Below are positions 1 through 64,000 of a stretch of 64,000 nucleotides of DNA, piece after piece. The number at the start of each line of letters is the position of its first letter. Within the stretch, counting starts at the first letter, position 1. Origin of the DNA: Lepus europaeus (taxonomy: Eukaryota; Chordata; Mammalia; Lagomorpha; Leporidae); the NCBI RefSeq assembly GCF_033115175.1, contig NW_026909196.1:7378001-7442000 (forward strand), given 5' to 3'. A program made the position numbers and the translations under genes. The notes beneath the pieces are model-generated. The model was not told the origin of the DNA. It did no database searches and saw nothing but the letters and a program-made list of their open reading frames with translations.

Positions 1-3000
1 TACTGTGATTTTCTCTGCCCATTGCACATGAATTCCACCCCAATTTGTCCGGATATGACTGGATGAAACCAGAAATATCCGGTTGTGTTTTGGCTAACTC
101 CATCCCAGGTATTGCTACAGCCTCTTTGTTTGTGTTTTGTGGATATTTTCGATGGACTTTATTGTTTTGAATGTTTTTATCAGGGACATTTAATTTTGTA
201 CCGTAGAAACACAAGTAGGTTCAACATGAGGACACCAGCTCTACACATTCCTGTATTCCAGGGAGAAATCTAGAGGAACTACCGCAAACAAACATGATAT
301 GTCTGTTTGTATAGATGACATTTTATGCACTTGCCTAAAGAAAAGACTTTGCTTTTCTCCAAAACAATGTTTACTGTGATTTTCTGGGTCTATTGCACAC
401 AAATTCCACCCCACTTTACCGGATATGACTGGATGAAACCAGAAATATCCGGTTGTGTTTTTGCTTACTATATTCCAGGTATTGCTACAGCCTCAATGTC
501 TGTGTTTTCTGGATATTGTCGATGGATTTTACTGTTCTGAATTTTTTTATCGGGGAATATTTAATTTTGTGCTGGGAAACACTAATTGGATCGACATGGA
601 GACACCAGCTCTACACATTCTTATTTTCTAGGGAGAAAGCTAGAGGAACTGTGGCAAACAAACATGATATTTCTGTTTGTATAGATGACATTTTATGCAC
701 CTACCCTCCAAAACGCCTTTGCTTTTCTCCAAAACCATTTTTACTGTGATTTTCTTAGTCCATTACATCCGAATTCCACCAAACTTTGTCTGGATATGAC
801 AGGATGAAACTTGAAATATCCGGTTGTGTTGTGGCTTACTATATCCCAGATATTGCTACAGCCTCTGTGTCTGAGTTTTCTGGATATTGTCAATGGACTT
901 TATTGTTTTGAATGTTTTTATCAGAGAACATTTTTTTTAGGTTGTGGAACTCTGATTGGTTCCACATGGAGACACCAGCTCTACACATTTGTATTTTCTA
1001 GGGAGAAAGCTAGAGGAACTACGGCAAACAAACATGATATTTCTGTTTGTACAGATGACATTTTAAGCAATTGGCTAACGAAAAGACTTTGCTTTTATCC
1101 AAAACCATTTTTACTGTCATTTTCAGGGTCCATTGCATACGAATTCCACCCCACTTTGTCCGGATATGACTGGATGAAACCAGAAATATCCGGTTGTGTT
1201 TTGGCTAACTCCATCCTAGGTATTGCTACAGATTCTGTGTTTGTGTTTTCTGGATATTACCAATGGACTTTATTGTTTTGAATGTTTTTATCAGGGAACA
1301 ATTAATTTTGTGCTTGGAAACACTAATTGGTTCCACATGGAGACACCAGCTCTACACATTCGAATTTCTAGGGAGAAAGTGAGAGGAACTGTGGCAATCA
1401 AACATGATATTTCTCTTTGTATAAATGACATTTTATGCACTTGCCTAATGAAAAGACTTTGCTTTTCTTCAAAACCAATTTTACTGTGATTTTCTCGGTC
1501 CATTACCTATGAATTCCACACCACTTTGTCCGGATATGGATGGATGAAACCAGAAATATCTGTTTGTGTTTTGGCTAACTCAATCCCAGATGTTGCTTCA
1601 GCCACTGTGTTTGTGTTTTCTGGATATTTTTGATGTATTTTATTGTTTTGAATGTTTTTATCAGGGAACATTTAATTTTGTACCGTAGAAACACAAATAG
1701 GTTCAACATGGGGACACCAGCTCTACACATTCCTGTATTCCAGGGAGAAATCTAGAGGAATTGCCGCAAACAAACATGATATGTCTGTTTGTATAGATGA
1801 TATTTTATGCACTTGCCTAAAGAAAAGACTGCTTTTCTCCAAAACAATTTTTACTGCGATTTTCTCCGTCCATTACATACGAATTCCACCCCACTTTGTC
1901 CGGATATGACTGGATGAAACCTGAAATATCCGGTTGTGTTTTTGCTTACTATATCCCGGGTATTGCTACAGCCTCAGAGTCTGTGTTTTCTGGATATTAG
2001 CGATGGATTTTACAGTTTTGAATTTTTTTATTGGGGAATATTTAATTTTGTGCTAGGAAACACTAATTGGTTCCACATGGAGTCACCAGCTCTATACTTT
2101 CGTATTTTCTAGGGAAAAAGCTAGAGGAACTGCGGCAAACAAACCTGATATTTCTGATTGTATAGATGACATTTTATGCAATGTACGAAGGAAAAGTCTT
2201 TGCTTTTCTCCAAAACCATTTTTACTGTGATTTTCTTGGTCAATTACACACAAATTCCACACCACTTTGTCCGCATATGCCTGGATGAAACCAGAAATAT
2301 CTGGTTGTGTTTTGGCTAACTCAATCCCAGATATTGCTACAGCCTCTGTGTTTGTGTTTTCTGGATTTTATCGATGTGCTTTATTGTTTGGAATGTTTTT
2401 ATCAGGGAAAATTTAATTTTGTACCGTAGAAACACTAATTGGTTCCACAGGGATACTCCAGTCTACACATTTGTATTTTCTAGTGAGAAAGCTAGAGGAA
2501 CTGCGGCAAACAAACCTGATATTTCTGTTTGTTTAGATGATATTTTATGCACCTACCTACTGAAACGACTTTGCTTTTCTCCAAAAACATTTTTACTGTT
2601 ATTTTCTCAGTCCATTACACCGAATTCCACCAAACTTTGTCTGGATATGATTTGATGAAACCAAAAGTATCCGGTTCTGTTTTGGGTAACTCAATCCGAG
2701 ATATTACTACAGCCTCAGTGTCTGAGTTTTCTGGATATATTCAATGGATTTTATTGTTTTGAACATTTTTATCAGGGAACATTTAATTTTGTGCTGGGAA
2801 ACACTAATTGGTTCCAAATGGAGACACCAGCTCTACACATTCGTATTTTCAAGGGAGAAAGCTAGAGGAACTGCGGCAAACAAACATGATATTTCTGTTT
2901 GTATAGATGACATTTTATGCAATGTCCGCAGGAAAAGTCTTTGCTTTTCTCCAAGACCATTTTTACTGTGATTTTCTCTGTCAATTACATACAAATTCCA

Positions 3001-6000
3001 CACCACTTTGTCCGGATATGACTGAATGAAACCAGAAATATCTGGTTGTGCTGTGGCTTACTATATCCTAGATATTGCTACAGTCTCAGTTTCTCAGTTT
3101 TCTGGATATTATCAATGGACTTTATTGTTTTGAATATGTTTATCAGCGAACATTTAATTTTGTGCTGGGAAACACTAATTGGTTCCACATGGAGACACCA
3201 GCTCTACACAATCGTATTTTCTAGGGAGAAAGTGAGAGGAACTGTGGCAAACAAACATGATATTTCTGTTTATATAGATGACATTTTATGCACTTGCCTA
3301 ACAAAAGACTTTGCTTTTCTCCAAAACCATTTTACTGTGATTTTCTTGTTCTATTGCACAAGAATTCCAACCCACTTTGTCCGGATATGACTGGATGAAA
3401 CCAGAAATATCTGGTTGTGTTTTGGCTAACTCAATCCCAGATATTGCTACAGCCTCTGTGTTTGTGTTTCCTGGCTATTATCGATGGGCTTTATTGTTTT
3501 GAATGTTTTTATCAGGGATCATTTAATTTTGTTCTACAAAACACTAATTGGTTCCACATGGAGACACCAGCTCTACACATTCGTATTTTCAAGGGAGAAA
3601 GCTAGAGGAACTGCGGCAAACAAACATGATATTTCTGTTTATATAGACGACATTTTATGCACTTGCCTAAAGAAAAGACTTTGCTTTTCTCCAAAACCAT
3701 TTTTACTGTGATTTTCTCGGTCCATTACATACAAATTCCACACCACTTTGTCCGGATATGACTGAATGAAACCAGAAATATCCGGTTGTGCTGTGGCTTA
3801 CTATATCTTAGATATTGCTACAGACTCAGTTTCTGAGTTTTCTGGATATTATCAATGGACTTTGTTGTTTTGAATATGTTTATCAGCGAACATTTAATTT
3901 TGTGCTGGGAAACACTAATTGGTTTCACATGGAGACACCAGCTGTACACATTTGTATTTTCTAGGAGAAAGCTAGAGGAACTGCGGCAAACAAACATGAT
4001 ATTTCTGATTGTATAGATGACATTTTATGCACTTGCCTAAAGAAAAGACTTTGCTTTTCTCCAATACCATTTTTACTGTGATTTTCTCGGTACATTACAA
4101 AGGATTTCCACACCACTTTGTCCGGATATGACTGGATGAAACCAGAAATATCTGGTTGTGTTTTGGCTAACTCAGTCCCAGATATTGCTACAGCCTCTGT
4201 GTTTGTGTTTTCTGGATTTTATTGAGATGCATTATTGTTTTGAATGATTTATCAGGGAACATTTAATTTTGTACCGTAGAAACACTATTTGGTTCCATAG
4301 GGAGACACCAGTCTACACATTCCTATTTTCTAGGGAGAAAGCTTGAGGAACTGCGGCAAACAAACATGATATTTCTGTTTGTATAGATGACATTTTATGC
4401 ACTTTCCTAACGAATAGACTTTGCTTTTCTCCAAAATCATTTTTACTTCGATTTTCTCGGTCCATTGCATAGGAAATCCACCCCATTTTGTTTGGATATG
4501 ACTGGATGAAACCAGAAATATCCAGTTGTGTTTTGGCTAACTGCATCCCAGATATTGCTACAGCCTCTGTGTTTGTGTTTATTGGATATTATTGACGTGC
4601 TTTATAGATTTTAATATTTTTATCACGGAACATTTAATTTTGTACCGTAGATACACTAATTGGTTCCACATGGAGACACCAGCTTTACACATTCGTATTT
4701 TCTAGGGAGAAAGCTAATGGAACTGTGGCAAACAAACATGGTATTTCTGTTTGTATAGATGACATTTGTGCACTGGCCGAAGGAAAAATCTTTGCTTTTC
4801 ACCAAAACCATTTTTACTGTGATTTTCTCGGTCCATTACGTACGAATTCCACCAAGCATTGTCTGGATATCACTGGATGAAGCCAGAAATATCCGGTTGT
4901 TTTGTGTCTTACTATATCCCAGATATTGCTACAGCCTCAATGTCTGAGTTTTCTGGATATTATCAATGGACTTTATTGTTTGAATATTTTTATCAGGGAA
5001 CATTTAATTTTGTGCTGGGAAACACTAATTGTTTCCACAAGGAGACTCCAGCTCTACACATTCGTATTTTCTAGCGATTAAGCGAGAGGAACTACGGCAA
5101 ACAAACATGATATTTCTGTTTGTATAGATGACATTTTATGCACTTGCCTAAAGAAAAGACTTTGCTTTTCTCCAAAACCATTTTTACTGCGATTTTTTCG
5201 GTACATTGCATACGAATTCCACACCACTTTGTCCGGATATGACTGGATGAAACCGGAAATATCCGGTTGTGTTGTCGCTTACTATATCCCAGAGATTGCT
5301 ACAGCCTCTGTGTTTGTGTTTTCTGGATATTATCGATGGACATTATTGTTTCGAATTATTTTATCAGGGAACATTTAATTTTGTACTGTAGAAACACAAA
5401 TAGGTTTAACATGGGGACACCAGCTCTACATATTCCTGTATTCTAGGGAGAAATCTAGAGGAACTGCAGCAAACAAACATGATATTTCTGTTTGTATAGA
5501 TGACATTTTATGCACTTGCCTAAAGAAAAGACTTTGCTTTTCTCCAAAATCATTTGTACTGTGATTTTCTCAGTCCATTACGTACGAATAACACACCACT
5601 TTGTCTGGATATGACTGGATGAAACCAGAAATATCTGGTTGTGTTTTGGCTTACTATACCCCAGATATTACCACAGCCTCAGTGTCTGTGTTTTCTGGAT
5701 ATTATCGATGGATTTTAATGTTTTGAATGTTTTTATCGGGGAATATTTAATTTTGTGCTGGGAAACACTAATTGGTTCCACATGAAGACACCAGCTCTAC
5801 AAATTCGTGTTTTCTAGGAAGAAAGCTAGAGGAACTGCAGCAAACAAACATGATATTTCTGTTTGTATAGATTTCATTTTATGCACTTGCCTAACAAAAA
5901 TACTTTGCTTTTCTCCAAAACCATTTTTACTGTGATTTTCTCGGTCCATTACATACGAATTCCACCCCATTTTGTGCAGATATGACTGGATGAAACCAGA

Positions 6001-7620
6001 AATATCCGGATCTGTTTTGGCTAACTCAATCCCAGATATAGCTAAAGCCTCTTTGTTTTTGCTTACTGGATATTATCGACGGACTTTATTGTTTTTATAG
6101 TTTTTGTCAGGGATCATTTAATTTTGTACCGTAGAAACACTAATTGGTTCCACATGGAGACACCAGCTCTACACATTCGTATTTTCTAGGGAGAAAGCTA
6201 GAAGAACTGTGGCAAACAAACATGATATTTCTTTTTGTATAGATGACATTTTTTGCACTTGCCTAAAGAAAAGCCTTTGCTTTTCTCAAAAGCATTTTTA
6301 CTGGGATTTTCTCGGTCCATTGCACACGAATTCCAACCCACTTTTTTCCGGATATGATTGGATGATACCAGCAATATCCGGTTGTGTTTTGGCTAATAAA
6401 ATCCCAGATATTGCTACAGCTTCTGTGTTTGTGTTTATTGGATATTATGGACGTGCTTTATGGTTTTGAATGTTTTTTTATCAGGGAACTTTTAATTTTG
6501 TACCATTGATTCACTAATTGGTTCCATATGGTGACACCTGTCTACACATTCGTATTTTCTACGGAGAAAGCTAGAAGAACTGCGGCAAACAAACATGATA
6601 TTTCTGTTTGTATAGATGACATTGTATGCACCTACCCTCCGAAATGCCTTTGTTTTTCTCCAAAACCATTTTTACTGTGATTTTTTCAGTCCATTACATC
6701 CGAATTCCACCAAACTTTGTCTGGATATGACTGGATGAAACCAGAAATATCCCGTTGTGTTGTGTCTTACTATATCCCAGATATTGCTACAGCCTCAGTG
6801 TCTGAGTTTTCTGGATATTTTCGATGGACTTTATTGTTTTGAATGTTTTTATCAGGGAACATTTAATTTTGTACCGTATGTACACTAATTGGTTCCACAT
6901 GGAGACACCAGTCTACACATTCGTATTTTCTAGGGAGAAAGCTAGAGGAACTGCGGAAAACAAACATGATATTTCTTTTTGTATAAATGACATTTTATGC
7001 ACTTGCTTAACGAAAAGACTTTGCTTTTCTCAAAAAACATTTTTACTGTGATTTTCTCGGTCCATTACCTATGAATTCCACCCCACTTTGTCCGGATATG
7101 GATGGATGAAACCAGAAATATCCGGTTGTGTTTTGGCTAACTCAATCCCAGATATTGCTACAGCCTCTGTGTTTGTGTTTTCTGTATATTTTCGATGGAT
7201 TTTATTGTTTTGAATGTTTTTATCAGGGAACATTTAATTTTGTACCTTAGATACACAAATAGGTTCAATATGGGGACACCAGAACTACATATTCCTGTAT
7301 TCCAGGGAGAAATCTATAGGAACTGTGGCAAACAAACATGAAATGTCTTTTTGTATAGATGACATTTTATGCACTTGCCTAAGGAAAAGACTTTTCTTTT
7401 CTCCAATACCATTTTTACTGTGATTTTTCGGTCTATTGCATACGAATTCCACCCCACTTAATCGGATATGACTGGATGAAACCAGAAATATCCCGTTGTG
7501 TTTTGTCTATCTCCATCCCAGATATTGGTACAGCCTCTGTGTTTGTGTTTTCTGCATATTATCAATGGACTTGATGGTTTTCAATGTTTTTATCAGGGAA
7601 CAATTAATTTTGTGCTGGGA

Positions 7621-7752
7621 AACACTAATTGGTTCCATATGGGGACACCAGTCTACACATTAGTATATTCTAAGGAGAAACATTGAAACACTAATTTATT
7701 CATCATAGGGACTCTAGCTCTACACATTAGTATTTTCTAGGGAGAAAGCTGG
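7621..7752. repeat. Partial duplication inside one satellite monomer
   Basis: A piece of about 66 bp (AACACTAATT ... TCTACACATTAGTAT ... GGAGAAA) appears twice in a row, at about 7,619 and 7,687, so this monomer is longer than the others. It is a local slippage or exchange event. Confidence 0.7.
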
Positions 7753-8976
7753 AGGAACTGCGGCAAACAATCATGATATTTCTGTTTGTATAGATGACAT
7801 TTTATGCACTTGACTAATGAAAAGACTTTGCTTTTCTCCAAAACAATTTTTACTCTGATTTTCTCGGTGCATTGCCTATGATTTCCACAACAGTTTGTCC
7901 GGATATGACTGGATGATACCGGAAATATCCGGTTATGTTTTGGCTAACTCAATTCCGGATTTTGCAACAGACTCTGTGTTTGTGTATTCCTGTTATAAGA
8001 TGGACTTTATTGTTTTGAATGTTTTTTATCTGGGAACATTTAATTTTTTGCTTGGAAACACTAGGTGGTTCCACATGGAGACACCAGCTCTACACATTCG
8101 TATTTTCTAGGGAGAAAGCTAGAGGAAATGCGACAAACACACATAATTTTTTTGTTTGTATAGATGACATTTTTTGCACTTGCCTAAGGAAAAGACTTTG
8201 CTTTTCTCCAAAAGCATTTTTACTGTGATTTTTTCGGTCCATTGCATACGAATTCCACACCACTTTGTCCGGATATGTCTGGATGAAACCAGAAATATCC
8301 AGTTGTGTTTTGGCTAACTCAATCCGAAATATCGCTACAGCCTCTGGTTTTATGTTTCTGGATATTATCCAGGGAGTTTATTGTTTTGAATGTTTTTATC
8401 AGGGAACATTTAATTTTGTACTGTTGAAACACTAATTGGTCATCATGGGTACACCAGCTCTACAGATTCATATTTTCTAGGGAGAAAGCGAGAGGAACTG
8501 CGGCAAACAAACATGATATTTCTGTTTATATAGATGACATTTTATGCATTTACCTAATGAAAATACCTTGCTTTTCTCCATAACCATTTTTACTGTGATT
8601 TTCTCGGTCCATTACTTATGAATTCCATACCACTTTGTCTGGATATGGATGGATGAAACCAGAAATTTCCGGTTATGTTTTGGCTAACTCAATCCCAGAT
8701 GTTGCTACAGCCTCTGTGTTTGTTTTCTGCGGATATTTCCAATGGACTTTATTATTTTGAATGTTTTTATCATGGAACATTTAATTTTGTACCGTAGAAA
8801 ATCAAATAGGTTCAACATGGGGACACCAGCTCTACACATTCCTGTATTCCAGGGAGAAATCTAGAGGAACTGCGGCAAACAAACATGATATTTCTGTTTG
8901 TATAGATGACATTTTATGCACTTGCCTGAAAAAAAGACTTTCCTTTTCTCCAAAACCATTTTTACTTGGATTTTCT

Positions 8977-10456
8977 CAGTCCATTACATCCGAATTCCAC
9001 CAAACTTTTTCTCGATATGACTGGTTAAAACCAGAAATATCCGGTTGTGTTTTGGCTAACTGACTCCCAGATATTGCTACAGACTCTGTGTTTGTGATTT
9101 CTGGATATTATTAATGGACTTGATGGTTTTGAATATTTTTTTCTTTTTGACAGGCAGAGTGGACAGTGAGAGAGAGAGACAGAGAGAAAGGTCTTCCTTG
9201 GCCGTTGGTTCACCCTCCAATGGCCGCCGCGGTTGGCGCACTGCGGCCGGCGCACCGCGCTGATCCGATGGCAGGAGCCAGGTGCTTCTCCTGGTCTCCC
9301 ATAGGGTGCAGGACCCAAGTACTTGGGCCGTCCTCCACTGCACTCCCTGGCCACAGCAGAGAGCTGGCCTGGAAGAGGGGCATCCGGGACAGGACCGGTG
9401 CCCCGACCGGGACTAGAACCCGGTGTGCCGGCGCCGCAAGGTGGAGGATTAGCCTAGTGAGCCGCGGCGCCGGCCGGTTTTGAATATTTTTTATCAGGGA
9501 ACATTTAATTTTGTGCTGGGAAACACTAATTGGTTCCACTTGGAGTCACCAGCTCTACATATTCGTATTTTCTAAGGAGAAAGCTAGAGGAACTGCGGCA
9601 AACAAACATGATATTTCTGTGTGTATAGATGACATTTTATGCACTGGCCGAAGGAAAACTCTTTGCTTTTCACCAAAAGCATTTTTACTGTGATTTTCTC
9701 AGTCCATTACATACGAATTCCACTGAATATTTTCTGGATATGACTGGATGAAACCAGAAATATCCGGTTGTGTTTTGGCTAATTCCATCCCAGATATTGC
9801 TACAGGCTCTGTGTTTGTGATTTCTGGATATTTCAATGGACTTTATGGTTTTGAACGTTTTTTATCAGGGAACATTTAATTTTGTGCTGGGAAACACTAA
9901 TTGGTTCCACATGGAGACACCAGTCTACACATTCGTATTTTCTAGGGAGAAAGCAAGAGGAACTACGGCAAACAAACATGATATTTCTGTTTGTACAGAT
10001 GACATTTTATGCACTTGCCCAATGAAAAGGCTTTGCTTTTCTCCAAAACCATTTTCACTGTGATTTTCTTGGTCCATTACTTATGAATTCCATACCACTT
10101 TGTCCGGATATGGATGGATGAAACCAGAAATATCTGGTTGTGTTTTGGCTAACTAACTCAATCCCAGATGTTGCTACAGCCTCTGTGTTTGTGTTTTCTG
10201 GATATTTTCCATGGACTTTATTGTTTTGAAAGTTTTTTTCGTAGAACATTTAGTTTTGTACCGTAGAAACACAAATAGGTTCAACATGGGGACACCAGCT
10301 CTACACATTCCTGTATTCCAGGGAGAAATCTAGAGGAACTGCAGCAAACAAACATGATATTTCTGTTTGTATAGATGACATTTTATGCACTTGCCTAAAG
10401 AAAAGACTTTGCTTTTCTCCAAAACAATTTTTACTGCGATTTTCTCGGTCCATTAC
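8977..10456. repeat. Satellite block, copy 1 of a recent internal duplication
   Basis: Apart from the inserted SINE, this stretch matches 12,298-13,426 nearly base for base, far more closely than neighbouring monomers match each other. Matching points (for example 9,511/12,481 and 9,836/12,806) are exactly 2,970 bp apart, which is eight monomers. This suggests unequal exchange or a higher-order unit of eight monomers. A related monomer type, marked by CTTTTTCTCGATATG, also recurs at about 10,475. Confidence 0.85.
9142..9475 (-). mobile_element. Young C-SINE (lagomorph C repeat) in the satellite
   Basis: Complete C-SINE read on the minus strand: head GGCCGGCGCCGCGGCTCAC at 9,475, a tRNA-like B box (GGTTCTAGTCC), the GGCCATTGGAGGGTGAACCAA block, a CTCT-rich tract and the ACTCTGCCTGTCAAAAAG tail. 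It is flanked by the direct repeat GGTTTTGAATATTTTTT at 9,125-9,141 and 9,476-9,492. The same satellite site without insertion is present near 12,446. Confidence 0.97.
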
Positions 10457-12297
10457 ATCCGAATTCCACCAAACTTTTTCTCGATATGACTGGATGAAAC
10501 CAGAAATATCCGGTTGTGTTTTGGCTAACTGACTCCCAGATATTGCTACAGACTCTGTGTTTGTGATTTCTGGATATTATTAATGGACTTTATTGTTTTG
10601 AACATTTTTATCAGGGAACATTTATTTTTGTGCTGGGAAACACTAACTGGTTCCACATGCAGACACCAGCTCTACACATTGGTATTTTCTAGGGAGAAAG
10701 CGAGAGGAACTGCAGCAAACAAACATGATATTTCTGTTTGTATACATGACATTTTATGCACCTGCCTAAAGAAAAGACTTAGCTTTTCTCCAAAAACATT
10801 TTTACTGTGATTTTCTCGTTCAATTACATACAAATTCCACACCACTTTGTCCGGATATGACTGAATGAAACCAGAAATATCCGGTTTTGCTTTGGCTTAC
10901 TATATCCTAGAGATTGCTACAGACTCACTATCTGAGTTTTCTGGATATTATCAATGGACTTTATTGTTTTGAATATTTTTATCAGGGGACATTTAATTTT
11001 ATACCCTAGAAACACTAATTGGTTCCACATAGAGACACCAGCTCTACACATTGGTATTTTCTAGGGAGAAAGTGAGAGGAACTGCGGCAAACAAACTCGA
11101 TATTTCTGTTTGTATACATGCATTTTATGCACCTGCCTAAAGAAAATACTTTGCTTTTCTCCAATACCATTTTTACTGGGATTTTATCAGTCCATTACTT
11201 ACGAATTCCACACCACTTTGTCCGGATATGACTGGATGAAACCGGAAATATCCGGTTGTGTTGTGGCTTACTATATCAAAGATATTGCTACAGCCTCAGT
11301 GTCTGAGTTTTCTGGATATTTTTAATGGACTTTATTGTTTTGAACATTTTTATCAGGGAACATTTAATTTTTGCTGGGAAACACTAATTGGTTCCACATG
11401 CAGACACCAGCTCTACACATTCGTATTTTCTAGGGAGAAAGCGAGAGGAACTGTGGCAAACAAACTCGATATTTCTGTTTGTATACATGCATGTTATGCA
11501 CCTGCCTAAAGAAAATACTTTGCTTTTCTCCAATACCATTTTTACTGCGATTTTCTCTGTCCATTACATACGAATTCCACACCACTTTGTCTGGATATGA
11601 CTGGATAAAACCAGAAATATCCGGTTGTGTTTTTGCTTACTATATCCCGGGTATTGCTACAGACTCAGTGTCGGTGTTTTCTGGATATTATCGATGGATT
11701 TTACTGTTTTGAATGTTTTTATCGGGGAATATTTAATTTTGTGCTGGGAAACACTAATTGGTTCCACGTGGAGACACCAGCTCTCCACAATCCAATTTAA
11801 TAGGGAGAAAGCTAGAGGAACTGCGGCAAACAAACATGATATTTCTGTGTGTATAAATGACATTTTATGCACCTACCTACTGAAACCACTTTGCTTTTCT
11901 CCAAAACGATTTTTACTGTGATTTTCTTGGTCCATTACAAACGATTTCCACACCACTTTGTCCGGATATGCCTGGATGAAACCAGAAATATCCCTTTGTG
12001 TTTTGCCTAACTCGATCCCAGATATTGTAACAGCCTCTGTGTTTGTGTTTTCTCGATTTTATCGATGTGCTTTATTGTTTGGAATATTTTCATCAGGGAA
12101 TATTTAATTTTGTACCGTAGAAACACTAATTGGTTCCATAGGGAGATGCCAGTCTACACATTCGTATTTTCCAGGGAGAAAGCTAGAGGAACTGCGGCAA
12201 ACAAACATGATATTTCCGTTTGTATACATGACATTTTTTGCACTTACCTACCGAAACGACTTAGCTTTTCTCCAAAAACATTTTTACTGTGATTTTC

Positions 12298-13426
12298 TCA
12301 GTGCATTACATCCGAATTCCACCAAACTTTTTCTCGATATGACTGGATGAAACCAGAAATATCCGGTTGTGTTTTGGCTAACTGACTCCCAGATATTGCT
12401 ACAGCCTCTGTGTTTGTGATTTTGGATATTATTAATGGACTTGATGGTTTTGAATATTTTTTATCAGGGAACATTTAATTTTGTGCTGGGAAACACTAAT
12501 TGGTTCCACTTGGAGTCACCAGCTCTACATATTCGTATTTTCTAAGGAGAAAGCTAGAGGTACTGCGGCAAACAAACATGATATTTCTGTGTGTATAGAT
12601 GACATTTTATGCACTGGCCGAAGGAAAAATCTTTGCTTTTCACCAAAAGCATTTTTACTGTGATTTTCTCAGTCCATTACATACGAATTCCACCGAATAT
12701 TTTCTGGATATGACTGGATGAAACCAGAAATATCCGGTTGTGTTTTGGCTAATTCCATCCCAGATATTGCTACAGGCTCTGTGTTTGTGATTTCTGGATA
12801 TTTCAATGGACTTTATGGTTTTGAACGTTTTTTATCAGGGAACATTTAATTTTGTGCTGGGAAACACTAATTGGTTCCACATGGAGACACCAGTCTACAC
12901 ATTCGTATTTTCTAGGGAGAAAGCAAGAGGAACTACGGCAAACAAACATGATATTTCTGTTTGTACAGATGACATTTTATGCACTTGCCCAATGAAAAGG
13001 CTTTGCTTTTCTCCAAAACCATTTTCACTGTGATTTTCTCGGTCCATTACTTATGAATTCCATACCACTTTGTCCGGATATGGATGGATGAAACCAGAAA
13101 TATCCGGTTGTGTTTTGGCTAACTCAATCCCAGATGTTGCTACAGCCTCTGTGTTTGTGTTTTCTGGATATTTTCCATGGACTTTATTGTTTTGAATGTT
13201 TTTTTCATAGAACATTTAGTTTTGTACCGTAGAAACACAAATAGGTTCAACATGGGGACACCAGCTCTACACATTCCTGTATTCCAGGGAGAAATCTAGA
13301 GGAACTGCAGCAAACAAACATGATATTTCTGTTTGTATAGATGACATTCTATGCACTTGCCTAAAGAAAAGATTTTGCTTTTCTCCAAAACAATTTTTAC
13401 TGCGATTTTCTCGGTCCATTACATAC
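12298..13426. repeat. Satellite block, copy 2 of the duplication (SINE-free)
   Basis: Partner of 8,977-10,456 at a satellite distance of 2,970 bp. It lacks the SINE: GGTTTTGAATATTTTTT continues uninterrupted at about 12,446, giving the natural empty site. Only scattered single-base differences are seen over about 1.1 kb; the copies part near 13,426, where this one reads ACGAATTCC instead of CCGAATTCC. Confidence 0.85.
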
Positions 13427-13701
13427 GAATTCCACACCACTTTGTCCGGATATGACTGGATGAAACCAGAAATATCCGGTTGTGTTTTGGCTAACTCAAT
13501 CCCAGATATTGCTACAGCCTCTGTGTATGTGTTTTCCGGATATTATCAATGGACTTTATGGTTTTGAATGTTTTTTATCAGGGAACAGTTAATTTTGTAC
13601 CGTAGATACAATAATTGGTTCCATACGGAGACACCAGCTCTACACATTCATATTTTCTAGCGAGAAAGCTAGAGGAACTGCCGCAAACAAACACGATATT
13701 G

Positions 13702-14133
13702 TGTCGGAGGCCACCCGACAAACCACATGGAGACACGCAGCACTCAGTCAATTCATCACCACGTTTATTGCCTCATCGCGTTCCAAGCCATAGTTGGGGG
13801 CCCGGCGATGAGGGACTGGAGGCAGTCTCCCTAAGGAAACACTTCATTCTCCATCAGCAAGCACCAAGAAACACAAGGACATATACCCCAGGCCCCATAC
13901 AGATAACATTCATTGTGTGCAATCATGCATAGCACAGGAACAGAGCAAGTTTACAAAGTAGCAATGATCAGGGTACAAGCTCTGCAGATAGTGCAAAGAA
14001 CATCATAAACCTTCATCAGAAGTCACATCCTGCCTGCAGGAATATGGGATGAAAAGTCTTGGAAACAGGATTAGATAAGGGACAGCCTCAGCCTGCTGCA
14101 TCTCATGTCGGGCCAGGGCCACTGGCCCCGAAA
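13702..14133 (-). repeat. ERV-A 3' LTR
   Basis: 432-bp partner of the LTR at 18,484-18,915, with about 12 substitutions between them. Its first minus-strand bases read TTTCGGGG instead of TGTCGGGG, so the terminal TG is mutated. It directly follows the polypurine tract at 14,134-14,151. Confidence 0.93.
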
Positions 14134-14151
14134 TCTCCCCCTTCCTGTTTG
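14134..14151 (-). promoter_or_regulatory. ERV-A polypurine tract at the 3' LTR
   Basis: The minus strand reads CAAACAGGAAGGGGGAGA immediately before the 3' LTR. The GGGGGAGA core is shared with tracts A and B, supporting those as real former LTR junctions. Confidence 0.85.
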
Positions 14152-14258
14152 TACAAGAGTGGCCTGGTGTTTATGGTAACCGGTGTCTACACTGTCCAGA
14201 GGGCCGCAGGGGAGGATCCATCCCCCACAAGTCCCTCGCGTTAAATGCTGAATGGCGT

Positions 14259-14396
14259 GGACTCATGCCTGTCTTAGGTGCCCCGCAGCGCTTACTCTGC
14301 TTACCCGTCATCAAGGATATAGGAAGCATGTCCTGCCCTCTGTCTTAGGTTGCTAGAGAAGCCTGCGAGTGCTTACCCGTCGTTGACTACCGGTCC
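14259..14396 (-). promoter_or_regulatory. CTE-like RNA export hairpin C
   Basis: Third motif set (loops at 14,339-14,381 and 14,268-14,309). The inner stem is CUCGCAG-GCUU-CUCU paired with AGAG-u-AAGC-g-CUGCGGG, again with two one-base bulges on the second strand. The outer stem (GGAC with GUCC) is weaker than in B. About 120 bp separate it from the functional polypurine tract. Confidence 0.85.
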
Positions 14397-14637
14397 ACCC
14401 TAAGAACAGTGTAGGAGCAAGCGGTCAATGAGGCAGTTAGGAAGAGAGAGACTGAGGCTTTCACGGCATATCACATACTGCAGCCCCCTGTTTTAGAGTG
14501 TCCTAGAGGGTATGTACTGTCCTTTTGATAGCCTCTCTGTTTGCACACATTGGAACGGTGGGAACGTTTGGTTGTATTACTTCACATCAGTCTACAGGCA
14601 GGCAGAAGACAGAGGTTGTGGGGGCTGGCTCCCCACA

Positions 14638-14652
14638 GCTCCCCCTTTTTTT
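14638..14652 (-). promoter_or_regulatory. Polypurine tract B with U3-like tip
   Basis: The minus strand reads AAAAAAAGGGGGAGC and then TGTGGGGAGCCAGCCC from 14,637, like a U3 start. It lies only a few bases beyond hairpin B. The region from 14,637 down to about 14,400 may be U3-derived; I see no coding frame there. Confidence 0.7.
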
Positions 14653-14658
14653 ACTTTA

Positions 14659-14808
14659 GGACCAGCGCCTGTCTTAGGCGCCCCTGAGCGGAGTGGCAGC
14701 TTACCCGTCTTTGCCAGAGGGTCGACTTGCATGAGCAGTCTCAGCCCTCCGCTGTCTTAGGTTGCATGCCATCCCTCAAGGCACTTACCCGTCTCTGGCT
14801 ACTGGTCC
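14659..14808 (-). promoter_or_regulatory. CTE-like RNA export hairpin B
   Basis: Same architecture as hairpin A. The outer stem is GGACCAGU-a-GCC with GGC-GCUGGUCC, the two loops are GACGGGUAA/CCUAAGACAG type, and the inner stem is CCUUGAG-GGA-UGGCA paired with UGCCA-c-UCC-g-CUCAGGG. Its stem sequence differs from A and C while pairing is kept, with the one-base bulges on the same strand. It follows the second envelope piece and precedes polypurine tract B. Confidence 0.87.
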
Positions 14809-15202
14809 AAGAAACCAAGAAACACCTGCTGTATTGCAGAGGAGGGGGGTTTTGTAGCGATGACTTCGAATGGGGACCAAATATCTATGTCCAGTTGTGT
14901 TAAGAACCCAATCTCTTGCCGTAGTTCACGCAGCAAACGAGTGAAATTACTATCCCAGGTATGGTTTAAGGTGGCACCTAAAGAGCGAGACAAATTAGCA
15001 AGATGAGTATAGTTATGCCAGGTAAACGGAGTAGCGCAAAGCACGACAGATTGAACCAAGCAGGGGGTTCCCCACATCCCCGTCTAAGATTCAGTTCTTC
15101 CTGGAGAACGTTGACCCGTTGGTTTAGTAATAAGATTCCTGAATGGATATGCTGATCCACTGCCACTCGGAGCGTTCTTGTTTGATCATTCTTCTGGAGC
15201 AT
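14799..15202 (-). pseudogene. ERV-A second envelope transmembrane piece, frameshifted
   Basis: Two overlapping minus-strand frames (15,202-14,978 and 15,077-14,799) join by a frameshift near 15,050. Together they look like the C-terminal half of a betaretroviral-type transmembrane ectodomain: a heptad-like helix (LNQRVNVLQEEL), a cysteine pair, several sequons (NLS, NYT, NHT, NFT) and a second helix (LLRELRQEIGFL). No membrane anchor is seen. It is unlike the 15,530-16,303 frame, so the provirus carries pieces of two env genes. Confidence 0.6.
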
Positions 15203-15290
15203 GGGAATAGGTGACCTTTTTTCCTTTTAGGAATTTCACAAGCCAAGACTGACCTTGACTTGTCTATGACTTGTTTATGGGCTGCCTACA

Positions 15291-15304
15291 TCTCCCCCTT
15301 TTTT
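15291..15304 (-). promoter_or_regulatory. Polypurine tract A with U3-like tip
   Basis: The minus strand reads AAAAAAGGGGGAGA directly followed (from 15,290) by TGTAGGCAGCCC, as at the start of an LTR U3. It lies about 10 bases past hairpin A. About 90 bp of U3-like sequence follows before the next envelope piece, but there is no complete LTR here. Confidence 0.7.
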
Positions 15305-15314
15305 ATTTAACTGA

Positions 15315-15450
15315 GAATGGCCTCTGTCTTAGGTTGCCCTCAGTCATCTCTGTCCTTACCCGTCATTGGTAACTCTGGCAGCTTGGCCTAGAGCCCTGTC
15401 TTAGGTTGGTACAGGATGCTGAGCGTCTTACCCGTCTCTGAGTACCATTC
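15315..15450 (-). promoter_or_regulatory. CTE-like RNA export hairpin A
   Basis: The minus strand holds two GACGGGTAAG/CCTAAGACAG motif pairs (at 15,394-15,436 and 15,324-15,364). They fold as one long hairpin: outer stem GAAUGG with CCAUUC, two symmetrical internal loops made of GACGGGUAA facing CCUAAGACAG, and an inner stem CUCAG-CAUC-CUGU paired with ACAG-a-GAUG-a-CUGAG. In Mason-Pfizer-type viruses such a constitutive transport element binds NXF1/TAP through these loops and lets unspliced RNA leave the nucleus. It lies between env and a polypurine tract, the expected place. Confidence 0.85.
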
Positions 15451-15529
15451 CAGCCCAACATTAGGTGAGAGATGAAACATACAGCCAAATATTAATTATT
15501 TGTGATTACAAATAATGATGAATGTCAGT

Positions 15530-16303
15530 TCATACAGACTGTAGCCAAGTCAGCATAAAATGCAGAACACACAGAAAACATCCCATACCAAGTAGGAAAA
15601 GCAGTAGTGGTCCAGTCAACATTAATAACCAATGAATCCATTGAAACCCTCCAAATGTTAGGGGGTTAGTAATAAACATGTTTTGTATTTTACTCTTAAG
15701 TTTATCAATAACAGACTCTATATATGGCACATTGTTAGTAATGTTAAAACAACATTTTCCTGTTACAGATTTACAACTTATATGATTTTTTAACATCAAG
15801 TAATTGTTAGCTGCATGGTTTAAAAGTACTCCTGAGTGAACTTGATCCAATGTTTCGGCTATATTGGACAGTCCAGTAGCAGTAAGATTAATTGTTTTGG
15901 TCACTGAATATGCAAGCCTTCGCAGTCCACGGTTATTTCCAAAGGCCAGTCCAGGAACACTTACTACTGGTACAGCCATGGCCAGGGCAATGTCCTCTCC
16001 TATTAGGATGACATTGCCATTACAGTCTTTAGGTGAAGCATGTTGCCGATGCGCTCTATCCGCCACTGTAAATACAGATGTCAGCATCGGGGCCACACAG
16101 TCCAGGGAGCAATTGCAGAAGTTATCAGAGGCTAACGATGTGAAGGCATATTTGCTACATAAAAAAACCCACCCCTTAGGAGTCCATGTCCCATACCAGT
16201 ATTGGATTAGGTGTATATCATTGATTGGCGAAAGGATCCCTTTATTGTACCGATTGTAAAACCTTAATAACTTGTGCAGGCTGTGCACTCCGTAACTTGT
16301 CAT
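15530..16303 (-). pseudogene. ERV-A envelope fragment with complete transmembrane anchor
   Basis: 257-codon open frame with the hallmarks of a retroviral transmembrane subunit: a hydrophobic, fusion-peptide-like segment at residues 104-121, a helical stretch rich in N and L (about 130-172), a C-x6-CC disulphide motif at C177, C184 and C185, NxS/T sequons (for example NLT at 139, NIT at 187) and a strong membrane span at about 223-248, followed by a very short tail. The N-terminal 100 residues (cysteine-rich, W36-W45) belong to the surface subunit, so the frame is the 3' part of a larger env whose 5' part is broken. The first CTE hairpin follows about 80 bp downstream. No function expected. 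Confidence 0.75.
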
Positions 16304-16720
16304 TTTAATTTTTACTCAATCCTGAGCAGAGAGCCCATTCCTTTGCCAAAGAGGCGAACTGAGGGTCTTTCCAGCCAGAAACTTTACAGGTTACACATTC
16401 GACTTTAGTTTTCCTTTTAAAGAAAGGAATTGTTTTGTATACTTGTAGATTCTGTTGACTATACCAATTTGTGACAGCAAATTGTTTTTTAGCTGTCTGC
16501 TGTGCACAGACTTAGTTACTTTTAGTTTAATCTGCAAGAAATACGCTGCAAGCCTTATAGTGCACACTAAAGTTATTTAGAGGAAAGATGGTAAAGGAGT
16601 ATAGATTAACAGAATGTTGCAATAAACATGGCTCCATTGCTTTAATAATACTATAGCAAGACAGTCCACTGATTCCTGTTGGGAGGGCCTGAGGCTGGCC
16701 CCGCTTCCAGTTTTCTAAAC
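16304..16720 (-). pseudogene. ERV-A envelope surface-region remnant, interrupted
   Basis: Minus-strand coding traces rich in cysteine and aromatic residues (CVTCKVSGW, PFFKRKTK and similar) lie directly upstream of the 257-codon envelope frame. Stops interrupt them (near 16,530 and 16,317). Position and composition suggest the surface subunit part of the same env gene. Confidence 0.45.
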
Positions 16721-16779
16721 TCTGTTTTTTAATGAATTACCTTTTTTATCAGTTTTGGAGTGACATTTATTGGCCCAAT

Positions 16780-17100
16780 GCCTTCCCCTTTAGCACTGGG
16801 GGAATATACCAGGAGGAGCCTTATTTTGATTTTTGACTTTTGGACAATTTTTGTACATGTCCCTGCTGTCCACATTTATAGTACCCTCATTTATTAGGTA
16901 GTCCTCCTTGATGATTTTTGTAATGACATACCATGTAGAGCGGCAGGTTCTGAATGTCCTGTTTTTAAGTGAATCCATTTTGCTAATCCCTCATCAAAGG
17001 AACTGTCACAGAACACCTCAGTCATAGTAGCCAATTGATTCATGTTTACATTGTACTCACGTTTAGCAGAATTAATAGTGCCGTGGGCATCACTAAGCAA
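16780..17100 (-). pseudogene. ERV-A possible gag nucleocapsid remnant
   Basis: On the minus strand near 16,885-16,840 one frame reads YYKCGQQGHVQK, resembling a retroviral CCHC zinc knuckle with its first cysteine replaced by tyrosine and the last one lost by a frameshift. The upstream frame (17,100-16,894) is short and unrecognised. If correct, this is the only gag trace; pol is not visible between here and env. Confidence 0.4.
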
Positions 17101-17179
17101 TCTTCACAAAGCACCGGAAAAGAATCCATACTGAGAATCAGACATTATTAGTAATCATTACAGGCATGTTTAACATGTA

Positions 17180-17515
17180 GCTTGACTGTGTGTTCCCCTG
17201 GGATGAAGCAGCAGCAGCAGAGGCTTGCCCCGGCTCCCTCTCAAAGCCCCAAGGACAAGGGTGGCTCATTGCCAAGATTTTAGGCAAGCAGTGCATCCCG
17301 TCCCGGATCTTGGCCAGAGAGCCAAGACATGAAGCATGCCCACCTGTTTATCAGAAACATTCCTTTATCCTCCTCCCCAGGAACTGGCCAGGCTCCCAAG
17401 GAGCAGGAGAAGGTCATTTGGCAACAAAGTTACTTGTCCACCAGAGCTGAACCTAGATACAAGCCTCTTTATTTTAAAAATTTGTCCTTACATTTGGCCC
17501 TAGGGCTGCATTGAG
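17180..17515. other. GC-rich segment inside ERV-A, unassigned
   Basis: About 335 bp, clearly richer in G+C than the AT-rich interior around it, including a CAGCAGCAG run near 17,209. Read on the minus strand it carries AATAAAGAGGC near its start (about 17,470). It could be part of another LTR or a captured piece. No convincing coding frame. Confidence 0.4.
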
Positions 17516-17582
17516 AGGTAGACATAATTAACACATTATAAGAATACAATACAAATTTTTCATACAAGTATATATCCAGCAA

Positions 17583-18170
17583 TCAAACACAATAATACTC
17601 AATGTGTTTTAAGGGTAAATTGAAACATAACTGAGGGAGAATAGCTTCTTGGGCACCCATGTCAAGGACATAAAAAACAGTACCATTCCAATACAACAAC
17701 TCAAGCTGCTGCAGACAGCCTGAGAACTGGCTAGACAATCCCATGGCATGGAGATCTGAGGCATTGATACTTGTTAAACAGACATGTTGAGGCGCACACA
17801 ATCCAATTAACAAATGCGCTAACATTTTGCATTACTCTGAAATTAGTGATTTGGGTTTCATTAAATATTTGTAACATCTCTTTTTGATAAGACAACAAAT
17901 TTTTTAGCGGATGGAACATGGTGGGTAACCATTTAGCCATAATGATAGTAGCCTCTTACTATCTGTAATTGTTACATTTTTGTAGGTTTGTGCAATCTTA
18001 ACTACTTGTGGCATATTTTGATTTACATTTTTTAAAGCCAACCACGCATAATCTGCCCAAGCATTCCTATCAATAATAAGGGTAGAGTTAGTACATAATA
18101 CAAAAATAGAATGGGTAGTCCAGACACTTTGACACTGCTTGCTTTGTTTCTTTAAATGCGCATTTTCCAT
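17583..18170 (-). pseudogene. ERV-A internal frames with glycoprotein-like composition, unidentified
   Basis: Three overlapping minus-strand frames (18,170-17,904; 17,940-17,731; 17,825-17,583) follow one another with frame changes, as in a single decayed coding region. They contain several N-glycosylation sequons (for example FNET, INAS, WNGT, KNVT) and scattered cysteines, which looks more like an envelope surface region than gag. The position just inside the primer site is wrong for env and suggests rearrangement. I do not recognise the family; the reading as one gene is inference. Confidence 0.4.
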
Positions 18171-18461
18171 AGTTATGGCTTAGAGGGGTTCCTGAGAAAT
18201 TTTTTGTCTTTTAAGTCCTACACGTGCCAATTGCTCCCCCCTTTCTCCTGCAACCGGCGTCCCAGGAGCTTTTTAACAAGGCCTTTATATCCTTGTCACA
18301 TTTAGATGTGACTGTATATTCCCCATGGGCAATAGGAGAGGCTCCCCGGGCAAGCCCTAGTCTGCCACGCCCTACTCGTGCTTATGTGCCTCCCTTTTAA
18401 TCCCTACGGCCTGCTACCGCCACAGCCTTCCCTCTTACAGAGGCTTACCTGTGGATGAGAT

Positions 18462-18481
18462 GAATCCGAGTCACGGCACCA
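18462..18481 (-). promoter_or_regulatory. ERV-A primer-binding site (tRNA-His)
   Basis: The minus strand reads TGGTGCCGTGACTCGGAT..., two bases inside the 5' LTR. This is the complement of the 3' end of mammalian tRNA-His including CCA, with no mismatch that I can see over 20 bases. It fixes the orientation of the provirus. Confidence 0.9.
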
Positions 18482-18483
18482 GC

Positions 18484-18915
18484 TGTCGGAGGCCACCCGA
18501 CAAACCACATGGAGACACGCAGCACTCAGTCAATTCATCACCATGTTTATTGCCTCATCGCGTTCCAAGCCAAAGTAGGGGGCCCGGCGATGAGGGACTG
18601 GAGGCAGTCTCCCTAAGGAAACCCTTCAGTCTCCAGTAGCAAGCACCAAGAAACACAAGGATATATACCCCAGGCCCCATACAGATAACATTCATTGTGT
18701 GCAATCATGCATAGCACAGGAACAGAGCAAGTTTACAAAGTAGCAATGATCAGGGTACAAGCTCTGCAGATAGTGCAAAGAACATCATAAACCTTCATCA
18801 GAAGTCACATCCTGCCTGCAGGAATATGGGACGAAAAGTCTTGGAAACAGGATTAGATAAGGGACAGCCTCAGCATGCTGCATCTCATGTTGGGCCAGGG
18901 CCACTGGCCCCGACA
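18484..18915 (-). repeat. ERV-A 5' LTR
   Basis: 432-bp LTR starting TGTCGGGG and ending CCGACA when read on the minus strand. TATA-like TATATA lies near 18,661-18,668 and a poly(A) signal AATAAA (minus strand) at 18,546-18,551. It is followed, after two bases (18,482-18,483), by the primer-binding site. Confidence 0.93.
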
Positions 18916-18978
18916 ATATTGCTGTTTGTATAGATGACATTTTATGCACTTGCCTAACGAAAAGACATTGCTTTTCTC
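18916..18978. repeat. Satellite array, last partial monomer after ERV-A
   Basis: The satellite resumes right after the right LTR of ERV-A with ATATTGCTGTTTGTATAG, the continuation of the monomer broken at 13,701. It stops at about 18,978, within the CTTTTCTC stretch, where sequence unlike the monomer begins. ATATTG at 13,696-13,701 and 18,916-18,921 is the retroviral target duplication. This is therefore the true right end of the satellite block in this window. Confidence 0.9.
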
Positions 18979-19264
18979 TTCCAGGATCCAGAGCAGGAGG
19001 AGCAGGTCCTGATTTGCTCCAAGCAGAGGTAGTTCTTGATTCCCTGTGTAGTAGGAGTCAAACCTTGTTAAGTTGTCACATCCAGAAGCCATCACAGAGG
19101 GACTGTGGGTGCTGCGGAGTAACCTGCAGAGGCATGTAACCAAAGGTTCAGAGGACTGGGTGGCCGTCAAGCTATATAGACACTTCACTTGAGGACTAAT
19201 GAGGGCTTGATTTCCAGGGAAGACAAAACAGCTGATAAAATCTTAAACAGCATCCAGTTTCTTT
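18979..19264. other. Non-satellite flank between the two proviruses
   Basis: About 286 bp that does not resemble the satellite, the LTRs or SINEs. It continues across ERV-B at 25,439, because CTTT (19,261-19,264 and 25,439-25,442) is the ERV-B target duplication. No convincing gene. Confidence 0.6.
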
Positions 19265-19877
19265 TGAAAGAATTAGGCTGGTTAGGTTTAAGATGGAGTT
19301 GCTTGAGCTAACTGCATATTGTTCTGCTTCTGTGCAAATTGGCTGGGCTTGCAATAATTTTTGCAAGAAATAAAAATGCTTTCATAAGATAGCTGAACTT
19401 TAGCTGAACTTGCAGTATGTAATCGTTTTTGTAACCGTTTTAGGAACTATAAAGGCAGAAGTTAACAAAAAATTGTACCCAACCTATGTCCTGTTTTAAT
19501 ACCACAAGTTATTACACACTACATTGACCCCTGCCCTTGCTTGCTCAAGCTAGAAATGAAAACCACAAGGCACGTACAGCATGTAACTTCTTCCCTTTTA
19601 CCCTGGAAACCCCCTTCTTACCCTGTAATCCTTTAGGTTACCAAATGAAATTGTAACACTGTGGAAATATGCTAATGTTGTGGTTTTAAGCCTTAAATAC
19701 TCTGTGAAATTGATGATCGGGGCCACTCTCTCTGCACTGCACTAGAGGGTGCTGTTGTGTTGTTGAGACGGCCCATTTGCAAATGCAATAAACTTCCTCT
19801 TGCTCTTGCAGCGATTGGAGTGGAGTCTGTGTTTCTGGGGGTCCGGATTGTGGGACACCTGCTTAAGGGGTCTTACA
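19265..19877 (+). repeat. ERV-B 5' LTR
   Basis: 613 bp, TGAAAGAATT ... GTCTTACA. TTAAATA near 19,692 is a candidate TATA element and AATAAA at 19,787-19,792 a poly(A) signal. Only two differences to the 3' LTR were seen (CACGTAC versus CATGTAC, and TTGCTCTTG versus TTGCGCTTG). Confidence 0.95.
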
Positions 19878-19882
19878 TTTCT

Positions 19883-19900
19883 TGGGGGCTCGTCCGGGAT
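19883..19900 (+). promoter_or_regulatory. ERV-B primer-binding site (tRNA-Pro)
   Basis: TGGGGGCTCGTCCGGGAT, the standard 18-base tRNA-Pro complement of gammaretroviruses, five bases inside the 5' LTR. Good splice-donor-like sites follow at 19,941 (GAG|GTAAGT) and 20,047 (TAG|GTAAGG). Confidence 0.95.
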
Positions 19901-20146
19901 TCAGACCCCCCCAGATTCACCCTCCATCTCCCAATCGGAGGTAAGTCTCTTCTGTTTCGTGTATTTTTGTGTGTTTCACTGTCCATTTCCCCGGGGCGCC
20001 TGGCGTACCGGTGTTTATGTTTACAGGTGATAAGAGCCAGTAGTAGGTAAGGACAGACGTGTCCGGACCCCTGGCTCAAGCCCTGGAGGACGCTCCAGCG
20101 GTGTTCTGGGAGAGGGCTGGTTAGGCAGCCGCTCCCATCGGAAGTT

Positions 20147-21349
20147 TTGGTTTCAGTTTTGTTTCGTTCCATTGTCGCGTGCAGTATGATTGTGTGTTTT
20201 GTAATTACGTTCTGTGTTATGATTATGATTTACTTTTTCTTTCCCAATATGAGTCAGGGATTAACCACGCCTTTAAGCCTTATTTTAGATCATTGGAAAG
20301 AGGTCCAAGAACGGGCCCAAATCTTGTCCGTGAAGGTGCGAAACCAGGTGCAAAATCCCCCAAATTGGGTAAAACCTTTTCTTTTCTCCAACAGGGTGGT
20401 GGCGGAGCTCGATCCCGCTGCTCCCGTCACCGCCCTAAAAATGAAGCCCAGCCCTGAGTTGCCAACGGCCACCCCGGCGGCGGAGTCGGGCCCCAAACCC
20501 ACTCCGCCCCTATCTGTGACACCTCTAGACCCACTTTTGCAGGCCCTCCTGACTACGGAAGAAAGACAACGAGTTCTCACGGAAGCTCGGAAGAGCGTTC
20601 CTGGGGACAATGGTCAACCCACCCAACTTGCAAACGAAATTGATGCAGCTTTCCCGTTAACCAGACCAGATTGGGATTTTAATACGGCAGCCGGTAGGGA
20701 ACGACTCCGTCTCTATCGCCAGATTCTCCTGACAGGTCTCAAAAGGGCAGGGAGACGCCCTACTGATTTGGCTAGGGTAATCCAGGGTAAGGAAGAGACC
20801 CCAGCGGGGTTTCTGGAAAGGTTAGCTAAAATCCTGGTCACCGCAGTGAGCAAATTAAACAGACAAGATAGGTCATGTTACGGTAGAGGTCAGACAGGGA
20901 AATACCCGGGAGATAATAATAGACCACGGAAAAGACCACAGATAGAACGAGACCAGTGTGTGTACTGCAAGGAGAGAGGACACTGGGCCAGAGACTGTCC
21001 AAATAAAAATGTCACCAGAGAAAAGAAGGAGGACGGTGTGGGGGCCAGTGAGGCCCTACTGAAACAGCTGAAACAGGAGATGTCCCTGCTGCCCCTAACG
21101 GAGCCTACCATCACCGCCAACTTTAGCCTCTTTGCTCCCTTTGGCAGTGGCTGCCCGATCAGCGGGCAGAGCCAGCTGAGGGGGGCCTTTGGAAGTGGGG
21201 CGCTGCCCACTGGCCCCGACTACTACTCCCAGCTGCTTACCAAGAATAACCTGAGTAACCCTGAACGTATTCGGTTTGAAACAACGACCTCCCTCAATCC
21301 CGCCACACTGCTACCGGAACCAGGAGACCAAAACGCAGGTCAGTCATAA
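20147..21349 (+). pseudogene. ERV-B gag remnant fused to a pol fragment
   Basis: 400-codon open frame. The family's usual Gag start corresponds to the ATG at 20,249 (MSQG...TTPLSL); its second residue is serine, so the usual myristoylated glycine is missing. The frame is also open upstream to an ATG at 20,147, adding 34 residues with a strong hydrophobic stretch, reminiscent of the leader of gammaretroviral glyco-Gag. A matrix part is followed by a proline-rich linker, then only the C-terminal part of capsid ([18 protein letters not shown] region) and a nucleocapsid zinc knuckle C-x2-C-x4-H-x4-C ([14 protein letters not shown], about residue 271). After it the frame runs into a sequence matching the end of the reverse transcriptase connection region ([19 protein letters not shown]), so protease and most of RT are deleted. 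Confidence 0.85.
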
Positions 21350-21605
21350 CTGCCAACAGGTGCTGGCCGAAGTCCATGGGGCCCGAGAGGACCTGACAGA
21401 TCGGCCCCTACCAGATGCTGAGTACACCTGGTATAATGAAGACAGCAGCTTCCTCCATCAAGAAGCCTTCCCGACCAAGGAAGGAACCGCACTAATATTT
21501 CCCCGATTTGGACTACCAAAAGGTACTGGGGTCAGACAACGGACCCGCTATCGTCTCCCGGGTGAGTCAGTTGGTGGCCAGGGTGCTGGGGATTTAGTCA
21601 GGTAA
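21276..21605 (+). pseudogene. ERV-B RNase H and integrase fragments
   Basis: In another frame than gag. It starts with the N-terminal RNase H region (VLAEVHGAREDLTDRPLPDA); at the expected first catalytic aspartate the sequence reads YNEDSS, so the site is altered. From about 21,480 the sequence switches to integrase, visible partly in a third frame as [17 protein letters not shown] with the central catalytic aspartate. The DNA between, most of RNase H and the integrase N-terminus, is absent. Confidence 0.8.
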
Positions 21606-21611
21606 AACGTA

Positions 21612-21710
21612 TGAGCAGAACAATTAAGGAGACCTTAGCTAAATTAATAGTGGAGACTGGCACTAGGGACTGGGTCAAGTTGCTGCCGATGGCTTTGTTG
21701 AAGGCTCGTA
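21612..21710 (+). repeat. Integrase segment, first copy
   Basis: About 95 bp encoding the integrase core end ([18 protein letters not shown]...). It is repeated in diverged form at 22,367-22,463. The two copies differ at several sites, so they are not a simple recent duplication; they look like pieces of two related proviruses. Confidence 0.8.
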
Positions 21711-22366
21711 ATATTACTGTTGCTAGACTTTAATTGTCCGAGGACTAACTCTGGAAAGGAGCTAAAGTTAACTATCTGTTTTAATTGACTGAGTGTTTTG
21801 CAGTAGTCCTGATTGATCTGGCTTTGTTAGTCTTCTGGTGAGGTAAGAAGAGCCAACCAGGCTCTATGGAAAACATCAAGTATAAAAGTGTGTACTTGGT
21901 AAAGAATGTTGTTAGTAAGAAGGGCTAAAAAGAAAAGAGCTTTTTAAATAAGGAAAGGACATGGTTTGTAAGAATGACTTTATCCTGATGGCTAGTTTAC
22001 TCTAGACTGGAATGGAAATGGTAAAATATTTAAAGTAAGTTGAAGAGGGTGAGTGAAAGTTACAAAAAATTATAAAAATAAAAAAATGATGGGAGGCCGG
22101 CACAGTGTTCCTAAGGCTACTGTCACATACCATAAGACAGATAGCAAGAGAAAATACCCAGATCTCCCTCGACGCCCATATGCCAGCTGTGAAGAAGTTA
22201 CGGAAGACGGAACTCCATCCATAATCCCAAAATTTTGGGTATTCCGCTTGAGGGAAAATGTTAGGCAGGAAGCCAGTTGTGAGCTTATGTGTGTGTGACA
22301 GGCCTAAAGATAAGGCATTTATATGCATCCGCATCTCAAACACCCTGCTCCCCTCCTTTGTTTCAA
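21711..22366. other. Unrelated sequence inside ERV-B pol
   Basis: About 656 bp, AT-rich, without retroviral coding sequence and with no long open frame, placed between two copies of the same integrase segment. It does not match the other repeats in this window. It could be captured host DNA or the interior of another element. Confidence 0.6.
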
Positions 22367-22805
22367 AACAACAATTAGGGAGACCTTAACTAAGTTGATA
22401 ATGGAGACTGGCACTAGAGACTGGGTTGAATTGCTGCCAATGGCTTTGTTTAGGGCCCGCAAAACACCTTCTGTATGTGGACTAACATCTTATGAAATAT
22501 TGTATGGAGGCCCTCCACCCGCGGCAGATTTGTTGGGACCCAGTATTGACTCTTTTGCAACATCCCCTACTTTGCAGACTCGTTTCCGTGCCTTGCAGCT
22601 GATTCACAAGCACATAGGGAAGCAGCTGGCTGCCGCATATCAGTCCAAAGGCCCCGTGCTCCCACACTCGTTCCAGGCTGGGGACACCGTCTACGCCGCG
22701 CTGGAAAGGACCTTACACAGTACTACTGACCACACCGACGGCGGTAAAGGTGGACGGAATCGCCGCCTGGATTCACGTGTCGCACGTCAAGAAAGCAGCA
22801 ACTGA
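22323..22805 (+). pseudogene. ERV-B integrase C-terminal part
   Basis: 160-codon frame: integrase core end (TIRETLTKLIMETGTRDW, from about 22,367), then the conserved LTSYEILYGGPPPAADLL region and a basic C-terminal tail. The usual C-terminal domain appears shortened and the end runs out of frame just before env. The first 15 codons belong to the inserted sequence. No N-terminal zinc-binding domain, so not functional. Confidence 0.8.
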
Positions 22806-22850
22806 ACAGAGTCAAGGGACAGGCAGCCCTGCCGACAAGCCGACACCGGA

Positions 22851-23885
22851 ATGGAGACTACAACGCACTCAAAACCCCCTCAAGATAAGACTATTTTGCT
22901 CTTAGTATTCTTTTTCAGCATGGTTGTAGTAAACTCAAGTCCTCATATCCCTTATCATATTACTTGGCAGCTTATTAATTTAAGAACCGGAGCAATTGTC
23001 AATAGCACCTCTGGTTTTAATGTTCTTAGTGATTATTTTCCTGAATTGTATTTTGACCTTTGTCAACTTTTTGATGCTGATGATGTATGTGTTGGGAAGG
23101 GAGGAACCTATGTCTGTCCCGGGGGAAAGAATGGAAAATCCCTTCCTGGTTGCGGGGGCCCCGAAGTAGGATACTGTGAAAAATGGGGATGTGAAACCAC
23201 TGGAAGTGCACACTGGAAACCCTCCTCTTCATGGGACCTGATTACTATCGGGGCGGCTCCAGGTATAATATTTAGTAACTGTGGGGGTAGGGACTGTAGT
23301 ACTTGTATAAATGGGACGTTGGGTAGGTGTCACCTCCAGATCCTTCGCTTCACAGATAAGGGAAAACAGGACAAATGGGTTGGGCCTAAGTCATGGGGCA
23401 TATACTTGTATAGACCGGCCAGAGACCCCTTTGCCCTATTCGCCTTGAGCCGGACAGTTACTGTCGCAGCCGTATCGGTTGGACCAAATAAAATATTAAC
23501 AGATCAGAGGAGCCCAACCTCCCCACACTTTGCAAAGGGGAAATCTCTTGGGCAGGTACTTGTCAGAAATCGGCCCAGTCAGACGCCTGCCAGCAGTCAG
23601 TCCAGTCTGGCTTCCCCGACAACCGTTTTCCCGAATAAGCACGTAGTAGCAACGCCTCCTCCGCCCGGCCCCGAAAATTCCTCCTTACCCGGAACGGGGG
23701 ATAGGCTCCTCAACCTAATACATGGGGCCTTCCAAGCATTGAATGGCTCTGACCCCGATAGGATCCGGGATTGCTGGCTGTGCCTAGCCTCACCTCCCCC
23801 TTATTATGAGGGAGTAGCTGTCGTTGGAAATTGGACCAACCATACCAATGTCCCTCCCCAGTGCTCCAATCTGCCATCCCACTGA
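22851..23885 (+). pseudogene. ERV-B envelope, surface part, ends at a premature stop
   Basis: 344 codons. An N-terminal signal peptide (hydrophobic core [14 protein letters not shown], residues 14-27), a cysteine-rich receptor-binding-like region, a proline-rich hinge and the CWLC isomerase motif near residues 308-311, which in gammaretroviruses forms the disulphide to the transmembrane subunit. The frame ends at TGA (23,883-23,885), but env-like sequence continues in the same frame, so this is a nonsense mutation inside the gene. The surface part is shorter than usual for the family. Confidence 0.88.
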
Positions 23886-24768
23886 CTAACTCTTACAGAA
23901 GTATCAGGACAGGGACTTTGCGTAGGCTCCATTCCCCCTCAATATCAGGGCCTCTGTAATAAAACTATGACTCTCAAACCAGGCACCTATTATTTAACAG
24001 GACCAAATGGGACATTTTGGGCATGCAATACAGGCCTAACCCCCTGCTTGGCAGGACAAGCTCATAATCGAACTCATGAATGGTGCGTCATGGTTGAAGT
24101 ATGGCCTCGGGTCACACTACATGACCCTGAGGAAGTCTACCGACAATATGAGGGAAACCTCCGGCTCCCTAGGGAACCCTTATCCATAACGCTAGCCCTC
24201 ATATTGGGAGGACTCACAGTCGGGGGCATCGGAGCAGGCATAGGTACCGGAGCCACTGCTCTGTCAAAGACAAATCAGTTTCACCTGTTACAGCAAGCTA
24301 TGCATTCAGATTTACAAGCTTTAGAAGAATCCGTCAGTGCCTTGGAAAAGTCCTTAACTTCACTTTCCGAGGTAGTATTACAAAATAGAAGGGGGCTGGA
24401 CCTGGTATTTTTAAAGGAAGGGGGACTATGTGCAGCCCTAAAGGAAGAGTGTTGTTTCTATGCGGATCACACTGGAGTGGTCAGAGATAGCATGGCAAAA
24501 TTAAGGGAGACTAAAACAACGACAGAGCCATTTTGAGGCAGGACAGTCATGGTTTCAGAGCTGGTTTAACTCATCCCCTTGGTTAACAACCCTAATTTCC
24601 ACCATCACAGGACCTTTAATAATATTACTTTTAATTTTAACCTTTGGGCCCTGCATAATAAATAGGCTTCTTCAGTTTATTAAAAGTAGATTGTCTATCA
24701 CCCACGCCTTGATCCTGACCCAGCAGTACCAAAGTTTAAAAACGGAGGACATAGAAGAAAAATTTTAG
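23886..24768 (+). pseudogene. ERV-B envelope, transmembrane part, frameshifted
   Basis: Continues the surface frame after the stop. Open to 24,536, it contains the end of the surface subunit, a glycine-rich fusion-peptide-like segment (about 24,180-24,270), the helical region, an immunosuppressive-domain-type stretch (LQNRRGLDL) and the C-x6-CC motif. The usual basic furin site is not recognisable: it reads RLPREP. Near 24,505 a frameshift moves the remainder, a membrane span and a tail with a YxxL-type signal, into another frame that ends at TAG 24,766-24,768. The gene is therefore broken at two points and probably not cleavable. Confidence 0.85.
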
Positions 24769-24810
24769 GATGCAGCTATTCCTTAAATTTTAAGATTAAA
24801 ATTTGCCAAG

Positions 24811-24825
24811 AAAAAGAGGAGGGAG
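24811..24825 (+). promoter_or_regulatory. ERV-B polypurine tract
   Basis: AAAAAGAGGAGGGAG immediately before TGAAAG of the 3' LTR. Confidence 0.9.
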
Positions 24826-25438
24826 TGAAAGAATTAGGCTGGTTAGGTTTAAGATGGAGTTGCTTGAGCTAACTGCATATTGTTCTGCTTCTGTGCAAAT
24901 TGGCTGGGCTTGCAATAATTTTTGCAAGAAATAAAAATGCTTTCATAAGATAGCTGAACTTTAGCTGAACTTGCAGTATGTAATCGTTTTTGTAACCGTT
25001 TTAGGAACTATAAAGGCAGAAGTTAACAAAAAATTGTACCCAACCTATGTCCTGTTTTAATACCACAAGTTATTACACACTACATTGACCCCTGCCCTTG
25101 CTTGCTCAAGCTAGAAATGAAAACCACAAGGCATGTACAGCATGTAACTTCTTCCCTTTTACCCTGGAAACCCCCTTCTTACCCTGTAATCCTTTAGGTT
25201 ACCAAATGAAATTGTAACACTGTGGAAATATGCTAATGTTGTGGTTTTAAGCCTTAAATACTCTGTGAAATTGATGATCGGGGCCACTCTCTCTGCACTG
25301 CACTAGAGGGTGCTGTTGTGTTGTTGAGACGGCCCATTTGCAAATGCAATAAACTTCCTCTTGCGCTTGCAGCGATTGGAGTGGAGTCTGTGTTTCTGGG
25401 GGTCCGGATTGTGGGACACCTGCTTAAGGGGTCTTACA
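24826..25438 (+). repeat. ERV-B 3' LTR
   Basis: 613 bp, nearly identical to the 5' LTR and followed by CTTT, the target duplication. Confidence 0.95.
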
Positions 25439-25442
25439 CTTT

Positions 25443-26782
25443 CATTCTCTCCACACAAGAATCTGAACTGCTCTCACACCATATCCATTAACACATGTGG
25501 CATTAGAGCTCTGCTAATGCTTTTTCCTGAACACAGAGTAACAAAATAATAGTAAAAAACTTTCTATCCTGGAAACCAATACTGGGCCTAAAATGAATGA
25601 TTTTTGTAGTGTCATCCAGGGCAGAACCAGGGGCTAAGCACAGTGCTGGTCACCTACAAAGGTCTTTTGTTAGAAGTGACAACCAGTTTAGAACAAAAAG
25701 TTAAAAAATATATCCCTTACATAAAACATCCCATCTGTATTTCAGAGCTTTCTGTAGAAGTCCTAACTCAGTGTGTAAAAATGGGTAAGACCTTGATTAA
25801 CAAGCCAGCTTGCATAATTTTCTATTAGTTTCATTGAAGACAAAGGATCATCTCTTGTGTACCTAAACTTGTTCAGCCAGTTCTCTATTTTGTTTTTATG
25901 TGTTTGTCAGAAGAGAACAAACTGTTAGTGTATCACCAAAAAACCAATATACTTAGTGTAGATGAAAGCTTAACCCCAAACAATCTTATCAGAGATGCTC
26001 ATATTCAAGCACTATTCCTTCTGCATGGTCCTTCCTGTCCCTTTTCAAGAGTCAAAGGAACATGCCCTCCTTTGAAAGTTGTTTTGTATCTGAAGTGATG
26101 AGAGTTTTAGGCAGGTAAATATAGGATTATAAGGACCAGTTATCTCATGATCCCTTTTCTCTTTCCTTCCTCCAGCTGAATCTTCACACTTATGTATATT
26201 CTTCTAGGGGAAAAAATGAGCACATACCAGGTGAGTTCACGTTTTAATAACCAGTGTGTTTTACAGTAAATTTCATAAGAGTTTCTATGTCAGTATATTT
26301 ACATGGACAAGTAGAATAGAAATGGACCAGACACATACATAGAAGATACTCTTCTAGAAACACACAGGTGACTAGAAGAGCAAGGGTGGCATGCAAGTAG
26401 ATGCAGGGTTTTATATCTGCATTACAAATTTTACCAAATCAAACTCCAAATTATTTCTGACATTTTTGATAGTCTTAGCAGAATGGCAGACTGGAAATGA
26501 TATGGGAAAAAGTTAAAAGGTTTACATTGATGAGAAAGATAAAGCAAACCTCTTCCTCATGAGATATAATCATGAACACAAACATGTTTGTTGTTCTTCA
26601 AGTGGTTGTTTAAATTAACTTGCTGAAATAACAGAATGTAACATCTACTTGTTCTTCATAGAAATAGAAAATGTAATGTTAAATGCAAACTTGCTCAGTA
26701 CTGTTTTTCAAGAACTGAAACACAGTAATTAAATTAGATTTGTTTCCTACGAATCAACTGACTGTCCTGAAAATTACTCTCC
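25443..26782. other. Repeat-poor AT-rich DNA, no gene seen
   Basis: Only frames of about 60 codons without domain signals. No SINE, LTR or clear L1 match by eye. Confidence 0.6.
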
Positions 26783-26790
26783 ATAAACAT

Positions 26791-27132
26791 TTTTCTTTTT
26801 GACAGGCAGAGTGGACAGTGAGAGAGAGAGAGAGACAGAGAGAAAGGTCTCCCTTTGCCGTTGGTTCACCCTCCAATGGTCACCGCGGCTGGTGCACTGC
26901 GGCTGGCGCAGCACGCAGATCCGATGGCAGGAGCCAGGTGCTTCTCCTGGTCTCCCATGGGGTGCAGGGCCCAAGGACTTGGGCCATCCTCCACTGCACT
27001 CCCTGGCCATAGCAGAGAGCTGGCCTGGAAGAAGGGCAACCGGGACAGAATCCAGCGCCCCGACCGGTACTAGAACCTGGTGTGCCGGCGCCACTAGGCA
27101 GAGGATTAGCCTAGTGAGCCGCGGCGCTGGCC
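26791..27132 (-). mobile_element. Young C-SINE
   Basis: Full C-SINE on the minus strand (head at 27,132, CTGTC-type tail at 26,791) flanked by ATAAACAT at 26,783-26,790 and 27,133-27,140. Confidence 0.95.
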
Positions 27133-27910
27133 ATAAACATGTTGAGTACCCATGATACTCAGACTGTTCAGCAGATGATCTATAATTCTGGCTTTTTCAA
27201 ATGTTCCCACAATTTTCATTCAACTTCAAATATCTCTGATGCCTTGGTGTCTTTTCACACTTGCCTAGAATCTCCAGTGACCTAAACTAGATTACAATCA
27301 AATCAAGTGAATGTTGTCTTGTCCTTTCTTTACTTGACTTTACTATAACACTAGCCTGTACTTCTCACTCTGCCCTTCTGGAAAGTTCTCTGAGAGTGAC
27401 ACTATCAGCCCTTATCTTCTTTTATCATTTCACTTAAATCATCCTGTTTTCATCCTTGGCCCTTTGTCTTCTTTACTTTGACTGATTTCATCCTCTCACT
27501 TTTTTCTACAGCTTTATTGGGTTTCAATTCACCCATTTAAAGTAAAAAGTTCAGTGATATTTTTTAGTATATTCACAAATATGGGCAAAAATCATCAGAG
27601 TCAAATCTAGAACATTTTTATTTCCTTAAAAAGAAACTATATACTTTAACTAACATTCCATTGTGTTGTAGCTCCAAGAAGTCAATAAACTCCTTTCTTT
27701 AGATTTGCTGAACCATTTCATTAGTTCTTGTAGGACAGTTTTCTTGTGATTAATTGTCTATATTTTTCTTCATCTGAGAAGGTATTAATTTCTCTGTTCT
27801 TGCTGAATATAGAGGATTGTGGGCTAATAATCCTTTTCTTTCAGCACTTTGAATATGTCATCCCGCTGCCTTCTACTTTCTATGCTTTTTCATTAGAAAC
27901 CATTTTTTAA

Positions 27911-29686
27911 TTTTTATTTTATTTTTTTAACTTTTATTTAATGAATAAAAATTTCCAGTGTACAGCTTATGGATTACAATGGCTTCCCCCTCCCATAACT
28001 TCCCTCCCACCCGCAACCCTCCCCTCTCCCTCTCCTTCTCCCCTTCCATTCACATCAAGATTCATTTTCAATTCTCTTTATATACAGAAGATCAATTTAG
28101 TATAAAGATTTCAACAGTTTACACCCACATAGAAACACAAAGTGAAACATACTGTTTGAGTACTAGTTATAGCATTAAATCAAAATGTACAGCACATTAA
28201 GGACAGAAATCCCACATGAGGAGCAAGTGCACAGTGGCTCTTGTTGTTGACCCAACAAATTGACACTCTAGTTTATGGCGCCAGTAACCACCCTAGGCTG
28301 TCGTCATGAGTTGCCAAGGCTATGGAAGCCTTCCAAGTTTGCTGACTCTGATCATATTTAGGCAAGGTCATAAAAGACAGGGTGAGGATAGTAACCAATG
28401 ATCCTAAGAGTGGCATTTACCAGGTTTGAACAATTATACAGCATTAAGTGGAGAAGAGGACCATCAGTACACACAGGTTGGGAGTAGAGCCATTGGTGGT
28501 AGAGTTGAGGTTATGATTACAAAGGAATGAGGCCCAAGTGTGCTAGACAGGGTCTAGAACAAAGGACAGAGTCATATTAGAGCAGCTAAGAAAGGTGCTG
28601 TCTAAGCTACAATGAAGTTTTCTGATTGAGAGGCAAATAGAACCTGATAGAAGGGGCTTGATAATAATCTGTTGGGCTTTAGGCCTTGAAAGTTAAGAGG
28701 CCCAGGCCTATCTATCTCTTCACATGGGGTATATCCTAAGGGAGGTGTGAACCTCCTAGGGGAAGGCACTCTGTTGACTTTCATTACTTGGCTGGGCTAG
28801 GAGGAGAGCTGGCCAGGTAAAGGCAGGTGGCATCTCTAGCAAGAAATTTACAGTTCTGCCTGCAATGTTGCTGACCCTACTTGACCATCCCCTCAGCTGC
28901 AGTGGTCACTTTGGAAGTTGGGCTGAGTGAAGGGCTTTTCAGCTTAGAGCCAATAAGATCTGTGGCTCTGACCTGGGCATCCTTCGACTCCAGGGCAGGT
29001 CCATTTCCAGTGATCCAACTCTTGGCAGAGCTGCCAGCGCTCTTCACAAGCTGACTTCTGCTGAAGCCCAGGCTTACCACATTGAAAGCACTGCAGTGGA
29101 CTGGCCTGTTGGATCTCCTTGAAGGCAGATCACTGTACAGAACAGCCATTAATAGGCCTGCCACCCATTGCTTCTGATGCCTAGCTTTCTTTTCCTCCTG
29201 GTTTCTGTTAAAGCAGACCAGAGGATGCAAGTCAAGGGAGTGCCCGTTACCCATCTCTAATCTTCTGTGGCCTGAACTACAAGTCTATAGTCACAGGCAT
29301 GTTCTGTAGTAGTTTTTCTAAGGCAGACAATGCCCATGAGGAAAATTATATTCTCACTTTAAAATTTTCTTTCCCTTTGGTCTGAAAGGGAGGTTTTTTC
29401 TACTTACTGTATACTTCACTGATGGCGAAGTGAATCTAGCTATGAGATTATTAGTTAAGTTCTTATTTTGGCTATGCTATTACAGAAAAATGTTAGCCAT
29501 CTCTTTTATAAGGTCTAAAGATTAAATTGGGCATCCTACAGATTCCTTCATAATAGAATTAGTTTCCTACCTTGAAGAGAATAGAGAAATGAAAGAACAA
29601 GTTGGGCTTAGAATAGAGAAATGAGGGAGCAAGTCCTAGATCGCTTGCTGAAAATAGCAATATGACATGAATACTTAGCAAACAGT
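27911..29686 (-). mobile_element. Rabbit L1, 5'-truncated, antisense
   Basis: Reads on the minus strand as the rabbit L1 3' UTR: the purine-rich AATGGAAGGGGAGAAGGAG block, TTGTAATCCATAAGCTG and the AATTTTTATTCATT end. Flanked by a 17-bp direct repeat, TAGAAACCATTTTTTAA, at 27,894-27,910 and 29,687-29,703. About 1.8 kb, mostly or wholly 3' UTR. The minus-strand open frame at 28,877-29,254 lies inside this UTR and has no domain signal. Confidence 0.88.
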
Positions 29687-29884
29687 TAGAAACCATTTTT
29701 TAAAAATATGATGTCATTTCTCTCTTGCTGCTTTTAAGAGTATCTGTTTGCCTTTGACTTTTTAACACTTTATCATGTGCCTAATTGTAGTTGTCTTAAC
29801 TCCAAGATTATCCCACTAGAGATTTATTGAGCTTTGTGAGTATATAATCATGTTCATCAAATTTAGGAACTTCTTTTTTTTAAT

Positions 29885-30785
29885 CTAAAGATTTTTTTAA
29901 AACTTTTATTTAGTACATATAAATTTCCAAAGTACAGTTTATGGATTACAATGGCTTTCCCCCCTCCCCATAACTTCCCTCCCACTTGTACCCCTTCCAT
30001 CTCCCGCTCCCTCTCCCATTCCATTTACATCAAGATTCATTTTCAATTATCTTTATATACAGAAGATCGATTTAGTATATATTAAGTAAAGATTACATCA
30101 GTTTGCACCCACACAGAACATAAAGTGTAAAATACTATTTCAGTACTAGTTATAGCATTAATTCACATTGGACAAATAATTAAGGACAGAGATCCCACAT
30201 GAGGAGTAAGTGCACAGTGACTCCTGTTGTTGACTTAACAATTTGACACTCTTGTTTATGGCGTCTGTAATCTCCCTAGGCTCTAGTCATGAGTTGCCAA
30301 AGCTATGGAAGCCTTTAGGGTTCACCGACTTCGATCATATTCAGACAAGGTCACAGTCAAAGTGGAAGTTCTATCCTCCCTTCAGAGAAAGGTACCTCCT
30401 TCTTTCATGGCCCCATTCTTTCTACTGGGATCTCACTCACAGAGATCTTTCATTTATGTCCTCTTTCTTTTTTTTGCCAGAGTTTCTTGACTTTCCATGC
30501 CTAAAATACTCTCATGGGCTCTTCAGCCAGACCCAAATACCTTAAGGGCTGATTCTGAGGCCAGAGTGCTGTTTAGGACATCTGCCATTCTATGAGTCTG
30601 CTGTGTATCCCGCTTCCCATGTTGGATCATTCTCTCCCTTTTTAATTCTATCAGTTAGTATTAGCAGACACTAGTCATGTTTGTGTGATTCCTTTGACTC
30701 TTAGACCTATCAGTGTGATCAATTCTTAACCATTATTTGCCCACTGCCAGACCTTTTCTCACTCCCTCTCCGATGTGCTCATTAT
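29885..30785 (-). mobile_element. Second rabbit L1 3' UTR fragment, antisense
   Basis: Same 3' UTR family as 51,167-52,245 in reverse orientation: shared stretches include TTGCCAAAGCTATGGAAGCC, CTCATGGGCTCTTCAGCCAG and CTATGAGTCTGCTGTGTATC. Its left end has the T-rich L1 tail; the right end is near 30,785. No clear target duplication found. Confidence 0.8.
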
Positions 30786-31299
30786 GCTATCCACAGCTCT
30801 TTTTTTTTTTACCTTTTTTTCCCAATCTGTTTCTCAGGCTGCATAATCTCACTGACTGTTTTATCTAGTTATTCATCCTTTTAGTACTCAAACCTGTTGA
30901 CAGATTTTTTTTGTTGTATGAGATTTTTTTGTTTCAGTTATTATCCTTTTCAACTCTAAATTTTCTGTTTAGTTCCTTTTTATAATTTCTGTCTGCTAAT
31001 TGATACCTTTTATTGAATGAAATACTGATCTCATACTGTGCTTTAGCCCTGACATATCATTTCCTCTAAGTCTTTGAGCAATATAAAAGAGCTGAATTAA
31101 AGTCCTTGTATAGTTAAGTCTATTGTCTGCTTCTTCAGAAGCAGTGTCTATTGATTACCCTTTCTTTTCCTGCATGTAGGTTATAATTACTTATTTACTT
31201 TTAAAATAATTTTTGTTGCAAACTAGATATTTTAAATAAAATCATGTGGCTATAGTCACCATACTGTGCAACAGAATATCAGAACTTATTTATTCTTTT

Positions 31300-31624
31300 T
31301 AATTTTCTTAGATTTATTTTATTTATTTGAAAGACAGCAAGACAGAGAGAAGGAGAGACAGAGAGAAGAGATCTTCCTTCTGCTGGTTCACTCTCCAAAT
31401 GACTGCAATGCCCAGGTGGGCTAGATCAAGGCCAGGAGCCAAGAATTCTATCCAGGTCTCCCATGTGGGTGGCAGGGGCCCAAGTGCTTAGGCTATCCTC
31501 TTTCCCAGCTGTATTAGCAGGGAGCTGGATTGAAAATGAAGCAACCAGGACTCAAACTGTTACTCTTATATGGGATGCTGGCATCGCAGGTTGCGATGTA
31601 ACCTGTTGTGCCACAATGCCTGAC
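31300..31624 (-). mobile_element. Old C-SINE
   Basis: Diverged lagomorph SINE on the minus strand, with TTTATTTGAAAGACAG, GGAGCCAAGAATTCTATCCAGGTCTCCC-type body and a CCACAATGCC head. Confidence 0.85.
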
Positions 31625-31760
31625 TTTATTTCCCTTTTCCAACTGTAACAGTATCCTCATTGACCAGAAAGGTTGTTGTTGAATAATTTTTAAAACTAAC
31701 TCTGTAGAACCTATATTTCTTGTTATTTTTAGTAGCTGAAGTCTCTATAGAAATTTCCTG

Positions 31761-32053
31761 AAATGCTTGAACCAGTAAGTCTCCTAGTCTATGTTAGGGG
31801 GCTTTCTGCAAGTTGGGCATTCCTTCAGCAGTCATCCAGGCAATTTACTACTTTGCTGGCCTTGATTTCCTGCTTACTTCAAACCTTGAGGTCACCCAGA
31901 GGTGACAGCTTCAAGCTTTCTCACATCTTTCCTGAGCAAGCTGACAGCTCTGGGCGTTATGTTCAGTGCTGTTCATTTAGGTGGCCATCTACAGTCTCAG
32001 GAGTGTATCAGAACTATTCAGAACCTTTATGAATATCTCACTCCTCAGATTTT
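31761..32053. other. No gene recognised
   Basis: An open frame of 89 codons at 31,763-32,032 shows no domain or composition signal. May still be the decayed end of the ancient L1. Confidence 0.5.
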
Positions 32054-32066
32054 CCTTTTAGTTTTT

Positions 32067-32381
32067 TTTTTGGACAGGCAGAGTGGATAGAGAGACAGAG
32101 AGAAAGGTCTTCCTTTTCGCCGTTGGTTCACCCTCCAATGGCCGCTGCAGCCGGCACATCGTGCTGATCCGAAGCCAGGAGCCAGGTGCTTTTCCTGGTC
32201 TCTCATGCGGGTGCAGGGCCCAAGGACTTGGGCCATCCTCCACTGCCTTCCCGGGCCATAGCAGAGAACTGGCCTGGAAGAGGGGCAACTGGGATAGAAT
32301 CCAGTGCCCCAACCGGGACTAGAACCCTGTGTGCCGGCGCTGCAAGGTGGAGGATTAGCCTGTTAAGCCACGGCACCGGCC
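32067..32381 (-). mobile_element. Young C-SINE
   Basis: Minus-strand C-SINE with flanking CCTTTTAGTTTTT at about 32,054-32,066 and 32,382-32,394. Confidence 0.93.
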
Positions 32382-32394
32382 CCTTTTAGTTTTT

Positions 32395-32919
32395 GATGAG
32401 CTGTTTTTTGTTATCCACCACCTCAGGTTGCTGGTTGCTCAGTTAAACAATTACCTTTAAATGTTTTGAACAAATGCCTCTAAGGATTGGGCCTCTTCAT
32501 ACCAAGTGAGCTCTGATTAGTTCAAATAGTCTTATAGGTAAATTCCTCCAAAGAACCATCATCCACGTCAGATAATGGCAGTGTTCTGGGGCTAAAGCTT
32601 TGACAGTACCATAACCCAGTTGACTTATTTCACAGTGTGGTTTTTCAAAGCTACCATGCAGTTGGAGAGAGAGGGATGGGTATAGGACAAGTTAAAATGC
32701 CATTGAGGCACTTTGACCATTTTGAGTAGCTATTTTTCTGGTGTATATATGTTCCATAGATTGTACAGGCCTTTAGTTAGCTTCATGTGTTCTGAAAAAG
32801 TTGATTCTATAATTATTGTAAATTTTTCACTGATATGTGGGACAGAGAATTTTCTCAGAGACCTGAGCTTCTGCTTGCAAATTGCTGTGAAGCCTTAGGG
32901 TACAGCCCAGTTTGACCCC
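32395..32919. other. Unassigned DNA before the GOLM2 retrocopy
   Basis: No SINE or L1 visible. The last part (from about 32,860) may be 5' UTR of the retrocopy. Confidence 0.5.
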
Positions 32920-34030
<1,111 letters not shown>

Positions 34031-35734
34031 AAACTTAAAAAAAACATAAAGTACTGTAAAATGAAATTTCTACTCCATCATTTTTACTTTTTTAATAAAG
34101 ATCAGTTCTATGGGTTGTAAAGATACATTGAGATAGATTTAAGGAATATTTTAATGAATCAATATATCCATGTATATATGTGAACCTTTTCCTATTATAT
34201 TCTCTAAGTAGACACTTTATTTGTTATGTTACGGTTGAGCCAAAACAGTTAATCTTTGCATTTAAAGCAAACTACTGTGTTTTTCACATTTTATTGAGCC
34301 CAATAATTCTTTCCACAAGTAGACAAGCAAGGAAAAATTGTTGTACATTTTATGTTTCACATAGTTTAATCAGAGTGAGAACAGTTACTCAGTTGAAAAC
34401 TTTTTATGTAGTAATGTATTGTTAGCCCAACAGATGTTCTATATCTATCCCTTATTTCATGATCTTCAAGGAGTTATACCTATAATAATTACATAAAAAA
34501 GGGGAAATGGAAAATAAACACTGGACAACATGTGTACAAAATTCCCTCCCTACTCCTGTTATTTTACATGAGTGCTAATGTGTTTTGGCAAATAAGTTTT
34601 CAGTTGGGGCCTGCTAAGACATGACAGTATTCATGAGTTATATCTTATATCTTATTTGGTTCTTGAACTTGTGGAATGCAGGATTCATATGTATTTTCAG
34701 TTTTTATTTTTTCCTCAAGTAACACCAGTACTGCTTCACTATGGCCATCACTAGCTAATTTTTTTATATTTTCATAGTTCAGACTGGTGAAGATATTTGT
34801 GATTGAAATGCCAGATCCTGAAAGGGGCTAAATCTACTTTGAAATGAATCTGCAATCAGGATTTCAAAGCTTTTCTGATCATTTTAGTGATCTTTTATGA
34901 CTAGACTTTTTCAGAAGTACTACATAAAGAATTTTAGCATGTTTTTATAAATGCACAAATAAATGTAAGTACAGTGAGGTCCCCTACTATTTTATTAAAA
35001 TAGCTTAAAATTTATAACAAAAATGAATCATTGTCATTAATATGTTAGTTAAGAACACATAAAGCTCATATTTGTTAGACTTACAAAATTATTTAAATGT
35101 ATTTGCCTTTTATTTAACTCTATTTAATAAAATGTATAAGTTAGCTAATCCCTGTTCTCTGATTTAAATCATTTTAAAAATCTTATCCCACCTCCTAAAA
35201 CAAAAAGTTTTAATCATAAATAGAAATTTAAGATTGTCAACCCTGTTTTTCAGAAGGATGACTGTTAATTGCACACAAACAACATGAAATGCATTTCCCC
35301 CTAGTTCTAATATTTCAGTCAAAATTCAGACTAACAGTGGCTAAGAGATACGTCATTCACTTGCTGAGGTGCTCCAGTTCTTAAACTTCAGCTTCAAATT
35401 AATTAATGACCATGAAAAGATGCAATAATCTACTGTTTTTCCCACATTGTCAAACAATCCATGACTTTATCGTAATTAGAATCAGGCCATATTTAAGAAG
35501 TATTATGGTTCACAGAATTTTTTAAATGTAATTAAAGGGAAGTGACATACATCTTTTGGGCCTTAGTGTGAGGAGATGAATCTAAAAATACTCCTAGTTG
35601 TACTTCTTTCTATTTAATTTTGTAAAATCTGTACAAAAGAAAATCATGAAATTACCTTAGTTGCTTTGTCATAAAAACCATTTGGTTGTATGGTAGCTAT
35701 TACATAGCAAAATTTCTTCAATTAACAACTAAGA
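34031..35734. other. AT-rich stretch, possibly retrocopy 3' UTR
   Basis: 1.7 kb of low-complexity-like AT-rich sequence with AATAAA at 34,095 and several other possible poly(A) signals. No coding frame of note. It may be GOLM2 3' UTR carried along by the retrocopy, but I cannot see a poly(A) end or target duplication. Confidence 0.45.
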
Positions 35735-36082
35735 ATTTTTTTTAAGTTTTATTTATTTATTTGAAAGGCAGAGTTACAGAGAGAATGGAAGAGACAGAGA
35801 GAGAGAGAGAGGTCTTCCATTTACTGGTTCACTCCCCAAATGGCCACAATGGCCAGAGCAAGGCTGAGCCAGGCTAAAGCTAGGAGCCAGGAGCTTCATC
35901 CTGCACTACCATTTGGCTGTCAAGGGCCCAAGTACGTGAGCCCTCTTATGTTGCATTTCACAGACCATTAGCAAGGAGTTAGATTGGAGCTAGAGCTGCT
36001 GCCAGGGGGTTGAATTGGTGGCCATGTGGGTGCTGGTGTCACAGGTGGCAGCTTTACTACACTACAACACCAGCACCAGCAG
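35735..36082 (-). mobile_element. Old C-SINE
   Basis: Minus-strand SINE body: TTTATTTATTTGAAAGGCAG, a (GA)-rich tract, GGTCTTCCATTTACTGGTTCAC-type block and an ACACCAGCACCAGC head. Confidence 0.85.
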
Positions 36083-36157
36083 CCTAGACATTTCATAACT
36101 GGAGAAATCCCAGACTAATTGATAATATTTTTGACCGTATTAACTATGTGAATCTTT

Positions 36158-36415
36158 TAAAAAAATATTTGTTTATTTGAAAAGCAGAGTTAGAGATGGA
36201 GGAGGCAGAGAAAGATCTTCCATCTGTTCACTCCCCATTTGGCCACAACCACTGGGGCTGGGCCAGGCCAAAGCCAAGAGCTTCTTCTAGGTCTCCCATA
36301 TGGGTGTCAGGGGCCTGGATCAGAAGTAGAGCAGCTGGGACACTTACTGGCACCCATATGGGATGCCAGTGTCACAGAGGATTGCTTAATCTCCTATGCG
36401 ACAACAACTACCCTA
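36158..36415 (-). mobile_element. Old C-SINE, partial
   Basis: Diverged minus-strand copy (TTGTTTATTTGAAAAGCAG, CTCCCCATTTGGCCACAA). Confidence 0.8.
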
Positions 36416-36572
36416 TGTGAATCAACATTCTACAATCTGTTTTAGACATACTGTTTTTATGTTTTACTTCTGCCTTAAGCTTTCAGGTTTTCTTGATGTA
36501 TTTTTTGCCCTAATTTAGTGTTAAGTTGATGGAAATCATCTCTTGCTGGGTTCTGATAAATTAAAAATTGAA

Positions 36573-36848
36573 AAAAAGAGGCTATTTATCTCTTTATGAA
36601 AGACAGAATCTTCCATCCACTGGTTCATTCCTCAAATGGTTGCAACAGCCAGGAGCCAGGAACTCCATCCTGGTTGCCCACATGGATGGCAGGGACCCAA
36701 GTGCTTGAGCCATTGTCTTCTCTCTTCTAGGTGCATTAGCAGGAAGCTGGATCAGAAGCAGAATACCCAGCACTCAAACCTGAACTCTAGTATGGAGTGT
36801 AGGCATCCTAAGTAGCGGCTTAACCTGATGGACCACAACATCCACCCC
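36573..36848 (-). mobile_element. Old C-SINE, partial
   Basis: Third diverged copy in the same orientation within 1.1 kb (ATCTTCCATCCACTGGTTCA, CCACAACATCCACCC head). Confidence 0.8.
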
Positions 36849-37224
36849 TGAAGTCATCTGGAATCTTTTCCTTTTATCAGTTTCCAAGTCTACTAGTTTT
36901 CATAGAATTTTTCTTTAATTTGTGGCTTGTAATTTTTTCTTCCAGCGTCTTTAATATTCATGATTCCTTGAATGGTGTTTTGCTACTTTTCTTTTCTCAA
37001 TCCCCTTGTGTTCAAGGAAGTTTCTGTCTCTAATAACTTCAATTTCCACCCAGATGGGCAATGATTCTCAAATTCTGTCCTCATCCTAGAGTTTCCTTCT
37101 GCATTCTGAAATAATGTTTCCTGGCAATTCTGCCTTATTTTCCAGAGAATCTTAATGTTTCCACATGAACAGTTCTGTCTCACTAAAACTTTTTAAAAAA
37201 ATGTAAAATGTCATCCTACTTTAA
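36849..37224. other. No gene recognised
   Basis: T-rich DNA with no long frame or repeat that I recognise. Confidence 0.5.
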
Positions 37225-37471
37225 AACATATTTTATTTACTTAAAAGGCAGGGTGACAAAGAGAAAGGGAGAGACAAAGAGAGAAAGAGATCTTCCGTTC
37301 TTTGGTTCACTCTCTCAAATGGCCGCTACAGCCAGGGATAGGCCAGGCTGAAGCCAGGAGCCTCAGACTGAGTCTCCCGTGTCGGTGGCAAGAGTCCAAC
37401 CAAGTATGTGGGCCATCATCTAGTGCTTTTCCAGGCACATTAGTAGGGAGCTGGATTAGAAGCAGAACTAG
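37225..37471 (-). mobile_element. Old C-SINE, cut by a younger one
   Basis: Minus-strand body (TTTATTTACTTAAAAGGCAG ... GGAGCTGGATTAGAAGCAGAAC) that stops where the young SINE at 37,472 begins; its head end is missing. Confidence 0.8.
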
Positions 37472-37803
37472 GCCGGCACCGTGGCTTAACAGGCTAATCC
37501 TCCACCTTGCGGCACCGGCACACCAGGTTCTAGTCCCTGTTGGGGTGCCGGATTCTATCCCGGTTGCCCCTCTTCCAGGCCAGCTCTCTGCTATGGCCCG
37601 GGAAGGCCTTGGAGGATGGCCCAAGTCCTTGGGCCCTGCACCCGCATGGGAGACCAGGAGAAGCACCTGGCTCCTGGCTTCGGATAAGCGAGATGCGCCG
37701 GCCTCAGCAGCCATTGGAGGGTGAACCAATGGTAAAGGAAGACCTTTCTCCCTCCCTCTCTCTCTCTCTCACTGTCTAACTCTGCCTGTCAAAAAAAAAA
37801 AAG
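37472..37803 (+). mobile_element. Young C-SINE
   Basis: Plus-strand copy from GGCCGGCACCGTGGCTTAAC to CTGCCTGTC plus an A-tail. Opposite orientation to the SINE just before it. Confidence 0.93.
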
Positions 37804-37848
37804 AGTACATAGGAAAAGTAGTGATTTTTCAAAGATTTCTAATTCTAA

Positions 37849-38586
<738 letters not shown>

Positions 38587-38682
38587 GATATTGTGTTACC
38601 AAACCTGATGTGATATTCAAATTGGAACAAGGTGAAAAGCTGTGGTCCTTGGAGGACAAATTGCTAAACCAGCAGGAACCAG
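38587..38682 (+). pseudogene. KRAB B-box exon
   Basis: 96 bp, the typical KRAB-B exon size, between TTTATAG and GTGAGTG. It encodes GYCVTKPDVIFKLEQGEK and then LWSLEDKLLNQQEP, the standard B-box shape (KPDVIxxLEQGExxW). The frame is open and in phase with the KRAB-A exon. Confidence 0.88.
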
Positions 38683-38744
38683 GTGAGTGAACACTGACAG
38701 AAAGAGATCTGGGGTTGTTTGACCTTAGAAGAACACTTTTGTTA

Positions 38745-39395
38745 GTTTATTTTTTTAATTATTGAAATAGTTATTGAAATATAATGCACGTATCATATAC
38801 TTCCTTATTTAAAGTGCAAAGTTCAGTGACTTGGCATATGCACAAATTTATACAAACATCACCACAGTCAATTTTCATCACTTCCGAAAGTAACCTGTAT
38901 CTTTCAGTTATCACCCTTCTAATCCCTAGCCTCTCTGGTCCTAAGCAATTACTAATGTCCTTCTGTCTCTACATTTGCCTATTCTGGACATTTCATATAA
39001 ATGGAATTATATAACATTTGATCATTTATTACTGGTTTCTTTTGCTTAGTTTACAAGATTGATATGTATCAGTACTTCATCCTTTTGTGGCCAGATAATA
39101 TAACATTGTATGGACATACCACATTTTGTTTGCCTATTCATTAGCGATTTGCCTTTTGGCTGTTGTGAATAAAGCTGATATAAACATTCATTTACATGTT
39201 TCTATATGGATATATGTTTTTATTTTTCTTAAGTATATACTTAGGATGAAACTGCTGGGTGATACAGCACCTCTTTGCTTATATCTTTGAGGACCTAATT
39301 TTTCTGATTTATACACATCCTCACCATAGTAGGAGATTTTATTCCAACCATTCTTATGGATATTAAGTGGTCCCCTTGTGGTTTTGATTTATATT
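38745..39395 (-). mobile_element. Ancient L1 3'-end fragment, antisense
   Basis: Antisense L1M-type signatures: AAAGTTCAGTGACTTGGCAT, TTGGCTGTTGTGAATAAAGC and TAGGATGAAACTGCTGGGT. Lies in the second intron of the zinc-finger locus. Edges approximate. Confidence 0.65.
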
Positions 39396-40112
39396 TCTGT
39401 TAGTCTGCTGGAGCTTTCATAATAAAATACCATAAGCTGAGTGGCTTAAACAACAGAAATGTATTTCTTACAGTTGTATAGGCTGAAATTCCAAGATTAA
39501 GGTGCCAGTAGGTTGATTTCTGATAAGGCCTCTCTTTTTCTTTTCTTTTTGAAAGATTTTATTTATATATTTGAGAGGCAGAGTTACAGATGGTGAGAGG
39601 GAGAGACAGAGAGGAAGGTCCTCCATCCATTGGTTCACTCCCCAAGGGGCTGCAATGGCCAGAGCTGAGCCAATCCAAAGCCAAGAACCAGGATCTTCCT
39701 CCAGGTTTCCCATGTAGGTGCAAGGGCCCAAGTGCTTGGGCCATCTCCCACTGCTTTTCCAGGCCATAGCAGGGAGCTGGATCAGAAGAGGAGCAGCTGG
39801 GACTAGATCCGGCGCCCATATGGGATGCTGATGCTGCAGGTGGAGGATTAACCTACTGTATCATAGCACCAGCCCCAGGCCTCTTTTTCAATTCTACAGT
39901 CACCTTCAGACTGTGCCTTCATATGGCCTTTTCCTTATGCACATGCAGTTGAAGAGAAAGAATATCCTAGTGTTTCTTCCTTTACTTACAAGAACTCCTG
40001 TCCTGTAAGTTAAACCCCACACTTATGACCTCATTTAAAACCATACTTCCTCATTACACATGAGGGTTAGGGCAATAACATGAAATTGGGGAGGAGACAT
40101 AGTTCAGTCCAT
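39396..40112 (+). mobile_element. MaLR LTR (MLT1-type), split by a SINE
   Basis: Begins GTTAGTCTGCTGGAGCTTTC with ATAAAATACCATAAGCTGAG and GTGGCTTAAACAACAGAAAT, and resumes after the SINE with CTTCATATGGCCTTTTCC and a terminal ACATAGTTCAGTCCATAA. These are the classical MLT1 LTR blocks. Subfamily not assigned. Confidence 0.7.
39541..39876 (-). mobile_element. Older C-SINE inside the MLT1 LTR
   Basis: Minus-strand SINE flanked by AGGCCTCTCTTTTTC (39,526-39,540) and AGGCCTCTTTTTC (39,877-39,889), which are the target duplication within the LTR. Confidence 0.88.
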
Positions 40113-40122
40113 AAAAATCTAC

Positions 40123-40449
40123 TGGATCAGCCAGTACCATGGCTCACTTGGCTAGTCCTCTGCCTGCGACACCGGCACCCTGGGTTCTAGTCCCAGTTGG
40201 GGCGCCGGATTCTGTCCTGGTTGCTCCTCTTCCAGTCCAGCTCTCTGCTATGGCCCAGGAAGGCAGTGGAGGATGGCCCAAGTGCTTGGGCCCTGCACCT
40301 GCATGGGAAACCAGGAGGAAGCACCTGGCTCCTGGCTCAGATCAGCGCAGCACATTGGCCGTAATGGCCATTTGGGGAGTGAACCAACAGAAGGAAGACC
40401 TTTTTCTCTGTCTCTCTCTCTCTCACTGTCTAACTCTGCCTGTCAAAAA
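40123..40449 (+). mobile_element. C-SINE
   Basis: Plus-strand copy (CCAGTACCATGGCTCAC to CTGTCAAAAA) with AAAAATCTAC on both sides (about 40,113-40,122 and 40,450-40,459). Confidence 0.9.
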
Positions 40450-40459
40450 AAAAATCTAC

Positions 40460-40939
40460 CTGATCACTTAGGACAGCAGTGACCTTTTTATATGCATATT
40501 AGCCTTTGTCTATGCTATTAAGCAATCTTGGGAATTTTCAAGTTACATTTTTAAATTATTTATTAAAAGAAAGTAAAATTATCAGAATTATTAGGAATAA
40601 AGCATACTTACGGAACATTTTTGTTATGGAGAAATATAAATAAAGGGCATAACATAAACGTTGACATAATTTACATCAAGTCTATCTTCCAGTCAATGCA
40701 AATAACTGGATTAGTTGAAAACAATATCTCTAAATAAGTGACTTAGAAAAATTGTAATGAAAGATGTTGAATTAATAAAATAATTTAGGACTCATGTCCT
40801 GTTATTAAGATTTTAACTTAGGGAATAAGTGCATTAAATGAAGAGTCCCTTTTAGCTCAAGAGCACAGATTAGAGAAAACCTTAAAGTATTTTAATGACT
40901 AAACAGAAAAGTACGTCAGTGTTCATAAAATAATGGAAA
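40460..40939. other. Intronic AT-rich DNA
   Basis: No coding frame or repeat recognised. Confidence 0.5.
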
Positions 40940-41325
40940 GAGAATTGGAAATGAAAAAAAAACTGGTGTTAAATTGGAAATGGCATAGAAAATTAATTAA
41001 TTAAAAAATTATGTAGGATCTCTGTATTTAATGTGCTGCACACTATTATTTAATGCTATAACTAGTACTCCAATAGTATTTTTTAAATTTTGTGTTGCTA
41101 TATGGGAGCAAACTGTTGAAATCTTTACCTAATATATACTAAACTGATCTTCTGTATATAAAGAGAATCGAAAATGAATCTTGATGTGAATGGAAGGGGA
41201 GAGGGAGCGGGAAAGGGGAGGGTTGCCAGTGGGAGGGAAGTTATGGGAGGGGGGAAGCCATTGTAACCCATAAGCTGTACTTTGGAAATTTGTATTCATT
41301 AAATAAAAGTTTAATAAATAAAAAA
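40940..41325 (+). mobile_element. Rabbit L1, extreme 3' end
   Basis: 5'-truncated copy of the last part of the rabbit L1 3' UTR: AATTGGAAATG plus A-run, then TGGCATAGAAAATTAATTAA, the GGAAGGGGAGAGGGAGCGGG block and TTCATTAAATAAAAGTTTAA. It corresponds to 52,230-52,590 of the long L1, including the internal A-run, which shows that the A-run is part of the element and not its end. Confidence 0.85.
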
Positions 41326-41882
41326 AAATAATGGAATTCTAACGACCTAAAACTCAGTAGAATTAGGAACTCATACTGTCTCCTCAAATAAGGAACTCAT
41401 AACTCTGTCTCACCTGAACATTAAATAAACACCCCTACAGAAGGTATTAGTGACATTTTTATTAAAGTGGACCATACATTCCATTGTATGCCATCTGCAA
41501 AAAACAAACCTTTCAAGTTCCTACAAAATAATCATACAATATTGAAAATATAAATTTTAAAGAGAGAATCACCACAAATATTACTTGAACATAGTTTGTA
41601 AAATCTAGAAATTAATAATTGAGTAAACAAAAACACTTGAAAAATTTTCTAAGTTATCTTTTAAACATTGTATAAAAGGAAATCAAAACCAAATTTATAT
41701 AATACTTAAGAAATTATAAATGTAACTGCAAATTAGAAACCTTCAAATGCAGCCAAATTAGTGAGCATTGATTAAGCAGGAACAGTAACAAAAGTACATT
41801 GATGAAAACAGAAGACTTTGAAAGTAGAATCAGAAATTATTACATTGTAAACTGAGAAACAGAATGTTCTTAGAATAAAAAA
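41326..41882. other. Intronic AT-rich DNA
   Basis: AT-rich; no recognisable feature. Confidence 0.5.
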
Positions 41883-42235
41883 TGAGCTGACATTGTTGTG
41901 CAGCAGTAAAAGCCACCACCTGCAACACTGGCATCCCATACAGGTGCTGGTTCATTTCTCAGCTGCTCCTCTTCCAAACCAACTCCCTACTGATAGCTTG
42001 GGAAAAGCAGTGGAAGATGGCCCAAGTGTTTGAGCCTCTGCTACCCATCCAGGTGGGAAACCCAGATGAACCTCCTGGCTCTGAGCTTCCACCTGGCCCA
42101 GCCGTCACCACTGAAACCATCTGGGGAGTGAGCCAGCAGATGGAACATGTCTCTTTCTCTGTCTCTCCCCCTTTCCTTGTAATTCTGAATTTCAAATCAG
42201 TAAATGTGTTCAAAAAAGAATAAAAAACAAAAAAT
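41883..42235 (+). mobile_element. Old C-SINE
   Basis: Diverged plus-strand copy (GGAAGATGGCCCAAGTG, CTGGGGAGTGAGCCAGCAGATGG-type block, A-rich tail). Confidence 0.85.
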
Positions 42236-42299
42236 AGATGACAGACAAAAAAAGGAATCATCTACATATCTATCCTTAAACTATAATCTTGATTAACTT

Positions 42300-42590
42300 A
42301 TTAATTAGAATTAGGTTTTGGAATTAGGCAGTTTTCTTATCTTCTTTATTGATTTTAAAATGACCTTTTTAATCCTCACAAAACAAGTATTGAAGCATTT
42401 TAAGGGACTATGTTGAATTTATAAATCAAATTAAGGAGAATTGTCATCTTAGAATTTAGAATTTAGTTTCCCAGTCCATAAACAAAATATACCTCCCACT
42501 TATTTAGGATTTCTTTCATTAATGTCTTGTGGTTTTCAGTATACTATACCAAGGCTTTGGTGCTATGATAAATGATACTGTTTCTCTCAT
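42300..42590 (-). mobile_element. Probable ancient L1 fragment, antisense
   Basis: TTTAGGATTTCTTTCATTAATG and TTGTGGTTTTCAGTATAC resemble antisense L1 ORF2. Weak, by eye only. Confidence 0.4.
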
Positions 42591-42595
42591 TTCAG

Positions 42596-44144
<1,549 letters not shown>

Positions 44145-44543
44145 AGAATTTGGGAAGTCCTGAATTAGTTCAAGTGTTATTAGGTAACAGAGAGTGGGGG
44201 AACTCATGTCATGAAGATGGATAAATGGTGCTACATAACAAACGTGGTAGAATGCACAGTGAAAGAAGCTTGAGCACAGAACTGGATTCTCCATTTTACA
44301 TCTTTACAAGTTGGTTTTCTTTTTTCCCATGCATTAAGTTTGTAGTCTGTTGAGCTCTTACAGCTGTAGTCTATTAAATGCATATATTTGATCAATTCTT
44401 TGTCCAAGTAGGTTGAAATCTTTTGCATATATGTCCAAAAACTAGAAGGGATCAACTTATTGTATGTGAGAGACTTAACATGAGGAGAAAACTTTGTATT
44501 AACATCTTGAATAGTTAGAAGCCTTCTTTAAAAATCAGGGAGG
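44145..44543. other. Zinc-finger 3' flank
   Basis: Likely former 3' UTR of the zinc-finger gene. Minus-strand frames of 74-96 codons show no signal. Confidence 0.5.
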
Positions 44544-44825
44544 TCTAGGGGTAGGCCTTGTCATGCAGTGGGTTAAGCCACTGCGTGGGATCCTGGCACC
44601 CCATATAATAGCCTGCCCAAGTCCTGTCTGCTTGCAATCCTGCTCCCTGCTAATTCTCCTGGGAAAGCAGCAGAAGATGGCCCAAGTGTTGGGCTGCTTT
44701 CTCCTACACAGGAGACCCAGATGGAGTTCCCAGCTCCTGCCTTTGGCCTTTCCTATCCCTGGCCATTGCAGCCATCTGGGGAGTAATCCAGTGGATGGAA
44801 AAAATGTTCAATAAATATATCTTTT
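44544..44825 (+). mobile_element. Old C-SINE
   Basis: Plus-strand diverged copy ending in AATAAATATATCTTTT, which then served as target for the next SINE. Confidence 0.85.
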
Positions 44826-45173
44826 GGCCGGCGCCGCGGCTCACTAGGCTAATCCTCCGCCTTGCAGCGCCGGCACACCGGGTTCTAGTCCCGGTCGGGG
44901 CACCGATCCTGTCCCGGTTGCCCCTCTTCCAGGCCAGCTCTCTGCTGTGGCCCAGGAGTGCAGTGGAGGATGGCCCAAGTGCTTGGGCCCTGCACCCCAT
45001 GGGAGACCAGGAGAAGCACCTGGCTCCTGCCATCGGAACAGCGCGGTGCGCCGGCCACAGCGCGCTACCGCAGCGGCCATTGGAGGGTGAACCAACGGCA
45101 AAAGGAAGACCTTTCTCTCTGTCTCTCTCTCTCACTGTCCACTCTGCCTGTCAAAAATTAAAAAAAAAATAAA
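44826..45173 (+). mobile_element. Young C-SINE inserted into the tail of an older one
   Basis: GGCCGGCGCCGCGGCTCAC to CTGCCTGTC plus A-rich tail, with the 16-bp duplication AATAAATATATCTTTT at 44,810-44,825 and 45,174-45,189. Confidence 0.95.
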
Positions 45174-45189
45174 AATAAATATATCTTTT

Positions 45190-45489
45190 AAAGAATCAGG
45201 TAGGACTCAGGGAGAACAGAAGACTTTATAAAAGTGAGCTGCATTAAACATCAAGTAATTATAGTAAAATTCTATATGTTGTATAAATGACTTTTTTTCC
45301 ACCTGTTTTCAGAAAATAATTTTCTGAGAAGATTTGTCAATCTCAGAATCAAGGATAAAATTACTAAGAACTGATGTACTAAAACAAGTACTTTCATATG
45401 ATATCAAAAATTCTATATAAAATTACAAGAAAATACTTACAGACAAATTCACTGTAAAAAAGTCTTTAAAGTGAAAAAAAATCACTTGA
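45190..45489. other. Short unassigned AT-rich stretch
   Basis: About 300 bp between the SINE and the L1 start; nothing recognised. Confidence 0.5.
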
Positions 45490-45994
45490 GGGGGCGGAGC
45501 CAAGATGGCAGATAGTGAGGACGTGCGCCTTAGTTTGGGAAAATAAAGTTTCATAAAAGTGGAATTACTGTAGCCTCAGGAAAAGACTCCAGAAAAAAAC
45601 TGCAGAGGAAACGCTTCCGGATCTAGTGGATGTGAAACAGAGGACTTACAGGGAGCCCACCGCGTGGAAAACCAACCAAGACGAGCCGAGCGGCGGGAGA
45701 CGAGCCAGAGCCACAGAATCTCGCCAGCGTGGGAACCGGAGGGGGGTAAGACAAAGACCTCAGAAACCTGAGACATTGGGGGGGGACAAGGGCCTCTCCC
45801 TTCACTCACCAAGCAAAACAAAGAGCACCGCGATTTTACATATGTAAAGCGCAGCCAAACTCAGTAACTTTAGTGAAACTCGAGAACACATTGAGGGCTG
45901 CATAAACTCATTGTGTGGTCCCAGGGGTAGATAAAACGAATACTCACAGAGGCCAGATTTCAACTACCCTCAACTCCACTCCCAACTGAGTCAA

Positions 45995-46028
<34 letters not shown>

Positions 46029-46286
46029 CCAGCAAGGAGCAAGTGAGTGAGCAATCTGGGAGAGTGTCTCTTTACACAGCCTTAAACCTGAAGAATCAAG
46101 CATAGCTCTCTGGCCACACCCATCACAGTCCCTAAGGCTCCAACAAAGCAGACAGCTCACTTAGAGGAATAGTTTAACGAGAAAAAAAAAACACCACAGC
46201 AAAAAAAAAAAAAAACACCATAAGTTATCTCCAACATGCCAAACAACAAACATAGAAGCTGAGGTAACAAGAGCAAGGAAGACACT

Positions 46287-47273
46287 ATGACGCCCCCAAG
46301 TGAACAAGACATGCCAATGCAAGATTATGAAGATGAAGAGATAGAGGAAATGCAAGAAGCAGATCTCAAAAAATTGATAAGAACATTAAGAAGTTCTCAA
46401 AAACAAATTCTTGAACTACAGAAATCCTTAATGGACAAGATAGAAAATCTCTCCCGTGAAAATGAAATATTAAGGAGGAATCAAAATGAAATGAAACAAC
46501 TAGTAGAACAGGAAACTGAGATAGTGACAAAAAACCACAAGGAAATGAAGAACTCAATAGATCAAATGGCAAACACATTAGAGAGCCTTAAAAACAGAAT
46601 GGGTGAAGCAGAAGAGAGAATATCGGAATTAGAAGACAGAGCACAGGAAAGGAAACAGTCAAATCAAAGAAAAGAAGAAGAAATCAGAAATCTAAAAAAT
46701 ACTGTCAGGAATCTACAGGATACTATTAAAAAACCCAACATTCGGGTTCTAGGAGTTCCTGAAGGCATGGAGAGGGAGAAAGGATTAGAAGGCCTTTTTA
46801 GTGAGATACTAGCAGAAAATTTCCCAGGTTTGGAGAAGGACAGAGACATCCTAGCACAGGAAGCTCATAGAACCCCTAATAAACATGATCAAAAGAGATC
46901 CTCACCACGGCACGTCGTAATCAAACTCACCACAGTGAAACACAAAGAAAAGATCCTAAAATGTGCAAGAGAGAAACGCCAGATTACTCTCAGAGGATCT
47001 CCAATTAGACTTACAGCTGACTTCTCATCAGAAACCCTACAAGCCAGGAGAGAATGGCGAGATATAGGCCAGGTACTAAGAGAGAAAAACTGCCAGCCCA
47101 GAATATTATATCCTGCAAAGCTCTCATTTATGAATGAAGGTGAAATAAAGACCTTTCACAGCAAACAGAAATTGAAAGAATTTGTCGCCACTCGTCCAGC
47201 CCTGCAAAAGATGCTTAAAGATGTGTTACATACAGAAACACAGAAACACGGTAACCAATATGAAAGAAGGTAA
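46287..47273 (+). CDS. L1 ORF1 protein, open frame
   Basis: 328 codons without interruption, close to the usual length of mammalian ORF1p, an RNA-binding, trimer-forming chaperone of L1 RNA that acts in cytoplasmic ribonucleoprotein particles. An acidic N-terminus is followed by a long coiled coil (about residues 35-145, heptads such as LESLKNRMGEAEERISELE), an RRM-type domain starting at NIRVLGVPEG (about 151) and a basic C-terminal domain with REKNCQPRILYPAKLSF (about 265-282). The ATG at 46,287 is the first in frame and gives the standard N-terminus. ORF2 follows after 68 bp. The protein could be made if the L1 promoter were active, but the element cannot move by itself because ORF2 is broken. 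Confidence 0.88.
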   Translation: MTPPSEQDMPMQDYEDEEIEEMQEADLKKLIRTLRSSQKQILELQKSLMDKIENLSRENEILRRNQNEMKQLVEQETEIVTKNHKEMKNSIDQMANTLESLKNRMGEAEERISELEDRAQERKQSNQRKEEEIRNLKNTVRNLQDTIKKPNIRVLGVPEGMEREKGLEGLFSEILAENFPGLEKDRDILAQEAHRTPNKHDQKRSSPRHVVIKLTTVKHKEKILKCAREKRQITLRGSPIRLTADFSSETLQARREWRDIGQVLREKNCQPRILYPAKLSFMNEGEIKTFHSKQKLKEFVATRPALQKMLKDVLHTETQKHGNQYERR

Positions 47274-47341
47274 AGGAAGGAAACCTCACAGCAAAAGATC
47301 ACAAGAATCTCAAACCAGATATTAGAAAATATCTTTGGCAA

Positions 47342-50300
47342 ATGGCAGGGCAAAGTTACTCCTTCTCAATAGTCACATTGAATGTTAATGGCTTGAACTG
47401 TCCAGTTAAAAGACACCGATTGGCTGATTAGGTTAAGGAACAAAACCCATCTTTTTGCTGCTTACAAGAAACTCATCTTTCCAACAATGATGCATACAGA
47501 CTGAAAGTGAAAGGCTGGAAAAAGATATACCATGCCAACAGAAATGAAAAAAGAACGGGCGTAGCCATCTTAATATCAGACAACATAAACTTTACCACAA
47601 AAACTGTCAGGAGAGACAAAGAGGGGCACTATATAATGATTAAGGGATCCATTCAACAGGAAGATATAACAATTATCAATGTATATGCACCTAATCACAG
47701 GGCACCAGCTTATTTAAAACACTTGTTAAGGGACTTAAAGGGAGACTTAGACACCAATACAATAGTACTGGGGGACTTCAATACTCCACTCTCAGAGATA
47801 GACAGATCAACAGGACAGAAGATCAACAAGGAGACAGCAGATTTAAATGACACTATAGCCCAAATGGATCTAACAGATATCTATAGAACATTTCATCCTA
47901 CATCTAAGGACTTTACATTCTTCTCAGCAGTACATGGAACCTTCTCTAGGATTGACCACATACTAGGCCATAAAGCAAGTCTCAGCAAATTCAAAAGAAT
48001 TAGAATCATACCATGCAGCTTCTCAGACCACAAAGGAATGAAATTGGAAATTAGCAACTCGGGAATCCCCAGAGCACGTGCAAACACATGGAGATTGAAC
48101 AACATGCTCCTGAATGAACAACAGGTCATAGAAGAAATTAAAAGAGAAATCAAAAATTTTCTGGAAGTAAATGAGGATAACAGCACAATTTACCAAAACC
48201 TATGGGATACAACAAAAGCAGTGTTAAGAGGAAAATTTATATCAATAGGTGCCTACATCAAGAAATTGGAGAGGCACCAAATAAATGAGCTTTCAAGTCA
48301 TCTCAAGGATCTAGAAAATCTGCAGCAAACCAAACCCAAACCCAGTAGAAGAATGGAAATAATTAAAATCAAAGAGAAATCAACAGGATTCAATCCAAAA
48401 AAAAAATTACAAAAAATCTGCCAAACGAGCAGCTGGTTTTTTGAAAAAAATAAACAAAATTGACACCCCATTGGCCCAACTAACTAAAAAAAAGAAGAGA
48501 AAAGACCCAAATCAATAGGATCAGAGATGAAATGGGAAACATAACAACAGACGCCACAGAAATAAAAAGAATCATCAGAAATTACTACAAGGACTTGTAT
48601 GCCAGCAAACAGGGAAATCTATCAGAAATGGACAGATTCTTGGACACATACAACCTACCTAAATTGAGCCAGGAAGATATAGCAAACATAAACAGACCCA
48701 TAACTGACACAGAAATTGAAACAGTAATAAAGGCCCTCCCAACAAAGAAAAGCCCAGGACCAGATGGATTCACTGCTGAGTTCTACCAGACATTTAGAGA
48801 AGAACTAACTCCAATTCTTCTCAAACTATTCAGAGCAATCGAAAAAGAGGGAATCCTCCCAAATTCTTTCTATGAAGCCAGCATCACCTTAATTCCTAAG
48901 CCGGAAAAAGATGCAGCATTGAAAGAGAATTACAGACCAATATCCCTGATGAACATAGATGCAAAAATACTCAATAAAATTCTGGCCAATAGAATGCAAC
49001 AACACATCAGAAAGATCATCCACCCAGACCAAGTGGGATTTATCCTTGGTATGCAAGGATGGTTCAACGTCCGCAAAACAATCAACGTAATACACTACAT
49101 TAACAGACTGCAGAAGAAAAACCATATGATTCTCTCAATAGACGCAGAGAAAGCATTTGATAAAATACAACACCCTTTCATGATGCAAACTCTAAGCAAA
49201 CTGGGTATGGAAGGAACATTCCTCAATACAATCAAACAATATATGAAAAGCCCACGGCAAACATCCTATTGAATGGGGAAAAGTTGGAAGCATTTCCACT
49301 GAAATCTGGTACCAGACAGGGATGCCTACTCTCACCACTGCTATTCAATATAATTCTGGAGTTCTAGCCAGAGCTACTAGGCAAGAAAAAGAAATTAAAG
49401 GGATACAAATTGGGAAGGAAGAACTCAAACTATCCCTCTTTGCAGATGATATGATTCTTTATTTAGGGGACCCAAAGAACTCTACTAAGAGACTACTGAA
49501 ACTCATCAAAGAGTTTGGCAAAGTAGCAGGATATAAAATCAATCCACAAAAATCAACAGCCTTTGTATACACAGGCAATGCCACGGCTGAGGAAGAACTG
49601 CTAAGATCAATCCCATTCACAATAGCTACAAAAACAATCAAATACCTTGGAATAAACTTAACCAAGGACGTTAAAGGTCTCTACGATGAAAACTACAAAA
49701 CCTTACAGAAAGAAATAGAAGAGGATACCAAAAAATGAAAAAATCTTCCATGCTCATGGAATGCGAGGATCAATATCATCAAAATGTCCATTCTCCCAAA
49801 ATCAATTTATACATTCAATGCAATACCAATCAAGATACCGAAGACATTCTTCTCAGATCTGGAAAAATTAATGCTGAAATCATATGGGGAGACAGAAGAC
49901 CTCGAAGAGCCAAAGCAATCTTGTACAACAAAAACAAAGCCGGAGGCATCACAATACCAGATTTCAGGACATACTACAGGGCAGTTGTTATCAAAACAGC
50001 ATGGTACTGGTACAGAAACAAACGGATAGACCAATGGAACAGAATAGAAACACCAGAAATCAATCCAAACATCTACAGCCAACTTATATTACATCAAAAA
50101 TCCAAAACTAATCCCTGGAATAAGGACAGTCTATTCAATAAATGGTGCTGGGAAAATTGGATTTCCATGTGCAGGAGCTTGAAGCAAGACTCCTACCTTC
50201 CACCTTACACAAAAATTCACTCAACATGGATTAAAGACTTAAATCTATGACCCGAAACCATCAAATTATTAGAGAGCATTGGAGAAACCCTGCAAGATAT

Positions 50301-51166
50301 AGGTACTGGCAAAGACTTCTTGGAAAAGAACCTGGAAGCACAGGCAGTCAAAACCAAAATTAACTACTGGGATTGCATCAAATTGAGAAGTTTCTGTACT
50401 TCAAAAGAAACAGTCAGGAAAGTGAAGAGGCAACCCACAGAATGGGAAAAAATATTTGCAAACTATACTACAGATAAAGGGTTGATAACCAGAATCTACA
50501 AAGAAATCAAGAAAATCCACAACAACAAAACAAACAACCCACTGAAGAGATGGGCCAAGGACCTCAATAGACATTTTTAGAAAGAGGAAATCCAAATGAC
50601 CAACAGACACATGAAAAAATGTTCAAGATCACTAGCAATCAGAGAAATACAAATCAAAACCACAATGAGGTTTCACCTCACCCCAGTTAGAATGGCTCAC
50701 ATTCAGAAATCCACCAACAATAGATGCTGGAGAGGAGGTGGGGAAAAATGGACAGTAACCCACTGTTGGTGGGAATGCAAACTGGTTAGGCCACTATGGA
50801 AGTCAGTCTGGAGATTCCTCAGAAACCTGAACATAACCCTACCATACAACCCAGCCATCCCACTCCTTGGAATTTACCCAAAGGAAAATAATTTGGCTAA
50901 TAAAAAAAGCCTTCCACACATTAAAGTTTATTGCAGCCCAATTCACAATAGCTAAGACCTGGAACCAACCCAAATGCCCATCAACAGTAGACTGGATAAA
51001 GAAATTATGGGACATGGACTCCATAGAATACTATACAGCAGTAAGGAACAATGAAACCCAGACTTTTGCAATAAGATGGAGGAATATGGAAAACATCATG
51101 CTGAGTGAATTAAGCCAGTCCCAAAGAGACAAATATCATTTGTTTTCCCTGATTGGCGACAACTGA
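47342..51166 (+). pseudogene. L1 ORF2 (endonuclease and reverse transcriptase), broken
   Basis: From ATG 47,342 the endonuclease domain is recognisable (SIVTLNVNGLN; later GDFNTPLSEID and FSDHKGMKLEI) but TAG at 47,429-47,431 interrupts it. The frame is lost near 48,440 in an A-run. RT continues at 48,532-49,272 ([23 protein letters not shown]), shifts near 49,255, resumes through [14 protein letters not shown] and the catalytic FADD box (about 49,440), then shifts again near 49,735. The cysteine-rich 3' part (HCWWECK, 50,763) follows after stops near 50,248 and 50,578, and the frame ends at about 51,166. At least two stops and three frameshifts, so no functional protein. Confidence 0.9.
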
Positions 51167-52590
51167 GCACCAAAGGGGAAACCTGTTGAAGTGAAATGGA
51201 TACTATAAGAAACAATGACCTGATCAGCTCTTGTCCTGACTCTAGATGTACAATGTAATACTTTATCCTTTTTAGTATTTATTGTTGTTGTTGTTGTTCT
51301 AGTACTAGTGGTTGAACTCTGTAATTAACACACAATTATTCTTAGGTGTTTAAATCTTAACTGAAAAGTGATCCCTGTTAAATATAAGAGTGGAAAAAGA
51401 GAGGGAGGAGATGTACAATTTGGGACATGCTCAATCAGACTTGCCCAAATGGTGGAGTTATAAATATGCCAGAGGATTCCAATGCAGTCCCCTCAGGGTG
51501 GCATGTACCGATACCATCTCACTGGTCCAAGTGATGGGTTTCAGTTCACAATTGATGGCTCTGATAGGTCTGGGAGTCAAAGGGATCACACAGGCAAGAC
51601 AAGTGTCTGCTAATACTAACTGATAGAATCAAAAAGGGAGAGAAGGATCCAGCAAGGGAAGTGGGATACACAGCAGACTCATAGAATGGCAGATGTCCTA
51701 AGCAGCACTCTGGCCTCAGAATCAGCCCTTAAGGCATTTGGATCTGGCTGAAGAGCCCATGAGAGTATTGTAGGCATGGAAAGTTAAGATACCATGGAAA
51801 GAAAAAAAAGAAGACCTAAATGAAAGATCTCTGCGAGTGAGATCCCAGTGGAAAGAACGGGGCCATCAAAGATGGAGGTACCTTTCTCTGAAGGGAGGAG
51901 AGAACTTCCATTTTGACTATGACCCTGTCGGAATAAGATCAAAGTCAGAGAATTCTAAAGGCTTCCATAGCCTTGGCAACTCATGACTAGAGCCTAGGGA
52001 GATTACTGACGCCATAAACAAGAGTGCCAAATTGTTAAGTCAGCAACAGGAGTCATTGTGTACTTACATCTCATATGGGAGCTGTCCTTAATGTGTTGTC
52101 TAATGTGCAGTGATGCTATAACTAGTACTGAAACAGTATTTTTACACTTTGTGTTTCTCTGTGGGTGCAAACTGATGAAATCTTTACTAATGATATACAG
52201 AATCGATCTTCTGTATATAAAGATAATTGGAAATGAAAAAAAAAACAAACAAACCTGGTGTTAAATTTGAAATGGCATAGAAAATTAATTAATTTAAAAA
52301 AATATTATGTAGGATCTCTGTCTTTAATGTGCTGTACACTGTTATTTAATGCTATAACTAGTACTCCAACAGTATTTTTTTTTTACTTTGTGTTGTTATA
52401 TGGGGCAAACTGTTGAAATCTTTACTTAATATATACTAAACTGATCTTCTGTATATAAAGAGAATTGAAAATGAATCTTGATGTGAATGGAAGGGGAGAG
52501 GGAGCGGGAAAGCGGAGGGTTGCGGGTGGGTTGGAGGTTACTTTGGAAATTTATATTCATTAAATAAAAGTTTAATAAATGAAAAGAAAA
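51167..52590 (+). other. L1 3' UTR with an internal tandem duplication
   Basis: Contains a (TTG)n-like tract at about 51,281-51,299, a segment shared in reverse with 29,885-30,785, and then two related 3' ends in tandem. The first ends in AATTGGAAATG plus an A-run at 52,225-52,245, the second in the A-tail at 52,590. The G-rich block GGAAGGGGAGAGGGAGCGGG is present only in the second. Confidence 0.8.
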
Positions 52591-55307
52591 AAAAACCTGA
52601 CTCTTGATGGACAGTATCCCTGGACAATAAGAAGTTTTGAAGATGACACAGCTGTGCACTTAACTCTAAGTCAGGCTCATACACTCAGAGAAGACCAGGG
52701 TGACAGGGACACTGGACACTGCAGCCTTTGTGCCAAGCCTAAATAAATGGGCAGAGCAGCAAAGAAACAGGCCCTTGAAGGGAAAAGACAGAATGTGGCA
52801 GCAAGGTGGCAGCCTAGGGGCAGTGTGGGATGCAGGGCTAAGGAAGTGCTAGGTGAGGGCTGAGCGACTTTCCCAGGAAGACCAGGCCTTGGGAAGCCCT
52901 GGTCTCCTCCATGTGTTTTGAGCAGGGGAAAACTCATCGCTGAGGAGCCATGTATCTGATCCCAGGCTGTGGATGGGTCTTAGGTAGTTGCTGCCATGGC
53001 CAGGGTGGAACGGGCAAGAGAGGCATATCCTGGAGCCTGAGGCAGGGAGGGGCTGTAGGGGCAGGCACATCTTCTGTTCTTCCTTGTTCACCTCCCGGGT
53101 CACAGCAGATGGCAGAGTTGGAAAGAACTGATAGGTGGGGCCACCACCTAACACGGAGGGAAGAAGCCATTTCCCAGAGAGTCTTTGCTCTCCCGGGCTT
53201 CCTCAAACCCAGACCAGGTCATTAGGGGCTGTATAGCCAGCTGCCTTGTGATCCAGAGCAGGGGTTAATCCAGGCTACTTCTGTCCCCATCATCATGGGG
53301 CCATTGTCTCAACCTCATCCATGAGTGCTGCACTGAGGGCCACAAGAGCACATGAAGGGGTGTGGATTCCTGTCCTGCCAGGCCCACACACCTCATGTAA
53401 CCTATGTGCCTGCTAGTATGAGTGAGCTGCCCCATGGGGCTGGGCTCTCTGCATTCTTCCACTCTCACCACCAAAACAGCCCAGCAATGTATGGTGGGAA
53501 AATTGAGGGACACCTGGTGGCATCTCAGTGCAGCAGGCATGCCATGAGGTGACAGTGATAAAGACACGAACTAGTATTTTGTGCTTCAGATGAGGAGTTT
53601 CTAGTCCTGGGGGTCTTGGAGCATGTGCATCTTGGGCACACAAGTGTAATGCAACAGAAGAACACGTGAGCATCCTAAAGCAGAAGAGAGCTCATCCTCC
53701 CCTGTGTGTGCAGTGAGGAGGCAGCCTGAGCTGGAGCCCATGAGTCTGGGCATAAGCTGCTGGGTCCCTAACTTCTGCAGAGCCAGTGGTGACCACAACA
53801 GGCCAAGGTGCTGGAAGGGCTGAGCTGCTGCTAAGAGTGACCCCTGCATCCCTCAGGAGTGGGTGTCCTTGCGATTGGCACTATGGGCAGCTGCAGGCTC
53901 CTGACCCACATGTGCTGTCCCTGTGCTTTTTGTCAGCAGAGCCGGTGTTACCAGCATGTGGACCAGGTGCCGGTGCAGAGGATTTCCCAGTGCTTTGTGC
54001 CTTAACCTCTTGTCAGTGGCCAGGACAGAGTCCTTGTTTCTGCTCTGGACAGTCTGGGTTCTGACAACTTGGACTCCTACACTGGTGGCGATCAGCTGTG
54101 CTCCACTGCCCACTGGCAAGGATGACTGCCTGTGCCCGACACCTAAAGCACCATTGAGGAGTAGCAGGAACAGAGCAAGAAGGGACAGCTGGGTCAGCAA
54201 TGCTGGTATGGGGCCTGTCAAAGGACAGGAGGTTGCACCCCCAGGAGTCCCAGTTCAAGTCATTGCAGGGGCAGCAGTGGAGTTGGGGACCTCAGGAAGA
54301 TGGACAGGCAGGTAGGGGGTTCCCTGTGCCACCTTGTATTCAAATAAAGAGGCCTTCACAGCTGTTCTATAATAAAATTACATCGTAGGAAAAGGAGGAG
54401 GGACAGGAAGTACAGGTTTCCTGGGACTTTGGACCTTTCCAGTAAGTGGTAGAAGGCACCTGCACCACTGGTTCATGGCACCCCTCCAAGCCCTGCCATC
54501 TCTACCTGGGCCCCAGCCCCACTTCTGGTGCCCTTTAATGAAGCCAGGGCTGACTACCCTGACTGCTCCCACAGCAGAACACTAATTGTGACTGGTTGGC
54601 AGGATTCTGTGATGTCACAGTCACTGAGGACTACACATCTGGGGTGTGGGGCAACCAGTGGCCAGTAGTGCATCTAATGCCAAACTGACTTGTTGTTGGT
54701 AGCATAGGCAAGAGGCATGCTTGGTAGAAGTGGACGTATTTGCAACAGAGGTCAGTGGGACTTATTCTCTGCTTGTGCTGTAATGTGGGGAAGGTTGTTC
54801 CCAAGAGGATGGCACTGGTTTCAACCAACTGTTTTCCATGTGTGATGTCACTGAGCTCTCAGTGGTACCCCTGTATGCACAACATGTACAGTCATCTCAG
54901 TCCTCACCATCTGCTGGTCACGAGTTGTGAATGTGCCTTTGTGTGAGTCCATGTTGACAACAGGTCAAAGACTAGGTGTTCTGATTAGCTGTTATCTATG
55001 GTAGGGACAATGAGGCTGGATCTAAGAGCTCCAGAGATGTGGGAGCCACGAATGGGGCAGGCAGACCCCTGTGCTTGTGCTCCCTGGAGGAGCATCCTTC
55101 TTAAAAGCAGGGGAGGTGAGACAGGGATTATCCCTGCCTCATCTTCCCTAGTCCTTGTGCTCTGTTTGAGTCATCCTCCTAGGACCTGGCCACCAGGTTC
55201 TCACCTGTCTGTGGGGCTGTCTCCCCCACCCATGGGGAAGGATCTCGGGGGCAGCACTTCCTGTGGGCTCTCCTGTACTGAGGCACTATCATGTCTGTGT
55301 TTGACAG
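52591..55307. other. GC-richer DNA before the TBC pseudogene, no gene recognised
   Basis: 2.7 kb with no SINE, LTR or L1. Frames of 60-130 codons occur on both strands but lack domain signals and overlap each other. Could hold upstream non-coding exons or promoter of the TBC gene. Confidence 0.5.
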
Positions 55308-55380
55308 GAAGGATGTGAATGCCCTGAGGATCCAGAGGGCCCAGAATTAGCACTGATCATCGTCCAGTATGAGCAGGGTG
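55308..55380 (+). pseudogene. TBC pseudogene, possible first coding exon
   Basis: After the acceptor GTGTTTGACAG one frame reads LALIIVQYEQGAG, resembling the family's N-terminal IIxKYEQGHRAG. Exon end uncertain. Confidence 0.45.
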
Positions 55381-57340
55381 CTGGGAAAAGGCAGGTCTCT
55401 GCCTTGGGTGTTGTGCTTGTGAGAGCAGGACCCATCCCTCCCTGGAAACTAAGAGGAGGGAGGGTGGCTCAGCTCTCCCAGTGACTGAGCACCCTGGGCT
55501 TCTCACATGGGTCCCCTGGTGGCTCAGGGGTGCATAGAAGCGGCACTGTTTGAACCTGAAGAAGAGGACAATGAGAGCTGTTGCCTCGTCCCAGACAGGC
55601 TTGGATTCCTGCAGTGAGTCCTCCACATCCCAGCTCACCCAAGGGCAGAGATTGGTTTTAGAAACCCTCACCATGAGGCAGCACACCTGTCCCCAGGTCC
55701 TGCCCTGAGCCAAGCAGCTTTCACAAGTAAGGTAAGCATTTGCTAGAACTGAATGACCCAGCGAGTGACTTAGGACAACAGGCAAGGATGGAGTTGGATG
55801 TGGGGCTGGCACTGGGCATTCATTCTGAGGCCTGCTTCTGTTAAGTAGAGGAGGCAGTCTGAGGGTCTGGCCCTGCTCCAGGGGATACAACCTGGACAGA
55901 GCTGTGTCCACAGGGTCAGAGCACCAGCCTGGCAGGTGAGCCATTGTTCAGCAGGTGTGTGAATCTCAATGGCTGTGGTAAAGGCTTATTGAGGCTGGGC
56001 CTGAGGGACAGCCAGGGGTGTGGCCCCTGGGGTTATGATCCCACAGTACAGACTAGGGTTGGGTGGATTGTAGCTATGGGCCCTCCCCCTAGGTCATTGC
56101 AGGGTGGAGTGGGACCTGGGGGCAGAGGCCAGGCTTGAAGACTATTCCCACAGTGGTCTAGAACAGCAGAGATGCCCTGTGGTTGGAAGGTGGGCTTCAG
56201 TGACCAGGAAAGAAGAAGCTCTGGACTGTCTCTGGTCATGTCTCAGCAGTATGCCTTAGAACTGGGATTAGGGGGTTCTGGCTCCACATTGTGACAGAAC
56301 CGGGAGATAAAGAAGGGACCGACTGATGAAGAGATGGCCACGATCTCGGCTGACAGAGGGGTGAGGTGGGGAGCAGGCACCTCAGGAGGCTGTGCACAGG
56401 GGAAGAGGGTGGGTGAGGGGGAATTCTGGGGCAAGGGTGTTGGTCCCAGATGCCATGAACCAGAGTGCAAGCTCACAGAACTAAGCAGCCCTCAGGCAGG
56501 CCAGCCAGGCTCAGTTAATTCCAGGGTGACCTTTTTGGAGAGCTGATGTCAGAAGACAGCTTCCTCACCCCTGGGCAGCCTGTCTCTTCTCAGGAGAGCA
56601 ACCGCACAGTAGCTGCTACACACCCAGGAAGATGTGCCTATGACAGGCCTGGAGACCCCTACTGACAGGAAAGTCATGTGCCTGGCCCTGGGCTCCCTGT
56701 GCTCAATGTCACCAGCCCCTTCTAGGTGTCTGCTGGCTTGATGGCCACAGCCTCCTTTCCCTTCTCAATCCCCTGGGCTGAGATGATCTTGTTGGTTTTA
56801 CCCACTAGGGAGGTAGAAATATCTGATCTTGTCACCTGTCCTCAAGTCTACTGCCCTTGCTTTCCAGTGAGCAAAAGCTGCCTGGGACAGCACCCAGGAG
56901 GCAAACGTAAGACCAAATCCTTTCTGTGGGACAGTCATCCTGGAAGCAGAGCTGGGCAGGGGGAACGTGGGTCTCAGCAGTTGTTACATGAAGAGACATA
57001 ATATCCTGTACATGCAGAATTTACACAGCCCCTGCTGAAATCTTAACACACTCATCTGTCCCTAAACTGAGCCACAGCTCTGGGTTCTCTGCCTGTTGAC
57101 TACCATAACCAATTAACATGATTGGGATTGCCTGACTGTAGCTCAGAGGCTCTGCCCTGAGGACAAGGTGTGCTTGGGTCAGAGGTCAGGGCACTGCTGT
57201 ACTCCCAGAAGATCTGGGGCTCATGGCTTGTGCCTTTTCCAGTTCCTTCCATTTGAGTGCCCACACATTCCTGAGCTTCATCCAAAGGCCACTCTCAGAG
57301 GCCTGCACCTGAAATCACACTATTTTCTTTCCTTTTCCAG

Positions 57341-57421
57341 TGTAAACGTTATGAGTTCTACAGACTCCAAAAGTAGGTGAAAATGCTGAAAAATTATAGC
57401 AAATATTGCAGCAGTGAGAAG
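57341..57421 (+). pseudogene. TBC pseudogene exon with nonsense codon
   Basis: 81 bp, acceptor CCTTTTCCAG, donor GTACCG. Reads LQK-stop-VKMLKNYSKYCSSEK, the segment just before the TBC domain, with the conserved tryptophan replaced by TAG. Confidence 0.78.
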
Positions 57422-57844
57422 GTACCGTGGAGATGAAGGCCCCTTGGGACCACTGTGAGCAGAGTTGAGATGACTGGTGCTATTGCCGTGCTAGGCACCT
57501 CCTGCATCTCAGATGCCCAGAGGAAACTGTCCAGCCCCTAAGTACACAGGTCATCCACACCCCTTTCCCATACGTGAAGGACATGGTAAAAAATCTGATG
57601 TCACTGCTGAAGACAGTTCTAGATGCAGGGCCTGGTGCCTGGTATGGAGCAGTCAGTGCACCGCAGAGCCTGTGCCTCTGAGACTTCAGCCCTCTTGTTA
57701 CTATAGGTCTCACAGATCCCCTGGCTGCTAAGACAGCATGGAGCTCCTGGCTTCCCACTCCTAATGCCACATCCTGTACAGCCTCCTCAGAGAGGGCATG
57801 TCACCACCCACCAGAGGTTCCTCTTTCCTCTACTTTCATCATAG

Positions 57845-57941
57845 ATTCTACAAAGGAATCCCTGCCCAGGCTGGAGGGAAGGTGTGGGTCCTGATTTTGG
57901 ATGTGCACAACAACAAGGCCCAGAATTTGGGCAAATACATG
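57845..57941 (+). pseudogene. TBC pseudogene exon, start of TBC domain
   Basis: 97 bp between TTCATCATAG and GTATGG. Encodes FYKGIPAQAGGKVWVLIL and then DVHNNKAQNLGKYM, the YKGIP...RGxVW block (the RG is GG here). Frame open. Confidence 0.85.
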
Positions 57942-59076
57942 GTATGGCTCTGACTCACCTTAGGGAGCCCAGTCTGCTCAGGCCTTGTCGGGAGTCTGTG
58001 TCTCCCATGGTGGTGGTGGGGGTCTCTCATTAAGATCTTGGAGGCCTTCTCCCCATCCTGCCTACCTCTCCCTGGACACTCCTCAAGGTCTCTTCCATGT
58101 CGCCCCAGACCCAGCTGGGCCTGGACATCTGTGCTTCCTGTCTTTCTCCCTATTTGGCTTACCAGGGCAGCTTGGTGCAAGGCGGGCTGGGAGAAATTGC
58201 TAGGTTCATGATGGGCAATGGTCTCTTGGCAGGAGATCACAGTAGTGTGTGCTATAGACCCTCCCCATACTCTGTGCTAAGAAGGTCTGCACACACCTGG
58301 CCTGCCCTCCCCTAGGTCTGCTCTCACCTGGGCCTGCCCATATCTGGCCCTGCCTTCATGTGGCCCTTGCCATTGCTATTGCCAGGAGTGGCTGGTCCAA
58401 TTGTCAGACTCAGTTCTCAGCTGCTGCTGGGATTTGTGGGTGCTAAGGCCTGAGTGAGCAGAGGGTTGGCAACTGCAGCTGGCTCTCATATTCACTGGCT
58501 ACCATCAGGTAGCAGGGCACAACTGGCATGGCCAACTGCGCCCTCCACCAAATCTCAAGTTTGGTGCTGGCCCTGGAGGCTGGACCTGGAGATAGTCATT
58601 GCCCAGGATCAGCTCAAAGACAAGGGCAGCTTCTTATGTCTTGATGGGCCCCTCCAGCAGGGGCAGCATTGAGGAGTGTCAGGGCGTGACTTACTCCTGT
58701 AGGGCAGGGCCTGGGGTGCCCATGAGGAAGATCTGAGGCCTGATTGGGTCCAGGCTGAGTCTGTGCAGGGAAGTATAGTATGCAGGCAGGGGGTAGTGCA
58801 CAGGGCACTTACAGAGCCCCTGAATGATGCTGACCACAGGGGATCCTCAGTGGTCTTCTCCGCCGTGATGCTGGCACATTGTGGGGGGGGTGGTTTGTAG
58901 GCACTAAGGTGAGTGAGGACCCATGAACCTCTCTCCTCTTGAGACCCTGAAGGGAATGAGCTTCCTGCAGAGATCTCTCTCACCAGGAAGAGCTGATGTG
59001 GATTTGGGATACATGTGTGGCAGAAGGGGTTTTATAGTTTTAAAGGTGGTTCCTCCCTCTTGGACCTGCCCTGCAG

Positions 59077-59191
59077 GAGATAAAGGAGCAGGCCAGGCTG
59101 TGATCAAACCAGATCCAGAAGACTGACTTGGCCATGACATCGACATTTAGAAATTACCTGATGTTCAAAAAAGATATGGAATCAAGTGATG
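59077..59191 (+). pseudogene. TBC pseudogene exon, arginine-finger region
   Basis: 115 bp after CTGCCCTGCAG, ending at GTATGAG. Reads EIKEQARL-stop and then IQKTDLAMTSTFRNYLMF; the arginine finger is absent, and a one-base shift in the A-run at 59,167-59,172 changes the frame. Confidence 0.75.
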
Positions 59192-60503
59192 GTATGAGTT
59201 GGAAGGGCCCCAGAGGATGGGGAGGAGCAAGAGTCCTGGGGTACGTGGGGTTCCTGGGAGAGACTTGGTTACAACCCTAAGCGCAGTTCATTTAAGACAG
59301 AAAATAATGGATCCATGGGCCTCTTTTTTATTATGTATTCTTTACAAAAGACACTTTGGAGAGAATGAAATGAAAATAAACACAATGAGAGACAATATTA
59401 AAAATGATATCTAATAAAAAGTTATATTTCTAGAATATACAAAGAATCCTCAAACTCAATATCAAGAAAGCAGTGGACAGCCTCCCAGCACCCTAGGGAT
59501 ACAGGCTCAGGAGGGACACTTTGTGAAAGCACACACAATTCATCCAATCGACATATGAACACACGCTTAGTACCTAAGTCACAATCGGTACCAGTACACA
59601 GCTATTAGAAGCGATGAAATGTAACCACTGAGGATACCGGGTGCTCTTGGGAATGTGTGGTGAGCACTACTCTGGTTCATTGCTAGGAGCAGCACACAAT
59701 GGTCCAGGCACTCAGCAGCACAGCAGGGCGGTTTCTCACAGATAAACACAAGCCTTCCATATTAACCCACAACACACATGTACATTTACCTGACCATTAG
59801 AAAACAGGTGCACAGAAAACCCTCATGCAAGAATCAGTGTTGTACTCACAATCAGTGCTCACAATCACAAAACACGGGAAGCAGCCTGGATGATGTTCAG
59901 CAGGAAATTGTTAAGTAATCTCTGTTACATCTAAATCTTAGAATAGCATTCAGGACAAGGCACAGGGCTCTGGGCCAACCTGAATGAATCTCAAGTACAT
60001 CCTGCTAGGAGAGAAGTGTCCCTCAAAGTCTACACAGGCTGCAATCCACCCATAGGACATCTGCAAGGAGCCAAGCCCAGGGCAGAGAACAAGGCATTGG
60101 TGGCCACAGGCTTGTAGGATGTGCAGAATTTGGCCACAGAGGGCCCAGAGGAACTGGTAGGCCAGATGAACTTCTCTCTGCATGACTGAACTGGCTCTTG
60201 GAAGGCTAACTCTCCATGGCACTGAGACCCGTGGAACCCTGACACTCCCACAACAGGACACTCCCCTGTGCACCTAAAGGAAATGAAATTTCATGCAACT
60301 GCACCCCCGAGATTTGTGCGTGTCATTGTAGACAGCTCTCACCTAAACAGTAGACTAACATGCAGGTGCCTTGAGGACATCATTGCTTATTTGTCAGAGA
60401 ATTTCATGGACCCTGCATGTTGCTATCAGATCTTTTAGGCAAAGCTGCACTGAGAGCTTCAGCAGGAAAGCAAGAAGCATAACCTTTGTCTTCTCTCTTC
60501 CAG

Positions 60504-60554
60504 GCGATGGACTTTGTTTGAAATTCTAATGGCCTTCTCTGTGTACAACACTGT
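60504..60554 (+). pseudogene. TBC pseudogene short exon
   Basis: After TCTCTCTTCCAG the frame reads RWTLFEILMAFSVYNTVS, matching the QxxLFxILxAYSVYNxE segment. Donor unclear; GTATTC at about 60,557 is the best candidate. Confidence 0.65.
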
Positions 60555-61516
60555 CAGTATTCCAGGATAATAATCCCAGGTCCTTTCCCAGGCTGAGTAC
60601 CCAGGATGTCCCTTTTGAGAGAGTTCCCAGCCTGGGTTGAAGGTGCTTCTCCCAACCAAAACTCAGAGTCAGAAGCCCTAATGACTTCCTTGGACTCAAC
60701 CTCAAGTTCTGGGAAGAGAGTGAAATCTGTGCTAGTCTCCAAACCTAGGAGCTTAGCAGCATTGGGATGCTCCTTGAAGTACAGGCATTCCACAAATGGA
60801 AGGATGAGATGTACAATTTGCTGTAGTCATCAAAGTTGAGTCTGGGTCCTGCTGATGCCATTGCACCCATCAGACATGTGGCAGGTGCCAAGGGCTTGAA
60901 TACCACTCCACATAGTACCACTGCCATGCTGACCCACTCAGACCTTTCCAGTGAGGGGAGCAGGTTCAGAACACCATGGGTGACCCCAGCAAGGCCTGTG
61001 TACCCCATCCTTCTGACCTGCCACTGTCAACCTTGTCTGGTGTCCTGGGGGATGGCACTCAGAAAGCCCAGGACTGTATACATAACAGACTCATGGCTCC
61101 CTGAACAGGCCCTTGGTAGCACTTCCTGAGTTACTTTCTCCTCACATGAGACCACCAGGACATCATCTGTAGAGCACAGGGATCCAGGGGCTGCCATGAG
61201 AATGGAGCCTGGATTTCCATAGCAGACTTACCCATGCTGACATCTTGGGGGTGCATAAGTGTCCTTGCCTCTGGTCTTCCCCTTGCAATCTCTAAGCTTA
61301 GACCCTGTAGGATTCTCTCCAAGAATTTTGTTAACTGGTATGGGCTCCAATTCTTGAAGTCCTGATACCCAAGGCATCAGTGAGGCACAGTGTCTGCATT
61401 CTCAGTATTAATGGACCCTTCAGGCTGTGACAAGTCCTGCCAGAGAGCCTGGACATCCCCCGTGTGATCATCCTAGGTAGGCAGACATCACTAAAAGGTA
61501 TTCTAGGTTCTTGCAG

Positions 61517-61637
61517 GTGGTGGACTATAGCCATGGCCTGAGCCATGTGGTGGCCCTATTGTTGATGTGGCTGAATGCAGAAGAGGCTTTTTGGGCCCTG
61601 GTCCAGCTTATGGAGAATCACAAGCATGCAATGCATG
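61517..61637 (+). pseudogene. TBC pseudogene exon, glutamine-finger region
   Basis: 121 bp between TTCTTGCAG and GTAGGT. Encodes VVDYSHGLSHVVALLLMWLN and then AEEAFWALVQLMENHKHAMHG. Frame open and well conserved, but the glutamine finger (YxQG) is YSHG. Confidence 0.88.
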
Positions 61638-62278
61638 GTAGGTGGGTGGTAGTGGTGGGTCAAGTGCATATAAGTCCACAGGTGGCCACGAAGCCAAGTG
61701 ACTGGGCTTTGTCCATCATTTGTTCCAGTAGGATAATCTCTCTTTGGGAGGGTTCCCTAGAAGGAATGGCTGGCAGATACCTCCTATACCGAGCCATACT
61801 CCTAATATTCCTATCATCCAAAGACCCCACATTCTGTATGTGGAAAACTACAGGCCAATGGGTCCTGTCCTTGTCTGGTTACTGATGTCCCTACTGGCCC
61901 TTCTGCCTCATTTCTCTCTACCTAGACTACCACCTACAAAGCCACTCCCAAGGAACTTCCTGAAGGCTGCAACACCCTGTCCAGTCACACCCTCCTTACA
62001 ACAGAGTGTTGGAATGGCCATGAGGCACCCAGTCTGGCTGTAGTCACCCCAGCAGTCACGAGGGGGCAGCCTGGACTGGACTGGACCCCATATATTATCC
62101 CACCTGTACCCAGCTTCAAATGTGGCCCCTCTGCCATGACCAGGTATATTCCCACATGCCCTTGTTAGTATCTCCCCTGACCTGAATTCTTGGGAAGACT
62201 CTGCACTATGCATTTGGTTCTCTAGCCTCCCTGGAAGAGGCTCTGATGTGAGTAGGGGAGGGAGCTGATATTCCTCAG

Positions 62279-62371
62279 GTTTATACAAACTGGGTTCACC
62301 AAAACTGGAGAGATTACAGAAACATGTAAAATATCGTACACTATGCATTCCCCTCACTAGAGAAACATTTG
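62279..62371 (+). pseudogene. TBC pseudogene exon
   Basis: 93 bp between ATTCCTCAG and GTAAGT. Contains FIQTGF and, after a one-base shift, PKLERLQKHVKY, matching the GFPKLLRxQEHH segment. Confidence 0.7.
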
Positions 62372-62773
62372 GTAAGTAAAGCATCTTCTTGCCTCCTCCC
62401 AGGGGCTGGATAAACATGGATGCAGAGGTGGGGAACGGGAGGTACACAAATGTGTCCTTATTCCTTCTTGGGTCGTGTGAGGCCATAGCCTCAACAAGGC
62501 TTTCCCTGGTTTTATTAGAGCCTACAGCAGCGTGGGCCTTTGGTTTGCTTTTCCACCACTTGGTCTGCCAGAGTTTGCATAGATTTAAGGGAGACACTCT
62601 TTCCATGGAAGAGCGGATTGATGGACATGTGTCCCTTCAGGAATCTGCATGGCTGTGAGAGTAGATGCACCTGCTGCTTGGCTTCCTACACCCTGGAGAT
62701 TTTACTATAGGACTCAGATTAGTGGGAGTTCTAGGCAGGTCCTAGGCCCTGAGCTCCTCTGTCTCTTCTATAG

Positions 62774-62836
62774 AAGGAGGAAGTATGCCTTAGGGACTCC
62801 ACTGCCCACTGGTTTACTCAGTGCCTTGTGGATGTA
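62774..62836 (+). pseudogene. TBC pseudogene exon
   Basis: 63 bp between CTTCTATAG and GTAAGTG. Reads DSTAHWFTQCLVDV, matching the TKWFLQCFLD block. Confidence 0.7.
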
Positions 62837-63510
62837 GTAAGTGTCCCCAGGGACTCATCGCACAGAGAAGTTCTTGCCCTAGTTCCTGGCTCTCCTGCCC
62901 TGGTGTCCTGTGGCCCTCAGGAGGACTGAGATCTCGCAGCCCCAGCAGACACAGAAGGGTCCCTGCTGTGTAGACAAGGCAGGCCCTGCCCAGCAGGGGG
63001 TGGCCCAAGCTGAGACTGAGTCCTGGGGCCAGCAAGGATGTGACAGGTCCCATCAGGACATGTCTGGAGGCCTGGCAAAGCCCAGAGCCTTCCAGGAAGA
63101 GGCAGGAGATCCATAAGGCCCTGAGTGTCACAGGGTGGTGTCAGGGCAACCTGAGAATTGACTCTTTGCCCAGGTCACAGGGGAGTCTGGCATCTCCAGA
63201 GTGGTTTCTAAAGTGCACAATGCAGTTTTAGTGGCCTCCAGGGTCCTGGATGTCCTGAACAGACCTCAGTGCTCCTGCTTTCTGGGTCTGTGGCACCCTG
63301 AGTGGACTAGGATGTGGCCATTACACATGGCCCCACTGACCAATGAAATGAGTCCCCCACCCCCACCCCAAGTAGGAGCTCAGGACTCTTATTGATGCAG
63401 CCTCTGGAAAGTCCCCTTGTGCTAGGGGCAGTGACACTGCACACCCACCCCACTGTGGGCTCTGCAGAGGCCTGGGTCAGTGGAATCCTCCAATGCCTGC
63501 TCTCCCCCAG

Positions 63511-63610
63511 ATGCTGTTCCCCATGGCAATAAGAATATGGGATATTTACATCCTGGAAGGTGAGCATGTGCTCACTACCATGGCCTGCATGGCCCTCAAG
63601 TTTCATAGAA
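63511..63610 (+). pseudogene. TBC pseudogene exon, end of TBC domain
   Basis: 100 bp between CTCTCCCCCAG and GTAAAT. Encodes MLFPMAIRIWDIYILEGEHV and then LTTMACMALKFHR; the RIWDIYILEGE block is nearly perfect. Frame open. Later exons may lie beyond. Confidence 0.87.
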
Positions 63611-64000
63611 GTAAATCTTCAGGGCCCACAGAGGCCAGGGTACTGAGAATGGAAGAGCTGGGGGTTCCCTTCATGTCTCTAGTGAGCAGGGCTTGAGGGA
63701 AGGACAAGGAGTTTTGCAAGTGCTGTGTCCCCTTGGGGAGAGCGCTGTGAATTGCCCTGTCGAATCCCCACCCCAGCAACCCACAATCCACAGGGAGGAA
63801 TGGACAGGGATCCTTCCCCAGGAAGGAGCACCTAGAAACCCCTACCAGTGCTTTGCTTGACATCCAAGTGTGTCCAAGGTGGGCCTGCAGACTCTGTCCA
63901 GTGCAAGGAAAGGGATTGGAGCAGCTGCAGTTGCTGTGTCATCCCTGGGGCCCCTGCCAGCCTGACACCCACAATTATGTCTAGAGTGCTTGCTGAAGAT
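63611..64000. other. Downstream of the last recognised TBC exon
   Basis: No further exon recognised with confidence; the window ends here. Confidence 0.5.

Follow-up and report, generated by a model that had tools for sequence, protein, structure and literature searches.

The window, the whole 64,000-nt stretch of DNA analysed here, contains a provirus that quite likely belongs to a multicopy lagomorph ERV family, which is probably non-autonomous and in which a recombined 3' end carries three CTEs and, with them, six candidate NXF1 sites. The host is identified as a lagomorph from its C-SINE sequences. CTEs, recombinant ERVs and probable non-autonomy are each of known kinds, whereas no precedent was found for their combination. 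The parts of the open-access literature that were consulted describe neither a natural provirus with more than one CTE nor a lagomorph virus that carries one.

Anatomy of the provirus

The provirus lies on the minus strand of the window and consists of the following parts, with the basis of each assignment given in brackets.

13702..18915, minus strand: provirus within a 371-bp satellite array (LTR pair; 6-bp target duplication ATATTG on both sides)
18484..18915, minus strand: 5' LTR, short form, 432 bp, TGTCGGGG...CCTCCGACA (LTR comparison)
18464..18481, minus strand: primer binding site TGGTGCCGTGACTCGGAT (sequence)
16316..18463, minus strand: leader and frame-broken internal remnants, 2.1 kb (sequence, Pfam scans)
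15530..16315, minus strand: TM1, open stop-to-stop frame, env transmembrane tail of ASLV/syncytin-2 type (PDB sequence matches)
15315..15450, minus strand: CTE-A, two-loop hairpin (folding, covariation)
15292..15304, minus strand: PPT-A, followed by TGTAGGCAGCCC, the U3 start of lineage A, at 15290 (sequence)
15168..15290, minus strand: first 123 nt of lineage-A U3, with the breakpoint 15168/15167 to the next lineage (L038 and L042 diverge here)
14799..15167, minus strand: TM2, putative tail of a second, different env, broken frames (sequence)
14659..14808, minus strand: CTE-B, two-loop hairpin (folding, covariation)
14639..14652, minus strand: PPT-B, followed by TGTGGGGAGCC, the long-LTR start, at 14637 (sequence, long solo LTRs)
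13702..14637, minus strand: 936 bp equivalent to a long LTR, which is also found solo with target duplications (comparison with solo loci)
14259..14396, minus strand: CTE-C, two-loop hairpin inside U3 of the long LTR (folding, covariation, solo LTR comparison)
14134..14146, minus strand: PPT-C, followed by the short 3' LTR (sequence)
13702..14133, minus strand: 3' LTR, short form (LTR comparison)

The satellite array hosting the provirus spans positions 1-13700 in approximately 37 copies and resumes at 18916. All three hairpins had been predicted to lie in a single provirus, and one LTR pair and one exact 6-bp duplication indeed enclose all of them. The two LTRs of the window differ at 12 of 432 positions, and the 3' LTR starts with TT, while its sister copies start with TG. 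Betaretrovirus-like (ERV2) elements are recognised by a 6-bp target duplication and TG...CA LTRs. Both features are found here, with the exceptions of the short LTR L069, the pair L058/L074 and the TT start of the window 3' LTR. The primer binding site is presumably that for tRNA-His.

The internal remnants comprise gag-like pieces, including a zinc-knuckle-like stretch at about 16880-16760, all of them recognised by eye only. None of the ten frames scanned, out of 17 internal minus-strand frames of at least 40 aa, reached a Pfam family at cut-off. Five provirus fragments, namely TM1 and TM2 pieces, likewise gave no Pfam family, and these scans together revealed no recognisable pol in the 2.1-kb internal space. 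TM1 matches the avian sarcoma/leukosis TM chain (E 1.6e-5) and the syncytin-2 TM chain (E 8.9e-5) in the PDB. TM2, the last frame of which overlaps the first 10 nt of CTE-B, reads as an env tail of a type other than TM1, and its pieces found weak matches only in the PDB (E 0.2 or worse). A TM2 relative on a short contig (P0002) shows 88% identity over 98% of 94 aa, and another short contig (P0001) carries a further protein relative with 87% identity over 57%. A third protein-relative search found no relatives.

In RNA sense, the tail runs from TM1 via CTE-A, PPT-A and TGTAGGC, where U3 starts, to TM2, CTE-B and PPT-B. It continues with TGTGGGG, the LTR start, followed by 241 nt, CTE-C, 112 nt, PPT-C and the short LTR. 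CTE-A and CTE-B thus sit between an env tail and a PPT, which is the MPMV-type place. CTE-C departs from this usual place, as it lies 112 nt before PPT-C inside the long-LTR U3.

Two further features of the window lie outside this provirus. A second provirus occupies 19265-25125 on the plus strand, with open stretches for gag (Gag_p30, zinc knuckle) and env (TLV_coat). Its 300-bp pieces beginning at 19265 and at 24826 match each other at 100%, so it is probably a very recent gammaretrovirus-like insertion near the satellite. At 42847-44086, 84-bp tandem repeats look by eye like C2H2 zinc-finger linkers of the HTGEKPY type.

Loops and stems of the three hairpins

The hairpins are marked by two 10-base motifs, GACGGGTAAG and CCTAAGACAG. 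An exact search of the 64-kb window located six copies of GACGGGTAAG and six of CCTAAGACAG, all on the minus strand within 14269-15436, and no exact copy of either elsewhere in the window. Every one of the 12 loop motifs is intact in the window provirus. Motif words with up to two mismatches are no commoner than in shuffles (22 vs. 26.3 expected, and 66 vs. 61.5 expected), and the case for the hairpins is therefore made by the exact, paired motif set.

MFE folding of the three stretches yields one hairpin each, with both loop strands opposed, and in both loops GGGU on one strand faces ACCU or a similar sequence on the other. The free energies are -49.9 kcal/mol for CTE-A, -70.0 kcal/mol for CTE-B and -49.8 kcal/mol for CTE-C, with z-scores of -4.3, -4.0 and -2.5, respectively. 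None of 200 dinucleotide shuffles folded equally well for CTE-A or CTE-B, and four did for CTE-C. When the motifs were fixed and only the spacers shuffled, the corresponding counts were zero, zero and eight of 1000. The weakest fold of the three is that of CTE-C. Both loops formed by chance in 36, 16 and 30 of 1000 motif-fixed shuffles of CTE-A, CTE-B and CTE-C (1.6-3.6%). The two internal loops are in inverted (2-fold) orientation in all three hairpins, and AAGACA is present in each internal loop via all six CCTAAGACAG motifs. The original prediction of six minus-strand motif pairs in three sets, each foldable into a two-loop hairpin, is borne out by the exact search and by the folding of 14,259-14,396, 14,659-14,808 and 15,315-15,450, in which the paired motif strands do face each other.

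According to excerpts of PMC4330393, PMC4330390 and PMC4377836, the internal loops of a CTE are arranged in 2-fold symmetry with AAGACA in each, and one Tap-p15 is bound per half. A role of the AAGACA motif in the CTE loop is described in excerpts of PMC4330393 and PMC4174252, and the 2-fold symmetric CTE suits the 2-fold NXF1:NXT1 platform (excerpts of PMC4330393 and PMC4330390). By analogy, each AAGACA loop of the window provirus would bind one NXF1:NXT1, giving six sites in cis per RNA, so that unspliced family RNA would need no viral protein for its export.

The motif positions are identical (40/40) in every pair among the three hairpins, and identity outside the motifs amounts to 41% for A-B, 55% for A-C and 49% for B-C. 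In the alignment of the three, 19 of 42 pairs are altered on both sides yet still pair. The shuffle expectation is 7.0, and 19 was reached in none of 500 shuffles. Pairing is found in 95.2% of 125 cells, compared with 33-43% once the strands are slid by 1-3 columns. For a wider test, two extra hairpin classes of the same genome were added, namely D (taken from L048) and E (taken from L043). When a single structure is applied to the remaining four classes, that of A is retained in 143 of 178 cells, that of B in 135 of 164 and that of C in 141 of 174, whereas at most 80, 79 and 81 cells, respectively, are kept after sliding by 1-2 columns. Compensated cells in these comparisons number 49, 48 and 42 for A, B and C, and at most 26, 32 and 28 in the slid controls.

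The identical motifs and the diverged, compensated stems suggest that, over a long divergence in the parent viruses, constraint acted on the sequence of the loops but on the stems only through their pairing. The hairpins had been proposed to be related by covariation rather than by recent copying, with stem changes compensated in relatives from the genome. The first part agrees with the compensated pairs and the 41-55% non-motif identity, and the second is upheld by classes D and E. A covariance-model search, which had also been suggested, recovers only these three hairpins in the window; their scores of 137-146 bits follow by construction, as the model was built from them, and the next-best match reaches 14.4 bits (E 0.13). 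Rfam gave no family match for the hairpins at the gathering threshold, and only a chance pRNA match over 13500-16000 with E up to 10.

Other accounts of the constant motifs were considered. The sequence GGGTAAG agrees with the 5' splice donor consensus, and the motifs might have been kept as splice signals rather than as parts of an export element. This is hardly credible, because the opposite partner motif CCTAAGACAG is equally constant, the stems covary, and the inverted motif pairs would be left without a reason. An old tandem duplication of a single CTE cassette within one lineage would explain why all motif positions are common to each pair (40/40). It is very unlikely in view of the non-motif identity of only 41-55% and of the env tails and U3 starts, which differ beside A and B. 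Moreover, A-only and C-only relatives exist, and there are no near-identical tandem CTE intermediates among the fetched loci. Three diverged hairpins brought together by recombination are the preferred reading.

Joints, LTR forms and PPT use

Judged by its sequence, the tail is a mosaic of different retroviral 3' ends with three PPTs. Loci L038 and L042 share CTE-A, PPT-A and U3-A with the window and then diverge at 15168/15167, which is therefore assigned as the A/B joint. L038 also shares TM1 (89%). By this comparison, CTE-A belongs to a lineage with an env tail, a CTE, a PPT and 123 nt of U3. A lineage-B parent with its own env was not found among the loci; L053 retains nothing of CTE-B beyond positions 48-150 and lacks a TM2 match.

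The C-only loci L039, L040 and L052 open with TGTGGGG immediately behind the position of PPT-B, run to the end of the LTR, and are flanked by exact 6-bp duplications (TAAGTG, CAGGTC and GGGACT, respectively). They are solo long LTRs of 946, 936 and 982 bases by coordinates, with CTE-C in U3. The idea that CTE-C represents a third recombined 3' end was rejected, since the B/C border is the long-LTR start in these three loci. Two other C loci, L051 and L054, have another start or end and are without the solo long-LTR frame. Exact 6-bp duplications also flank the short solo LTRs L070-L073, and no clean one was found for the short LTR L069.

As both long and short solo LTRs carry target duplications, PPT-B and PPT-C both appear to have been used to define the LTR. 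A plus-strand start at PPT-B would make CTE-C part of the LTR, and a start at PPT-C would leave it outside. One hypermutated copy bears on PPT-B:

G000:C11:115204657-115206218: L028, G-to-A hypermutated copy with its border at PPT-B

Upstream of the PPT-B/U3 border of L028, 144 G-to-A positions stand against 249 window G (with about 29 nt uncovered by the match), and downstream of it 2 stand against 130. The G-to-A change nearest to the border lies two bases upstream of PPT-B. This pattern is absent from the 20 other triple loci. APOBEC3 cytidine deaminases edit the minus strand that is left single-stranded upstream of the PPT in use, which would produce such a border. The border in L028 is as expected if the plus strand began at PPT-B, and PPT-B would accordingly have been used and PPT-A left unused. 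The base following the changes is A in 50, G in 46, C in 36 and T in 12 cases, with no narrow dinucleotide preference. Alternatively, the border could be a recombination joint at the same place. A search for the 5' LTR of L028 found none.

Template switching by reverse transcriptase, or an equivalent recombination, would have joined the 3' end of lineage A onto that of lineage B. Lineage A would have contributed an env tail, a CTE, a PPT and the start of U3, and lineage B an env tail, a CTE, a PPT and the long LTR with CTE-C in its U3. It is solely the joints that point to this mechanism. Within the long LTR lie a separate CTE and, after it, a separate PPT and start of an LTR; by this anatomy, the long LTR would probably be an earlier product of the same recombination process.

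A succession of three PPTs and three LTR starts might also be left behind by independent proviruses that were nested or juxtaposed as DNA at one locus and later reduced by deletions to a series of 3' ends. This is unlikely, because the whole is bounded by a single TSD and a single LTR pair, and the same joints are present at dispersed loci, which indicates that the A-B-C series moved as a unit. Nesting at the DNA level could have been a first step before retrotransposition, and it is disfavoured for the window locus, for which recombination of viral 3' ends is the preferred explanation.

Family copies, site number and known systems

The recombined tail recurs in the genome of the window (2.93 Gb). 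The genome-wide motif search proposed earlier gave 2149 exact matches to the half-site pattern vs. 0 for the reversed pattern. For the stretch from CTE-B to CTE-C, 224 first-look candidates were obtained, and all 40 that were scored (window included) span at least 255 of 262 bases. The stretch from CTE-A to CTE-B gave 498 candidates, and all 40 scored (window included) span the full 506 bases. With the remaining candidates unscored, the copy number is bounded only, at 40 or more per joint. The A-B-C order was found at 21 of 21 further loci, each with A, U3-A, TM2, B, C and the LTR start; these loci were selected either through the B/C joint (18 of the 39 others with it) or through their motif series (three) and are uninformative on the frequency of A, B or C alone. 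All twelve motifs are exact in only six of the 21 triple loci, and in L028 hairpins A and B have lost their fold. Accordingly, there is no sign of selection on the hairpins of single inserted copies. In the older C relatives L047, L051 and L052, MFE folding keeps the inner loop, and the outer one is lost or not clean.

The short LTR start occurs at 474 exact places in the genome. Among the first 100 of these, eight same-strand pairs are 4.74-4.80 kb apart (4.78 kb in the window), two further pairs are 4.11 and 5.05 kb apart, and another 1.99 kb. As eight pairs share the spacing of the window, the gene-poor, shortened form itself appears to have multiplied, which implies that proteins were supplied in trans. 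Mouse ETn/MusD elements are also non-autonomous, gene-poor proviruses that multiplied, presumably with proteins in trans, and to our knowledge no triple CTE is known in them. All ten fetched paired loci have a short 5' LTR followed by the same leader. At their 3' ends, L029, L036 and L037 are full triples, and five were matched at one joint only. Among four pairs with both flanks read, the target duplication is exact in two, 5/6 in one and absent in one; the pair L058/L074 has no clean 6-bp duplication.

Four of these ten pairs were dated, and their LTRs differ at 1, 3, 2 and 6 of 432 positions, compared with 12 in the window. By this measure, these copies are young, with a bias towards young copies, as they were found via an LTR start matching exactly over 18 bases. 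Their youth suggests recent activity. CTE-C is of full length in four young copies (L074-L077).

Related layouts were observed at other loci. Five of 20 fetched loci (L045, L046, L050, L056 and L057) match no window segment. In L044 (940-1148, reverse complement) and L049 (618-826), an ERV tail contains a single-loop hairpin, then a two-loop CTE and then a PPT, giving three predicted sites per RNA by fold. In L050 (611-750) and L057 (662-801), both left motifs come before both right motifs. This order would place the two loops in the same orientation, not in 2-fold symmetry. Both loops form when a shorter part of L050 is folded, and only the inner loop in longer stretches of L050 and L057. L045 (1014-1050) and L056 (830-866) contain a single half-site with the short inner hairpin ATCYCCTGGGGGA, a layout that recurs at many of the listed half-site places; in MFE folds of these two, the expected loop was not formed. 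Lastly, L048 and L055 represent the further two-loop CTE class D, which folds well and lies beside sequence matching the TM1 end at 83-87%.

Outside this genome, the exact half-site pattern matched no stretch in IMG/VR. Looser half-site patterns matched five and two stretches there, none of which reached 11 bits with the covariance model. TM1 protein patterns had no match in IMG/VR, and TM2 protein patterns matched eight stretches, none of them confirmed. In the bacterial and archaeal contig collection, the half-site pattern matched two stretches, both below 10 bits with the model, and the bacterial-contig match L008 looks by eye like ordinary bacterial coding DNA.

The six sites may not act additively. 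Each parent may have had a working CTE, and if the mosaic was amplified in trans by another retrovirus, one hairpin or none would suffice while the others hitch-hike. This account comes not far short of an even chance. It is in line with the motif decay (six of 21 loci fully exact) and the lack of a recognisable pol, and with published assays: one to three copies of a gamma-CTE had little effect in one assay, four copies being needed (excerpts of PMC4174252), and in some mRNAs multimers of the CTE did little or nothing (excerpts of PMC1363727). It sits less well with the full set at 21 of 21 copies (chosen by joint or motifs), with the full-length CTE-C in the young copies L074-L077, and with the synergy of two adjacent CTEs in one gag reporter (excerpts of PMC1363727). 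Going by these excerpts, published multimer effects are context-dependent (PMC1363727, PMC4174252). The original suggestion was that the three hairpins could give strong nuclear export of unspliced transcripts.

The three-CTE recombinant, which is the preferred reading, resembles several known systems in part. The MPMV/SRV CTE is likewise a long hairpin with 2-fold symmetric loops and AAGACA in each, located 3' of env with a PPT directly downstream (excerpts of PMC4330393, PMC4377836 and PMC11379458). The likeness is one of overall plan; the published loops are 16 nt long. In contrast to MPMV/SRV, the lagomorph family has three diverged elements per RNA, one of which is able to lie inside U3. 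SERV-K/MER11 of macaques is an HML-2 x HML-8 recombinant, in which a foreign env tail and an LTR-derived, CTE-active sequence were likewise placed upstream of the PPT (excerpts of PMC11379458). There, a single element was added, and the same excerpts indicate no obvious MPMV-type NXF1 loops, whereas three elements with MPMV-type loops are stacked here. The lagomorph element looks like this process repeated more than once. Bat endogenous betaretroviruses also have betaretroviral 3' ends with predicted Tap-binding motifs, but a triple arrangement is not mentioned in the excerpts of PMC3621094.

A tentative and rather doubtful generalisation is that lagomorph retroviruses stack 3' ends. Each recombination would place a new cassette, made up of an env tail, a CTE and a PPT, ahead of the existing LTR, and the PPT chosen in the next round would decide whether the older CTE enters U3. 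Such a ratchet would alter how long the LTR is and how many NXF1 sites each RNA carries (apparently one to six in this genome), with higher numbers favoured by better export.

The genome thus offers natural RNAs with apparently one, two, three and six predicted NXF1 sites, and with inverted, single and possibly same-orientation loops. These RNAs make the number of sites needed and the role of 2-fold symmetry directly testable. The long LTR shows a route by which an export-type element enters an LTR and hence solo LTRs. The 2149 exact half-sites of the genome could affect retained-intron transcripts of host genes.
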